DNA of 64,000 nt from Leptasterias polaris (Eukaryota > Echinodermata > Asteroidea > Forcipulatida > Asteriidae): positions 992,001-1,056,000 of the forward strand of contig JAZGTN010000178.1 in NCBI GenBank assembly GCA_037783415.1. Direction: 5' to 3'. The position numbers and the translations under genes are program-made. Shown one piece after another: positions 1-64,000 of this stretch. The notes beneath the pieces were generated by a model. That model did no database searches and had not been told where the DNA came from. It saw nothing but the letters and a program-made list of their open reading frames with translations. The stretch's first letter is position 1. The number at the start of each line of letters is the position of its first letter.

Positions 1-382
1 CTTTCCCTTTCCTTTGTTTTTATGTTGTTGTTTTTTACAAGCTCTTCCTGTCTTTGTTTTATCTCTGTTCTACATTTTTTTCTTCCGGTAGGTCCTTTCT
101 GGAGCTCAGAGCTTCATTTACAAGTTTCTCAATTTTTCTTGAAGAGAGGGAAGAAATGTATTCACCAGTTTTGTTAAAAAGAAACATAACCTATTGTGCT
201 TCATTAGCAATTGAACTTGAATTTGGTCTTTTGCCAAGTATAAAAAACCCAGGCAGCCCAAAACTCACTCTTTCAATTTGTTATGTTTTGGTGCAGACAT
301 CGTTTTCCCACAATAAGTTTCATCTCCTTTTTGCTTGTTGTCCCCCAAGCAGATTTTCTACCATTACAGGGCCTAAGTTGTT

Positions 383-607
383 TCAATACAAGAAGTCTTC
401 ATGAATCCATGGTTTGGAAAGTGAGTCAAATACCTCATCACTTGTGATAAGCAAATCTTTGGTTAGAAGATAAATCCTCTTGTGTTGTGTTGTGCAGTAC
501 TCTGTGTATGAAGATTTGGTAAATTCACAAGTGCTGCTATCCTGCTGAACCAAATCACTGGAAATGGGGTCGCCAACCAAGTTTCCTAGTTGGTGAAGCA
601 GGGTCAA
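383..607 (-). pseudogene. Partial exon, KRIYLLTKD family, possibly hAT-associated
   Basis: The minus strand reads a 74-residue segment containing VGDPIS, a CEF/CTTQ cysteine pair and the string KRIYLLTKD. The same arrangement (VGDPIKS, CEYC, KRIYLLTKDF) recurs at 63834-63967, upstream of hAT-like sequence. This is therefore probably a second, diverged copy of the same transposon-derived gene, running off the left window edge. No start codon or convincing splice pair was fixed. I do not know the biochemical function of the domain; the paired cysteines would fit a small metal-binding fold, which is inference only. Confidence 0.35.
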
Positions 608-1142
608 GAGTTTCAGATGTTCATTTTTTCCCCAGGGAAGAAAACTGTTTCTGTTTTCTTCAGTGCTCCTTCATATGTCTGTGTAGGGACATGTGAGTTG
701 AGTGGGTACCCCCTCCTTTCATAGAGTAAACCTGTCTGTAGCAGTGTTTTGCTTTGTCCTAGATTTTCCACCCTATTAATAACACTTACCATTTGGCATT
801 TATGGAGATGGTGCAGAATTTTCTCTGGGGTGCGACCTATTATTGCTCTGTGTCATTGGCACTGTTTTTGGAGAGAGTGGTCCATTACGTCCTTGGAAAC
901 CTAGTTGTACTGAAATAAAGTGGAATATTTCAACCTTGGAAAAAGTAATTCAAAGTGCAGGAACTGCCTGCCATATGCTATAATTAGTCCAATTTACATG
1001 TGCTTCGTCAGATTGCAGATTTTCCCATGCGGTGTATGTGGGCAGCAGAGCTTTTAAAATCACTTTCATGATTTTCTCTGCTGCCATTTTCTGTGTTTAA
1101 TGTTGCACAATATTGTACCACCAGTTCAAATTGAGCACTCAC

Positions 1143-1315
1143 CTGGTAGGACTGTTGGATGTGCTCGTGGAGGGGGTGGAGGCGATCTGTTGAAGGCAGA
1201 TGGAGATGACTCTATTGTGTCGTAATCTGATGATTCATCAGGAATACTAGTTCTTATTCTTTTGAATCTTGGTTGGGGACTTAGGGACCTTGACCTCTCA
1301 AATCTCAGCGGCGTT
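1143..1315 (-). CDS. Candidate internal exon, Ser/Pro/Arg-rich
   Basis: A 173-nt open segment has a good acceptor upstream (CAACAG at 1316-1321) and a strong donor (GTGAGT at 1137-1142). It encodes a low-complexity Arg/Ser/Pro-rich peptide with an acidic SSDYD patch and a five-proline run. No domain is recognisable. It lies upstream, on the same strand, of the 383-607 segment and may belong to the same gene, but nothing visible joins them. Confidence 0.3.
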
Positions 1316-1634
1316 CTGTTGAAAAAGACATGTATTGCAATTAAAAACAAATACTAGTTTTGCCTAAATAAAGGTTACATTTTGTGTGTAAAGAGTATCT
1401 TGGTATAACCCTCTCCAAAAGGCATGTATTTGTCCATCACTGTACACCTGTATCCCTCCACTAAATGCTGTATCCATAATTGTGCCCCCTTCTGAAAAAA
1501 TTGGTGGCTACGCTGCTTCTGAACCCCATGTACATGAAAATACTGAACAGACCTCTCTTAGCACTAGTGTATGTTTTGTAATACAGATAAACTACATGTA
1601 CAGTATGCTGTCAGCAGCTACAACTTAAACTTAA

Positions 1635-2608
1635 AGGCACCTGGAAATAGATTTTTTTTATTTTTTTATATAAGAGTATATGTATATTAACAATAAAACA
1701 ATTTTTTGAGTAATTGTTTGTCAGTATTTATATGTTAAAAAAATAGATAAAGTTGTTTGGGGGCGACTCCGCCCATCCCGTTTTGTGACGTCAATCGAGG
1801 AAGACTTCGCCTCGATTGCACATCGACCCCACTCGAACTTGCCTGCATTTACGTTGTATATACACGTGCAAGTAGTGAGATTGTACGTTTCGTTTGGTTA
1901 TCCAAAAGGGTTTTTTTTTCTTGCATTTTTCCAGCGAAAATTGCTGCTGGATGCAGCAAAACGACTAAAGATGGGGTCAGCCAGCATTTTTTTCCTGCAG
2001 ATCCCAAATATAGGCAGTTACGGGCATCGAAAGTTAAGCTAACGAGGGCAAAGTTGTCCGGTCCGACGTCGTTTTCAGCGCTATGCAGCGAACACTTGGA
2101 TAGCCCGGGGATTTTTTCGTTGGTAGTAGTGTGCAAGGGAAGTTGCAGTGAAGCTTAGGTTACCAGCGAAATGTTTCTGGTGGAAAAACAATACCTCGTA
2201 TTATCCGTGTTCCTTGTTATGACCATGCTCGTATCTTCCGTTTTTAAGACATAGAAACGTGCATGGGACAGTTCGGGACCGGTAAAAACCTCGTATAAAC
2301 TGGCGTCTCGTATTAGTCGACTGTACACTGTCCTAGGATTGCATTGGGTGGTGAGGTCCGAATACGAAAACGCATCATACTGATCAGGTACCCAGACGTA
2401 ATGTACGGGGCCAGACTACACATTTTCTCCTGCCTCGATTGACGTCACGAACAGCGCCATGTAAAGGGGGGCCTATTTTTTTATTTGTAATTAAAAGAAA
2501 AATACAATCTTTTAACCTTAGTAAATTGTTTATTCACATTCCACTCATAAAAATGTATATATTAATGACAAAAGCTTTATTTTGAAAAAATACCACTGCC
2601 AGGTGCCT
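1635..2608. mobile_element. Kolobok-type non-autonomous element with TTAA duplication
   Basis: The 974-bp unit begins AGGCACCTGG and ends with the exact inverse CCAGGTGCCT. It is bordered on both sides by TTAA (1631-1634 and 2609-2612). Subterminal similarity continues inward: TGACGTCAATCGAGG near 1787 mirrors CCTCGATTGACGTCA near 2433. A TTAA target with a THAP-coding relict inside (about 1930-2115) is the signature of a Kolobok derivative with most of the transposase gene deleted. piggyBac-type elements also use TTAA, but they do not carry THAP exons. Confidence 0.75.
1930..2115 (+). pseudogene. Relict THAP-domain exon inside the TTAA element
   Basis: The plus strand shows a THAP-like stretch: AAGCSKTTKDG, then FPADPKYRQL, then VKLTRAKLSGPT, ending CSEHL. 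This is the C2CH zinc-binding, sequence-specific DNA-binding module that starts Kolobok and P-type transposases. It resembles the THAP exon at 38528-38803 (CSNTTKDG, FPSDPKFRRI, VKLTRAKWSGPT) more than the one at 19460. The first THAP residues are disrupted and the C-terminal part is lost, so it is non-functional. Confidence 0.6.
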
Positions 2609-2612
2609 TTAA

Positions 2613-4740
2613 ACGCCAGAAGCAAATTTTCCAGGAATTTACCTCTTCAGTCTCTTAGATTGCCCCAAGTCCTCAGGATCAGTGGACTCCACAGTTCCTT
2701 CCTTTTCCAGCTTTGCACATTTTCTGACTGCCTTGTCCCAATCAACTGTTTGTTCAAATGAATATTCAGACCATTATTTGTTCAATACAGTTTTGTTTGT
2801 TACATATACCTGCTAGTGTTAAAAATTGTCCCAAAGCCTTGATCTATTTGTAAGGTTTTGAAAATTAGATAGCCAAACTATTGGGCGCCAAATTAGTATC
2901 TTTTGACAATAATCACTGCCACACGCTCATCATAAGTGAACTTCGACTACAAGGTAGTCATCACAATCTTCCAACATTATGATTCAAATACTAGAGCTCA
3001 ATAGGTCAATTTGTTAACTGTGGATAGTTGAAAAATAGTTGCTGTAATCAAACATTTAACCACTGTCAGGAACCAAAAAGTTGACCTTAATGCAATTAAT
3101 GCACTTCCTTTCACTGGTCACTAAAATAGGAAGTTGTAGTAAGAATTAACTGTCAAAATGAACTGGATGAGGAACAACACATAAATTGAATGTGGACCCC
3201 AAGAAATTTTGCATTTGACCGACTGCATTGTCATCACTTTCAACGTGCACCAAAATTGCCAAATAAAACTACAATCTGCACTGGTTTATGGCTAAGCTTC
3301 TTTCATTAACCCTTTCGTTACTGGGCCTTATGTTGGCTGCATCCTGGGTGCTGTACATGCATTTCTGCACAGTCTCAAACAAATGTAGTTTGTAGGAAAA
3401 CTATAGGAGATGGGTGACCAAATCCAACTGGGAACAAATGAGGACATGTGTAGCTTTATTTTGGCAAAACAAAAATCTGTTTTATCGAAAAAGTTAGTCA
3501 TATTTATGCAAATATTTTCAAATAAATAAAACATTTGTAAACAAATCCACACAAAAACGTAAAGCGTGTGCAATCTTGCATATGCTCATACTAGTCATGA
3601 CGGATGAGTCTGTTCCCCGACTTACATGTAGCAACAACGATAAAAAATGGACGTATCTAGCCTCTTCCATTCCTCTTTTCCCTTTGAAATAGTTTCAAAA
3701 TTTTGTAGTTAGGTTTTCATTTTCTTTGGTGGTTTTTTTAATTTTTAATTTGAGGGCTGATAGCTTGAATGATGTTTTTAAAAAAATCAAAAAAAAATCA
3801 TTGCTTCAGTTTCCCTGTCTCTATTTTGCATCTTGTTTGGTTTTTCTACATTGGGAAGAGGACATGCAATGTCTTTGTTCACATCACTACAATATTCTCT
3901 TATGTTTTCGTAAAGATACATGTACTACTGACGTTTTGTGTCTTAGCCAGGTGGAATCTGCTTAGGTGGCCAGTCTACTGGTGGGCGCCTCTTTTCAGAA
4001 GTTGATAGGAGTCTCTGCTTTAGTCAGTGACGCCCGAGCATACACGACTCCAGGCTCATATGCTGGAAAACTGTTTGCAGAAAAGAAGAGACCAATGAAT
4101 AAATACAATATTTGTGTAGTTAAAAAAAAAAAAAAAAAACACTAAACTACAAGAACAATAGGAAATTCTCTTCTTCTTTTTTTAGCTCACTGGAAATGCT
4201 GTAACCTCTAGATTCCAACATTGCCCATCAGACTTAGCCAATACCAGATAAGCATGGGGTTTACTGTAGAATACTTACTTCTAAGCACTTTGTACGCGCA
4301 GAGAACTTAGAAGGTTTTCTTTTTCTTTTGCCCCTTCCCTGACAGGTTGAAGCATTTTACAACATCATTGTGAAGTACATTTCTCAGGATGTTGTGTAGC
4401 TTCTCTTTCAAGCTTCGCCCAGTACACACGGCTATTGTCCAGATGTGTACATGCATACCTTCTACAATTAACTAGAATGACACCACAAACCACACACTTT
4501 GCATTTGATTGAATGTTGTATAAAACAGATTTGTGCAAACTGCACAAAGAAACACAGCTTGGTATTAATGAACAGTCAATTGTTGGAAAACACGATTGAA
4601 AAGTTTCCAAAGAAATTGAACTATCTGCCACTGAAACTCTCGAACACATGTTATATTTGTTAAGGTAACAAAGAGGTCTTTGCTTAATGATAATGTAAAT
4701 TTATCTCAACAGGACAAGTGGAGGTTCTCCTTAACTTTTA
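2613..4740. other. No gene seen
   Basis: AT-rich sequence with short, unconvincing open frames, an A-run near 4122-4138 and many T-runs. No domain, splice pattern or paired terminal repeat could be supported. Confidence 0.5.
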
Positions 4741-4822
4741 CCTTCAAGTCAAATTCCCTCTCCGTGGTCTCGGATGGGGCAAATGCATCATCTGGTATTG
4801 CATCTGGGTTGAATGGATGTAC

Positions 4823-5634
4823 TCAACATGCATTTGAAACTGAGGCTGACTTGCCCCAAGCTGCAGCAAACAGTGGCACGAACCGGTACTTGTTGATGTT
4901 TCCACCAGGATTCTGTCTGATGTACAAGTTCGTTGCAATATGCCAGTTAGATTTTAAGGACTTGAAGACCGTTCGGTCTAAAGGCTGAGGATACTTGGTT
5001 GTGTGCCCAGGGCCCGATTTCACAAAGAGATAAGACTTGTCTTAGGACCAGTAACTGGTCTTAACTGAAGACTAGTCCCATCTATTAGCATTGCCTAGGA
5101 CTAGTCCTAAGTTAGGAAGAGTTTTGTGAAATCGACCCCAGGCAGACTCACCAGGATAACGTCGTTTGCAATACAGTACTCCAGTACAGCAACACTCTTC
5201 ACATGCGATGTGTAACCGTCGATCATCAACAGAACTTTGCCCGGTACAGCATGCCTGGGAACATCTGAAGCCACTGCAGGAACAAGCCCTTATTGATGTA
5301 AGAAGAGTCAGAAATCCCAAGTTCAGAACCTGGAGGCAGCCCATAGGTGAATTCGTCCTTCTTTCTCTTGCCTTTCATAATTATCATCACTAGAGTAAAT
5401 TGTCCTGCAGCATTACAACAAGCTACCGCAGTAACATTCTCACCCTTTTTCGGCATTTGTGACAGTCACAACCGAATGTTTTCCTTTCTGGGCAAGAACT
5501 GTTCCTGGCCAGTTAATCATTGGCATACCAGACTCATCCACATTGTAGATTTTCTCAGGTGACTGGTGAAAGCCTTCTCTATCAAGCACGGCACCAAGGC
5601 GATCAAAGTATTGCTGCACTACTTCTTTTTTCAT
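4823..5634 (-). pseudogene. Pogo-like DDE_1 transposase fragment
   Basis: On the minus strand, the DDE_1 order of motifs is present: YNVDESG (first catalytic Asp), AQKGKHSVV, a GENVTAVACCNAAGQF block, GKRKKDEF, GLPPGSE, then MIDGYTSH (second Asp). After an inserted MITE, PGHTTKYPQPLDRTVF and an AAWGKSA segment follow. This family cuts and rejoins DNA as a cut-and-paste transposase. At least two frame breaks (near 5445 and 5250) and the MITE at 5011-5136 make it a pseudogene. The N-terminal DNA-binding half and the terminal repeats are not identifiable. Confidence 0.75.
5011..5136. mobile_element. 126-bp palindromic MITE inserted in the pogo transposase
   Basis: The insert is bordered by CCCAG on both sides (5006-5010 and 5137-5141), the likely target duplication. 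Its ends are inverted: GATTTCACAAAG at the left, CTTTTGTGAAATC-like at the right, with further inverted GACTAGT/AGGACC blocks inside. Removing it plus one CCCAG rejoins the transposase frame (LPG to HTT), which fixes the boundaries. Confidence 0.75.
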
Positions 5635-5856
5635 GCCTATAGCATAGAAATTAATAGTATAAATTCATGATTGTATTAACAAAATTTCACTATTTTCTTG
5701 TTTAAATTAAATCATCAGCAAAACATTTGTTAACATGCATTTAACACTCTGGTATAAACAGAGCTGCATAAACAGACGATGCAAATAGATTAAGTAGATT
5801 AACAGCATAAAATGTAAACTGCTTAACATACCTAACCTAGTCATTTCTAAAATCAT

Positions 5857-6362
5857 TTAGGATGCATCTTCACTTTGCTGTTGTGCAATGATCAAATCCT
5901 CTTGGTGGTCATCAACAGTGGAAATTGAATTCAAAGACTTACAACTATCTAAATCAGGGTCGTCAGCTGTTTTTTCTTGAAAAGACACTACAGGAAGATT
6001 TTCGCAGCTTCTGCAAGAACACCCTGGACCACAAGACTCATTGGAAGCTCTGAATGTTTCCTTTTAAGTTCTATGCGTGTTTCCTTTGTCAGGCAGCCTT
6101 TGTGTGTCAAGGAAACCCCCCAAAGAATAACTGATTGGATACACACTTCATCAATATATACGATTTTGCATTTTTTTCCTCTGCCAAGACTCATTCCCTT
6201 CCATTCTTTCAACCAAGAGCCTTTGTACCATTGCACCTCGATGGTAGTTTCCCTTTTACAATGAACTCTTCCAATGAATGGCCTCTTGGTTTTGTCATCC
6301 AAATGGACTGCACCCATCTGCCCCTCTGCCACACTGTCCCTTGTTTCCTCAATGGAGACTAA
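5857..6362 (-). CDS. Unrecognised protein segment (possible chromo-like adaptor)
   Basis: The minus strand is open across 5988-6362 and encodes an ordered-looking segment: FIGRVHCKRE, IEVQWYKGSW, WKGMSLGRGKK, YIDEVCIQSVILWGV, LTHKG. A second frame, overlapping at about 5995, continues with an acidic tail ending SEDAS and a TAA at 5857-5859. An intron or a one-base frameshift must separate the two. The beta-strand-like V-x-W-Y pattern resembles small chromo-type folds found in invertebrate transposon proteins, but I do not recognise the family. It lies upstream of the pogo fragment on the same strand. Confidence 0.35.
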
Positions 6363-6364
6363 CT

Positions 6365-9120
6365 GAGGCTTCTACTTACCCTGTTCTCTGATTGAAACCT
6401 AAAAACATAAATCAGAAATGTATCATGACATGTAATTGTTGCAAAATGTCTCTATCAATGAAACTTTTGAGAATTGAGGAAACAGTAATGTTTTAAAAGG
6501 TAAGAACAATAATGATCAGCAGCTTATAAACTTGTTTAGGGAATATCCCAGGAGTTCCCTATTTGCGGTCATGAATTCCACAATGTATTTGGATTAAACA
6601 GCTATGTTAGATTCTATTTTATTTTGTATTTTAAAATTATGACACCATTTGGAAAAGAAGGGAAATGGTAAGGGTCTATTTCAAACATTTATCATGCAAG
6701 TTTACCATGACCAGACAAGCTTGATTGTATACGATGGGATCTTAGCTGCTCAATAGAATGGATTGTTGTTTAAATTCTAGTCTACTGGCACTTAATAGTT
6801 CCAACATTAAGTGAGGTTTTGTTATCTTTATCTCTATCCATTGCCAAGAACAAAAGTAGCTGCATTCGGATTTAAAGAAGAGATTAAACTTTTTTATTTC
6901 ACCTATCGGACCCCAAAAAGTTAATTCTGACAACCCAAAGTATTCGTGGTAATTTTCAGATTTAGAACTTTCTCCCCTGAACAAAACCATGGCCAAATTC
7001 TTTTGGTTTTTTTGCAACCAACCTTTGGGAATTCTCAAGTCAACCTGTTGTGGATGATTTCAAGATCTGGTGAGATGTCCTGATCTGTGTCTAACCGCTT
7101 CTGTTAGAGCGCTTCCAAATTATAAAACCATTCTTAGTTGATTTGATTATCGCAAGTAAGTCTATTGTGACCATCTTGCTTCTGGCAAGTACTTCATTTT
7201 ACACGCCACTTTGGAGAGCGCTTACAATTTTCTTCAAGCAGTCGCAGCCTACTTTGTTTTAGCATGATCTGTTTTAATGTACTTTCCCCAAAGTAAGTGG
7301 AGCGAAAGGTCGTTCAACTTTTCAAGTCCTTGTTGGCAGAACGTTTCCATACATTCTCATAACTTCAGGCACATGATATGATAACACATGCATGTAGGGT
7401 GTTATATCTTTAGCCAAATATACAGTCTGATATAAATTTATCCAAGTCTTTGCTGATGATTCAAATTATTCAGCTGTCCTGCCAATTGTCTGATGCTGAG
7501 TCAGTCTAAATGCTAAGTCAGGATGGCAGCATCTTCTTACCTCTGCCAATTTCTTTGAGGTTGCTGCCTCAGTTGAATGCTCTGCTATGGTCAAAATGCT
7601 GTCTTGAAGTTGTTTTAAAAGCTCCACTGCTGGCCAGCTTGGAGACCGATCAGGGCACGGAATGCGTAGGCCGACTTTCCAAAATCTTGGAGGCCGAAAA
7701 ATTGTCTTGTTTTGGGGCCTTGACCTTTTAGAAGGATCTTTAATTTTTCAATGATGTGCATATCAAGATGGATTGAGAACAATCAGTGCTCTATTAATTT
7801 AACCTGTTTTGTAGGATCCTTTATCCATGGCTTTGTCTTTGCGAAAATATCAAGCAAATGATCAGATGCAGTTACACACCAGTGTATTTAGAACAAACTG
7901 TATTCAACCTGAAGTAAACAGTACAATGAAATAATAGCAAAACCAAAAGTTAAATCATACTTGCCAAATCGTTTTATTTTCATGTCTGATGGCTATGATG
8001 CTTGTAGAAAGAATTGTGTGCACTAGATTGGTTGTTTGACTGTAAAGCAATGACTGAAAGTGTATAACCTGCTGTTAATTCAAAAGCACAATTATTGTCC
8101 TTTATATAATTATGTAGAAATCCTACTGCAATCCTTTGGCTCATAAAGCAATCCCATTCCATTATTCATGATTCAAATCACACAGCGTATGCCTTGACTA
8201 TGTGGTTTCTCATTGTAGAGGTGCATACACCAGTGCACAGAGAAAGTGGCAGGAGAGGGGAGTTAATGGAACTTTTTCAGTTGAGTGGCAAATTAAAACA
8301 ATATGAAGCCCTTGCTAAACATACTGGCTTAGGCTAAACACAAAACTAAAATATTTATGACACTGTATGATAAGGCATTGCACATATGCCTTTCAGTCTC
8401 CCTCCTGAAGTTGGTTACAACTACATGTAGAGAGGTATGGAATAATTAAGAAGAAGTTGTTCGTGCTAGCCATTATTGCATCGGAAAAATTGTTCAATAT
8501 TTTTTCAACATGAATGAACCACTTTGGAAACTTCTGTTTTTTCTGTGAGATTATAAATGTAAGTTTTTAATCGGGCTCCAGTGTAATTCCAACAATTCTT
8601 TGCCATTTTTCAATTGTTATGAAAAACAATTAAAAAAGTTATGCCTTTTTAATGTGAGTGGAGCGACAAAGAAACAAATGTTATCCTTGCAATCAGAACC
8701 AGAAATAAATTGTTTTGGAAATCTCTGAGGGAACATTTGAAATGTGCAAAGATGAACAAGTAAAAGAACAAAGGTTATCCTCGCTGTAAAAATTTCCAAA
8801 GACAATTTTGAGCACAAGTTGGAAAAGTGAATAGATGAAAAAGAAAATTCTGCATGCAGTGATGTGAGTTACTGCCATTGTATTATCAAATGGTGGCTAT
8901 GTTGGATTTGGTTGTGACTTACTGGGCTGAACCCACTGCTCAACAAGCTCAGTACAGCTTTCTCAACTGAGATTGCAGATTCCAGTTATCTGGAGAGTCA
9001 TTTCTCTGTTATGGTCAAGACAAGAACTCCTTGTAGAGACTACTGTGAGCAATAATGAAGAAATAATCAAGAGGATACTGACCAGGATTCATCATTGATG
9101 AACCGTCTGATGCATCAAGA
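6365..9120. other. No gene seen
   Basis: Short open frames only. None has a recognisable domain or consistent splice sites. No paired repeats were found by eye. Confidence 0.4.
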
Positions 9121-9124
9121 GAAC

Positions 9125-9634
9125 TCAATTATGTAAATCAACTGCAGGAGTTTTTGAAGCATCAGGAAGGAGTTTCATCTCGCCACTCGCTGTGACAGTG
9201 AACTGAGGAACTTTATTGTATGAGTTGGTGATGCGTCCTGTGCTACGTAAAACAATTTGCTGGAGTGTGCAGTAGGAAAGACTAAGAGTTAGTCCTTGAA
9301 GGGTCCTCCATGATGAGACACTCACTATGTTCAGTTACATCTATCAGCTACTGCAAGAACACCACAAATCACTGCACATCAAAAGCTACGATGAACAAAT
9401 CATACTGTGAAATGAAGTTAAATGCTTGATACCTGTTGCAATAAGTATAGCTGAGTCAGCCGTACCAATTGTGACAGGTTTGAAAGTGTTACAGCTTAAT
9501 ATCCATGGATTTGCAGAATCACCATGCAGTGTTATGTAGCTTCCCATGCACTCTCTAAACTCGTGATTTATATTTTGAAGCTCAGAAGAGACCACAAACA
9601 AATACAATCCAATGATCAGCAGAGCAGTATTCAT
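9125..9634 (-). CDS. Predicted small secreted protein, two exons
   Basis: Exon 9433-9634 starts with an ATG and a signal-peptide-like N-terminus (MNTALLIIGLYLFVVSS), followed by two cysteines (ECMGSY, LSCNTF), and ends at ACAG|GTATCA in phase 1. An acceptor at 9325-9326 joins in frame to 9125-9324, giving 133 residues and a stop; the second exon has one more cysteine. Only the frame arithmetic and the signal peptide support this model. I do not recognise the family. The whole locus is duplicated at about 10646-11224, where the copy is dead. Confidence 0.35.
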
Positions 9635-9798
9635 AGACAGCTACTCCTACTATCAGTAACAGCTACAGTCTTCTCAAATCAGAACATCAGCTTCAGTCAA
9701 ACAGTTACAGCCCAACCATGGAATATTGCTGAAACTTTCACAACTACAATTACTTAAAAGCTGAACTCCAAGTCCGAAGTAAAGTGTACATACCAAAG
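9228..9798. repeat. Segmental duplication, copy 1
   Basis: This segment, from GTGATGCGTCCTGTGCTA to AGTGTACATACCAAA, is repeated in the same orientation at about 10646-11224 with few substitutions and small indels. The duplication contains the predicted secreted-protein gene. Related shorter blocks (ATGATCAGAG, AAGGATAACC) near 10060 and 10442 suggest further tandem rearrangement between the copies. Confidence 0.85.
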
Positions 9799-10161
9799 AA
9801 CTTTGACTCACAATAAACTGCAACCTACAAACATGTACACCTTCCTATAGCTGAGAACAATGTTAGTGCAACACCATAAGAATTACTGATGCAGTTAACT
9901 CCACAACCAGAAGAGACAGAGATAATATTGATGTCCGTCTAAGGGGATATTCAACAAACACAAGTACACTTGACCAAATGCACTCAATGTCAGAAAACAG
10001 ATACACTCCCTTTGAATTTTGAAAGGATTGTGCAGCAAAGGACACTTGTTGATATTTAAGATGATCAGAGATTGAAGATGAATTCTGGATAATGACACGG
10101 CAAGGATAACCCAGTTCTTGATTGGCACTCTAAAGTGGTCCAAAGCATTTAACTTAACAAC

Positions 10162-10337
10162 AGGCCTGATACTTCACGAAGGCAACGGAGGCGATTGCCT
10201 TCGTTGCCCCTGGTCATTGCCTTGGTGCCCTTGAAATGCTCCAATAGAAATTTACAATTTCCTCATAGGGTGCCCTTTACCGGGAGAGAATGCTTTGGTG
10301 CCCTTTCTCTTTCTAGAACGAGGTATACAGGCCTGTA
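10162..10337 (+). repeat. Dispersed repeat, GGCCTGATACTTC family, copy 1
   Basis: The unit opens with CAGGCCTGATACTTC and closes near ATACAGGCCTG. It contains an internal inverted GGCAACGGAGG...CCTTCGTTGCC block and the phrase GGTCATTGCCTTGGT. Partial copies lie at 16398-16470 (minus) and 28496-28652 (plus). It is likely a short non-autonomous element of unknown class. Confidence 0.6.
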
Positions 10338-10645
10338 ACAATACTACATTTGATCGGAACATTTAACAAAAAATACACTCTTGTTAATTATGCAAGCAAT
10401 GAGCTGAAATCAAACAGTTAAGTTGACTTTTTTAATTCACAGATGATCAGAGGTTAAATATGAATCCTAGTTGAAGACAGAGCAAGGATAACCAAGTTTA
10501 CTTTGTCTGGATTACCAAGCTTGATTGAAGGTTTCAAAATCACACAAATCATTGCGCTAAATTGAAAGATTAAAACAAAATTCTTCAAGAGTTAATTTTT
10601 GTCTAGATGCCAAATGGGTCAAGAACTTCTTAACGGTTTTAGCAA

Positions 10646-11224
10646 AGTGATGCGTCCTGTGCTATGTAAAACACTTTACTGGAGTATGCAGTAAGAAAGA
10701 CTAATAAGAGTTAGTTTTTGAAGGGTCCTCCATTATGAGACACTCACTATGTTCAGTTACATCTATCAGCTACTGCCAGAACACCACAAATTGCTGCACA
10801 TCAAAAGCTACGATGAACAAATCATACTGTGAAATGAAGTTAAATGCTGGATACCTGTTGCAATAAGTATAGCTGAGTCAGCCGTACCAATTGTGACAGG
10901 TTTGAAAGTGTTACAGCTTAATATCCATGGATTTGCAGAATCACCATGCAGTGTTATGTAGCTTCCCATGCACTCTCTAAACTCGTGATTTATATTTTAA
11001 AGTTCAGAAGAGACCACAAACAAATACAATCCAATGATCAGCAGAGCAGTATTCATAGACAGCTACTCCTACTATCAGTCACAGCTGCAGTCTTCTCAAA
11101 TCAGAACATCAGCTTCAGTCAAACAGTTACAGCCAAACAATTGAGTATTGCTGAATCTTTCACAACTACAAGTACAATTCCAGAATGAACTCCAAGTCAG
11201 AAGTAAAGTGTACATACCAAATAA
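10646..11224. repeat. Segmental duplication, copy 2
   Basis: Direct copy of 9228-9798, about 1.4 kb downstream. It differs by scattered substitutions and small indels, which disable the gene it carries. Confidence 0.85.
10855..11056 (-). pseudogene. Dead copy of the small secreted-protein gene
   Basis: The ATG at 11054-11056 and signal-peptide codons match copy 1. However, the CAA codon of copy 1 is TAA here (10997-10999), truncating the product after about 19 residues. The region matching exon 2 also gains an in-frame stop (TAATGG) and a small insertion. The copy is therefore non-coding while copy 1 remains open. Confidence 0.55.
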
Positions 11225-11229
11225 CTGCC

Positions 11230-12200
11230 GTTTACTTGCTGCATGTATCACTTTGTCTGGATTACCAAGTTAGATTGCAGGTTACAAACTCCTTAACGGT
11301 TTTAGCAAAGTGCTATACACTTCATGTACATTTACAAATTATAACTTACTCTCTGTATTGATGAGTGTGCTTACTGTTTTATGAAGAAAATAACAGCCTG
11401 GCCCAACTTCATAGTAGGGGTCAGCACAAACATTCTGCTTAGCACAGACATATGATGCTCAGCAGGATCGGGTTGCCAGTCAGGTTGTCATGTGAAATCA
11501 CATCGATGCAACTGGTGCTCAATTTATTTATCATTGTGAAATAACTATGACAATGGGATTGCTTTTTTTAGACCAGGTTGTTAACTAAATGAAGAGGCAG
11601 TGATACTATTCCTTAGAAGAAAGAACCTGTTTCAGAAAATCCTTTATACATCAACAGGAATGTATTAGGGGTGGACCAAGGCCTCGAGCTGGGCCATGGA
11701 GGCAAGGGGTTTTATGGTCCCTGTAAAATTTCTGGCCTACTTTTTGTGAACAAGCTCAAATTTGAAATTTTATGGGGAGATTGTTTTCCCTAAAAAATTT
11801 AGGAAGGGCTTCAGTCATTGCTTCAGGTATTAAACTTCTTTTTTACAATCAATTCCTCCAAAAGTATTTACAGGTGATAATTGCATAGAAATATCATCCA
11901 TCATATATTTAGTGTTTACAAGTATGTAGAAATTTACCTTGTGTTTCAGAAACCGACCACTGATTTAATGCAAGTGACTGTTTTCCTGTTACATTTGCAA
12001 AGTAACAAGTTTGTTCAAAGCAACAGCTGTTGTTTCTACAGCAGTAATGACTAAAGGCTCCATGGATAAAGAAATACAGGCTGCAGGTTCAGACACTTCT
12101 CCTCTTGACTTTACAAGTCAACTTTATCTCCCTGCTCAACTCTACTGTTTTGCTGTTCTCCTTTTTGCTTCTCCTTTTGCCCCCTTTTGGCTTGATCCTT
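11230..12200. other. No gene seen
   Basis: Holds half of a GGCCCAACTTCATAG-type MITE end near 11400 and otherwise unremarkable AT-rich sequence. Confidence 0.4.
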
Positions 12201-12201
12201 C

Positions 12202-12720
12202 TTAAATTACTCCATCTTCATCTCGGTTGATCTTTCTTAAAATTAGGGACATCAGTGAACCAGAATTCACCTCTATCTTTGTTTGAGGGACGGTTCCATC
12301 TTGGAAAAGTTGGAATATGTAGGAATGCGATCTTATGTCACCCACCTCAACATTTCTTCTCAGGTGGTCCACTTGTGTCGTTTTTGAAGCAAAGGGATCT
12401 CCCTTTGCTTCAAAAAACTCCCTTCTCCAACGTTTCCAAAAGAGGGAAGCTAGGTATTGAACCTGGAACCATCTTTTCTTACCGTATGCTTTGACATTAC
12501 ATGTACCTACTGGTGCGACTGGACCCTTTCTCATCATCAGGAGATGGTTAGGAGTCAATGGCTTGTTGTTGTATGTATCTAGGGGCAGACCAATGTTCTC
12601 TACCTCAACCAAGAGTGTATGTAGAACGTCGTCATTTAACCCTCCTTTGCTTTTATTTTTTTCAATTTTACCCTGGTACATTGTTTTCATTTCTGAATGT
12701 TTTTCATATCAAATATGACA
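12202..12720 (-). pseudogene. BEL/Pao retroelement integrase C-terminal fragment
   Basis: The minus strand encodes GGLNDDVLHTLLVEVENI, then PLTPNHLLMMRKGPVAP, then KRWFQVQYLASLFWKRWRRE. This is the characteristic region (DUF5641-like) after the integrase core of BEL/Pao LTR retrotransposon polyproteins. The expected stretch between VENI and PLTPNH is altered, and the downstream hallmark (GDIVLV-type) is degenerate, so it is a relic. No LTR was located. Confidence 0.7.
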
Positions 12721-13002
12721 TATTCGAAGACCCACGATTTTCCCAGTAAAGATGTCTTGCACATTCTTTTGAACACTGTCATCCAAGTCAAGAAATTCTT
12801 GTGAAGCTTCAAAACTCTTGTTTCAAGAGTTTGTTCAACTTTTTGTCCTTTGGATGTTTTTTTTACATATTCGAGGACATTCTCCTTGACAGTTCCTCTT
12901 TTAATTGTTGGCGCTTTTTACGCTTCATCTGTCGTTGATTTCTCCCCAGAGACACTGAAAGCTTAATAAGTTTTCCCATTTTGTCTTCCAGTTAGTTGAG
13001 AT

Positions 13003-15596
13003 CAGTGTTGTAACCAAGTCATTTTTGGTCAAGTCAAGTCGCAAGTCATCTTTGGTCAGGTCAAGTCAAGTCAAGTCACAAGTCATTTTTGTTCAAGTCA
13101 AGTCAAGTCGCAAGTCAAATTTTCACAAGTCAAGTCAAGTCACAAGTCAAATTTTCGCAAGTCAAGTCAAGTCACAAGTCACATAATGACCGCGTTTACA
13201 CTTGATCCAGCGAGGGCGATCAAAGGAGGATCAGATCCTGCAAGGGCGATCAAACTGATCGCTGACGCGTTTACACTTGAGTCTGATCTCGCATTGATCC
13301 ACTTTGCCCGGCGTCTGTTGAACGGAAGTTCAACACTGCTCGTGTGACCCCGTACAACAGCCTCAGTCCAAGAAACAACGTAAAAACCACCAACAAGACT
13401 ATAACCTTAAATACACTAATACTGCGACAAGAAAATACAAAATGATTTTAAAATGCTTTTCAAATGCTAATGTAAAATGTAGGGCCAATGTTTTTCCGCG
13501 ATCGCGGACGAAATTCCCAGATTCTGCCCCTTGAAAAATTCTCACCCAAATTGCATCATATTTTCCCTCCCTTTAATCAACAGCCAAACACAAGTTAGCT
13601 TACCCCTGCTCTATATGAACACAAAAGTTGATTGTTCTCTCATAAAGGTCTAAAATCAACCGTAAATTGTAAACATTTTGTCGCCAAAGCAAAATCAAAA
13701 TGGCTGCCGGTCTGTTTTTGTCTTGTGAGAACGTGATGTGCAATACTTGACACCACAGCGGCTGTTACATGCTTCAAACTTATTTTTGTTGCAGCGATCA
13801 GTGCAATACCTCCATGTACATACATTTTTTTAAGAAATTGCCAACTCCGGAACTGAATCGGCCGTTGATTTATTGAGAGTTTTTGAACATGAAACAGAAA
13901 TTTGTTCATGTTTTCTTCAAACGGAATTTACACTTTTCTGAAACGGAAAATCAATGGCCTTACATTATTAATAATGAAAACTATAATAAAGAGAAATGAT
14001 TAGAAAAACGAACGAGAAGGAAACAGGTCGAAGCATGTGGTTCGTCACGTTTGTTTCAGAACAGGAATGCAAATGGCAAGTACCATTTAATTCGTGTAAT
14101 GTTCTTTTGTGTACAAAAGCTGTTTTTACGTGTTGGAACCAGTGTACTTGGACGGTTTCATTGCGCTGGTTGTTCCAACATGCTTTCGCGGTTTCTTTTT
14201 TCAACTCGGCACCCAGTCTGTTCGACGAGACCGGAAGTCGGTGGGTCAAATTGCGGGGTCTGATCCTACGTTGCGTTTACACTATGTTTTTGATCCACCT
14301 TGCAGGATCAGATCCTCCTTTGATCCCGCAAAATAGGGGGATCAAAAAGGAGGATCAGATCCTGATCGCTCGTGCGTTCACACTAGCTGTTGATCGCCCT
14401 TTGATCGCCCTTGCGGGATCTGATCCTCCTTTGATCGCCCTTGCCGGATCAAGTGTAAACGCGGTCAATGTCCCGATAAGCCCACTCCCATGATGATGTT
14501 GTGACAGACTAAATACAACCATTGAACCACATGCACGGCAATAATTGCCGTGCTTTTTTAGAATTTGAAGGGCATCGCAGCAATTTCGTAAGTGTAAAAA
14601 GGGCACCACGGCATTTTTGTCGAATGTGGGGGGTTATCATGGCAAAAACTTAATTTTACAAAATTTAACACGACAGGTGTCAGGTGAAAAAACTAAGGTT
14701 GAACACAACCACGGATGTGATCTAAAGCAATGCGTCTTCACCACCACAGCATTTTGACTATCCTACATGTATGCACAAACACCCCGCCAAAAATTCCCCA
14801 AAACAACAAAACAAAACATATTTAAAAAGAAACAAATCTTACGTTTTACATTTAAATAATCTTTCTGTTGATCCAAAATGTCCAAAATTGTGTCATTTTT
14901 GTAAAATAAAGCCTATAAGTTGTGCAGTTTTCCGTAAACAAGCTAACATTTCCGAGGAAATGTGCTTTGAAGACCATACTGTCGACGGCTTTTGCGTGAA
15001 TACCAGTGGCTCATTGCTCTGTACACGTTTTTTTCGCGCACCAGCGATGGTGATTATTGCAATTCGAGGGAAAAACCCTTTTCCCCGGGCATGCGCAGAC
15101 ATGTAAAGTCTTTTGTCAAGGCGTTTCAAACAGGTGTTGTGGGATATTTCACCAATAGAGGGCTTTTACTCCAATGGTATCGCATTGTTTTGAAACGCCC
15201 TCTCGTTCAATGTTTCCTATCTTTATTGTTGCGCATAAAGGAACGACATAACAAAGACTAGGAACCTCTAAATTGGAAAAGACGTGACCGCGTGCGTTGT
15301 GTAAACTGTGATCGCAATGTGGTCAGTGTTTTGCGGAACTTCCGAGTGAATTGTTTCGACATTAATTTATCCGAACCCTAAAAATGTAAACGTACATGTA
15401 TAACTTCACATTTAATATTCCTGTGTTGTAACCAAGTCATTTTTTCTCAAGTCAAGTCAAGTCGCAAGTCATATTTGCTCAAGTCAAGTCAAGTCACGAG
15501 TCATTTTTGCTCAAGTCAAGTCAAGTCGCAAGTCAATGAAATTGGCGACTCGAGTCTGACTCGAGTCCAAGTCACCGACTCGAGTCAACAACACTG
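13003..15596. mobile_element. hAT-type non-autonomous element, 2.6 kb
   Basis: The ends are CAGTGTTGTAACC at the left and the inverse ...CAACAACACTG at the right. Both flanks carry the 8-bp duplication GTTGAGAT (12995-13002 and 15597-15604). An 8-bp duplication plus CAGTG-type ends is characteristic of hAT elements. Both subterminal regions are built of AAGTCAAGTCAAGTCGC-like short tandem units (13020-13180 and 15430-15530). No transposase is coded inside, and a different long-TIR element (13188-14466) is nested within it. Confidence 0.8.
13188..14466. mobile_element. Nested long-TIR element with GATC-rich ends
   Basis: Starts GACCGCGTTTACACTTGATC and ends with its inverse. The inverted arms extend at least 65 bp and are composed of GGGCGATCAAAGGAGGATCAGATCC-type repeats. 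It is flanked by AAT on both sides, a possible 3-bp duplication. It lies inside the hAT-type element. The centre (13500-14250) contains no recognisable gene. Class undetermined; PIF/Harbinger is possible from the 3-bp duplication. Confidence 0.65.
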
Positions 15597-15604
15597 GTTG
15601 AGAT

Positions 15605-15968
15605 ATTCGCCTACTCGGTTCTTCTGAGCCCGAATTCTAGACAACAAGTATTTAGGGGCATGAGCCTTGGCAGCGTTAAACATACCCAATATTTCCTCAC
15701 CATCAATATTGTGGCATGAAGCTGATTCGGTTTGTTGACGTACCTCTTGTACTGTCTTTCTATAACAGTGATGATGTTTCGACAAACACTCTTTCATCAT
15801 GACGATAAACAAAGCTTGATCAACTTGAGCCTGTTGAAGCATTTTGCCTTTCATCCAATGTGAGCTCTTCACTAAAGAAATCTGTCTTGGTTGAAAGTGT
15901 ATTACTAAGGGTATCAGACAAATATCAGACAAATGAGGTGTTGGAAGATGTTTCCAGTCAAACAACAA
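15605..15968 (-). pseudogene. Unrecognised open segment interrupted by the hAT insertion
   Basis: The minus strand is open with a helical, Lys/Gln-rich composition (HWMKGKMLQQAQVDQALF ... LLSRIRAQKNRVGEYLN). If the 13003-15596 insertion is removed, the strand continues after one stop into another basic segment (KMGKLIKLSVSLGRNQRQMK). It looks like part of a transposon- or retroelement-derived protein that predates the hAT insertion. Family unknown. Confidence 0.35.
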
Positions 15969-16019
15969 TGACTCCTGGTGTCCCCAAGAAAAAACAATGA
16001 CTTCTGGGGTCCCTCAGTA

Positions 16020-16268
16020 TAGTCCATGGTGTGGCAATGTCATACATGTAGCCCTGCTGCAATACATACGCAGAGTCCAGTTGCCTTCTCAACACACCCC
16101 TGGGACTGAGGTTGTCTAGGGCGGCCATGAATTACAACATTCCCTTGTTAAAGCTTACACTTTGATCTGTCCATGGTGGAGCAGTGTCATAACAGTCTCA
16201 TTCCCCCTCTGAACACACCCTGGAGCTGAGAGTGTCTTGGGCGGCCCTGATTGACAACATTCCCAACA
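16020..16268. repeat. Imperfect tandem duplication, about 120 bp
   Basis: Two adjacent blocks (about 16022-16145 and 16170-16268) share GTCCATGGTG..GCA.TGTCATA, GGGACTGAG/GGAGCTGAG, GTCTAGGGCGGCC and ACAACATTCCC. No coding content is recognised. Confidence 0.5.
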
Positions 16269-16400
16269 TCAGTCCCCTAACAGGTTGATGAGAATGTTGT
16301 TTCTATACTCTCTGCCATTGTCCGACTGAAAAATATGGGGCACACCAATGTAAGCAAGGACTCTGTTTCTGAAAGTCACAAAATGATGAGACAAATTAAG
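16269..16400 (-). pseudogene. Retroviral-type integrase core fragment
   Basis: The minus strand gives YIGVPHIFQSDNGREYRN, the second-Asp motif (SDNG) of an rve integrase core. Upstream coding is displaced by the 16398-16470 dispersed repeat, and the frame ends a few codons later. It is only a relic; gypsy-like or transposon-captured integrase cannot be distinguished. Confidence 0.5.
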
Positions 16401-16470
16401 GCACCAAGGCAATGACCAGGGGCATGGAGGTGATTGCCTCCATTGCCTCAGTGAAGTATAAGGTGTGGTA
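16398..16470 (-). repeat. Dispersed repeat, GGCCTGATACTTC family, partial copy
   Basis: Reverse-complement match to the central part of the 10162-10337 repeat (GGCACCAAGGCAATGACCAG, then GATTGCCTCCATTGCC, then GAAGTATAAG). Confidence 0.55.
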
Positions 16471-16499
16471 ATTTTCTCAGACTTTATTTGACCCAAATG

Positions 16500-17400
16500 G
16501 TTTCACCAATTTAGAGTTTAAAGAGCTATGATCAACACAAAATAAATAAGTATGATGCCATTAGTGTATATTTTGTGTAGTTCAGTACAAATTACATAAA
16601 GAATTAAATTAAATTCCATGTTTGCTGACCAGTTCTGAATTTACTAAGGCTACCAATAATATATTGCTTAACATATTCTTGTATTATCATGGGAGACATG
16701 TATAGCACTGACGATTGTCTTAAGTGTAGATATGGGCAACAAACAAAGCAATTTATTCTTCAACATATTATTAAACACTTGAAGATTCATTATCTCCTCC
16801 TTCCTCTCTCTTCATACTCCATATAATAGTTATCCTCGGTAACTGGTCCACCACCTTCATGTGGTGGAGGTTTGGGTAAATGTACCTATACATGGTGCTT
16901 CTTTACATGTCTTTCATTACTACGTCCTGTTGTCATAAACTGCTCATAAGTACAGTTTACATAAGAAATTTAAAGTAATGGTCTTCTTTTAAAATATAAT
17001 TTTGTTTGCGATGACAGGGACAATGTGTTCAATTTATAACCGGTACCAGAATATTGGGGGTGTGTATTTAGCACATATAATATAGTAAATTTAAAGAATA
17101 TTCTTGTATAAATTGGTTTGTTTCCTTCTTCGTGATTATCGTAGGGGAGGGTATTCACTTTACTATCATGAAACTGGTCCGGATGTGGGACTGAAAAAAA
17201 AAAAAAAATTGTATTATTCATTCTTGGGGTTTTTCTTTCGTGACAATCAAAGGGACTCAATTGGCTTTATTATCATGATTTTGGGCTATTACTGTTTTTT
17301 ATTAACTGGGAATTTTTTTAATAAATAAGTTTTTCTCAGACTTTGCATGGTTTTATCTCTTTTTGGAAGCAGTGGTAGCTCTGAAAAGAGCTGGTGGTTT
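16500..17400. other. No gene seen
   Basis: AT-rich, with an A-run near 17194. Open frames here lack recognisable domains. Confidence 0.4.
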
Positions 17401-17419
17401 TGTTTGGCTTGAGATGTTT

Positions 17420-17877
17420 CTACAAGTCAAAGCCTTCAAAGTCGCTGTCATCACTGTCGCTGCAGAACAGAGCGGCCATCTGCTCATGCAGTCCCTCCAC
17501 GTCACCAGAGTCGGATAATTCTTCTTCTTCTTCCTCAGCTCCCCTGATGATTTGTGCCTTTATGAAGCCGTTCACAATTGTGGAGGGCTTGACCGCCTTC
17601 CATGCAGAAAGGACCCATCCGTACACCTCGGCATGTGTAGCTCCCGGCATCCTCCCTGTCACCGTAAACGTGTGAAGACCCTCCGCCAGGAATGACCCCA
17701 AGAATGGTGTCATGCTCTGCCTTGAAAACCTTCCGGATGTGCTCATCCTTGTGTGATGTCATGGAATCAAGCACCAGCATTGCCGTCTTGTTCAAGGAAG
17801 TGTCCGGGCGCCCACGGTAGCATTTCTCTGCCCACTCCTCCATAACATCTCTGTTCATCCACCCTGCACACACATAA
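17420..17877 (-). pseudogene. Pogo/Tigger-like transposase C-terminal fragment
   Basis: After an acceptor (TGTGCAG at about 17865-17871), the minus strand encodes GWMNRDVMEEW, LVLDSMTSHKDEHI (Asp motif), and GVIPGG. The usual PLDVSVNKPFK block is absent. A second frame then gives EGLHTFTVTGRMPGATHAEV, WVLSAW and a VNGFIKAQI tail rich in Glu/Asp. An internal deletion with frameshift near 17680 therefore removed the region around the LQPLD motif. It is inactive and is distinct from the DDE_1 copies at 5 kb and 39 kb. Confidence 0.6.
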
Positions 17878-18708
17878 TTAGGAAAAAGATGAAGAATCAT
17901 TAATATATATAATATAAATACAAAATAAGTGGATACAAAAGGGATACCAGAAATAGTATACAGATAAAAAGCGAGTGGAAAAAACTCAAATAGCGGAGTA
18001 GACGGAAAAGAAGGAAGAAAAGGTTTAGTGACTGATTTTAAACGTACCTTTCTTGTTGCAAACGACAACAACACCAGAAGGCAACTTCTTGCTTATTGTT
18101 AAGTGTTTTATGAAATTGAGGACAAATTGTTCAGGTTAGCTGGGCTAAGCTCATTATGAGCTTTGTTGTTTGATCATTTTAACAGCTGATATTTGTTTTT
18201 AAGGTTTGTTACAAATGAAGTTCTAGGTAGGGTTTGTTTTGTGCAGACATTAGGTTTGCGATACTGTTTTGTAGTAGACATATGTTTAACTATATGTACA
18301 CTGCAGTTGTACGGTGGTAGCAGTTACGATGTTAGCAGCTTTAAATTCAACGCTGATAGAAGAGTTTGAATCAACTGTTTGTTGACCAACTAGCTGTTGT
18401 GCAGTACTCATTATTTGGAACTCATCACCTGTTTTGGTGGAGGACAAGAATGAAGCCAGCAAGAACTCATGATTTGTTGAACTGTTCAATGAGATAATAT
18501 GGGTTTTATAGAAAGGTTTGGAGATGTGGTATGCAACTGAAAGGATAACACATTTGTTGTGAATGGAGAACAAAGGATTGGAATCAAATTAAACTGCTTG
18601 ACACTTGCAAACGTTGGATTGTACAATATGTACATGTAAGTTCCCTTTTTGTTTAACACAGGAGTTGTAAGTTAGTTAAAGAAGAACCAGAAAATGGTAA
18701 ATAACCTG

Positions 18709-18929
18709 TCATCTAGGGTTTGGCGAATAATGTTTCTTGACTGTACAACAAATGTGTACAGTTGTTGTTCCAGTGCCGTTTCTATTTTGGTTGAACTCGA
18801 TTTCCTTTGGCATGTGTAGCGCGGAGATAGCGTCATCATATTGGCACATTAACAAGTTGGAACCTGCAGTAGTGCCTTCCACTGTTATAATTTCTACTTG
18901 AATGTCCGTGATCTCGTCTGGCATCACCT
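18709..18929 (-). CDS. Possible terminal exon, unknown protein
   Basis: A 73-codon open segment ends in TGA after an acceptor-like TACTAACAG at 18930. The peptide (MPDEITDIQVEIITVEG ... NLLMCQYDDAISAL) has no motif I recognise, and no partner exon was found. Confidence 0.2.
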
Positions 18930-19459
18930 GTTAGTACATGAATGAATAATATGAATAATAACAAATTATAAAAATTGCACTCTAGTATTTAGTAAATATG
19001 CAAAAATGGGTAATAATATCAATAGTTTGTATAAATACTTCAATGTTTGTGTTTGATGTGCTGGATAGAGTCTTCATCTGCAAGAACTTGTTCAATGTTT
19101 AAAGAAGTACTTGAACGAGAATTTTGTAACGGGGATGCTATTTAAACTTGTTTATAATGTGTTTGTTTGTGATTTAATTGTAATTTTGATGTTTTTACAC
19201 TTCTGGATTTTTCGTAATTATCGATCAAAAAATTAGGCCCCAACCTCAAGGTTTTGAAAAACTAAAAACACTTCTGCCGTTGGCGGCGCGATTCCATGTG
19301 ACCTCATTTGTGGGAGTTATAGCTTTGTAAACAAACAGGTAGACGCGTTGTTCAGTTGGGGACGTGTTGTTTATGCATGTGCTTTCGACAATTTCGATAT
19401 AGAAATCGTGTTAAAATCTGCTTTTACAAACGTGTCTTGGGTGCAAGGGTACATGTAAT

Positions 19460-22400
19460 ATGCCAGCATCATGTGTCGTTGGTGGTTGTACGAGGAAGAC
19501 AACCAAGAATCCTGAGGTACATTTTGTCCGGTTTCCGAGAAATCCTTCCACTTGCAAGGAATGGGTGCGTTTCGTAGACAACACTCGGTCTGATTTTAAG
19601 CTGACCAAATGGTCCACGATTTGCAGCGCACACTTCAAAGATGAGTGCAGGGATGACTCTGTGAAGCTGCAGAGCAGCATGGGGCTCAAACGGAACTTCA
19701 GACTGAAGCCAGGCTCTGTACCAAGCCTGAAAGCCCCATCAACTTCGAAAGACGATAGTCGGGAGAGTGATGCCGAGATGACACAGCCAGCAAAGCATTT
19801 CGGAACGGCATTCAAGAAACGTCAGAAAAGCCGGGTAGGCATGAATATAAATACCCTTCAGTTCTTATTCATAATTTAATCAGTGAAAAAATCATTCACA
19901 CGAATATCGGGGTGGAACATAATTTATTTTCACTTGGGAAAAACAAACAAACCGTGCAGGAACAGAATACCCTTGCCAACTCACGTACGCCAACCAACTC
20001 GTACCCTCAAAAACTTGTATTTGCCAACTCGTCCTCAAGTGAAGTGAGGATGTAGTCATCGTTTATACTTCAAGTTCAGGAGGGGTTTCCTCACGTTTTG
20101 TTTCTTCTTGGGTTTTTGGGGAAATAGTTTAGTCAAAGGTAAAAGATGGTAAGACTAAGAGCATAGAGCAATTAGGGTAAGACTAAGAGTATGAATTGGC
20201 AAAATTATGTTTGTGTATGTGTTGACCTGTTTGTTTTTTGTTTTTTCTTGCACTGTAAAAAAAAATAGATTTGTTTTTGCTATCTTCACTGTGTTTTTTT
20301 CTTTTGAGTAGACATTTTTGGTTTACAATTCAGCCCAAACATTTGCAGTTTTATTTATTTCTCATTAACTCACAACTTTTCAATTTGGCCAAATTAACAG
20401 ACTACTATGAAATTAAACAACCCTCATGAACAGCTCCTTGTTTAAATAGACTAAATCATTGTGGAACATCAGTAGTTATAAAGTAACTTGATAAGTGCTT
20501 AGTTATTTGCTTCAATTTCAACAAAGCTGAGTTAAATGTTGACACTTTCCTTCAGATTTTGCAAGAAGCACTGGATGAATACAATACAAGGTACGGTGAA
20601 CCTTCAGGTGTCAGACCAGAAAGTTCCAGCACAAAACAGGTAAACCATCCTACATGTACAATATATTCTTCATAAGAAAGCAAAACAGTTGTTCTGTCAT
20701 TAAAAACAACTTCTTGTCCCCTATAACTGTTATCATTGTGCTCATTTTCAAGAAAACAACAGTTTTCAGCGAATTTGCACAATTGGTTTTTGTCTATTGT
20801 CTTTGTTTACAATAACAATAATGACATTCTTATTTTGTCATGTGATTTAAATGTTTCACAATCAGGTTTTATTTCAAGCAACATTTGGCACAACACTGAC
20901 CATATTGTATTCCTTATTTAAAAGTTTTTTTCAGCAGGGTTGGAAATCATCAAAGACACTGATGTAACTGTGCCTCATCCGGATGCACCTTCCAATGAGC
21001 CTAACAGAGCAACCATTGCAGTTTGTACTATGACCACAACATCAGTAAGTGCAATGTTACTGTTTTGTAATAATTTTGAGCTCCCCCTTTTAGTTGTTCT
21101 CAATACACCACATCCTAGTCAATAATATACCACGCCTTAGTCTCACACTATATGTTCAAACATTGACACATGAAAATGTGAATGATTTTGTTTCTTCAAA
21201 CATAAACCAACAGGGGACCTAGGCTAGGTCTCCACAATATTTGTATGTGGGCAAGACTTGCACAATCTATTGATAGAAGAGGAACAAAATTCATATTCTG
21301 TCCAATCTTGGAATAGCCTGTAAGTCTCATTGATGAATAGTGGGTAATTATGACCTGAATGCAATTGCTCCTGAGTAGTATAGGCAGTCACAGAGCATAA
21401 CATAGGTTTGATATTGCCTGGGTATACATTTGGGGAGTACCCCCTGTTGGTGACAACCCATTCAGTGTGAACACCTTGCTAAATTGGTTTATTTGTGTAT
21501 TTCTTAATTTTACTCCTGGATTTCATCTTTTTACAATGTGTAATTTATTTCATCAGGGGATTGATCAGTCGACCCAAACAGTTGCAAGATGGTGTTGCTC
21601 CATACATCACATTGCCAGTAGTCAAATTAATATCTTGCCAAGGGATGCCCACCACACATCAGTGAGGTCTAAAAGGACACAAACTAAGCCAAAGATGTTT
21701 CACCCAGTCAATAAAGGTAAATGTGTGTGTAACCCGGAAAAATGGATCACTTGAATAAAACTAAATAAAACTACGCTCTGGGGAAACTCACTTCAGAAAA
21801 ACTCAATTAATCTAAGGATCGAATAGGGTTAAGACGCGAGGAAATGCAAAAAGTAGGACAGGGAATCAAAATGTAGGTTTCTCAACAAACAAAAAATGAA
21901 AAATAACTTTATTGATTATAAGGCAATGACCAAAAGCAAAACCAGTGATCGAAATATAGTCAATAAACCAAGTAAACTCTAAACCAAGACCAATAGAAAC
22001 TATTGAACTAAACCCAGAATACTTGAAGAAAAAGAATTTATAGAAACCACTAAAAACAACAAAACACAGTGCCAAAGAAGGTTACAAATTAAAATCAAAA
22101 TGGCTTTAAAACCAAGTTCATAGCAGTAAATTACTTGACGCAGGCAAAACTTAAAACATGAAGAACCACCAGTACATAAAATCAAAGAAATAGTTAGTGA
22201 TGGTGGGAGTACACACAAAAGTGGAGTGCTCCCCTTGCGCTGCCAGGCTGCTATCTGAAGTAAACTACAGGGGTGAATTAATTACCACTACAAGGATGAA
22301 GGATTAAGGATTAAGCAAGAGGGTTGTTTATTACAGGAATTCCTAGAAATTAACTTGTACAGGGTGCTAGAAGAGATTAAATTGGAAATATAAACAGTGG

Positions 22401-25400
22401 AAGGGAGCATAGACACTAAGTCTCCTACTGGACAAAGGTTTTTCTACACCTGTCACATGTGCAGCACCTTACAACTGTGCTTTCAGATTTGTATGTTCCA
22501 TAAACTGCTGAATGAGATATTTTGAGGCAAAACCCTGAAGTGAGGTACTTTGCAGACTTTTATGACTCACAACTCGGGCTCAAGTCACCATGTTTGTGGC
22601 TGTTGCATAATGGACACAGACTCGAACTGAAGGGACAATGCCTTGACCTTTTCTTTCATTTCTTTGGTTTTTACCAAACAAAACCTTGATAACATCCATT
22701 TACTTATGGTGTGAGTATAACTGCAGTTATTTACTAAAGTCTCCTATTGTGTACCCTTTAAATTTAATTCTAGGTGTTCAGGTAAAGCGACTACTGAAGT
22801 GTGAAAACAAAATCACAGAATGTTCCATTGTCAAGGGGAAGCCGCTAAAAAAACTGCAATGCTCAACACATACCGTCACTCAACCAGCAGCAAAAGCTGC
22901 TACATTTCCTGAGGAACCTGTATCTGATGATCCTACTTCAGAGCCTGTTAGTGAAAGTGACTATGTGCCATCTACATGTAGTCATGACAGTGCCGATACA
23001 AGCACAAGGTAAAAATAAACCATATAGTAAGAACTGTAATCTTAAATGTTTCTCTGGGCCTATACACTTGAAAAGTATCCTTCAATGAACAAGTGTTGAT
23101 GGAAAACCAACTTTAATAAAAGCTTTATTCAAGCCAATCAGAGCATACTGATTGGAATGGAAATGTTTTTCTGTATTCAGAGCTGGGCCCAACTTCATAC
23201 ATACAGTACGCAAAGTATAAAACAATTGTCCTTGCCAGAAAAAGGTTGCCTGCCAAAATACCATATCATTATGTAAAGTTTGCAACTGTGGTCTCTTGCT
23301 TATTATGATCAGCAGAAAATTGTTAAGCACTATTGTCTACTTCATCACCTCTATTAAAATCGGGCCCAGGATTGGACAAGTCGCATCTATTATGAAACCA
23401 GTGTCTGTAACAGATGGATATTGTTCGAAGGACTTTTTGTTGCTCAGTTTATTGCTCAACACATTGACTTCTGTCTTTTTGTCTTTCACAGTTCTGATGG
23501 AGAAAAGATTACATATGATGTAGTAGACGATTCAAAATATATTGTCTTTCGGTCCAGTCTTCTACAACTGTTTCAGAAGTGCCACAAGTGTGACGCTGTG
23601 GCAAAAGTCACGATTTCTCGTCCCCTCTCTGGCACCCTCATTAAAGTGCTACAAATTTGCAGGAAGCGTGGCTGCGGCCAGATAAAGAACTGGAGGAGTC
23701 AGCCCATGATCGGTAACATCGCAGCTGGCAACCTCCTTCTTTCTGCAGCTTGCTTGACTTCAGGATGTAGTCCTAAGAAATTCCTGCGGGCTTTGACATC
23801 CCTCAACATTGCCACCATTTCGTATGAATCCTTCAATCACCAAAAATGGTCAGTTTACTATGCTTAACAGTGAAGCGTATTTTCAAATACTAAATTCACA
23901 GTTGCATTTTGATATGGTAGAATTTGACTGGCAACTAGCACAAATGTTTGTCCACGAGCAATATCATAATTAGGGCCTATCAGTTTGAATTATTCTCATC
24001 TCATTATTTCTATGATTTTTTTTTTTTTCTGAAGACAGTCGGAATACACATCAAAACATCCATGGTTGTTTTCATGGAACTAAGACACTTTTGTACTGCA
24101 TTCCTCATTAGATTTAAAATCTGTTCATGTTCTTTTAAATTCTGTGAACAAAATGCACAAATTAGTTGAACTAATTAGAAACCACATGTCATCAACTTTG
24201 TTTCTGTTAATCTTTTTAAAAAAAACAATTACTGTACAAACTTCTAATGTTTTCTCAAACAGGCATGAAAGTACATGCATCAGTTAGAATTAATCTTCTA
24301 AATGATTCACATGAGGTTATTTGCAAAAAGATGTTGGAGAAATTATTTTTACATGTTACCAAAAATGCAGGTTCCTTCAGCCAGCCATTAGCCATGTTTG
24401 GAAAACTTCCCAAGAGTTGATTGTACAGAATCTGCGAAGTCGTGAGAGTGGAGCATTTTTAGGAACTGACATGAGGGCAGACAGTATGGGCCATTCAGCA
24501 AAGTATGGATGCTACAGCACCCTCGAGATGAATGTGAACAAAGTACTTCACATTGAAGTAGTACAGGTAAATTTCAATATTTACTGTAGTTACATCATTA
24601 CAATTTATGTAATTTTTTTATATTTTTTATGAAAAGTATTTCATCCTACCTCTCCCCTATTTATCTTTTACTGTGGGATAACCTTTTTTCAGCTGTAAAG
24701 ACTAGCTGCAACCTTTGTGCAGCCCCTCCCCCTGCCACCCAATTAACAGGAATTGTTTATATTTCAAAGATTTTTATAATGGGCATTTTGCCTTTCTTGC
24801 TTTATGGAGTAAATTCTTTCTGTGCACTAAAAAAGTCCAAGCAATATACCCAACAAATAACCAACCTTTAAGAGCTCATTTTCTTACTTTGTTTTTGGTA
24901 GAAGAATGAGGTTGGAAACAAGTCCAACTTGATGGAGATTGAAGGACTAATAAGAACGTTGATGTGGGTGGACAACGCAATGATAACAGTGTCTGCTATC
25001 GTCACAGATAGACACCGTCAGATTGCCAAGCACATCCGGGAGAAGGTAGTGCCCACATCAGGAGTCAAACACTATTATGATGTTTGGCATGTTGCAAAAG
25101 GTGAGAAACCATACGTCTTTCTTTGAAAAAGACAGTGGTGCTTGAGAAATAAGGGTCCCCTTTCAGGTCTAATAAATAGTTCATCGATAGTTGTAAAAAA
25201 GAGTTGACGAAATGAGGACCCTGATCATTACAGTATTTCTAAATATTAATGTGCACAATTTGTACAATTTTTTCTATTACACAGGACTTAAGAAGAAGCT
25301 TGTGGCAATCAGTAAGCTGTCAGGATGTGGTGTCATTCAGCCCTGGATTCAGTCGATCATCAATAACATCTACTGGGTGGCTGCCTCTACACATGATGGG

Positions 25401-26999
25401 GACAAGGAACTGATGCTGGCCAAATTTGACAGTGTGCATAATCATCTCCTCAACATACATACTCATGACAACCCAATCTTTCAAAGATGTGCCCATGGAC
25501 CATTGCCAGAACGTGAATGGTTACAACCAGGTCAGAATATCTCTTCTTAGCAATTTAAACACTAAAAGTGAACAAAATCATGTTGGTACAACTTGATAAA
25601 GCTGCGCTTTATGCATTTTGTTTAAAATATCAGTGTTATTTTGAAAAAAATACTAAAATTCAAACCAATATCTTCAGTTTACAACAAAATTAATTACTTT
25701 TGTTTTTTTTACACAAATAGGAACCAAACCAGCACAAGAGGTAGGAAAGGTTCTTGGTTCCATATATCTTCGAAAGGACGTCCAGATGCTCTCCCCATCA
25801 ATGCAAACATCTAGTGTTGAGGCCTTTCATTCGGTCATCAATCACTTCGCACCCAAAATGTTTGTGTTTTCATTTGAGGGGATGCTGTGCAGGTTAGTGA
25901 TTAATATACTGTTGACAACCACTTGTACAATTAATTTACTGTAATAAAAAAGGCAGTTTAAAGAGTTACTGATTTATAACTCGACCTGAATTAAGTCAAT
26001 GACCTGAATTGACTTGAAAATGAGATGACTTGGGCCATGACAAGTGACTTCACTTGGATTCAGACAAATGTCATGGACGTGTCTGTAGTCTGTATACCTT
26101 TGTCTGTATTTTAAATCGCTTGCTGGCTTGGATGGCCCCAAACATTTTAATGTTTATCCTCTTGCATTTTTAGTACTATATATTTTGTCTAATCATACAG
26201 AATCTACTTGGCAGCTCTGCATTATAATGAGAATGCAGGACGCAGACAATCCAAGACTGCAAAGGGTGTTCTCCAGTACAACATTGTTTTTCCACGATCA
26301 AAGCAGGACACTGGGGGTTACACTGTTCAGAAGCTCCTGGTCAAAAGCACATATGGTAAGTTCAACTACAGTTTAATTTTACTGCCTGTAGCATTTTGGT
26401 CATTGGTTTGCACAATTTTATTGTGAAAGTGAATGATGATGGTAGTTGATCAATATACTTATGCATACCTTCTACTACTCAGTGCCATATGTGCTGTAGC
26501 TCCCTATACTTAAAAACTGAAAATTAGATTAAGTCCAACAGAAGTCGTCACTTGTTTTGGAAATTGGAATTCATTCACATGATTTTTAAGGAAAAAGTTG
26601 AGTCTCAGTGTTTGATTTTATAGAGTGCATGTTTGCATATTTGTATTAATTTCAGACTATGCGAATAGAGTCATAAAAAAGGCTGCACTTCTATGCCAGG
26701 AGAGAGACAAGACGTCCAGGGAGATGTATCCACAGCTAGTCTGTAATCCTGGCCCAATATCTAGCACTCGGACTCGACCGGATAAGAACACTGCAGTAAA
26801 TACTTTTGTCTCAAGGTTTAGTAAAATAACACAACCGGTAGCTAGAACCCAACCTGTGCAGGAATTAGCCATTGCAGCATCTCAAGGGGTATCGGGTACT
26901 GTTCAGGTGCCAGTTAAAGCGAGAGGGAAGAGAAAGAAAGGACCCGAGGATATGCCACAAAGCACCACACGAGGGAAGAGAGGGAAGAAAACCAAGTAA
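19460..26999 (+). CDS. THAP/Kolobok-type transposase, 12 exons
   Basis: Exon 1 (19460-19834) starts MPASCVVGGC and encodes a THAP zinc-binding DNA-binding domain (C-x4-C, FPRNP, W, C-x2-H, MGLKRNFRLKPGSVP). Further exons by GT/AG and phase: 20556-20639, 20938-21044, 21557-21716, 22774-23008, 23492-23848, 24371-24566, 24902-25100, 25285-25530, 25721-25892, 26201-26355, 26656-26999 (TAA). From exon 4 to the end every junction keeps frame. The RNase H-like core shows a cysteine-rich C-x2-C module, GTDMRADSMGHSAKYG, VTDRHRQ, YDVWHVAKG and SSVEAFHSVINHF, the likely catalytic/structural carboxylates. A basic KRKK tail closes it. The exon 2/3 join is out of phase in my model, so one small exon is misplaced or the copy has a minor defect. 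Kolobok is assigned from THAP plus core; TIRs were not found. Confidence 0.75.
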
Positions 27000-28310
27000 A
27001 CAGAAGATTGTCCAAAAAGAGCCTTGCAACCTTGAATGTACTTGTAAAAATTTTTAAGCACACATGAAGTGTGCATACAGTGTACCTAAAGTACTTTTAC
27101 ACATGCTCTACACGTACAAACTTATACATACACACTGTATGCATGTACTGCAGGTTGATAACTTTGTCACCTCAAAGATGATTTTCAATCGGCCACCATA
27201 AAACAAATTAAAAGAAAGTTACGTACCAGATCACAGCTAATTTTACCATCCAGTGTGAATTGGTCAAACTCATAGGTTCTCTTTAAGATGATGGATTAAT
27301 TCGTTTTGATATGGTGAAGTATGAGACTAGTTTTTATTTGGTCATTTAGCCTACTCCAAAGTTCTGCTCCTCTTTATTTGAATGACCTGTCCAGTAGCAA
27401 GTAAACACATGGGAGTGTATAGACAGTTCACTCCACTCCCCGACCCCTAGTATTGTAACTGTAAACTGATCATTTTTAAAGTAATGAATACGGTTAATTA
27501 GTCACAAGATCTTTTAGAAGAAATATATATGTGCCATCTTTTATTTGTTTAATAAGGTACATGTAAATTGGTATATTTAAACTTACAGTACTTCTTTTAA
27601 TAAACCATAAGAAAACAATGTACAATGATATTACCCTTATTGATCAAGTGTGTTTACAGGTACATGTACATTTCCTGTAAACTACGATTTAGAAATGAGC
27701 CACTTTTCAAATGTATTGTACAAATTGTACCAATATTACAACTCCTTATTTCCATCCACGTGCTTGATGTGTGGCACGTCTTCATTGTTGTTCTGAGAAT
27801 TTCATAAATTCTTCATAGTATTTATGTTTTGCTGGGGGGGGGGGGGGAAGAGTGACATGTGTTACAGTACAGTTTTTGAGGGGGGATCCCTCTGCAACAC
27901 AGGCATAGCATAATGTTTGGCAAGAATAAAATACATTTATTGAGCTGGATGACAGAAGAAATTGGTGTTGAATTTTATTTAATATATTATGGTTTGGGCT
28001 TACTAATCAAACAGATAAATTCCCTTGTCCCTTAGCAAATTGTTCTGATTTGAAACCTAGAGGTTATACACAAGCATTGCAAAAGTTTTAGCACTTAACA
28101 ATTCTCATGTTAAAAATCCAGTACAGAAAAGGTTCAGCCATTAAAAACAACACACTGAAATACAGATTCAAATTGTATTCCGAATCAAGTGACTTTATAC
28201 AAGAATTACATGTACATGTATTCACTTCCATCAAATACAGTAGTTTGTAGATTTTCAACATCAGAATAATTCAAAACACTTTGATAAACCATGTACTAGG
28301 CAAATTGTGT
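27000..28310. other. No gene seen; 3' flank between convergent genes
   Basis: Contains TACATGTA-rich sequence and a G-run (27833-27847). No gene is visible between the Kolobok stop and the P2X7-like stop. Confidence 0.4.
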
Positions 28311-28313
28311 ACC

Positions 28314-28495
28314 CAGGGCCCAATTTCATAGAGCTGCTTAAGCACAAAAAGTAGCTAAGCACATCAAAATTATGCTTACCAGAATAATTACCATTTCACA
28401 TGTACAATCTGTGACTGTATCCTGCTTATTTTTGCTAAGCAGAAAGTTGCTAGACAAAATTCTCTGCTTAAGCAGCTCTATGAAATTGGGCCCTG
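28314..28495. mobile_element. Palindromic MITE, GGGCCCAATTTCATAGAG family
   Basis: About 31-bp near-perfect terminal inverted repeats: CAGGGCCCAATTTCATAGAG ... CTCTATGAAATTGGGCCCTG, with GCTGCTTAAGCA just inside each arm. No coding capacity. More diverged relatives of the arms are seen at 11400 and 23183-23370, so the family is dispersed through the window. Confidence 0.75.
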
Positions 28496-28652
28496 GTCTG
28501 ATACTTCATGGAGGCAATTGTGTCTCCATGGCCCTTGGTCATTGCCTTGGTACCCTTGAATGAATACAAATTAAAATTCCCTCAAAGAAGTGCCCTTTTC
28601 TAAGGAAAAACTGCCTTGCCCTTACAAGAACAAGTACATGTATCGGGCCTGG
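28496..28652 (+). repeat. Dispersed repeat, GGCCTGATACTTC family, copy 3
   Basis: Abuts the MITE at 28314-28495. Shares CTGATACTTCATGGAGGCAA, CTTGGTCATTGCCTTGGTACC and AAGTGCCCTTT with the 10162 copy, and ends CGGGCCTGGTG just before the P2X7-like stop codon. Confidence 0.6.
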
Positions 28653-28664
28653 TGTACCTATTCA

Positions 28665-30326
28665 CTAATCAAGTGGTGGATAGCGAAATCCCTTGTACTG
28701 TCCAGTTGGGTTGGGAAAAGTTCTCCGGATGGCTTCCATGATGCATGACGGAAGAGGCACCCTGTTGAAACGGCCAAGGTATCCCCAACACCATCTGACT
28801 ACTTGCCGATAAGCAACATGACGATATTTTCTGAAAAAAATATGTGAAATAAAACATGATCAATGTTTTGTTCAACTCTGTACTACATGCATGTAGTATA
28901 TGTAATAGCAAATAGCACACTGATCAACCATGGAGGAAGAAAATTATGTACTAACTGATCAAGTGTCCCCTCAACTGCATCTCTTCCATAGTAAGCCCGG
29001 TACTGTAGATAGGCAGTCTCCAAGACACCAGGGTGGAGGCACACAGCTTCAAACCAATCATGTGAGCTTAGACACTGGTTTACGTCATTCAAGTCTATCT
29101 CTAGATCCACCATTTTGGCCCTTGTTCTGTTTTCTTCCTTGCAGCATATGCAGTTCACCAATGGTTGTTGGACACAGTGGCCACAGGAACACCTTTAAAG
29201 AACAATTGGATGAAGAATAAATGTGACAGAGCACAGACTAGGAATGAATGATATCAAGAGAAATATTGACAAGCTGTTTTGGGTACTTTATAGAGGACCA
29301 TCATTTAATAAACTAATTGGCCATTATAGGCTAACTTGAATATAGTCATAAAACAAAAGGGGCACTAATTTAAGTATACTATTAAAAATGAACATTGTTT
29401 TACGTGGTGACTATTGCAATAATATTCGGTCATAAAATCCCACCCCTGGCACCTCTCAACTGCTATGATATTTTATGGAACTTGCATATTGAAAAGTATA
29501 TCGCCACTTAATAACACTAACAGCATAATTGTTTTTAACAATACACAGGTACTAAGTGATGTAGGAAAAAATCCTGAAATAGCCTTCCACATTGACATCC
29601 ATTGACACCTATAAAGAAATGGTTGAAGAAAATTATTTTTAACTCTCCATACACTACCGATATGCAATGGGCTTAAAATAGAGCATGACATAATTTTTTT
29701 TTTTTTAATGGGTCTACTGTGCCAATAAAAGGGTTATTGTTTTGTGTAACTTATTACATGCAGGCACTTGACATGATCGTAATGGGTCGATCAGCCCCCC
29801 CCCCCCTCCCGTGAAAATCAACAAGAAGGCTTATGAATTGAAATACTGTTTACCGAAATGCTGCACTGGTTATGAGGTTACCGAAAACGGCACATAATAT
29901 TGTGCATCAGCAGTACAGTAGTAAACATGCATGTAGTATTCGTGAATCCCATGCAACGTATAGGTGACAGAACAGGAGCAGGCCTACGAACACCCTGTAC
30001 CAAATAACAACAATACACAGCCATGAAGTGATTCCATTTGCTTAGCCTCTCAATATAACTGAATAAACTAATTACCATGCCGTATTAAGCAGTCGGTCTT
30101 GGTTCCGCTCATCGTTCTCACCAGCTTCGTTGTCGGCAGCTACAGCAAGCGGCTCAAACCGGTATGGTTCTGCCCCACGAACCACTGCTTCGTCGTCACT
30201 TTCCTCCCCTTCTCTCTCATCGGGAGAGCTCCCCTCTACGCTATCACTATCATCTACAGTGCTTGTAGAGTATACCTCTTCTTCATCAATGCTAAATTCC
30301 TCCCAGGACCCGTTGCTATCCGACAT
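28665..30326 (-). CDS. P2X7 C-terminal-domain-like protein, three exons
   Basis: Exons 30076-30326, 28956-29192 and 28665-28830 join in frame (phase 2, then phase 2) to 217 residues. The first is acidic and Ser-rich (MSDSNGSWEEFSIDEEE). The rest carries the hallmarks of the cytoplasmic ballast domain of the P2X7 receptor: NTAWCSCGHC, CICCKEE, a VCLHPGVLETAYLQY segment, KYRHVAYRQVVRWCWGYLGR, then RVPLPSCIMEAIRRTFPNP and GQYKGF. In the receptor this domain binds zinc through clustered cysteines and also guanine nucleotide. Here it stands alone, with no membrane segments or channel part. All splice sites are canonical, and no stops or frameshifts are seen. It is convergent with the Kolobok gene. 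Function unknown; it could be element cargo or a host gene. Confidence 0.85.
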
Positions 30327-30379
30327 TTTAGAGGATTTTCCAGTCGTCTCTGCATAGAGGTGGTTCGTTAACCATTGCA

Positions 30380-30480
30380 ATGCGCATACACAACGCGGGG
30401 TAAACAAACACGACTCCCACTAGTGACGTCACACATTTTTAACCGAGATTGATGACGTCACGGGGCTTTTCGCGATTCTC
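30380..30480 (-). promoter_or_regulatory. CRE-containing upstream region of the P2X7-like gene
   Basis: Two perfect TGACGTCA palindromes lie just upstream of the first exon: GTGACGTCAC near 30423 and ATGACGTCAC near 30452. TGACGTCA is the known CREB/ATF binding site. On the minus strand the adjacent GTGGGAGTCGTGTTTG resembles GTGGGAGTTATAGCTTTG upstream of the Kolobok gene (about 19311-19330). No TATA box is evident. Confidence 0.4.
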
Positions 30481-30489
30481 GCCAAAAAG

Positions 30490-31140
30490 CACGTCTGAGG
30501 GGTGTTCGAAATGATTTTTTTAAAACATTTTAAAAACATTTTGATAAGATGTGAACTGTATGAACGTAAAGCATGAACACTTATTTATGGATTGTAGCAA
30601 ATAGTACTTCCTGTTTGGTCTCGTTCAAGTACTTCTTTAATCTTTGACAGCAACAGCATGTAGTTGGCAAATATTCCTGCAAATAATTGCGCACCATTGC
30701 TGCCATCAGCAAATTATTTATATTTTTTTTACTGAACACAAGTTTACTGACATGTTGTTTTTCTTGGTCGTACATTGTATTTAGCTGCATTATTGTATTA
30801 GCCCATCTCAGTACCTAAAAGCAAAACAATATTTAACTAGACATGAATTTGTTACGAACAAATACTGGGGTTTCGGCTTCCTAATTGTCAAGAATTATAG
30901 TCACATTTGAACAGTAATTAAAAAACGAAAACTGGAAATTGTTGTGTATTAATAAGCTTACCGTTCACGCACGGTTCCTAAATTACATTCTCATTGCCAT
31001 TTGCCAAACTATTTATCGGATCGGATTTTCGATGGGCCATACAGCTCATTCAAGTCAATCCGAACATCGAATCCGCAAGAGGGCGCTATACAAGTTCACC
31101 ATGAATGGAAGGTCCATTGAATAGCTTTATACTGTACATT
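30490..31140. other. No confident gene
   Basis: One minus-strand open segment (30581-30790) encodes a Lys/Leu-rich peptide with a C-C-C-C run (TTCCCCQRLKKYL). No domain or splice evidence. Confidence 0.35.
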
Positions 31141-31157
31141 GCTGTCCCTTGTAAAAA

Positions 31158-31335
31158 AGTACCATGGTTTTACCATGGTAAAACCATAGTAGTGTTCTCA
31201 TTGGTGGTACTCCTTTGGTTATACCATGGTTGTACCATGGTTGTGATGGTAAATCGATGGTATCTATGGTACACCTATGGTAATAAAGTGTTTTCATGGT
31301 AATGCCATGGTTATACATGTACCAGGGTATAACTA
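31158..31335. repeat. Palindromic ACCATGGT repeat cluster
   Basis: At least ten occurrences of ACCATGGT, TTACCATGG and related words in both orientations within 180 bp. CACTA-type elements usually carry such subterminal repeats, and this cluster sits just beyond the 3' end of the CACTA-type pseudogene. It is probably that element's terminal region, although no exact terminus was found. Confidence 0.55.
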
Positions 31336-31724
31336 TATGGTAAAAACATAACCTTGGAATATGTATAATTAAATGGCCTAAAGTTTTAGTGTTTAAACTG
31401 TCTGTACCAAAAACAAACCCTGTATTATTTTCCCAGTACTATTAATTAAAAGCAACACACATCAAAAGTCAAATTACATTGTTTCATCATTTATTACTTT
31501 TTAAACTCACAACCAATGTTTTTCCCAGAAATTAGCACCCTGAGGGAGTTACAAAATTATTTACATCTATTTAATCAAATACATTCAATTCATAGAAATG
31601 TCACTTTTCAAGTACTCCAGAGTGCAATTCAATTTGCAATTCAATGTCAGAATAATCATACAGTCGATTGTCGACAGAATCATCATTTGAAATATTGAAT
31701 TTATATACAAGTTGATAGTTTAAT

Positions 31725-33780
31725 TTAGTCACCTTCACATGTATTTGGGAGGTTAATAACATAATCAGTATTTTCAACTTTTACCAGCATTGCCTTCCTA
31801 CTTTTCACACCGCTATGCAATGCAACATAGGCACCTCTAGAAATAGCATGAATAAAACCAACACAACATCCAAGCTCATCATCAAACTCATTTCTTAAGG
31901 TCTGTTCAATTTCCAACTCTTGAACTAACAACATAACATGTTGTAGACAATCACAGTCACTACCAGCTCCACATACATGGTTCTTGAATGAAATAAGACC
32001 CACAATCTCTGCAATATGAATCTATCATAGCAATTCACATTAGCAGTTATTAAATGCTGCCCCAGCAAAGTTTCAATAGCATATCTAAAAGACTGAGTCA
32101 CAAAGAAAGTTTTAGGCAGTCCAAGGCATACCAATGTTGTACCACCCCTCACAATTTTTAGAACATTTTTTATGAAATGGGGACCACCAAGAAGCCTTGA
32201 AACATAACAATAATATGCAGTTCGTTCAGATGAAATCAATGGCGCATTTCTTTTTATATCTTGAAACCTGCAGATGGATTGAAAATGGATTGACATGTGC
32301 AGCAATAAGTGAGCATTAAATATTGCTTGTGTTGCGCCATACAATGGTTCCATATAAATAACAAATTTGTGGAGAAGAAAATCACACCATTGCAGAGTTT
32401 GTTTTGATATTTTGCATGTATTTAAATGAAAAATTGCACATGCAAGCATCAAACCAATGTGCCAAATATTTAGCAGGTAAAATGTCCTTAAGTATCAATG
32501 GAGAATACAACAAAAATGACCGCCATTCATTGGCCTTCCAAAATTTTAATTCAGATAAGGATCTTGGCAATCTTGTTATTTCTTTTGTAGCTTGTATAAA
32601 CTTTAGCCTTACGCATATATCTGTGCTACGTTTTCCCATATACCACTCGTTTGAACTATTTGATGGATTTAGCCACATTGCAACCATCCTCCTCACTGTT
32701 CCCAAACAAACTGCATGCATATAATCTGGAATAAAACTGGAGATTATGTTAAAGTTATTCAGAAATGACAGAATGCTGACTCCTTTCACTCCATCAATAC
32801 TTCTTCGAGATTCATCAGCAAGTATACTGGCACGCTTTGTCTCTTCTTCTTCACGCAGTGGAGGTGGAGGGTGCTTATAAAGATATTTCATACTGTTGGT
32901 TACATAATCACCTTTATGTTTACAAAAACCACAGCCGTAAAATCCATTAAACTGAATAAATTTCTGCAACATCGGTCTTGCAACTGTATCTACAGTGCAA
33001 ACAAGACAAAATACCACATTGTTGTTCAGTTTCCACACAAATCCTGTAGATGATAAGCTGTTGCACTCGTCAATGAATGGTTTTAAAAATATATTCATAT
33101 CTGGCTTTTTATCTCCAAACCAAAGAGCTGTCAGTAGAATATTTTCTCTACGCAGTTTCATTGGCAGTTCATTTATTGAACACAGAACTGGCCATATGCT
33201 AAACTTAGATGACTTAAAAATAGGCACACAATCAGTGTTCCACAACAAAGAAACATTTTTTGTTGTCAGACAAGAGACCATCATCAACAAGCTTCCGATA
33301 CATTGAACCATCTTGGATATCACATATATGATTTCCATCTGTAGTGTGGACTCGATTCATTAACAATGAACCAAGCCCATTTGTTTCCATAACATACTTT
33401 AATTGGGAAGAAAGAGGCATAACCATGAACAAATGTCCACTCTTCAAACTTTCATCTTTATCAAAAGCTTTGTTACAGTGATGACAATGATTTGGACAAC
33501 TGTCATCTGAACCTAAATATACCTGACAAGAACAGTAAAAATGAAATTCTGTAACACCTTTATACCCTGTGAAACTATTACCAAAAAGATACTTGGAGGT
33601 TGGCAAGCTGTTGGGACAGTGCATATTAATCAAATCTATATAAGGTCTTGTAGAGCAACCCCAGAAATATGGTGTTTCACAGAATAGCTCAGTACTGCCA
33701 GAAGACTATCCATCTTGTTTAAGTCACTCCCTTCTGAGGATACAGGCTGATCACCATTTTCCACATGCAATCTGAGGATA
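31725..33780 (-). pseudogene. CACTA-type transposase, multiply frameshifted
   Basis: Minus-strand coding moves through several frames. About 33780-33232 gives HHISGVALQDLI, CHHCNKAFDKDESLKSGHLF and KLVDDGLLSDNK. 33280-32382 gives SLLWNTDCVPIFKSSKFSIW, INELP, LWFGDKKPDMNIFL, GFYGCGFCKHKGDY, FIPDYMHAVCLGTVRRM (the DxMH-type core) and FWKANEWRSFLLY. 32452-31725 gives YMEPLYGATQAIFNAHLLLH and a C-terminal region. These blocks follow the TNP-like transposases of animal CACTA/EnSpm elements. Frame breaks near 33640, 33270, 32420 and 32000 show that it is dead, though the blocks are well preserved. Confidence 0.7.
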
Positions 33781-33808
33781 CAGGCTGATCACCATTTTCC
33801 ACATGCAG
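33733..33808. repeat. 38-bp tandem duplication
   Basis: TCTGAGGATACAGGCTGATC and the next 18 bases occur twice in tandem with a single difference at the end. It lies at the 5' edge of the CACTA-type pseudogene. Confidence 0.85.
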
Positions 33809-33809
33809 T

Positions 33810-35100
33810 GTGCGTATATTCTGCAACATGTTAAAAAATTATTAAGATTTACTACCCTGGTCTTGCACCGACCAAAAATTCATGCGCCGAGCTACTTATC
33901 ATAATTTGTAAACCCACAACTTATTTTTAATTATAACGTTTTGGGGGTCATGCAACTAATAGAGTGTGTAATTATAGGAACTTATCACAACCTGGGGGTT
34001 CTGGGTTTCAAGTTTTGAGGAGATTTGATAAATTTGGGCTTTAAAGTTGGTCCTATTTAGCTTGGGAATTGGAGGAGTGCCTCATGAAAACTGGCGGCAA
34101 GGCGGTTTGGGAAAAAACACATTTTCAGGGGTGTTTTTTTCTGGGGTAATTAGCAAAAATTCCAAAGAAATCTGAAGTTTAGTGGTCTGAAAATATATTT
34201 GATTGGTTTTCAAGAGGCTGAGAGACTTTTAACTATTTTTTGAGAATTTTTGAATATTTAGCATTTAGCATTGTTTGCTATGGGAGTCTATTTAGAGGGG
34301 TGAAACCATATAGTGTGTGGGCGCATTACATATATTTATGTTCTTCCTCCACTTCCGGGTAACGGGATCAGAAAAATGTGACTGGGTATTGAAATTGGCA
34401 TTCAGGTGCGCAGAGACCAGACTACATGGCACCGCGGCTGAGGCTGGTTTTCTTCTGCTGGAGATTCTGCTACTTGGTCCGTTGATGTATGGCTTGTTTG
34501 CTGTGAACCAGAGTTTTCCGTCGAGGATGACCATGGAGATGATGGTTCATCCTTCATCGCCTGGCGAGAGCGGCAAGGTTCTTGTCAACACCATTCCTTG
34601 CCATGCAACTTTCCGTTGGTACTTCCACTCTTACGGGGCTGCCGGGTCCTTGGCTTATGAATTGTTCCGGGCTTAACTCGGGGACTGTGCTGTGGGAGTC
34701 GCTGGTCGCGACTCGTCACTTATTTCTGACAAGTTGTTGAACCAGCCCATTGCTCCGTCTTCCTCTATGTCTGCTAACAGCTCCCTGTAGGTAGGGGAGT
34801 CCATAGGAATATACATTGTGTCTAGGTTGTTGCCATCCGGGCTGTCTTGTTTCTCCATGGTGTTTTTTCGTCTTATTTTTTTCTAGTAACTTGGACAAAC
34901 TTGTTTCTCTGCTTCTCTAGTCTATTCGGTATTGAAGTCACTCATTTTTTCCCTCGATCATGTATTGAAGTAGCTGCAAATGGTGCCTGTTCCTCACAGT
35001 CTTGTTCTTAAATTCACTAATTCCTTGGGGTTGCTTAGATGATTACATAATCTTTGACCAATCATATGGCTGGACTACAAGCTCTTGCCCAATCATTCTG
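33810..35100. other. No confident gene
   Basis: Open segments exist on the plus strand (34317-34676) and the minus strand (34673-34858, an acidic peptide beginning MEKQDSPDGNN), but neither has a recognisable domain. Confidence 0.35.
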
Positions 35101-35114
35101 ATGAGTTTTCAACT

Positions 35115-35594
35115 TCATGTTCCAGTATTGTCTGCTGTCATCATTATTAGGGACTCAGTGACAGACTCCTGGCAATTTGGGCATTGGTAGTATGCAATAA
35201 TAGTATGTATTGTGGCTGACCCATGCCCCCAGTGTACGCTCTGTACCTCATCCTGGAATCTGCAGGAATAGTTCTCGGCAAAATCGCAAACCAAGATAAC
35301 CCAGCTGTCAGGTGGTGATTTTGATATGTTGTGGAACTCCTTGCTTTGCCATGCTGTCGTAAACAGATGCTGTGAAATGGATTTCGCTGCTCCTTTCAAC
35401 TCTTTCACCAAATCTTCCAATGTCCCTTCTTTCATATTCAGTGCCATCTTGGATGTCTTCTTCCCTTTCTCTTCTTTACTATCTCTCTCTTTTGTGGGGG
35501 GTTGGAGGTGTGAGATATCTTCCCTCTTTTCCTGGTCGGCAAACCCTCTTTGCAATTTTGTTGACGTTACTGTGGTTGTGTACTCTTGAGACAT
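35115..35594 (-). pseudogene. Family X transposon-like gene, piece 4 (DFAENY core)
   Basis: The minus strand encodes a Lys-rich linker, then a conserved core: VKELKGAAKSISQHLF, TAWQSKEFHNI, WVILVCDFAENYSC, FQDEVQSVHWGH, TIHTIIAYYQCPNC and a MMTADNTGT end, where a frameshift follows (an EHEVENS-like continuation in another frame). An Asp at the end of a hydrophobic strand (VLVCDFAENY) is the classic RNase H-fold position. I know the pattern from large invertebrate families of uncharacterised, transposon-like proteins but cannot name it. It appears to be the downstream continuation of the pieces at 59.2, 49.0 and 39.9 kb. Confidence 0.55.
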
Positions 35595-35885
35595 TTTTTC
35601 ATGTTAAGAGCTGTCTTGCAAAAATTTTCTGCATAATTCCGGATGTAGTGGTAATAAATTGAAAAATTGATACAAGAACATGGAGATGACTACATCTCTC
35701 ATATTGCAGTTTAACATATTTGACCTCTCCAATTACTCCGTTCTATTGGTTGATGAAATATTTTGATGTGTTGATTTTTTCAACCAAAGCATGTCTGTGT
35801 AATGTGTATATGGTTCTCCATTACCATGGTGGCCTAGATCACCAAGTAGGATCCCTGACCGATTTGCGATTGATGGAAATGCGTA

Positions 35886-36254
35886 GTGAAGAAGATTTTC
35901 CATGAACGCATGGATCTCTTTGCAGGCCAGTTCAAGGAATTGATGCGAGCCGAGGCCAAGTGGTTGAAAACGACTGACAAAATTAATCTCAAGAAGCCTT
36001 CAACCGCAAAGCCCCCTTCTCAGCCTAAGAAGACGACGTTTACCATCCCTCGGCGCAGACCGGTGAAGGCAAACAGAGGGAGTTTTCGTGACCGTGCCGA
36101 CAACCCGTCGGGTGCGCGGCCCGCCCAGCCCCAAGCATTCTCCGGCCAGCAACGACAGCAGGCTGGCCGTGGTTTCCGCGCGCCTCCCCCCCCCCCGCTA
36201 TCCCGGGGGTTGGCGCAAGTGACTCCGCAGACTGGTGGCGGCCTCCCACCCTAG
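35886..36254 (+). pseudogene. Basic Pro/Gln/Arg-rich ORF, possible gag remnant
   Basis: A GC-rich island, unlike its AT-rich surroundings, encodes KKTTFTIPRRRP, RGSFRDRADNPSGARPAQPQ and an RGFRAPPPPP tail ending at TAG. A basic, low-complexity nucleic-acid-binding tail like this is seen in Gag-type proteins of retroelements such as DIRS, but there is no diagnostic motif. Its upstream frame is closed. Confidence 0.25.
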
Positions 36255-36527
36255 GACCCGTGGGGGGCCGTCTGCAAGACTTTCAATTTGAGTCAATCAA
36301 AGCATGAATGGACAGAAACATCCTCTGAAAATAAAAACACATAGGAATAAGTAACTGTCTGTACTAGTTGCCAAAAGAAAAACTAGAAATAAAATTACAA
36401 ATGGAATATTTGTTAGCACAAAGCCCACATTGTCAGAATGGTGTTGCAATTAATTGGTGATCACCATTTCTCCTGTGAATCACATGTACATCGACTATAT
36501 AACTCCTTAGGATCAAAGATTCACCTG

Positions 36528-38803
36528 TACAAGCTGGATATCAACAATCTTGTTGGTGGTTAATTCGATGGTAGTGTAACTCCCATATTTGGCAGAGTGA
36601 CCCAGACTGTCTGCTCTTCCATCTCCGCCTATGACCAGGGGCTGACGTGCAAGCTGCAGTTGTTGTTTCACCTCACTGATGTGCTCTGCCCACACTGACT
36701 CCACAGATGGCATCAGATTTGTTTTCTGATGGTGAAAACATGTGCGCAGTGAAATACATGCGACACCCATGCTGGTCAGCATTCGGAGGGTCTGTGAGGG
36801 GCCGGCACCAGCAAACAGGACAGCAGCAGACAGCAGCAGATTTCCTGCAGGAGTCGCACCGAGCCACGGCTGGGAATTCCAGGATGCTTCCTTCGATTTG
36901 CAGGCCCCACATCTCTGGAATATTGAAATAAATGTGCCCGTAGTACGTTTCGTGATAGAAACATTCCGGGAGCCGCACTTAAAACATTTCTTGAAAAGCT
37001 TCAAAAGCTCCCCCTCGAAGACTATGTATTTCGGATGATCTTGAGGATGAACATCTGATGTGGTTTCCACTGTTCGAGGACTTCTCCCCCTTCTGTTGAC
37101 AAAACCCAGAAAAATAAAACATAAGGGTAACAAATTGTTTAAAGCACAATTACTGTAGGTATGAAAAGTAGGTCCCACTCACTTTCAAAGTAAAAGGTTA
37201 AATGTGCCTAAACTTATGTCCACCCCCTATTTATTTTATAAAACTTATATTTACGATGTTGCTTTTTACAATATTTGAATGATTGGGCCCGACGTGGTTC
37301 TGAAGATGATGATGATGATGATGATGATGGTTCGTAGTCTGGAGAATCTTCGCGCTGTTGTTCGTCTTCTATTTCTTCATCTTCGATGTCTTGAGACTCC
37401 ATTTGTACATCCTCAATCTTTGCATCATCCAACAGCTTGCATAGTATTGCAGCATCATTAACTTCAGGTGCAGCTTGTATTCCTGTTTCAACACCTATCA
37501 GAAAAATGAATGTTTGGTTAACAATCATGAACTATGAAAAAAAAATGTATGTACATATTTATTTTACTGTGGAACATGTTGAAATGGACAAGACAATTGC
37601 ATGCAGTTTAATACTTACAAATATTATCACATTGAATTCCTACAGGGTCTGTCTGACATGCAGCGTCTGTGTATTGTCTTGAACTCTGTACATGTAAATT
37701 GAAAAAAAATGAAGTGCATTAAACAACATACTTTTTTATTTTTTCAAGCATCTTTCCCATCATCAGTTGCTTTGAATTAATGTTTTTAGATACTACAATA
37801 ACGAGAAGATTAATCATTAGTTCCTTTTTGATGTTTTAACAGTAGTGTGACAGGGCTATAATTTGAGGAACTTACCACCACACTTGGAATAGCAGTAGTA
37901 CACTCTTGGTCCACAGGGATTTCTATGCAGAAATTACTGCATCCTGCTTGATCTTCTGCGTCTTCAGTCTCTACAACTTGGTTGCTCTCCCTTCTAGTTT
38001 TTTTCTGTGGTAGAACATCCTCCAGAATATGTTAGGAATAGCCAGTGAACAAACAATTAAACAAATGAAAAATCTTTTAAAATACAAAACAAAAACAAAA
38101 ATTTATGACAGAATACATTACCATTCCCATTCCAATTTGTTTATTTTAAAAAAAATTAAAAGTGCCATCGTAGATTTTTTTCTACCCCAAACATGTCTGT
38201 TTTATTATGTTTTATCAACAAATGCAACTAAGATTTAGGCACAAATAAAAGTATACCCGCTCTCACCCACCTTGCAAGTTTGCATGACACCGTCTACATC
38301 AACACACGTATAATAAATTGCACATAAAATGTACATGCAAAGGAAGTATGTACAAAGTACATGTACATGTAGACGTACCGTATGTGTGTACAAAACAACA
38401 ACGACGACACGTACACGCACGCACGCATTGAATGACAAATTATATAAAAAAATTACCCTGAGTCTCTCTCGTTTAGCAAATGCTCCCCTCTTCTCTTTCT
38501 CACCCACCTGGTCACTTTTCTTACTAGTTAGAAATATTGTTGGCACAGCATCGGGACGAAGCATCGCCTTAACTTTATTCCAAAAGAGCGTTGTTGATCG
38601 TTGGGGTTTCGAGCAAAACAAGCGGTCTCAAAATGCACGGAACAGATGACCGAGTGCTCGGTTGGCCCTGACCACTTTGCTCGAGTCAGCTTGACTTTCG
38701 CCATCCAAATTCTTCGAAATTTTGGGTCAGAGGGAAAACGATGGAGACTGAAACCATCCTTAGTGGTGTTGCTGCAACCAGCAACAACACAGGTCGGTGG
38801 CAT
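36528..38803 (-). pseudogene. Second THAP/Kolobok-type gene, 3'-truncated and frameshifted
   Basis: The THAP exon begins at 38803 (MPPTCVVAGCSNTTKDGFSL, CSVHF) but shifts frame near 38560, where the expected LRPDAVPTIF continues in another frame. A middle exon (about 37240-37500) is acidic with a nine-serine run. The exon at about 36528-37096 matches the Kolobok core of the 19-27 kb gene: FKKCFKCGSRNVSITKR, WLGATPAGNLLLSAAVLF, and GGDGRADSLGHSAKYGSY, ending VQLVQ-like at a donor (36522-36527). The downstream exons that should hold the TDRH, DVWH and E-F-H motifs are missing. It therefore lacks part of the active site. Confidence 0.75.
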
Positions 38804-38817
38804 TCTGAATAAATGCC

Positions 38818-39490
38818 CTATTTTTTTGATGAAGCAGCGACAAACTGAAGAAACTGGGGGAGATGGATTTGAGGTTGGGGTGCTCGGTTGCTTGGCGAGG
38901 CTGCCGGGGTGTGGGAAACACTTGATGGCTGCAGCTTGCTAATGTCGACGGCTTGCCGATTCAAGGGAAAGAGCCCACATTTCCTGAAACCATTAATGGC
39001 ACTGGTCGCAATGGCTGATGATCTCCAAGAAATATTGAAGACCGCCGCAAAAGTCTTCTTTGTCACTTGGGCTCCAGGGTTGTCCGTCTGGTACTGGCGG
39101 ACGCAGTCAAACCACTCCTACTTCAGCGACTGGAACACGGCTACATCCAGGGGTTGGATCAGATGGGTGGAATGGGATGGGAGGCAATAGAGGATGATGT
39201 CATTATCTCTGCAAAACATAGCCGTCTGCAGGTTGACATGAGTGCTGTGTCCATCGACGAAGAGAATTACAGGGAGATGAATTAATCTTGACTTTACAGT
39301 TGGAAGGAACTGATTTGCGACCCATTCATAAAATACTTCAGAATCGATCCAACCATTGGAACTTCTTCCAAAGAAAGTGCCCTCAGGTGTTCCTGCCACT
39401 GGGTTGTAATTGAACCTAACCCCGGGAAATATCATCATTGGCGAAAGATAGAAGCCTGCTGCGTTGGCACACGCCATAACAGATTTCGAC
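38818..39490 (-). pseudogene. Pogo-like DDE_1 transposase 3' part, one nonsense codon
   Basis: From about 39490 the minus strand reads KSVMACANAAGFYLSPMMIF, FGRSSNGWIDSEVFYEW, VILFVDGHSTHVN (catalytic Asp) and LPSHSTHLIQPLDVAVFQSLK. A TAG (39118-39120) interrupts. The frame then resumes directly with EWFDCVRQYQTDNPG, TKKTFAAVFN, FRKCGLFPLNRQAV, to a stop at 38818. Apart from that stop, the C-terminal half is intact. The N-terminal DNA-binding half is absent: upstream sequence belongs to family X. It differs from the 5-kb copy. Confidence 0.75.
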
Positions 39491-39910
39491 CTTTGTCATT
39501 CGAATCAGTGTTTCCACCTGAGCCTTTTCCCAACTGTACCATGTAATGTCTTCGTCAAAATACTTGTCAAGGAGTGGTTTAAGTGCCGTCTTTATACGTT
39601 GTGGACCACAGAGGCTGCATTTCCTATCAAGGCATGCTTTTGCATATTCCTTATTTGGTTGTTTTGAGCAAAGCGCAATGCCAGATGCAGCATATTTGTT
39701 TTCAATTCGTAGGTTGTCATGTTGATGTTTCCCAAGGATGGTGTTTACTGCTTTCAGCTTGAGATCTACGTTAACGCAATGCTCGCACAAGCACTCACGG
39801 AATCTTTGTTCTGTAAATGGAAGGATGTGACGTGGCCGTAGTGTCTTGAACATGGAAAAACTTATGACAACTGATGGGTTCATATCTATGAACATATTAT
39901 AAGCTGCCTG
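39490..39910 (-). pseudogene. Family X transposon-like gene, piece 3
   Basis: Reading leftward from the element B boundary, the minus strand encodes QAAYNMFIDMNPSVVISFSM, FKTLRPRHILPFTEQRFREC, LCEHCVNVDLKLKAVN, then CSLCGP and TWYSWEKAQVE. After that the sequence switches to the pogo fragment. The Cys/His spacing suggests a zinc-binding region ahead of the catalytic core seen at 35115-35594. It joins in frame to piece 2 (48497-49063) when element B is removed. Confidence 0.65.
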
Positions 39911-39929
39911 CACTGAAAACAAAATCTTG

Positions 39930-40262
39930 TCATGCTGACAAGAAAAATCTTGTTTTGCCCGGGTGTCTAACGACAGGAATTCACTTGTCAACCTGACAAG
40001 ATGTTATCTTGTTTCTGCCTTGTCAATATCATGTCATTATCTTGTCAGTAGCTTGTCATGTTCTTGTCGGTATCTTGTCATGCTGTTGTCGGTATCTTGT
40101 CATGCTCTGGTCAATATCTTGTCATGCTCTGGTCAATATCTTGTCATGCTCTGGTCAATATCTTGTCATGCTCTGGTCAATATCTTGTCATGGTCTGGTC
40201 AGTATCTTGTCACACTTTGGTTGGAATCTTGTCATGCTCTAAACTGGTCAGTATATTATCAT
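39930..40262. repeat. Subterminal tandem repeat of element B
   Basis: About a dozen units of roughly 22 bp with consensus TATCTTGTCATGCTCTGGTC, more degenerate toward the terminus. Related CTTGTCATCATGACGAG sequence lies at the other end (48455-48475). Subterminal arrays are the usual transposase-binding regions of CACTA elements. Confidence 0.8.
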
Positions 40263-41150
40263 GGCCAATACATTTTTACATAATGCACACAATACACATC
40301 AAAAAAAGATTAATTTTGCAAGATTAAAGCTGCATTTCTCAGTTAACTTTTATTTTATTATGTACCCCTATGCTTAAATGGCAGTGTTCTAAACCAAAAC
40401 AAAGAGTTCAAATTTTGTAGGTATTTATATTGATGAGAATTTAAACACTTCACTTTTTTCCCTACATATTGACTCATGTAAATAAGTTTTCAGTGTTTTC
40501 ATATAATAATGTAACATATTGATTAATTATTTGCTCTCTACAATGTTTTGTATTTGTTGAGTCAGTATGAAATAAATGTTTTTGTCATCATCAACATTTT
40601 AACAAGATTACAAAATAAAAGTTTTAAAACTGTTCTAAGTATTCAAGAAAAACAGTTGTAACAACATTGTTTTCAACGATATTTGTAAAGGAAGTGTGTT
40701 CTTCGAAAAATCTTAAATTTCAAGATTATTTTTGAAAATTGTCATCAAACTCTGGAATGTATTTCACATTCATAGTCCCAAAAAGTGTGTAAAATAACTT
40801 TCCATTAACACTTTTTGAAAGTTTGTAGATTATCGAACGAAAAACCATGTTTATCAAGCGGAATTGTGAGTCCACTCTAGACAACAAAAATCCACTTTTT
40901 GCATGAAACAATATAGTGTTCACTTGACTTGGAATTCTCTTCAAATCTAATATTTCTGTTGTTTTTCCAGATAAATGCTTAAACAGTTTAAGTTTGGATA
41001 TTTTTGATCCATACAAATCTCAAGACCAACCCTTTTTTCAAGTTAATACAACTTTTACTTATTCAAAAGACAAGAACACATAATGCTTAAAACTCGGTAT
41101 GAGCATTACTGATAAGTGATCACCAGGGATCACATACAGGCTAAATCGTT
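40263..41150. other. No gene seen; 3' flank inside element B
   Basis: AT-rich sequence between the subterminal array and the stop codon of the SAMD3-like gene. Minus-strand open segments here are low-complexity. Confidence 0.4.
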
Positions 41151-44100
41151 TCACTTGGTTAGTTTTTCAAGCAGTGCACAAACACTTGGATGAACCTTTT
41201 CCTTGTCTTGTATGTTCAGGACAGGTCTCTGGAAGAACTGCATAGTTTTCTTCAAGGATTTGGGATATGATAAATTGAAAACATAGAAACAGGCAAAATA
41301 AACTTCAAAAGCAGAGAGCAAGTGCTTGGTTTCCAATATAGACTCCTCTTCCAGCATGACTGTGTATGTGATGTCTTCCTCTTCACGTTGGTGTATAAAG
41401 AGGTTCATTTGTGAGTTACCCTGAAAATGGAAGGAAAAAAAGGAATATAAATACGGGAGATAAAAGAATGAAACAATTGTGGATGAGATTTGATGGATGT
41501 AAACAAATCCTGTTGGCATGGGTTTCCCCTCATTCTAGACCTGGAACATCCCAAATGTTACAACTCAGGAGGTTTACAGACTCTGTGCATTACCAGAAAT
41601 ACAAAACTACGGGATGGACACAATATGGACTATTTTTGTTTTTACTTTTGATGACTGTTTTATTTCTTTCAAGAACATTTGAATGATCAAGGTTTTAAGG
41701 AGAAAATCCTGAAATCAGGAAAAGTGACATGCCTGAAATATAAAAGCAATCAAGAAAGTAAGGCTGAATGAAATTCAAAACTTGAGAGAAATCCAAAGGA
41801 TTTATTCATTATCCTTGAAGATGTAATTTGTATATGACACCTTATAATTATTGAACAATACATCCTGAATTCAGGGGGGGGGGGGGGCTGGATCCTGATC
41901 CTTCTCACCAATCAACTTTGTGCGTGCTTACACAAATACAAAGGCACAATGGCACCATGGCTGAGAACTTTTAAATCATCTTACCTGTTCAGTCAGTAGA
42001 TGATCTAGCTTCTCCTTGAGTAGTATCGGTACCACAGCGATTGAAGCGCAATATGCTTTGCCTGCAATAGATTGATACTATTGTTATAGTTCAATATTTC
42101 TGAATTATTTTTACTATAGCTGAAACATACTAAACCGAGGTACATTTTTCAATGTTAGACATGTTTTTATTATACATTAGATCAAAAAGGGGTACCAATC
42201 TTTTGAAAGAACAGTTCCCTGGTAAACTATTTTTATGGTTATTAATATTACAATTTATTCACATTATTGTGGCTGCCCAAGAAAAGTCTTAAAAGGAAAC
42301 AAATTTGAAATTATATTCTTTGTGCAAGGAATGCAAATTTGAAAGTGGGACTGTCTTGTTTTAAAGAAACTGAACTAATTTTGAACAAAAAACATGTCAA
42401 TCCAGATTTATTGATAGCACTCACTGGAACAGACAGCAAGGCAATGGGGGGGGGATCATGAAAGCACAGTGATTCCATAAGGCCTTGTGGTTCAATTTGA
42501 TAGAAGACCAATGCTGCACAAAAACATAAAATAAGTATTTACCCTGACGGTTTTCTTCCGCTGTTTCTAGTGATGCCAATTCCACCAGCTTCTTCATGGC
42601 AACATGATCTTGCTTCTTGGCCAGAGTATAGAGCTGTTCATGGTACTTTTCCAAACCAGTTTCCAGCTTCCTCCCCAGGTCTTCTGTTGCTATGCGTTTG
42701 AACTCTTTCAAGACCTGTATACCAGATAAACATGAATACCAGTTGCACATATAAGCAATAAAGATTGAAAGTTGGCTGTCATATTATTGTACATGTTTCA
42801 GATAGCTATGAAGCACCAACCGAAAGAGCATCATTGTTTGGCCTTGACAAACACTTTCAAATTTGTCCCTCGATCGGCCACCATACACACATACAAAGAG
42901 AGCTTGCCTGACATACAAAAATGAATCAAGCAGCAGCTATCTATCCACTAGAAAATAATAGGTTGCATGCGTTTTTCCAGGAATACAAAAATGGGTTTGA
43001 ATAAATCGATTTTGTAATTAGTCAATACAGTATGCATTGTACAAATGATAATATGAATCGCAATTTCAATGTGTTTTCAAAGAGACATACCTCGTTTCCA
43101 CTTGCTAGAAGTACCGGAAAAACTTCTTTGATATCTGCCACCAAAGGACTCTGTTTCACAATAAACTCTCTGCGATCAGCAAATGTCAGATCCATGAAAC
43201 GATCAAGTCGTTTTTGGTCAGGTTTCCTCTTGAACAGTTCATCCCTCATTGCAGCTTGATGCCTTTTAATTGATGTATCGTCTTCACCCTCTGGTCGTTG
43301 ACTGAGATAGTTTTTAAGACCCCACATCAGCTTGCCGCTCATCTTTGGAGGTGGTCCTCCTGTAGTTGGATCTGAAAGTCGGCGCTTTCCTGGCACACAA
43401 TTTGTATCCCTTCGTCTTCTGTCATTTTGAAATCGATATTGAATTCTTTGACGCCACAGATTCTGTGAACAAGCAACATTTAAATAAGTCTTACTTATCT
43501 CAAGGTAAAATGAACATTTGTGGCGAGGGGGGCACTATGTGCTGACCCCGGTCCCTGTACGACCAAAAATAGCCCGGACCTGATAGGGTTGAGCCATCTG
43601 ACCCCTGAATATCCCCTTTCAAAACCCTGCAATTTCTTACCATTGACAAATTGCCATTTGACACAACTTTGGGAAACTTCTCCAGGAATGCTGAGACTAC
43701 TTCTGTGTACTGCCATTCTTTCGGATAACTGGGTAACAGGAAAACACAATGTCAATAAGTTATTACACTATGGATAGATTATTCACCAATCAATTGCTGT
43801 GTTCTCTTTCCCTCCAACTCCCCTCTGCTTACACCTTCCCCATTCCCTTTTGTGTGTAGAATAGTTGCAAAAACAAACAATTTGGAACCTCTGACACAAC
43901 CCCCCATATCTCTTTTCTGGGTGTGAGAGTCATGTACAGATTAGCTTTTTGTTTTTAAATTTCATTAGGCAAAACCAAAGTTTGAGCTTTCTAGTTTGAA
44001 AAATAACACATCCACTATAGTGGTTACAGTTTGTACCCCTAAGCTTGGAATATTTCAATAACAGCAGTTTTACAACATCTCTTGCAGTTTTGATGAGAGA

Positions 44101-45305
44101 ATGAGATATATAGGCATAAAGCTAATCATTTTTAGGTATTTTTGAACAACAGTAAACTGTAGATCAGGGTACTGAGTGAGGTTGAATCAGTATGACTATG
44201 GAACAAAGATTCTTCCGTCTTCAAGGGCTGCGTATGTTCTTAAGAGAAGCTTAACTTGCTAGCAAAACAAACTCTGAACTTACTATGTATACTTTGTGAC
44301 TTCTTGGTAGATGGCATCTGTGACCTGTGACCTGTCTCCTCTGTTGAGCTGTTCACCACTTTGCAGCTTCTGCAGTACTCCAGCCCGCAGAGCATATACT
44401 GGGAATTTAAACTTGATTGGCCAAACACGGAAATCCCTGGTTGCTGTTGCCGTGCATAAAGTAGATCTTTTAAAAGAAAACACAAATTTTAAATTAGGCA
44501 ATTCAACTTCATTTACTTGATTATTTGTTTTGAGGAGTACAGAAATATATCATGTGCTAAGTGCTTTCCCGATTTGTCCTTTCAAATATTAATCCACAGA
44601 CTGTTTTTGTTATTCCATTTGCTAGGGGTGGATTACCAAGTGTTGGAAAATTCCAGTGAATAAATTGTAAGGTTGTCATAATTACTTTTAAATTCTGACT
44701 TAAGCACAATGCCATAAATTTAGCAATTTGGGCATTTAAAAACCACCCCTCCCTCATAAAATGTTCAAGGTTGGACGGGCATCAGTTGAGAGGGGGCACG
44801 TCCCCCCTGTGCCCCCCTTAGTTACGCCACTGTTGCTAAGTTGCGCCCATTAATATACAATTGTCTGCTGAAACGTGGTCCACAGTGTGATGTCAAGTGA
44901 TCATCAGTTCTCATGTTCAATAAAATTTCACATTATAACTCATGGTATAACTAGCATTGTTTTTAAGCATCAAAAGACAACTCACCCTTCACCATCTTTG
45001 TCTGTTTCAATGCTGCTGGAAGGTGAAGACAGTGCAGCAGGCGCGTCATCTTTGTCAGAATCATCAGCTTCAGTCAAAACTTGTAATCTCATCATGCTTT
45101 CCAGAATTGATGTTGGATCAACATTAACCCAATCAGCAAAGTCTTTATCAAAGTACTGAAGTAGCATTGGCTTCCTATCCCTTGGTATGTTGAATTTGTT
45201 ATGTATGGCCTCAATTACCTCATCCATATTTCCCTTTTCAGTTGCAGATTCAAACTCAATGATCTGCTTCGAACTCTTATGTGTGACATGGAATTTAAGA
45301 CGCAT
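41151..45305 (-). CDS. Element B accessory protein: PB1-like head + SAMD3-like body
   Basis: Seven exons join in frame to 490 residues: 44995-45305, 44284-44466, 43641-43728, 43091-43462, 42543-42714, 41985-42061, 41151-41420. Residues 1-80 look like a PB1 domain (MRLKFHVTHKSSKQIIEF ... LQYFDKDFADWVNV ... MMRLQVL), a head-to-tail self-associating fold. An acidic Ser/Asp linker follows. The body matches the SAMD3-like proteins of fish and invertebrates: VWPIKFKFPVYAL, YYPKEWQYTEVV, NLWRQRIQYRFQNDRRRR, SGKLMWGLKNYLSQRPEGED, LTFADRREFIV, VFPVLL, and FYVFNLSYPKSLKKTMQFFQ. All introns have GT/AG and no stop intervenes. It lies 107 bp downstream of the transposase-like gene on the same strand. By position it is a CACTA second gene; its activity is unknown. 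Confidence 0.85.
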
Positions 45306-45412
45306 TTTCTGAAAACATAAGTTTTTACAATTCTATCAATACTATGTAATGATGATCATATACCACAGCTACTTTTTCCAGTTAATACAGGTATTGACTT
45401 TGGTGGATGCAT

Positions 45413-47860
45413 TTATACAGATATCTTGTGTCTAAGAATTACTAATTTGTTATCACTGTTGGTGGGAAAGTCATACACATCAAGTGGATGGTAGTCAATA
45501 GCATCCGTAGGTTTAATCAAGATATACCTATGTAGTGGTGTCACTACATATGCATGGTAATGGACACTAAAGTGTAAGGTGTTAAGGTATGTACACAAAA
45601 GGTATGGAATGTTGCCAATGAGAAAGCAGTCCTCAATCATGAGAAACACGGGAAAACTGTGACTGTATTTTAAAATCACACATGAGCCACAGCAGTATTT
45701 GACACCATTGACCTTAATGCAGTTACTCTCAAAAACTCGCTCTTGACCACCTAAATGTGGTCGCAATAGTTCTTGAACTTCCTTCAACAACAGCCTGACA
45801 AGACTGAGTTTTCCACAAAGTGTGTCAATATGCTGTGCTTCCAAGTATTTATCTGATGCTAAGAATATTGTTTGCATGAACTGGTGTCTGAAGGCCATAC
45901 TTTTACAGATGTTCTTTCTGTTTTTCAATCCATGAGTTATTTCTTTGAAGTAGTTATGTTTGCCTTCAAACCTGAGTGTCCAACAGTGGATAAGTGGGCC
46001 AAATTGCAGAATTTGCCAAGGATAATGCAATGTGTAGTGGCCTTTGGGTTTCATATTTACATCAGGAAATTCCCTTTTGTACATGTACATGAAATCCTCT
46101 ATAAGATCTGAAAGAAATCTCACATCACTTTGTGAACAAACTGGTGCACATGATGCTTCCACCATGAACAGGAGGGCCAACAAAACATCCCACTTATTGT
46201 CGGCCTCAGGAATTGTGTCACCAACCAAAAGTGGGAACAGCCTCAATAAGCACCAACACTGCATTGCTGTTTGCTTCACCCTAGTTGGCTTATTTGACCT
46301 GTCAGATTTACCATAAGGAAAGCTGTCAATCCTGGTGTTCAAAAACTCGAGAGTGAAGTAACCTTCAGACACACAGTGCAAAACCAGATTCTTAAGCACT
46401 TCAGGCACAAGCCCTTCAAACAGATCATGGGCAATGTCTGAAGGAAGGCCTCTGGTAACATGAAAATACTCTAGCTTATTAAGAGGAGAATCATTTTTCA
46501 CGCCATATGTTGTCTTCAATCCTTCATCTTCAGCAACCATTGTAACTTGTGCATTGTAACTTTCCATTGTTCTCATTTCACAACTGCTGGTCGTCAGACA
46601 ATCATTAAGGTCTGTTCTTGTGACCATACAGAAACGACTGACCCTTAAGCCACTGAAACTTTCGTTGAATCCTCCTACTGAATGAGCACCAAGATTGTCT
46701 GCTGAAACAAATGACACTGAGCCTCTAAACTGATACTGATGACCATTCCTGTTCACACTAACACCTTCTCTTTCTAAAAGTGAAAGATCTCTAAGTAAAG
46801 GTTCCAGGACTTTCTTTAAACCATACTTTTTCAAGTGTTTTGATTTGCACAGAAGAGCAAGCTGTATGACATACAACTTTGATCTGTATTGTGGTGACAA
46901 GTTTCCAAGCACAAAATAAAATGCTGCAAGTTTGTAATTCTTAACCTTGTTTCCAAGTGGATTTACAATATTGAAATCATCATAATATAATTGGACCTGT
47001 AAACTTGGGCATTCAGAAGAAAATAATACATTTCCACTGTATACAGCACCATCACAAAAGTCTCTCAATTTACCATCCTCAGACTTGTGTCCCTGCATTA
47101 CCTCTGCTAATACATCCTCATGTTGCAAAAGCAACTCAAGTGTTTTCAATATGGGTATGTACTGTGTAGATGCACATTTGCCTTGAGTGTCTACTCCAAG
47201 AACAAATTCTACTGGTTCATTGTAAGGAAACTCAGACTGAATGTAACGACTCAATTGTCTGTTATCTTCCAAACTGTGAAATATGTCTTCCAATTCTGTT
47301 GACCGAATAACAGTCATGGCAGTTGCAATCTCATCCTGGTTTACAGCATCTTCAAGTAGAGCTGATTTCAACTCAGACAATTCCTTTGCTTTAAACATCT
47401 GCAAAATATTTACAAGCTCGGACGCAACAAAACTACAAACAGTCCCTGGTACTTTGTGTATTTCTCTTAAATTCAGAATAAACAGAGCTGCCTTCTTCTT
47501 TAGTAATCCAATTGGTATGTTTTCTACTGCAGCTTCAATGTTCACAAGTTCTGGACCCTGCAAACCCACCTGCTGCTCAGCCTCCTCAGGTGCTTCTATA
47601 TCATTCAGATCTAGCCCAAGTTCAATTGCATTTAAGAAATGCATGCGGTAAAAATCCTTGTGAACAATTTTTATATGTTTGATGAAGCATCGGACTGTAG
47701 AAAGATTCTTATGACACCCATTTATATCACAATTTATCTTAAATCTGCCATTGCCAATTTCATGTATGAACCGATAATGGTTTAAGACTCTTTTGAAATG
47801 AGGTGTTTCATATTCACAGTGAACACAGACAAAAACTCTGTTGTTGTAATCCTCTTCCAT
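45413..47860 (-). CDS. Element B C2H2 transposase-like protein, 815 aa
   Basis: A single uninterrupted exon starts at ATG 47858-47860. Two C2H2 fingers open it (VCVHCEYETPHF ... HYRFIH, then CDINGCHKNL ... HIKIVH). The large core has three blocks expected of a DDE/RNase H-type enzyme: SADNLGAHSVGGF (Asp, with conserved His), HVTRGLPSDIAHDLFEGLVP (the DxxHD-EG block seen in TNP-like transposases) and CWTLRFEGKHNYFKE (Glu). GHYTLHYPWQILQFGPL precedes the last block. The same blocks occur in the 915-aa protein at 55219-57966. It probably binds the subterminal repeats and mobilises the element; this is inference, since family membership rests on motif order and on the CACTG element ends. Confidence 0.8.
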   Translation of the reverse strand: MEEDYNNRVFVCVHCEYETPHFKRVLNHYRFIHEIGNGRFKINCDINGCHKNLSTVRCFIKHIKIVHKDFYRMHFLNAIELGLDLNDIEAPEEAEQQVGLQGPELVNIEAAVENIPIGLLKKKAALFILNLREIHKVPGTVCSFVASELVNILQMFKAKELSELKSALLEDAVNQDEIATAMTVIRSTELEDIFHSLEDNRQLSRYIQSEFPYNEPVEFVLGVDTQGKCASTQYIPILKTLELLLQHEDVLAEVMQGHKSEDGKLRDFCDGAVYSGNVLFSSECPSLQVQLYYDDFNIVNPLGNKVKNYKLAAFYFVLGNLSPQYRSKLYVIQLALLCKSKHLKKYGLKKVLEPLLRDLSLLEREGVSVNRNGHQYQFRGSVSFVSADNLGAHSVGGFNESFSGLRVSRFCMVTRTDLNDCLTTSSCEMRTMESYNAQVTMVAEDEGLKTTYGVKNDSPLNKLEYFHVTRGLPSDIAHDLFEGLVPEVLKNLVLHCVSEGYFTLEFLNTRIDSFPYGKSDRSNKPTRVKQTAMQCWCLLRLFPLLVGDTIPEADNKWDVLLALLFMVEASCAPVCSQSDVRFLSDLIEDFMYMYKREFPDVNMKPKGHYTLHYPWQILQFGPLIHCWTLRFEGKHNYFKEITHGLKNRKNICKSMAFRHQFMQTIFLASDKYLEAQHIDTLCGKLSLVRLLLKEVQELLRPHLGGQERVFESNCIKVNGVKYCCGSCVILKYSHSFPVFLMIEDCFLIGNIPYLLCTYLNTLHFSVHYHAYVVTPLHRYILIKPTDAIDYHPLDVYDFPTNSDNKLVILRHKISV

Positions 47861-47984
47861 GATACACCATGTATACTATTACTAACATGTACTGTAAGAT
47901 ATGCGAAGCTTCACTTCTTTCGTTCTAAATTTACACATTCCTGTTTGCACGCAAACGCATACAGTTCACCCACCATGCCCTGTG

Positions 47985-48072
47985 TACAATACATATACAT
48001 ACATGTACATACATTACACGCAAGACAGTACACACACAGCAGTACAACATACATGTACATGTACATGTACAG
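47985..48072. repeat. TACATG/ACATGT microsatellite
   Basis: Short alternating ACATGTACATAC units, a palindromic word that recurs throughout the window. It lies upstream of the element B transposase-like gene. Confidence 0.8.
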
Positions 48073-48496
48073 TAGGCATTATGTAACGATGGATAGTGAA
48101 AGGTTCGTCTGCTGATCGAAGAGTTTACCTATAATAATTAAATTAATGCTTCAAACAAAAGACTAAAGTGGGCTATGATCATCAAACATAAAATTTACGT
48201 TTTACCTTTTGATGAAACTGTACACAAATTGATATAAAAGGTGTCAACCAAAGATTGTAAAGCGGCCAATGAACTGTGCACTTGAAAGTTTCTGCATCTG
48301 CACTGGAGCGCGGGAAATTGTATATTACTACGCATGCGCAAGCGTGTGCCAACTATACCCGCCTCGCTCGACACCGCGCGCACGTAGTGAGTCTTGTCTT
48401 ATCTCGTCAGTGTGACACAGAAGACTCGTAATTTACCAATGACAAGGACGATTCTTGTCATCATGACGAGAACACGCGCGCTGAATGTTTTCAGTG

Positions 48497-49063
48497 TGAA
48501 GAGAAATCTGCAACACCTTACGGTTGATCACACCATCTTTGGTCTTAATTGTACCTCGAGCACTCGGGATTGAATTGCTCACATCACCCCTGTTGAAGAG
48601 ATCATTGACCTTTCTGTGTACGTCATCAGACAGGGCATCTTTTCTTCTCTTCCTTTGCGTCTCCCAACCCTCCTCAGACCCATGTCTGAACACTCTTGCA
48701 GATTTTGCGAGTGATACAACACACTGAAGTGAGCATGAGCTATTCCGGAGGTTTTTCTTTTTGACCATCAATGCCTTTGCCATCAGTCGTTTCAGCCGAA
48801 TGTCCTTAACACTGCGCTTCAATTTCAAATCAGACAAAGTGGTTTTCACAGATTCTCCGATTGATGTGTCTGCAAAGATCTTTTTCCTCCATGATGGTGA
48901 CAACTGCTGAATTTTTTTCACGATGGCTTTCTTTGAGCGTGGTGTTTGTACTTTAATGCTTGCAGAGAATGCATTCGCCTTGGCAACAGAACTGGTTGGA
49001 AGAGATTGAAGTATTCGTTTTTTGCATCGAGATGTGGCTGTTCGGTCTGCTGCTGATAACTGT
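48497..49063 (-). pseudogene. Family X transposon-like gene, piece 2
   Basis: The minus strand is open from TTATCAGC near 49060 to the element B boundary: SAADRTATSRCKKRILQSLP, TPRSKKAIVKKIQQLSPSWR, DIRLKRLMAKALMVKKKN, RKDALSDDVHRKVNDLFNRG, ending KDGVINRKVLQISL. It is highly basic, as expected of a DNA-binding linker. It joins piece 3 across the TG duplication. At its other end it appears to continue to piece 1 (59062-59285) through a shared ACA triplet that now flanks element A plus gypsy sequence. Confidence 0.65.
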
Positions 49064-49084
49064 TATGGGACTACTTTTCGTATG

Positions 49085-49580
49085 ATGGCGAGTGTCAAAC
49101 CTCAAATTAAAACCTCGAAAGTGTACGTTCGGTCAAAATAAGGTACGTTACCTGGGTCATATTATATCTAAGGATGGAGTAGCCACCGATCCAGATAAAA
49201 TGAGCATTGTGGAAAACTACCCAGTGCCCCAAAACCTATCACATGTAAGATCGTTCCTTGGTATAACAGGGTATTACAGGAGATATGTAAACAAATATAG
49301 CCAGATAGCGGAACCGTTGACCAATCTTACGAAAAAAAATACCCCATTTGTATGGTCAAAGGATTGTCAAAAGTCGTTTGAAACACTCAAACAGAAACTT
49401 GTAGAACCACCCATCTTAGCCTATCCTAAGTTCGATGGAACTAAATTTATTCTACACACAGATGCTTCAGTGACTGGTCTGGCATACATTTTGTCTCAAA
49501 TTCAAGATGGCCAAGAAAAAGTAATTGCATATGGTGGTCGAAGTTTGAACAAGTCAGAGAAGAACTACACTGTAAAAAAT
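49085..49580 (+). pseudogene. Gypsy (Ty3-type) reverse transcriptase/RNase H fragment
   Basis: The plus strand encodes LKLKPRKCTFGQNKVRYLGH, FLGITGYYRRYVNKYSQIAE, PLTNLTKK, FVWSKDCQKSFETLK and ILHTDASVTGLAYILSQ. This is the end of a Ty3/gypsy reverse transcriptase and the start of its RNase H, whose first Asp is in HTDAS. It ends abruptly at KSEKNYTV, where the sequence passes into the CACTGTAAAAAATTACC terminus of element A. No LTRs, protease or integrase remain. Confidence 0.85.
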
Positions 49581-49589
49581 TACCCGTAA

Positions 49590-50165
49590 AATTTACGGTA
49601 GAAACTTGTGCAGCGAGTTGCCAGCCTTTTACCGTATTTTTTACGTGTGAACCGAATTATAATTTACGATAAACCGTTATTTTACGGTAAAAAGTTTGTA
49701 AATACTACGGCTGACGTAATTTTGCTCACCATTAATGTTACATACTTTTTAGCGTGTTTTTTTTACTTGTGGACCGTATTCTTATTTACGCTACACCATT
49801 TTTTTTCTCGGTGAAAAGTCTGTAAATACTACGGCAAACGTATTTTTGTTAACCGTAAATCTTACATACTTTTTAGCGTGTTTTTAACTTGTGGACCGTA
49901 TTCTTATTTACGCTAAACCATTTTTGTTTTTCGGTGAAAAGTCTGTTAATACTACGGCTGGCGTATTTTTGTTAACCGTAAATCTTAATGCAGATCATAC
50001 TTTCAGCTTTTTTTTTACTTGTGGACCGTATTCTTATTAACGCTACACCATTTTTATACGGTGAAAAGTCTGTAAATACAACGAGTGACGTATTTTGGTA
50101 CCGTAGTTGTTTGGTAGACCATACTTTTTACCGTTTATTTTACAGAGTAATACCGTTACTAGTAA
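49590..50165. repeat. Left subterminal repeats of element A
   Basis: Four imperfect units of about 120-140 bp share ACTTGTGGACCGTATTCTTA, TTTACGCTACACCATTTTT, CGGTGAAAAGTCTGTAAATA and a GACGTATTTTGTTAACCGTA block. The composition is dominated by CGTA and TACG words. Confidence 0.8.
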
Positions 50166-50169
50166 TCCT

Positions 50170-50820
50170 CCAAAACACTTCCGACCCCCCCCCGAAAAAA
50201 AACCAGTTGAAAGATGATGTTGTTTTACTTCTATGTCCTGTTTTTAGAAGCTACATTTTTGTGATGCATCTATAGTCTATGATGTCAACATGGGCAGATC
50301 AATGACAACAATGATCAGTTAAGACATTTTCATTTAAATCTTGAAACTTAACATTTTTATTTTATTTTCACCATAAATACACACTCTCATACTGCATAGT
50401 GCAACCAAGACACAACTTGAGTTTGAAATATTATCTTGTGTATAGCATCAAATTGTGTATATCATAAACTTTGCTCAAAACCATTATGCACAAATGGTAG
50501 GTTCGAACACTAGGAATGTTCAATGGGCATGAATATAAAAACACTGTTTTATAAATTTTAACTTGAAACTATTACAACTTGTACATAGCATAGTCACTGC
50601 AGCACCAACTAATAACATGCTAACAGTATGAGATAACTGTCACAAATTATTAGAATTGCCACTAAATAATCAATTAAACACTTTTATGTGTGACTTTGCT
50701 CAAAACCATTATGCAATTGCATAGACCACTGAGCACTCCCGGAACACTTATCTCAGTCAGATTAAAAGTTGGAAAATTTACTATTTTTTGTTGGCAATTT
50801 GTCTGCTAGAAAGAACCCAT
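50170..50820. other. No gene seen; 3' flank inside element A
   Basis: Contains a C-run (50187-50193) and AT-rich sequence before the stop codon of the SAM/SAMD3-like gene. Confidence 0.4.
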
Positions 50821-50821
50821 A

Positions 50822-53800
50822 CTAGTCAGTCCATTCGTGATCAGCAATGTGGTTGATGAGTGCCAGAACCTTAGCACTCATCATAGAGTAAGTCTTGCCA
50901 CGTTGGCTGGTCTTCCTGCCATGATCAGGATTGATCTTCAAGAAACACCTTTTGAAAGAGAGCAGAAAAAGAAAAATCCAAAATATACATTATTCACATC
51001 AATACAGGTTGTAGCAAAAGAGATAAAGAATATGCTGCACACACTTTAAACGGCATCAGAAAATAAATCAAAATTTCATGCAATGTGTATAGACTCCAAT
51101 CCGTTTTTGAAAAACAAAACCAAACTTGTGGGTTATGTCAGCCTGTGGATTTGTTTCTGCAGGCCTTGGGAAAGCACTGAATATACAACTTAACTTATCA
51201 CATATCATTGTAAGGGTAAAAACAAAAGTTGGGTTTGAAACTTTGTATGATGGAGGTTGCAGTGTCATAATCTGTCTTTGAGTTAGGATGTCTCTGAAAA
51301 GAACCGTTGCAAGTTTCCATCAGTATGCTCTGATCATCTTCAGGAGAATGCTGGACTCTGATGCTGCATGCTGCTTAAGAACTGTTGATGCAGATCAGCT
51401 TAATAATGCATCATGGCAGGAAACTGAAACTTGATGATGCATGGGAAAGCTCAATCCTCTGCAGGATCCTGAGAGTGGTGTCCTTCGGTGTGGGTGTGGG
51501 TGTGGGTGTGTATGTGTGTGTGTGCTCTCTGTTTCAGTAGGTACATGTACAAGCACAGGGACAGTGAGGAGTGGTGGGTGGGGGCTAGAGAACACAAGGG
51601 TATAGATGACCCTGAAAAGCAGTCTAAAAGATAGGGGAACTAAAGGAGACTAATGGGGCCTAGGGAGTAACCATGGATATAGGAGATCCATTGGTCAGGA
51701 AGAGAGTGAGCCAGATGTCACTTATGTGGAATCCGATGTCTTTATGGTGGTGCATATAGATCTTGATGGCCTCTCTGATCTGTCTTGGGTGCTGTGTCTG
51801 GATAGAGGTGATGAGTTCTGCAGCATCCCAGGCACCATAGGTCCAACTTTAGCACATTCACAAGGACTCCATGCATGGGTGGAGGGATCTTGCTTGTCCT
51901 TGTGTCAATGGAGAGAGCGATGCAATTTTCTTGCAGTACCTTGATTCCTACTATCAAGCATCAACAATTTGTAAACAGCATGCATAGTCAGAGTCCAGCA
52001 TGCTCCTGAAGATGATCAGAGCATACCGATTGAAACAAGCTAAAACCAACGGTTCTTTTTAGAACCACCCCAACTCAGACAGATTATCATTACATGGTTT
52101 CACAAAGTCAATATTCATTGCCCCTTATTAATCTTTTTAAATCACGGTTGACATGTATGTCAATTTGCAACATCACCTCAACATTGGGAGTTGACCATTT
52201 CCAATTTGTTAGGAAGCTTGTATCAACTGTTCATTCTAAAACCACTTATTTACAAGAGTTGGGGTAAAAACTCACATACCGTTGAAAGAACTCGAGAGTA
52301 GATGAACACGGCAGTGGATAGATTATGTTGAAGCAGTAGAAACTTGCCAGAAGAAGGGTTAATGCTGTGTCAAATATGCCGATGTTGGCCACTGCCACAC
52401 GATGGTCGATCACCAAACAGTAGTTTGCACAGTTGAGAAGGCAGTCTCCTACAAGTATGTAATAAAAAATTATTTAGAAAGACACTGTAGATGATGAATT
52501 GTCAATCCGGTTCAATAGCAACGAGAGTGCATCTTTAGGTAAATTTAGTAAACTTACCGCAAGCAACAATACATGGCGTGTCTGGAATGTCAGCTAGCCC
52601 TTCCACTTCAGCAGGAGTAGATGTTTTCTAAAAGTACACAATATAGAAATAGTTTTTGAGAACACTTATGTTGAAGTTTATTTGCACTTTCACTGTAAAA
52701 GAAATATGACAGACAACAAATTTGTTTAAGGTTAATTTAAAAAAATAAAACAGAACTATGCCCATTCCCAAAGTCACACAAATTGAACTTCAGATTAGAC
52801 TATGGGGTAAGTAGCATAAATTAATATCAACAGTCACCTAAAACATCCATACTGATCAATAATACACTATGGAAATAGTGTTAACTTTACTCTTAAGAAA
52901 AAAATTAAACTAAATACCGAGTTGGGTTATCTCATTGTTTTCTGAGGGTTACAAGGAGAATGGACGTTTTTCTTGTCAGAGGTTTTCAAGTATACAGTTT
53001 CTAGAGCTTATTGCAATTTCGACCTCAAGATTATTGTGCTGAAGACAAATTTCAAGTGTTACAAATTTAATATGTCTAGTCACTTTTGGGTAAACACTAA
53101 AAATGTTACAAGGCAAAAGGGGGACAAAGCCTGACCCTGGTTGATGTCAACCATAACATCTTCTGTTTTCTGTTAACAAAGTTTAAGGCCAAACATGTAG
53201 ATTTAACACATATTTCAATTCATTTCTTACCTCTGTCAGAAAGAAGAGACCATTGGGTTTCTCATCAAAGTAGGCCATTACAGCAAGTAGCAGAGCACTT
53301 GTCTCAGAGGTCTGATCCTTCGAAATTCTTCTGGAAGAATCAATGTCACTCATTACACTCATAACAGCTGTCTTCTTAACGGTCTTCATGAAGGTCAGGA
53401 TTCTTGACAATTTAGAGTCTAGTGCAGAACACAATGTCTCCTCAATATTCAGTCCTACAAGCTGCTTGAAGTGGCTACTCATCCCAGCCTTTGTGAAGAG
53501 GAAGGGCCAGTCCTTCATTAGAACTACAATGGGTGCACCGCTGTTAATATCCAATCTTTGGATAAAAAATGTCAATGTCATTTTCTCCATCACTGCTGAC
53601 ATGCTGTCATCAATATTTCTGGAGTTCTGATGGAGATCTTGAAGTTCTTCTTGTACTACACGAAGAGACTCCTCATCGTGCCCCTCCGGTGGACCATCTG
53701 GCTGCCAGGCAACGCATCCATACTTATCTTTCTTTGGAGCTGGTGGAGTTGGGTTTCCTTCTATCTCAGCCGTACTGCGTTTCCTCTTGGACTGTTGGTT

Positions 53801-55238
53801 GTTGCTAGACTTTCCTCTATTGACATTCTCCCACCTGCCCTGTAGTTGCTTGGCTAGTGAATGGTACCCGTTTCCAACTCTATCACCTTCCAGTCTATCT
53901 TCGAGAGAGTCAGGGTGCGCATGAACAATCTTTCTCGCAATAGCTTCACAGGCCTTCCACAGAGGGTGAGAGCGAATTTTAACAGCTTCTACGATTACAG
54001 TTCTAACCATGGCCCTTCGATCAGCTGGGTGTGGTCTGGTTTTATTTTTCAGACTTTTTCTGAATCCAGAGCTCAGCTGATCCCAAGGAATGGGAAATTC
54101 TGATGCCCAGTCAGCATTAAGGGTGTGTGGGACTGAGGGTGGATCACTCGTAGCCTGGGGGGAAGAGGTGGATGGTGATTCTGGAAGTTCATGAGGTTGA
54201 GCAGCAGATTCTGAAAAACTAAAATGAATAAATAAAAATAAAATGAACAAAAACAAAATGAATAAAATACAATAAAAACAACTTAACTGAGCTAGAAGTT
54301 CCAACAATTTTTTTTTCACAAATAAGGGGGTAACTTTGTTTAATTCAACAATTGATTTTTTGTTTATAGTCCAGCGTATAAGCACTTTCATAACACAAAT
54401 TTGCACTTTTTGATAAAAACCTGAAGATTGATATGTTCAGTTTGATTTTTAACAAATATGCCACATGTGGAGCCAATTGTTAAGAAAACTAGGTACGCAC
54501 CTATCCAAGAAATTTCATTTTCCGCATGGCTATGAAGTCCATTATGCATTTTCATATACAAACTTTGAAACTCCGGGATCACTCAAGGATACTTCAACAA
54601 GCTTAAAGCACTTAATACCCTTTTTCCTGACCCTCATATGGGTGGGGTGGATACATTCAAAGGTGAACAAAAACTTCCACATTGGGGTATTTTTCGCCCA
54701 TAAGCCCCAAGGCTATGGGTGGTGTTTGAACTGTATGGTAAAGTGCACATTTTGTACACATCCACGGACTATTGGGGCTCAAAAACATTCACTGATGTGA
54801 CTTCAGAGGACAAAATACTTATTTCGACCAATGCAGGTTGCAAAATTCCCTCCGTCCTCCCTCCCTCCCCCCCCCCCCCCCCCCCCGCCATTTCATGTTT
54901 TGGACCACACATTTTTTAACAGATTAAAAAGGTGTCAGAATGATCAGGCCAAGATACTGCATCAAGGCAGCTGAGGTACCCTAAGTTAAAACATCACAAT
55001 TAAGTTTATAGCCCACCACTACTTAAAAAGAATATAGTTTACCTTTAATTCCCCATGCTTGGAGTAATTTTCGAATCTGTACCGGCCGCAAGACAGACTT
55101 CAAGTCAGCTTCCTGTACATATGGAAGATCACTCAATGTTTCCACTCCAGCATCAGTCAAGCAACTTAGAAGTTTCTCCAGAATCTCATTAGACAATGAG
55201 GGTAGGGTTGCCTCAATATTATTCCTCAGCTCCTCCAT
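50822..55238 (-). CDS. Element A accessory protein: SAM-like head + SAMD3-like body
   Basis: Five exons join in frame to 513 residues: 55043-55238, 53231-54210, 52558-52627, 52280-52448, 50822-50948. Residues 1-65 form a SAM-like five-helix pattern (LPSLSNEILEKLLSCLTDAG ... DLPYVQEADLKSVL ... QIRKLLQAWGIK), a self-associating module. A Pro/Ser linker follows, then the SAMD3-like body: FPIPWDQLSSGFRKSL, RRAMVRTVIVEAVKI, HPLWKACEAIARKIVHAHP, SLAKQLQGRWENVNR, MKDWPFLFTKAGMSSHF, YCFNIIYPLPCSSTLEFFQR, FLKINPDHG and a C-terminal HIADHEWTD. All introns use GT/AG, the last holds an inverted-repeat insertion, and no disabling change is seen. The start codon lies inside the 3' end of the transposase-like gene (20-bp overlap). 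Confidence 0.85.
51295..52075. mobile_element. Inverted-repeat insertion in the last intron of the SAM/SAMD3-like gene
   Basis: Left arm (about 51298-51372: AAAAGAACCGTTG, CAGTATGCTCTGATCATCTT, GAATGCTGGACTCTGA) is mirrored by the right arm (about 51978-52066: TCAGAGTCCAGCATGCTCC, AAGATGATCAGAGCATACCG, CAACGGTTCTTTTTAGAACC). A related arm recurs near 63188-63262 (CTATCAGAGCATACTGATTG, GGTTCT-type end). It is a non-autonomous element of unknown class. A GTGTGGGTGTGGGTGTG simple repeat lies inside. Confidence 0.65.
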
Positions 55239-57966
55239 GTTCTATGTGTATACATGAGAGAGCATGATGCAGAGGTAGCACTGTTTGTCTCTTAAACTTG
55301 TAGACAGGCAAGGGATAGTAATCTGACAAGCTTTCTACATTTGTGCAAGAGAACTTGGTATTTTGGCTTTTAAGTCCATATACTCCCAAATCAGAAATAT
55401 ACTCAGATTGACAGTTCTCGGTTACAATATAAACTTGAACACCTTTGACTACAATGAAAACAATTCGGCCAAACACGACATTTATCCGATCTGCTTGAAT
55501 GACCACATAAAGCCCTTTGCAGTAAGTTGTCCCTTTGTATGTAACAGAACGAGATTCACATGTTTCATTTGGATTGAAATCAAAGCCAGAAACAGCTTCT
55601 TGAATGTCATTATTGTAAGTAGACGACAGAAAAGCAGTGGCATTTTGTACTTGCACATCTGGAGGGAAAATACTTCCTTTACCCAGATATGCTTGGAGTA
55701 GCTGATGTCTTTCAGCTAGGGTTGAGCATATATTCTTGAAATTTTGAAGCATCCGGGCACACTTCTTAAAGTACGAATGTTTGCTTTCAAACCTGAGTGT
55801 CCAGACCCTCATTAAGGGTCCAAAATCCAAGATCAGACTTGGGTAGTGACACAAGAAGTGATGCTTGGGTTTCAAAGTCACCTCTGGAAAGAGATCTTTG
55901 CGTGACTGGACATACTCTTCTATAAGTACATTTAAATATGCAACTGTTTTCTTTTCGATCTTTGGAGAACAAATTATATCCACAATTTCTCTCAATAAGA
56001 GAACTAGTTTCCACACTTCATCGGTGTAATCATTAATTCGATCTCCAATAAGAATTGGGAGTAATCTCAGCAAACACCAATTTTGCACAGCATGACCTCC
56101 AATTTTGTCCCCACTTGCTTTGACATCATTTGGTTTGTTATTAGCATCACTACCAAGAAATCGAAACTGGCAAAGTACTCGGTTCAGTTGTTCATATGTA
56201 AAATACCTCTTTGTTTTTACAAGGTATTTGATGTACAATGCTAGATCATAGGACACAACACCTTCAAAAAGGTCGTGTCCCAAGCATGGTGGGAGTCCAG
56301 GTTGGCATACATGAAAGTGTGTTAGTCTGTTAAACACAGAATTAAACTTAATCCCCGTTACTGGCTCACCATGTAATGCTATCTGTTCAAGAGCTAGATT
56401 ATAGTTCTGAACTGTTCTCTTTGCACCAATCACCCGTGGGTTGCTTTGAAAATCAACTCTGCTAACTGTGCAATATCTGCAGAAATTTGAGGTTGTACTG
56501 AAATTCTGAGTAAACCCACCGATAGTATGGGACCCGAGATTGTCACCAACTATACAGCACAGTGTACCGTGCAAATTGATTCTACCTTCTTTTCCAAGGA
56601 TAACTGAAACACCCTTGTGTTCTAATTCCTTGATATCCTTAATCAATGGTAACAGTACTTTTTCCTGGCCAAATTCTATGAAATCCTTGTTCCGACACAG
56701 AAGAGCAAGTTGCATGTGATCGATGTTTGATCTGTTGTGTGGAAGGAAATTTACAAGTGTAAAATATACACCAAGAACTTTATGCTTCTTTTTTGCGGAA
56801 CCTAATGGATTGACCACCTCAAATTCGTCTTGATATAACAGCACTTTTAGGGTGTGCAAGGATTCAGTGAACAATTTGTTTCCTTTGAAAACGTTCCCAT
56901 CAGTGACATCAGTCAATACATCAGACAAAGTGTCTTTGTGTGTTTCAAGTGTTTGATAGTACTGGTCACATACTGCCTTTTGTTTGAAAAGTGACTTTAA
57001 ACTTTCCAAAATAGGAACGTACTGAGCAAAGCACTGCTTTCTGTTTTTATTCAAACCAAGAACAATTCGAACTGGCTGAACAAAATTAAATTTTGATTCA
57101 AAGTATGTCGTTCTCGTCTGATTTGTTCGTAATGGCCCCTTATTACATGCACTTAGAAAGTCGTTTTCTACTATCTTAAGAACTTCTTGTTTCTGACTGG
57201 CTGCAATGTTCAGATCTGTCAACTTCTCATCAAGCCTTTTACATACAATCTGTTTTTCAAGGTCATGAATAGATTGAAACTCACTTATAATAGTTTGAAT
57301 AACAGATGATGGTAGCAAATTTTTAGCTTGTAGTTTTAGATAAAACAATGCCAAGCACTGAATGAACTGCTCCTCTGAGTTTTCTGTTAAGCAATCATCA
57401 GTAGAATCACTGTAAGATTCAGTATCACCCACAGTCTCTTCTACATGAACTGGTAAGATCTCCAAAGTTTGGTTCTGAGGTCCAACTATTAATTCAGAGT
57501 TTTTGCTTAAGTTGACAGTTGAACTACTTCTAGTATGATCTGTGCCGTTTCTGTGGCAACGCGAGAGGTGTGCACTGAAAGATGATTTCTTTGAAAACTT
57601 TTTCTCACAGTCAGTAAAAGGGCATTCAATTTCAACTTTTGAATCAATGTGTGTCCTGAGATGTGCCAATAAGTTGTGCAAACTTTTAAATGTACAGCTA
57701 CAACGAGGAACCCGGCATGACAAAGTGTTTACTTCATGATGCCCGACTTCAGTACATTGACTGGCATGAATAGCACAAGACTTTCCATGAATCGAGTGAT
57801 CACGATATATATGACTCTTAAAAGATTCGTAACTTTGGAATTTACGTTTACACCATGTTACTCCACATGGAAACTGGTAGTTTGCCAAGCTTCGATGAAA
57901 TGTAAAATGATGGGCATACGCCTTTAATGAAAGACTTTCAAAGTTACACAGCTCGCACTGATACAT
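55219..57966 (-). CDS. Element A C2H2 transposase-like protein, 915 aa
   Basis: A single open exon starts at ATG 57964-57966. Four C2H2-type fingers occupy roughly residues 1-140 (CELCNFESLSLKAYAHH, CGVTWCKRKFQSYESFKSHI, CRVPRCSCTFKSLHNLLAHL, CPFTDCEKKFSKKSSFSAHL). After an acidic linker comes the core shared with the 815-aa protein of element B: IVGDNLGSHTIGGF, HVCQPGLPPCLGHDLFEGVV, HHFLCHYPSLILDFGPLMR and VWTLRFESKHSYFKKC, the probable Asp/His/Glu blocks of a DDE-type transposase. It ends IEHGGAEE with TAA at 55219-55221, overlapping the next gene's start by 20 bp. Longer by 100 residues than the element B protein, mainly through two extra fingers. Confidence 0.8.
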   Translation of the reverse strand: MYQCELCNFESLSLKAYAHHFTFHRSLANYQFPCGVTWCKRKFQSYESFKSHIYRDHSIHGKSCAIHASQCTEVGHHEVNTLSCRVPRCSCTFKSLHNLLAHLRTHIDSKVEIECPFTDCEKKFSKKSSFSAHLSRCHRNGTDHTRSSSTVNLSKNSELIVGPQNQTLEILPVHVEETVGDTESYSDSTDDCLTENSEEQFIQCLALFYLKLQAKNLLPSSVIQTIISEFQSIHDLEKQIVCKRLDEKLTDLNIAASQKQEVLKIVENDFLSACNKGPLRTNQTRTTYFESKFNFVQPVRIVLGLNKNRKQCFAQYVPILESLKSLFKQKAVCDQYYQTLETHKDTLSDVLTDVTDGNVFKGNKLFTESLHTLKVLLYQDEFEVVNPLGSAKKKHKVLGVYFTLVNFLPHNRSNIDHMQLALLCRNKDFIEFGQEKVLLPLIKDIKELEHKGVSVILGKEGRINLHGTLCCIVGDNLGSHTIGGFTQNFSTTSNFCRYCTVSRVDFQSNPRVIGAKRTVQNYNLALEQIALHGEPVTGIKFNSVFNRLTHFHVCQPGLPPCLGHDLFEGVVSYDLALYIKYLVKTKRYFTYEQLNRVLCQFRFLGSDANNKPNDVKASGDKIGGHAVQNWCLLRLLPILIGDRINDYTDEVWKLVLLLREIVDIICSPKIEKKTVAYLNVLIEEYVQSRKDLFPEVTLKPKHHFLCHYPSLILDFGPLMRVWTLRFESKHSYFKKCARMLQNFKNICSTLAERHQLLQAYLGKGSIFPPDVQVQNATAFLSSTYNNDIQEAVSGFDFNPNETCESRSVTYKGTTYCKGLYVVIQADRINVVFGRIVFIVVKGVQVYIVTENCQSEYISDLGVYGLKSQNTKFSCTNVESLSDYYPLPVYKFKRQTVLPLHHALSCIHIEHGGAEE

Positions 57967-57969
57967 GTG

Positions 57970-58734
57970 GCATGTGCCATAGGCACAGAGTCATATGTAG
58001 ATCCGACTTTATTTAAAAAAAATAAAATCACTGCAATCTTGAATTTGCAGATCAAATAAATCTGGCAGCCCACTTCTCAAAATAATATGATACAATGGCT
58101 AGTACTAGTACGTAGGCCTATAGGCTACCCCGATCTTTCAACAATTCAAAGCCATGACCTAGCCCATATAGCCCTAAGCATGCTAAAACTAAAGGCCCAA
58201 TCTATTCTAATCTAAGTAAATCTGACCTAGATATATGGATAATTAATATGACATGAATGATCTGACTGTGCAAATGGACCTATACTATGGCCACCACACT
58301 GCAGTGCAGTGTTTACATTCAGTGCACTAGATAGTTTTTACAGCACTGTACATGTACTGTGTTGCATCATGCATAAGAACTACATGACATTGTGCACTGA
58401 CTTGCGGACAAAATAAATACACTTTTATGTCCCGACGGCAACATTAACACGGCAACTGTCAATCTATGTATATTTCTCTAACCAAATACAGAACGTTTTC
58501 ACTTGTAAAGTACCAAATTACCTCTAAATCATCAGTTCATACAGTACAGCTATCTAGGATGCTCAACGGCAAGCATACAGTGAATTGAAGATGGCGGCGG
58601 CGACTGGCGGAAAGTTTGGTCGGTTATTCGCGCTCTCTACGTATCTGCGCATGTCTGTTGTGTGCTAGCTCAGCAGCGCATGCGTGCACAGGCGCAAACA
58701 AACAAATCGAACATCCCATGGTGCATTGCGCGCC
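57970..58734 (-). promoter_or_regulatory. Upstream region of the element A transposase-like gene
   Basis: No coding region. It is AT-rich near the gene and becomes GC-richer at 58580-58720 (TGCGCATGC, GCGCAAAC, AGATGGCGGCGGCGACTGG), a composition that would suit a promoter. There is no clear TATA box. Confidence 0.3.
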
Positions 58735-59058
58735 GGTATTTTACAGGGTTACAACGTACTTTTCACCGTAAAAATTACTGTAATTTTTAAAAAACAATTC
58801 CATGGTGCATCGCCATCCGGTATTAACGGGGTTGCACCGTAAAGTCAAGGAAAATTGTGTTACAGTATTACACCGTAGATATTTGCGTACTTTTCACCGT
58901 AACAATTATGGCGATTTTTTTTAACAATCCCATTGTGCATTGCGAGCCGGTATTTTACGAGGTTGCACCGTAAAGTTAAAGAAAAATTTCGTTACGGTAA
59001 TACACCGTAGCTGTTTACGTACTTTTCACCGTAAAAATTACGGTAATTTTTTACAGTG
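58735..59058. repeat. Right subterminal repeats of element A
   Basis: About two and a half units of roughly 140 bp share CCCATGGTGCATTGCG/CCATTGTGCATTGCGAG, CCGGTATTTTAC, GGGTTGCACCGTAAAGT, TACACCGTAG and CGTACTTTTCACCGTAA. They run up to the inverted CACTG terminus. Confidence 0.8.
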
Positions 59059-59061
59059 TGT

Positions 59062-59285
59062 CTGATGCGCTGCAAAGCTCGATTTCGATTTTTTGCCTCA
59101 TCTGACTGACGTTCTTCACGGTAAGCTTTTATGCGGTTTGTTTCTACTTCTCGAAATAAATTGTAATACTCTGGCTTAACTTTCATTCTGCTTCTCCAAG
59201 CTCTGCACCGTTCAGCATTGTTTTGTTTTGCATAGAAGCTGGGTTTCACAGATGGAATCGTTGTTTTGGGTCGTAGTTCCATCAT
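59062..59285 (-). pseudogene. Family X transposon-like gene, piece 1 (N-terminus)
   Basis: From an ATG at 59283-59285 the minus strand encodes MELRPKTTIPSVKPSF, then a basic, helical region (NNAERCRAWRSRMKVKPEYY, FREVETNRIKAYREERQ, NRNRALQRIR) running into the element A terminus. Such Arg-rich helical starts open the same transposon-like family as the basic piece at 48497-49063. Joining the two across the shared ACA keeps the frame (QRIR to QLSAADR). Its promoter and the 5' end of the family X element are not identified. Confidence 0.5.
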
Positions 59286-59299
59286 TCCAATGTTTACCA

Positions 59300-61010
59300 A
59301 TTAATGTCAGGATTATTTGTCAACGTGAGCACCACGCAAGGTTGGTTTGTCACCTAAAAAATGGTGGAGTCTGGTGCAGTCTGGTGCAGCCTGGTGCTGT
59401 GTGGTGAACATCCAGTGTTTTTACGTGTGTTGAACTTGAATGAAGTGAATAATCTAAGAGGAAAAAACATAATAGGAGCTCATAAATGCTTAATAGATTA
59501 CGTATTTAGTCAGTGTATTTTTATTTAACTGAAAGTAATAAATAGGATGTGGGGAATAACACAAGATGGCCGCCAATCAATAGGGATTGCTAAATACATT
59601 TTTTTAATTCCCATATTGTGAATTAATACAGCATAACTGAAAACAAGGTAGACCCAGTTACTCGGGCGCTGTACTCCTTTTTAAAAATTGTTGTCATTTT
59701 GAGGCGATTTTTGTGGCTAGGTGTTTGGAAAATCATAGCAAATTGACGAATGTGGCGGAACATACCATGGTTTCCTTGGGCGCTAGTAGTACGACCGAAG
59801 ATGTCAAAAACCAGTAATTCCCATTTACAACCCATAGGCCTTTAAAACTGTTACATAAATACTAAACAAACAAAACTGTGGCTTGGGCTTATGAGAAGAA
59901 TCCAATGCATTTTATGAACAACAAAATAATGAAAATCCTGCAGGTGCACTGAAATGTTTTCACCTCCATTCCACACATGGAAACTTAATATTAGGCCTAC
60001 CTTACTGTACTCATCATAAATTTTATTAAACATGAGCGAGGAAGTACTAACTTTTTACCGAAATGTTGTTCATAAATTAGACGACAATTTAATGGGATGC
60101 CATGTTTAGATGTTGTGTCCTTATTTATGAACAACATAAACTTATATTTGAGCTATAAATATGACTTTTTCCTCTAATTTGTTTTTACATTTAGGTTAAT
60201 TATTTCCTACAGATTTTGTTACAATATTTAAACACTTGCACTCTATATTTTGAAAAAAAATAAATAAAAATGTCGTTCATAATTTGGAAAACAAAATATT
60301 TGGCAGAGTGTAGCAAATAATTTCATTTCAAGACATTTATTTCCATTCCAACAAAGAATCATCATAACAATATCAAAGAACAGTAAGAGAATAATTGGAA
60401 ATGGGGGCATAGCCAGAAAAGCCAAAGCTTGTGGTTGGTTTGCCCAGACAAACAAACACATAAATAGACTAACAAGTACAGTGTGGGTAGGTAGGATATT
60501 TAACTTCTAAGACTGAATAGACTATGTAAACTAAGGTGAAGTCAGAGGGATGCAACTTATAACAATACACATGTTAATTGTCAAATATACCTAGATGTCA
60601 AAATCAACAACCGTTTTTAGGCATTTGGAAACAAAAATACTGAAATTGTTGACGATGTTTGATTTAACTTAACAAATTGGCAAATAACAGAAATGCCCTT
60701 TCAAGAAGAAAAATGACGAAAACCAAAAGGGGGACAAAAACCCAAAACAAAACATGTTATCAACTTGTTACAAGTTTCAACACATTTTTCCAAGAACTTT
60801 GAAGGGGGGCACTATGTGTCCCTTCCTGTTTGGTGTTCATTTGTTAAAAATAAAAAAATTAAAACAAATCAAGAAAACATTCCCGATAAGGTGAATATTG
60901 TGTAACAGTATAGTAGAAACATTATTGAGGACTTGTGAAAATTAAATAGATACTGAAGGTACATAACGGGCAAGATCTAAATAGCGGGCAAGATCTAAAT
61001 AGCAGACAAT
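59300..61010. other. No gene seen
   Basis: AT-rich, with only short open segments on either strand. GTCTGGTGCAGTCTGGTGCA at 59369-59395 is a short local tandem repeat. Confidence 0.45.
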
Positions 61011-61136
61011 ATCCACTAATCCTCATCACTGTCATCGGCGTCAAAGATGTTGCTCCTGTTAGTAGTCATTGAAGTGTTTCCGTCACTGTGCATACAACAC
61101 GAAACGAAACAATAGAAAACACCTGTTAATAAGTAC

Positions 61137-62284
61137 TGTGGCGGGACACCCTCGAGTCAGCGACTAGGTCGATGAAGACCAGACACAACTCAGGGTGATT
61201 ATCCTACCCCAATAATATTTATTAACCTTATGCAAGGGTGAGCGGCTACCCAGACAAAAGGGGGGATAATAACGAACGGCGGCTATGCCTAGGGGCAGTT
61301 CGTTTGGTGGAAGTTTACCACCGATTGAGAATGATATTCCTAATAGCTAGAATCAGAGCAATCACCCGAAACCTCAATAAACCTCACAAGGATACCAGGT
61401 CTCCAATAACAGTAACAATGGTTTTATTTCTCATAAACGTTCAATGAATCACTCAACAATAATAGTAATTACACAACCAGGTAAAGATAATAAACCTCAC
61501 CTAAATGTAATAAACCTCAGTAATACAAACAAGTGTAGTAAGCAGCATAAACCTCAGTACAACCTCAGTCGGCCCAGGGCTAAGAATCAGCCTTGCCAAA
61601 CACAGGTATACCTCACACTGTATTATGCTAATAACCCTCACAGACTGGCAAGTCTGCACAATTGAAACTTCATGCGGATTACAATAACCCTCTCTAAAGA
61701 ACTCGTCAGCGCTACGTCTCTAATAACCCTCCGGGTAGCCCGCACAGTGGTCGCAACTGAATCGTACCTCAGCCGTTCTACACCAACGTGTATTCAACGG
61801 CATACAACTCACACAACCTTCCAATGCTTCAGCCTTCCCCCGATAAAGGTTACACAATTCACGCTCTACAACTCCGAGCCTTACATTAACATAAAGTTTA
61901 CTTATACAGTAAAACCCACCTCGCTATATCTCTCTCGCTGAACGTAGAAACACAACGGGTCACACAGCTCAACCACCAGCTAAAGATAACGCACACAGTA
62001 GCAGTGGGAACACGCAATTTGGTCTCAACACAGTGCCAACGCACAGTTCACGGTCACAGAACTAGAACACTAAACGTAATAGAGCCACAGACTACATCAA
62101 AAACACTAGACCAAATAAGTAGACCAAATAAGTGGACCAAAGACCAAAGACCAAAGACCAAAGAGAGCGGGAAACCCAGCGCTGCTCGCTTATAAGAACC
62201 CGCTAGCACCCCCCGCAAAGCACAATGCGCACTGCGTCTTTTGGTGCACTAAACTTCACCAAGTCTACCCCCTGTTCCGTCACA
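61137..62284. mobile_element. Solo LTR, 1.15 kb
   Basis: Begins TGTGGCGGGACA and ends TGTTCCGTCACA, an imperfect inverted pair with canonical TG...CA ends. It is flanked by GTAC on both sides (61133-61136 and 62285-62288). Removing it rejoins the host frame (KRAAY to LLTG). No internal coding or second LTR is present, so it is a solo LTR left by recombination. A CTTATAAG TATA-like box lies at 62189-62196. A gypsy-type origin fits the 4-bp duplication. Confidence 0.8.
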
Positions 62285-62575
62285 GTACGCAGCTCTTTTC
62301 ATGTGACGACAAACAGCGTTTTTACTATTCTTGATGTCTTTGGAATTCCTTGGCCATGTGCGTGTGTCTAGGAGCTTCATAGGCCCAAGATATGGGTCTT
62401 CGTGGACATTGCCAAGCCTCCTTCGAACGCATTCCTCAACTTTACTCAGGATGGACTGCATTTTGTCTTTGAATGTGTCCACATCAACTCGTCCGTTTAG
62501 CTGATTGCCACAGAGCATACCAACTCCAAACTCGATCTCTTCCATCAATTCTTGGAGACTGCAATCTTCTATTGT

Positions 62576-62745
62576 CGGACGTTTTGCAGCAGGTTCTTGA
62601 TCATCATCCTGGCCATTCAAACTACTGACTCGTACATAGAATTGCTCCAAACTGTTCTTGCGGACGTTTTGCAGCAGGTTCTTGATCATCATCCTGGCCA
62701 TTCAAACTACTGACTCGTACATAGAATTGCTCCAAACTGTTCTTG
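62576..62745. repeat. 85-bp tandem duplication within the hAT remnant
   Basis: Two consecutive, essentially identical 85-bp units (each starting CGGACGTTTTGCAGCAGGTT). Because 85 is not a multiple of three, the duplication shifts the coding frame. Confidence 0.85.
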
Positions 62746-63501
62746 GCCAGAAGGAAGTTGGTTGAAGACTTCTGCAAACTCTCAGACAGTGAGGACAGTG
62801 GTCCAAGGACGTCTCTAAGGTGGAGGAGATGCAGCACAAAGTCCTTACTCAGGAGCTTTTTTAGATAGCCTTTGATTCAGGCTTTGTCTGCAGCCGGAAC
62901 AGTTGCATCCTCTGTATAGTTCTCGAGGTGTCTGATGATTGATGTATAAGATGTTACTAAGGCCTTGCAGGCTCTGGCCTTGTGCTGGACCCACCTAGTA
63001 CCATCTGCCTTTTGTGGTTTCCTGACACTTTCATGTATTATCTCAGCAATTTATCTAGGATTTGAAATTTTGCATGGTGGGAATACAATATAGTAAGGCT
63101 TGCAATCCACAGTTGCCGCCTCAGCCCTATCAATGAGCTGATCCTCATCCACAGTACTTAATCAGTGTTAGAGTCATGGCATTATCATGAAGACTATCAG
63201 AGCATACTGATTGAAACATACAGTTATTACACCACCAGTTCTTTTCAGAACCATCAGTTCTTTTTAGATCCACCATAACTTATAAGAGGTTAGTAACATG
63301 GTGCTACTGAAAGCCTCACTAGATAACTAATTACTCTAATTTGTTTTTGAGATGTTGGGAAAAATTGGAGCAAAAACAAAAATTAGCTCTACCTCAAAGC
63401 GACTGATAGCTGTATGTCGCTTTGTCTGAAAAACGTATGGTAGATCACATTGTGTAATTATGACATTATGAAACAGTACAAGCATCAATCTAGTTCCTCA
63501 C

Positions 63502-63673
63502 CACTGTCACTTTCTGAATTTTCATTTACTGTTCTTATTTGAGTCACTGCCGCCTTGATCCTTTTTGTCTTCCCCCCTTTTCTTTCCCTTGAACCAGAAA
63601 ACCAGTCACTTATGGCTCTGTCGATAGATTGATCAAGGGTATGTTTGTATTCCTTAGTCATCCTGATGCTTTC
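63502..63673 (-). CDS. Candidate exon of the KRIYLLTKD/hAT-like gene
   Basis: Acceptor TTTATCTAG at 63674-63682 and donor G|GTGAGG at 63501 bound an open exon encoding SIRMTKEYKHTLDQSIDRAI, SDWFSGSRERKGGKTKRIK and an acidic end (NENSESDSGE). It lies between the KRIYLLTKD exon and the hAT remnant on the same strand and probably belongs with them. Confidence 0.4.
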
Positions 63674-63718
63674 TAGATAAAAAATAAGATAAAATAATCA
63701 TGAGCTATAGGGGGAATG

Positions 63719-63800
63719 TTTCAATGTGGATAACAAATTGACAATGTGGATAACAAAGTGACAATGTGGATAACAAATTGACAATGTGGATAACATGTGT
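63719..63800. repeat. 19-bp tandem repeat
   Basis: About four units of GACAATGTGGATAACAAAT, slightly diverged at the ends. It lies in the intron after the KRIYLLTKD exon. Confidence 0.8.
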
Positions 63801-63833
63801 TGTATGATTTCAAAGAAAAATCTTATACTCACT

Positions 63834-63967
63834 GGAGGACTGATGAAGTCCTTTGTCAGCAGATAAATCCTCTTCCTTTGTGTTTTACAATATTCACAAT
63901 AGGTGCCCACTGTGAACTGACATGGCCCATCCAGTAGAGTCAAGGTTGACTTTATGGGGTCTCCCAC
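63834..63967 (-). CDS. Partial exon, KRIYLLTKD family, right-edge copy
   Basis: The minus strand encodes GDPIKSTLTLLDGPCQF, CEYCKTQRKRIYLLTKDF and ISPP before a likely donor. The coding strand continues off the right edge (SNYVGD-like codons read through 64000). It matches the diverged copy at 383-607. The C-x2-C pair could bind metal, but the function is unknown. Just downstream at 63719-63794 are four tandem copies of a 19-bp unit, GACAATGTGGATAACAAAT. Confidence 0.4.
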
Positions 63968-64000
63968 ATAGTTAGCTAGAGATCGGTCGAGTTGCTGTAG

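Follow-up and report, generated by a model that had tools for sequence, protein, structure and literature searches.

Two neighboring CACTA-type elements in echinoderm-like DNA each carry a transposase gene and a second gene for a protein with a putative SAM-like or PB1-like head

Introduction

Do animal CACTA transposons encode a conserved partner of their transposase, and can the N-terminal module of such a partner differ between elements? The question is raised by a stretch of echinoderm-like DNA of 64,000 nucleotides (the window), in which two complete-looking CACTA-type elements lie as neighbors on the same strand. In plants, TNPA binds subterminal repeats and is needed together with TNPD for transposition, according to the available part of PMC2613891. 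For schistosome CACTA elements, a TNPA-analogous protein was predicted, and the available text of that study reports that relatives in other animal elements were not found (PMC1636069). Here we delimit the two elements, describe their genes and repeats, and consider what the second gene may do.

Results

The left element extends from 39911 to 48496 and the right element from 49568 to 59058, both on the minus strand, with ends that read CACTGAAAACA... and CACTGTAAAAAATTACCGTAA..., respectively, and with CACTG...CAGTG termini in both. Alignment of the TIRs scored 24.0 for the left element, against a shuffle maximum of 18.5, and 42.0 for the right element, against a shuffle maximum of 24.0 (200 mononucleotide shuffles per element). 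The left element has a TSD of 2 bp, TG on the plus and CA on the minus strand, present on both sides. For the right element, TG is found at 49061-49062 and 59059-59060, but the former copy is separated from the element by 505 bp of foreign DNA. This DNA (49063..49567, plus strand) is a Gypsy RT/RNase H fragment (RT_RNaseH_2, 1.4e-21). Because it directly abuts the target dinucleotide on one side and the left terminus of the right element on the other, it suggests possible filler DNA from repair after a one-sided cut at that end.

Both insertions lie in a single older minus-strand ORF, each at a TG/CA target. When the left element and one TSD copy are removed, this ORF is unbroken (...GVINRKVLQISL|QAAYNMFIDMNP..., translated as ...VLQISL|QAAYNMF...), and removal of 49063 to 59058 at the right element yields ...RNRALQRIR|QLSAADRTAT..., again at TG/CA. 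These empty-site frames were checked over 60 bases per side, and open frames run on at 49062-48433 and 40003-39416. The flanks of the interrupted ORF are at 59059, 49062-48497, and 39910-39416 (minus strand); two pieces of it scanned against Pfam gave no match above cut-off. Position 48412 (CACTGACGAG...) was also considered as the right end of the left element and was dropped, as it has no inverted partner within the window. The pair 39911/48496 fits as the ends of this element, being flanked by a TSD and giving an empty site that reads in frame. CACTA/EnSpm (CMC) elements have TIRs of CACT(A/G) with CA..TG ends, found here as CACTG in both elements, and TSDs of 2-5 bp, also found here, with the 505 bp of intervening DNA on the left side of the right element. 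A sequence-only reading of the window had placed two intact CACTA-like elements at 41151..57966. Two such elements with identifiable ends are indeed present, but the target of the right one is separated from it by the Gypsy fragment, and the proposed range holds the limits of the coding regions, not the true ends given above.

The first gene of each element encodes a transposase, of 815 aa in the left element (45413..47860, minus strand) and of 915 aa in the right element (55219..57966, minus strand), and the two proteins are 32% identical. The left protein has the CMC-type order D, D, H(3)H, E, and the right protein has D380, D475, C496/C499, H703/H707, and E727. In an alignment of 14 transposases, consisting of the 2 from the window and 12 chosen among 65 relatives, D380, D475, C499, H703, H707, and E727 (numbering of the right element) are kept in all 14, and C496 is kept in 12 and is Ser in the left element and P0005. 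The alignment thus contains the order D, D, C(2)C, H(3-4)H, E that the available part of PMC12730594 gives for EnSpm and its kin. Both N termini are C2H2-like, with sub-threshold Pfam matches (best E values of 8.3e-4 and 0.0016), so that of the earlier label, a C2H2 transposase-like gene, the transposase is borne out by its CMC catalytic layout and the C2H2 part appears in Pfam only below threshold. Matches to Pfam Transposase_21 (PF02992) were sub-threshold for the left (E 0.26) and the right (E 0.01) protein, and the relative P0010 matched at 9.4e-6, below the curated cut-off.

Named transposase relatives come from sea cucumbers, a brittle star, starfish, a sea urchin, a mussel, an isopod, and an annelid. 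Partial matches to Patiria reached 73% and 69% in the searches for second-gene and transposase relatives, which makes a starfish the probable host of the window. Viral contigs contained relatives of neither the transposase nor the second gene. Among prokaryote genome contigs, two (L001 and L002) have transposase relatives; they are filed under an Aquifex MAG, which is probably contaminated, because both encode animal-type CACTA transposases. The second gene was not seen in the ORF lists of these contigs, of which L001 stops 27 bases past the match.

The window holds further transposon-related sequences. A third CACTA-type transposase gene at 32382-33705 (minus strand) matches Transposase_21 with 33 bits within 32382-33356, above the curated cut-off, and is distant from the present set (best BLASTP 2.5e-5, to P0031). 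Two ORFs encode THAP domains, and each of them has a sub-threshold match to Mutator-like transposases no farther than ~4 kb away (36513-37178 and 38528-38938, minus strand; 19415-19879 and 23358-23867, plus strand). A DDE_1 transposase/endonuclease fragment lies at 17535-18092 (minus strand).

The second gene of the left element (41151..45305, minus strand) was modeled with 7 exons (45305-44986, 44466-44284, 43728-43641, 43462-43091, 42714-42543, 42061-41985, and 41420-41151) and encodes 493 aa; its relatives are P0001, P0002, and P0003. That of the right element (50822..55238, minus strand) has 5 exons (55238-55043, 54210-53231, 52627-52558, 52448-52280, and 50948-50822) and encodes 513 aa, with the fish relatives P0070-P0074. 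Each of the 10 introns in these models has GT-AG borders, and splicing preserves the reading frame in both genes; P0001, P0002, P0070, P0072, and P0073 align across both sides of the second-gene junctions. The gene pairs confirm the two-gene plan that had been proposed for both elements, on the same (minus) strand. The expected in-frame splicing to 513 and 490 aa was found for both genes, with the length of 513 aa retained and the left product amounting to 493 aa in the new model.

The bodies of the second proteins are homologous, as had been proposed, with a BLASTP match between left and right at 3e-13 and 21% identity, and an hhalign match between family profiles (3 sequences for the left, 6 for the right) with 99.5% probability and an E value of 2.4e-22. 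The hhalign match covers columns 124-499 of the left and 113-529 of the right profile, reaching near the C termini and leaving the heads outside, and a C-terminal FYxFNxxYP...FFQR stretch is common to both bodies. At least 3 relatives of the left type (two-row alignment query) and at least 8 of the right type (single-protein query) were listed, and five of the six fish relatives cover 98-100% of the right second protein. The crinoid Anneissia has both types, P0003 and P0075, the latter without a head. In the P0003 gene model (Anneissia japonica), a Helitron-like N-terminal domain is joined to a PB1-like head and the first part of the second-gene body. The body may resemble SAMD3; none of the 11 second-gene relatives listed carries that name. 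When bodies and heads were searched against the PDB by sequence and by profile, no match had an E value under 0.039.

Subterminal repeats differ in motif between the two elements. In the right element, they form 122-bp units on the left (49580..50135) and 132-bp units on the right (58713..59053); the first 650 bp contain 10 copies of ACCGTA and the last 450 bp contain 9, with none in the interior, and GGTGAAAAG has 3 copies at the left end, 3 in opposite orientation at the right end, and none in the interior. The left element has an array at its left end (39911..40240, with a 22-bp period from 40022), with 15 copies of CTTGTCA in the first 650 bp, against 2 copies (3 of CTTGTC) beside the TIR at its right end (48390..48496) and 2 in the interior. 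When the first 650 bp were resampled 300 times each under a Markov model, ACCGTA, GGTGAAAAG, and CTTGTCA had means of 1.01, 0.00, and 0.25 and maxima of 6, 0, and 2; the motifs were picked after the repeats had been inspected, and the counts are therefore descriptive. The 400-bp ends of the right element have 9 8-mers in common, whereas none of 182 interior pairs shared more than 1; those of the left element share 2, compared with a mean of 0.05 and a maximum of 2 in 181 interior pairs. The subterminal repeats of the CACTA/EnSpm (CMC) type are thus evident at each end of the right element, but mainly at one end of the left element. This is the layout that plant TNPA-like proteins bind, as described in the available part of PMC2613891.

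The heads of the two second proteins differ. In the left protein, residues 1-80 (45066..45305, minus strand) are assigned as PB1-like from PF00564 matches to the heads of relatives; in the right protein, residues 1-65 (55044..55238, minus strand) are assigned as SAM-like from a sub-threshold call. PF00564 matched two of three left-family heads, at best with 2.2e-5, and gave no match to the head from the window itself; whole-protein scores were 19.5 bits for P0001 and 21.8 bits for P0003, compared with a cut-off of 23.6, and P0001 is named PB1 domain-containing in UniRef. The corresponding tail of the isopod protein P0055 had no match to Pfam PF00564. A single-sequence structure model of the left head was poor, and Foldseek matches from it are meaningless. 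With moderate confidence, we regard the left head as PB1-like, a call resting on two relatives, and the right head as SAM-like, both from sub-threshold sequence matches. The assignment of a SAM head to the right element and a PB1 head to the left one by the sequence-only reading is retained in this weaker form, with support below threshold.

Linkage of the two genes beyond the window is indicated by database gene models in which they are fused. In P0074, from the fish Xyrauchen texanus, a transposase fragment is followed directly by a SAM-like head and then by the body. The transposase part comprises ~60 residues of the right type (E 3.1e-22 to the right transposase), the body matches at 1.3e-70, and the head alone matches the right head at 0.057. 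P0055, from the isopod Armadillidium vulgare, consists of a transposase, a PB1-like head, and the first part of a body, in this order; compared with the left second-gene family, its tail gave an E value of 8.7e-10 (4-row file) and the full-length protein one of 6.4e-8 (67 rows). P0017 from a sea cucumber is a marginal third case, with an E value of 0.04 among the 67 rows searched with the left-type profile, in which P0061 (0.0093) and P0036 (0.02) score better. A search of 76 proteins with the right second protein matched no transposase relative at E 0.01. Fused models therefore number one among the 11 second-gene relatives listed (P0074) and one clear case among 65 transposase relatives (P0055); the others are neutral on linkage, because they are known as proteins alone, without their DNA. 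Any gene model may err, but the joining of the same two genes in the same order in two independent models, P0074 and P0055, argues for linkage, in keeping with the earlier expectation that the second gene would be found with such a transposase elsewhere.

Discussion

The sequence-only reading had also proposed that the elements exchange their head modules, which our tree of the transposases does not support. In this tree of 55 rows of at least 600 aa (12 shorter rows of the 67 were dropped), the left transposase, P0055, and P0017 fall into one 18-row group with weak support (86/46), nested within a 28-row clade (99/98). The right transposase clusters with P0034, P0027, and P0048 (98/82); it sits on a branch 1.86 long, whose placement is unsure. 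The transposase fragment of P0074 shares 62.5% identity with the right transposase and no more than 44.1% with any of the 11 further rows listed. Transposases linked to a PB1-like head (left, P0055, and marginally P0017) and the SAM-linked one are thus in separate parts of the tree. As judged from these sequences, head type appears to follow deep transposase lineages, and a single ancient replacement fits better than ongoing exchange; one such event would suffice, because the PB1-linked transposases group together and the SAM-linked one falls elsewhere. The same separation, together with a body identity of just ~20%, might also mean that the heads mark two anciently separate accessory families, with no useful module swap within an element type. 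We consider this possible but doubtful, since the bodies align over nearly their full length, to the shared FYxFNxxYP...FFQR stretch, which requires at least one replacement or gain of a head.

We favor, with a probability of roughly 0.6, the interpretation that these are autonomous-looking cut-and-paste elements of the CACTA/EnSpm (CMC) type, in which the second gene encodes an animal counterpart of TNPA that pairs the element ends through its head. The first gene would provide a DDE transposase that cuts at the CACTG ends. The second would provide a nuclear protein whose conserved body may bind the subterminal repeats of its own element, and whose SAM-like or PB1-like head may self-associate, joining copies on the two ends; the head could possibly also regulate the promoter. 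Both proteins may be produced from one pre-mRNA by alternative splicing. An AG lies three bases ahead of the second-gene ATG in both elements (TTTTCAG AAA ATG and CACATAG AAC ATG), where ~1/16 is expected by chance per element, and this, with the fused gene models, suggests a shared pre-mRNA spliced in two ways. Such splicing of one pre-mRNA is described for Spm in the available text of PMC1636069.

SAM and PB1 domains are common host modules and are found in chromatin and signaling proteins, and both properties bear on other readings of the second gene. It could be a captured host passenger, acquired by transduplication and unrelated to transposition; a plant precedent for capture of PB1 by a transposon is MUGB, as presented in the available part of PMC8616336. 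Yet gene order and strand are the same in two deep transposase lineages, fused models occur in fish and isopod, and the body is conserved over both lineages, whereas one would not expect a passenger to accompany the transposase for so long, and we regard capture as quite improbable. A role of the second protein in anti-silencing or promoter regulation, instead of end pairing, is somewhat less improbable but still unlikely. Plant TNPA also reactivates a methylated promoter (PMC1636069, in the text available), and the repeats of the left element lie almost all at one end, far from the start of the transposase. The repeats of the right element, by contrast, are about equally numerous at its two ends and mirror each other in orientation, as fits end recognition, with which a regulatory role remains compatible.

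A TNPA-like function in end pairing, our preferred interpretation, can be set against known systems. Maize En/Spm (TNPD and TNPA) and plant CACTA elements resemble the window elements in their CACT-type ends and subterminal repeats, and in a multi-exon second gene that follows the transposase on the same strand, possibly in a shared transcript. They differ in that the ends here are CACTG instead of CACTA, in the TSD, which is 2 bp here and 3 bp in soybean Tgmt* (PMC2613891, available part), and in the SAM-like or PB1-like heads of the second protein, as far as a comparison by description shows. SmTRC1 and other animal CACTA elements (TRC) share 2-bp TSDs and spliced, predicted TNPA-like second proteins, and 2-bp repeats flank 7 of 14 schistosome copies; their transposases are of the Transposase_21 type, to which the two window proteins have sub-threshold matches. 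The TRC ends begin with CCC, unlike CACTG, and for the TRC second proteins no relatives were detectable in other animal elements, whereas the body described here occurs in echinoderms as well as fish, and the first part of it in an isopod (all TRC data from the available text of PMC1636069). The CMCT clade is alike in its D, D, C(2)C, H(3-4)H, E order, CA..TG ends, and 2-5 bp TSDs; the main text of PMC12730594, as available, contains the word "zinc" 0 times and does not mention such a second protein.

A PB1 domain is also found in the MUSTANG-B (MUGB) proteins, where it sits on the transposase-derived protein itself and not on a separate accessory protein. In these Mutator-derived plant genes, the PB1 domain likewise comes from a short 5' exon and is thought to have been acquired by transduplication (PMC8616336, available part).

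CACTA elements with a TNPA-like partner are already known. In the open PMC literature, as judged from the titles and starts of abstracts listed, we came upon no account of a conserved animal partner whose heads are SAM-like or PB1-like; co-mentions of SAMD3 and transposons in the same literature were incidental by title.

The accessory protein of animal CACTA elements is a gap, given that TNPA is essential in plants and that an animal study, in its available text, found no conserved partner (PMC1636069). A second protein that echinoderms and fish have in common, and whose first part is seen in an isopod, together with unlike candidate self-association heads and repeats at the element ends, makes end pairing by a polymerizing accessory protein directly testable. 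More tentatively, animal CACTA/EnSpm elements might in general carry one conserved TNPA equivalent with a replaceable polymerizing head (SAM or PB1), with SAMD3, a vertebrate gene with many fish copies, as its domesticated or still mobile form; we consider this broader view the less likely outcome. If SAMD3 does belong here, an unexplained vertebrate gene would gain an origin.
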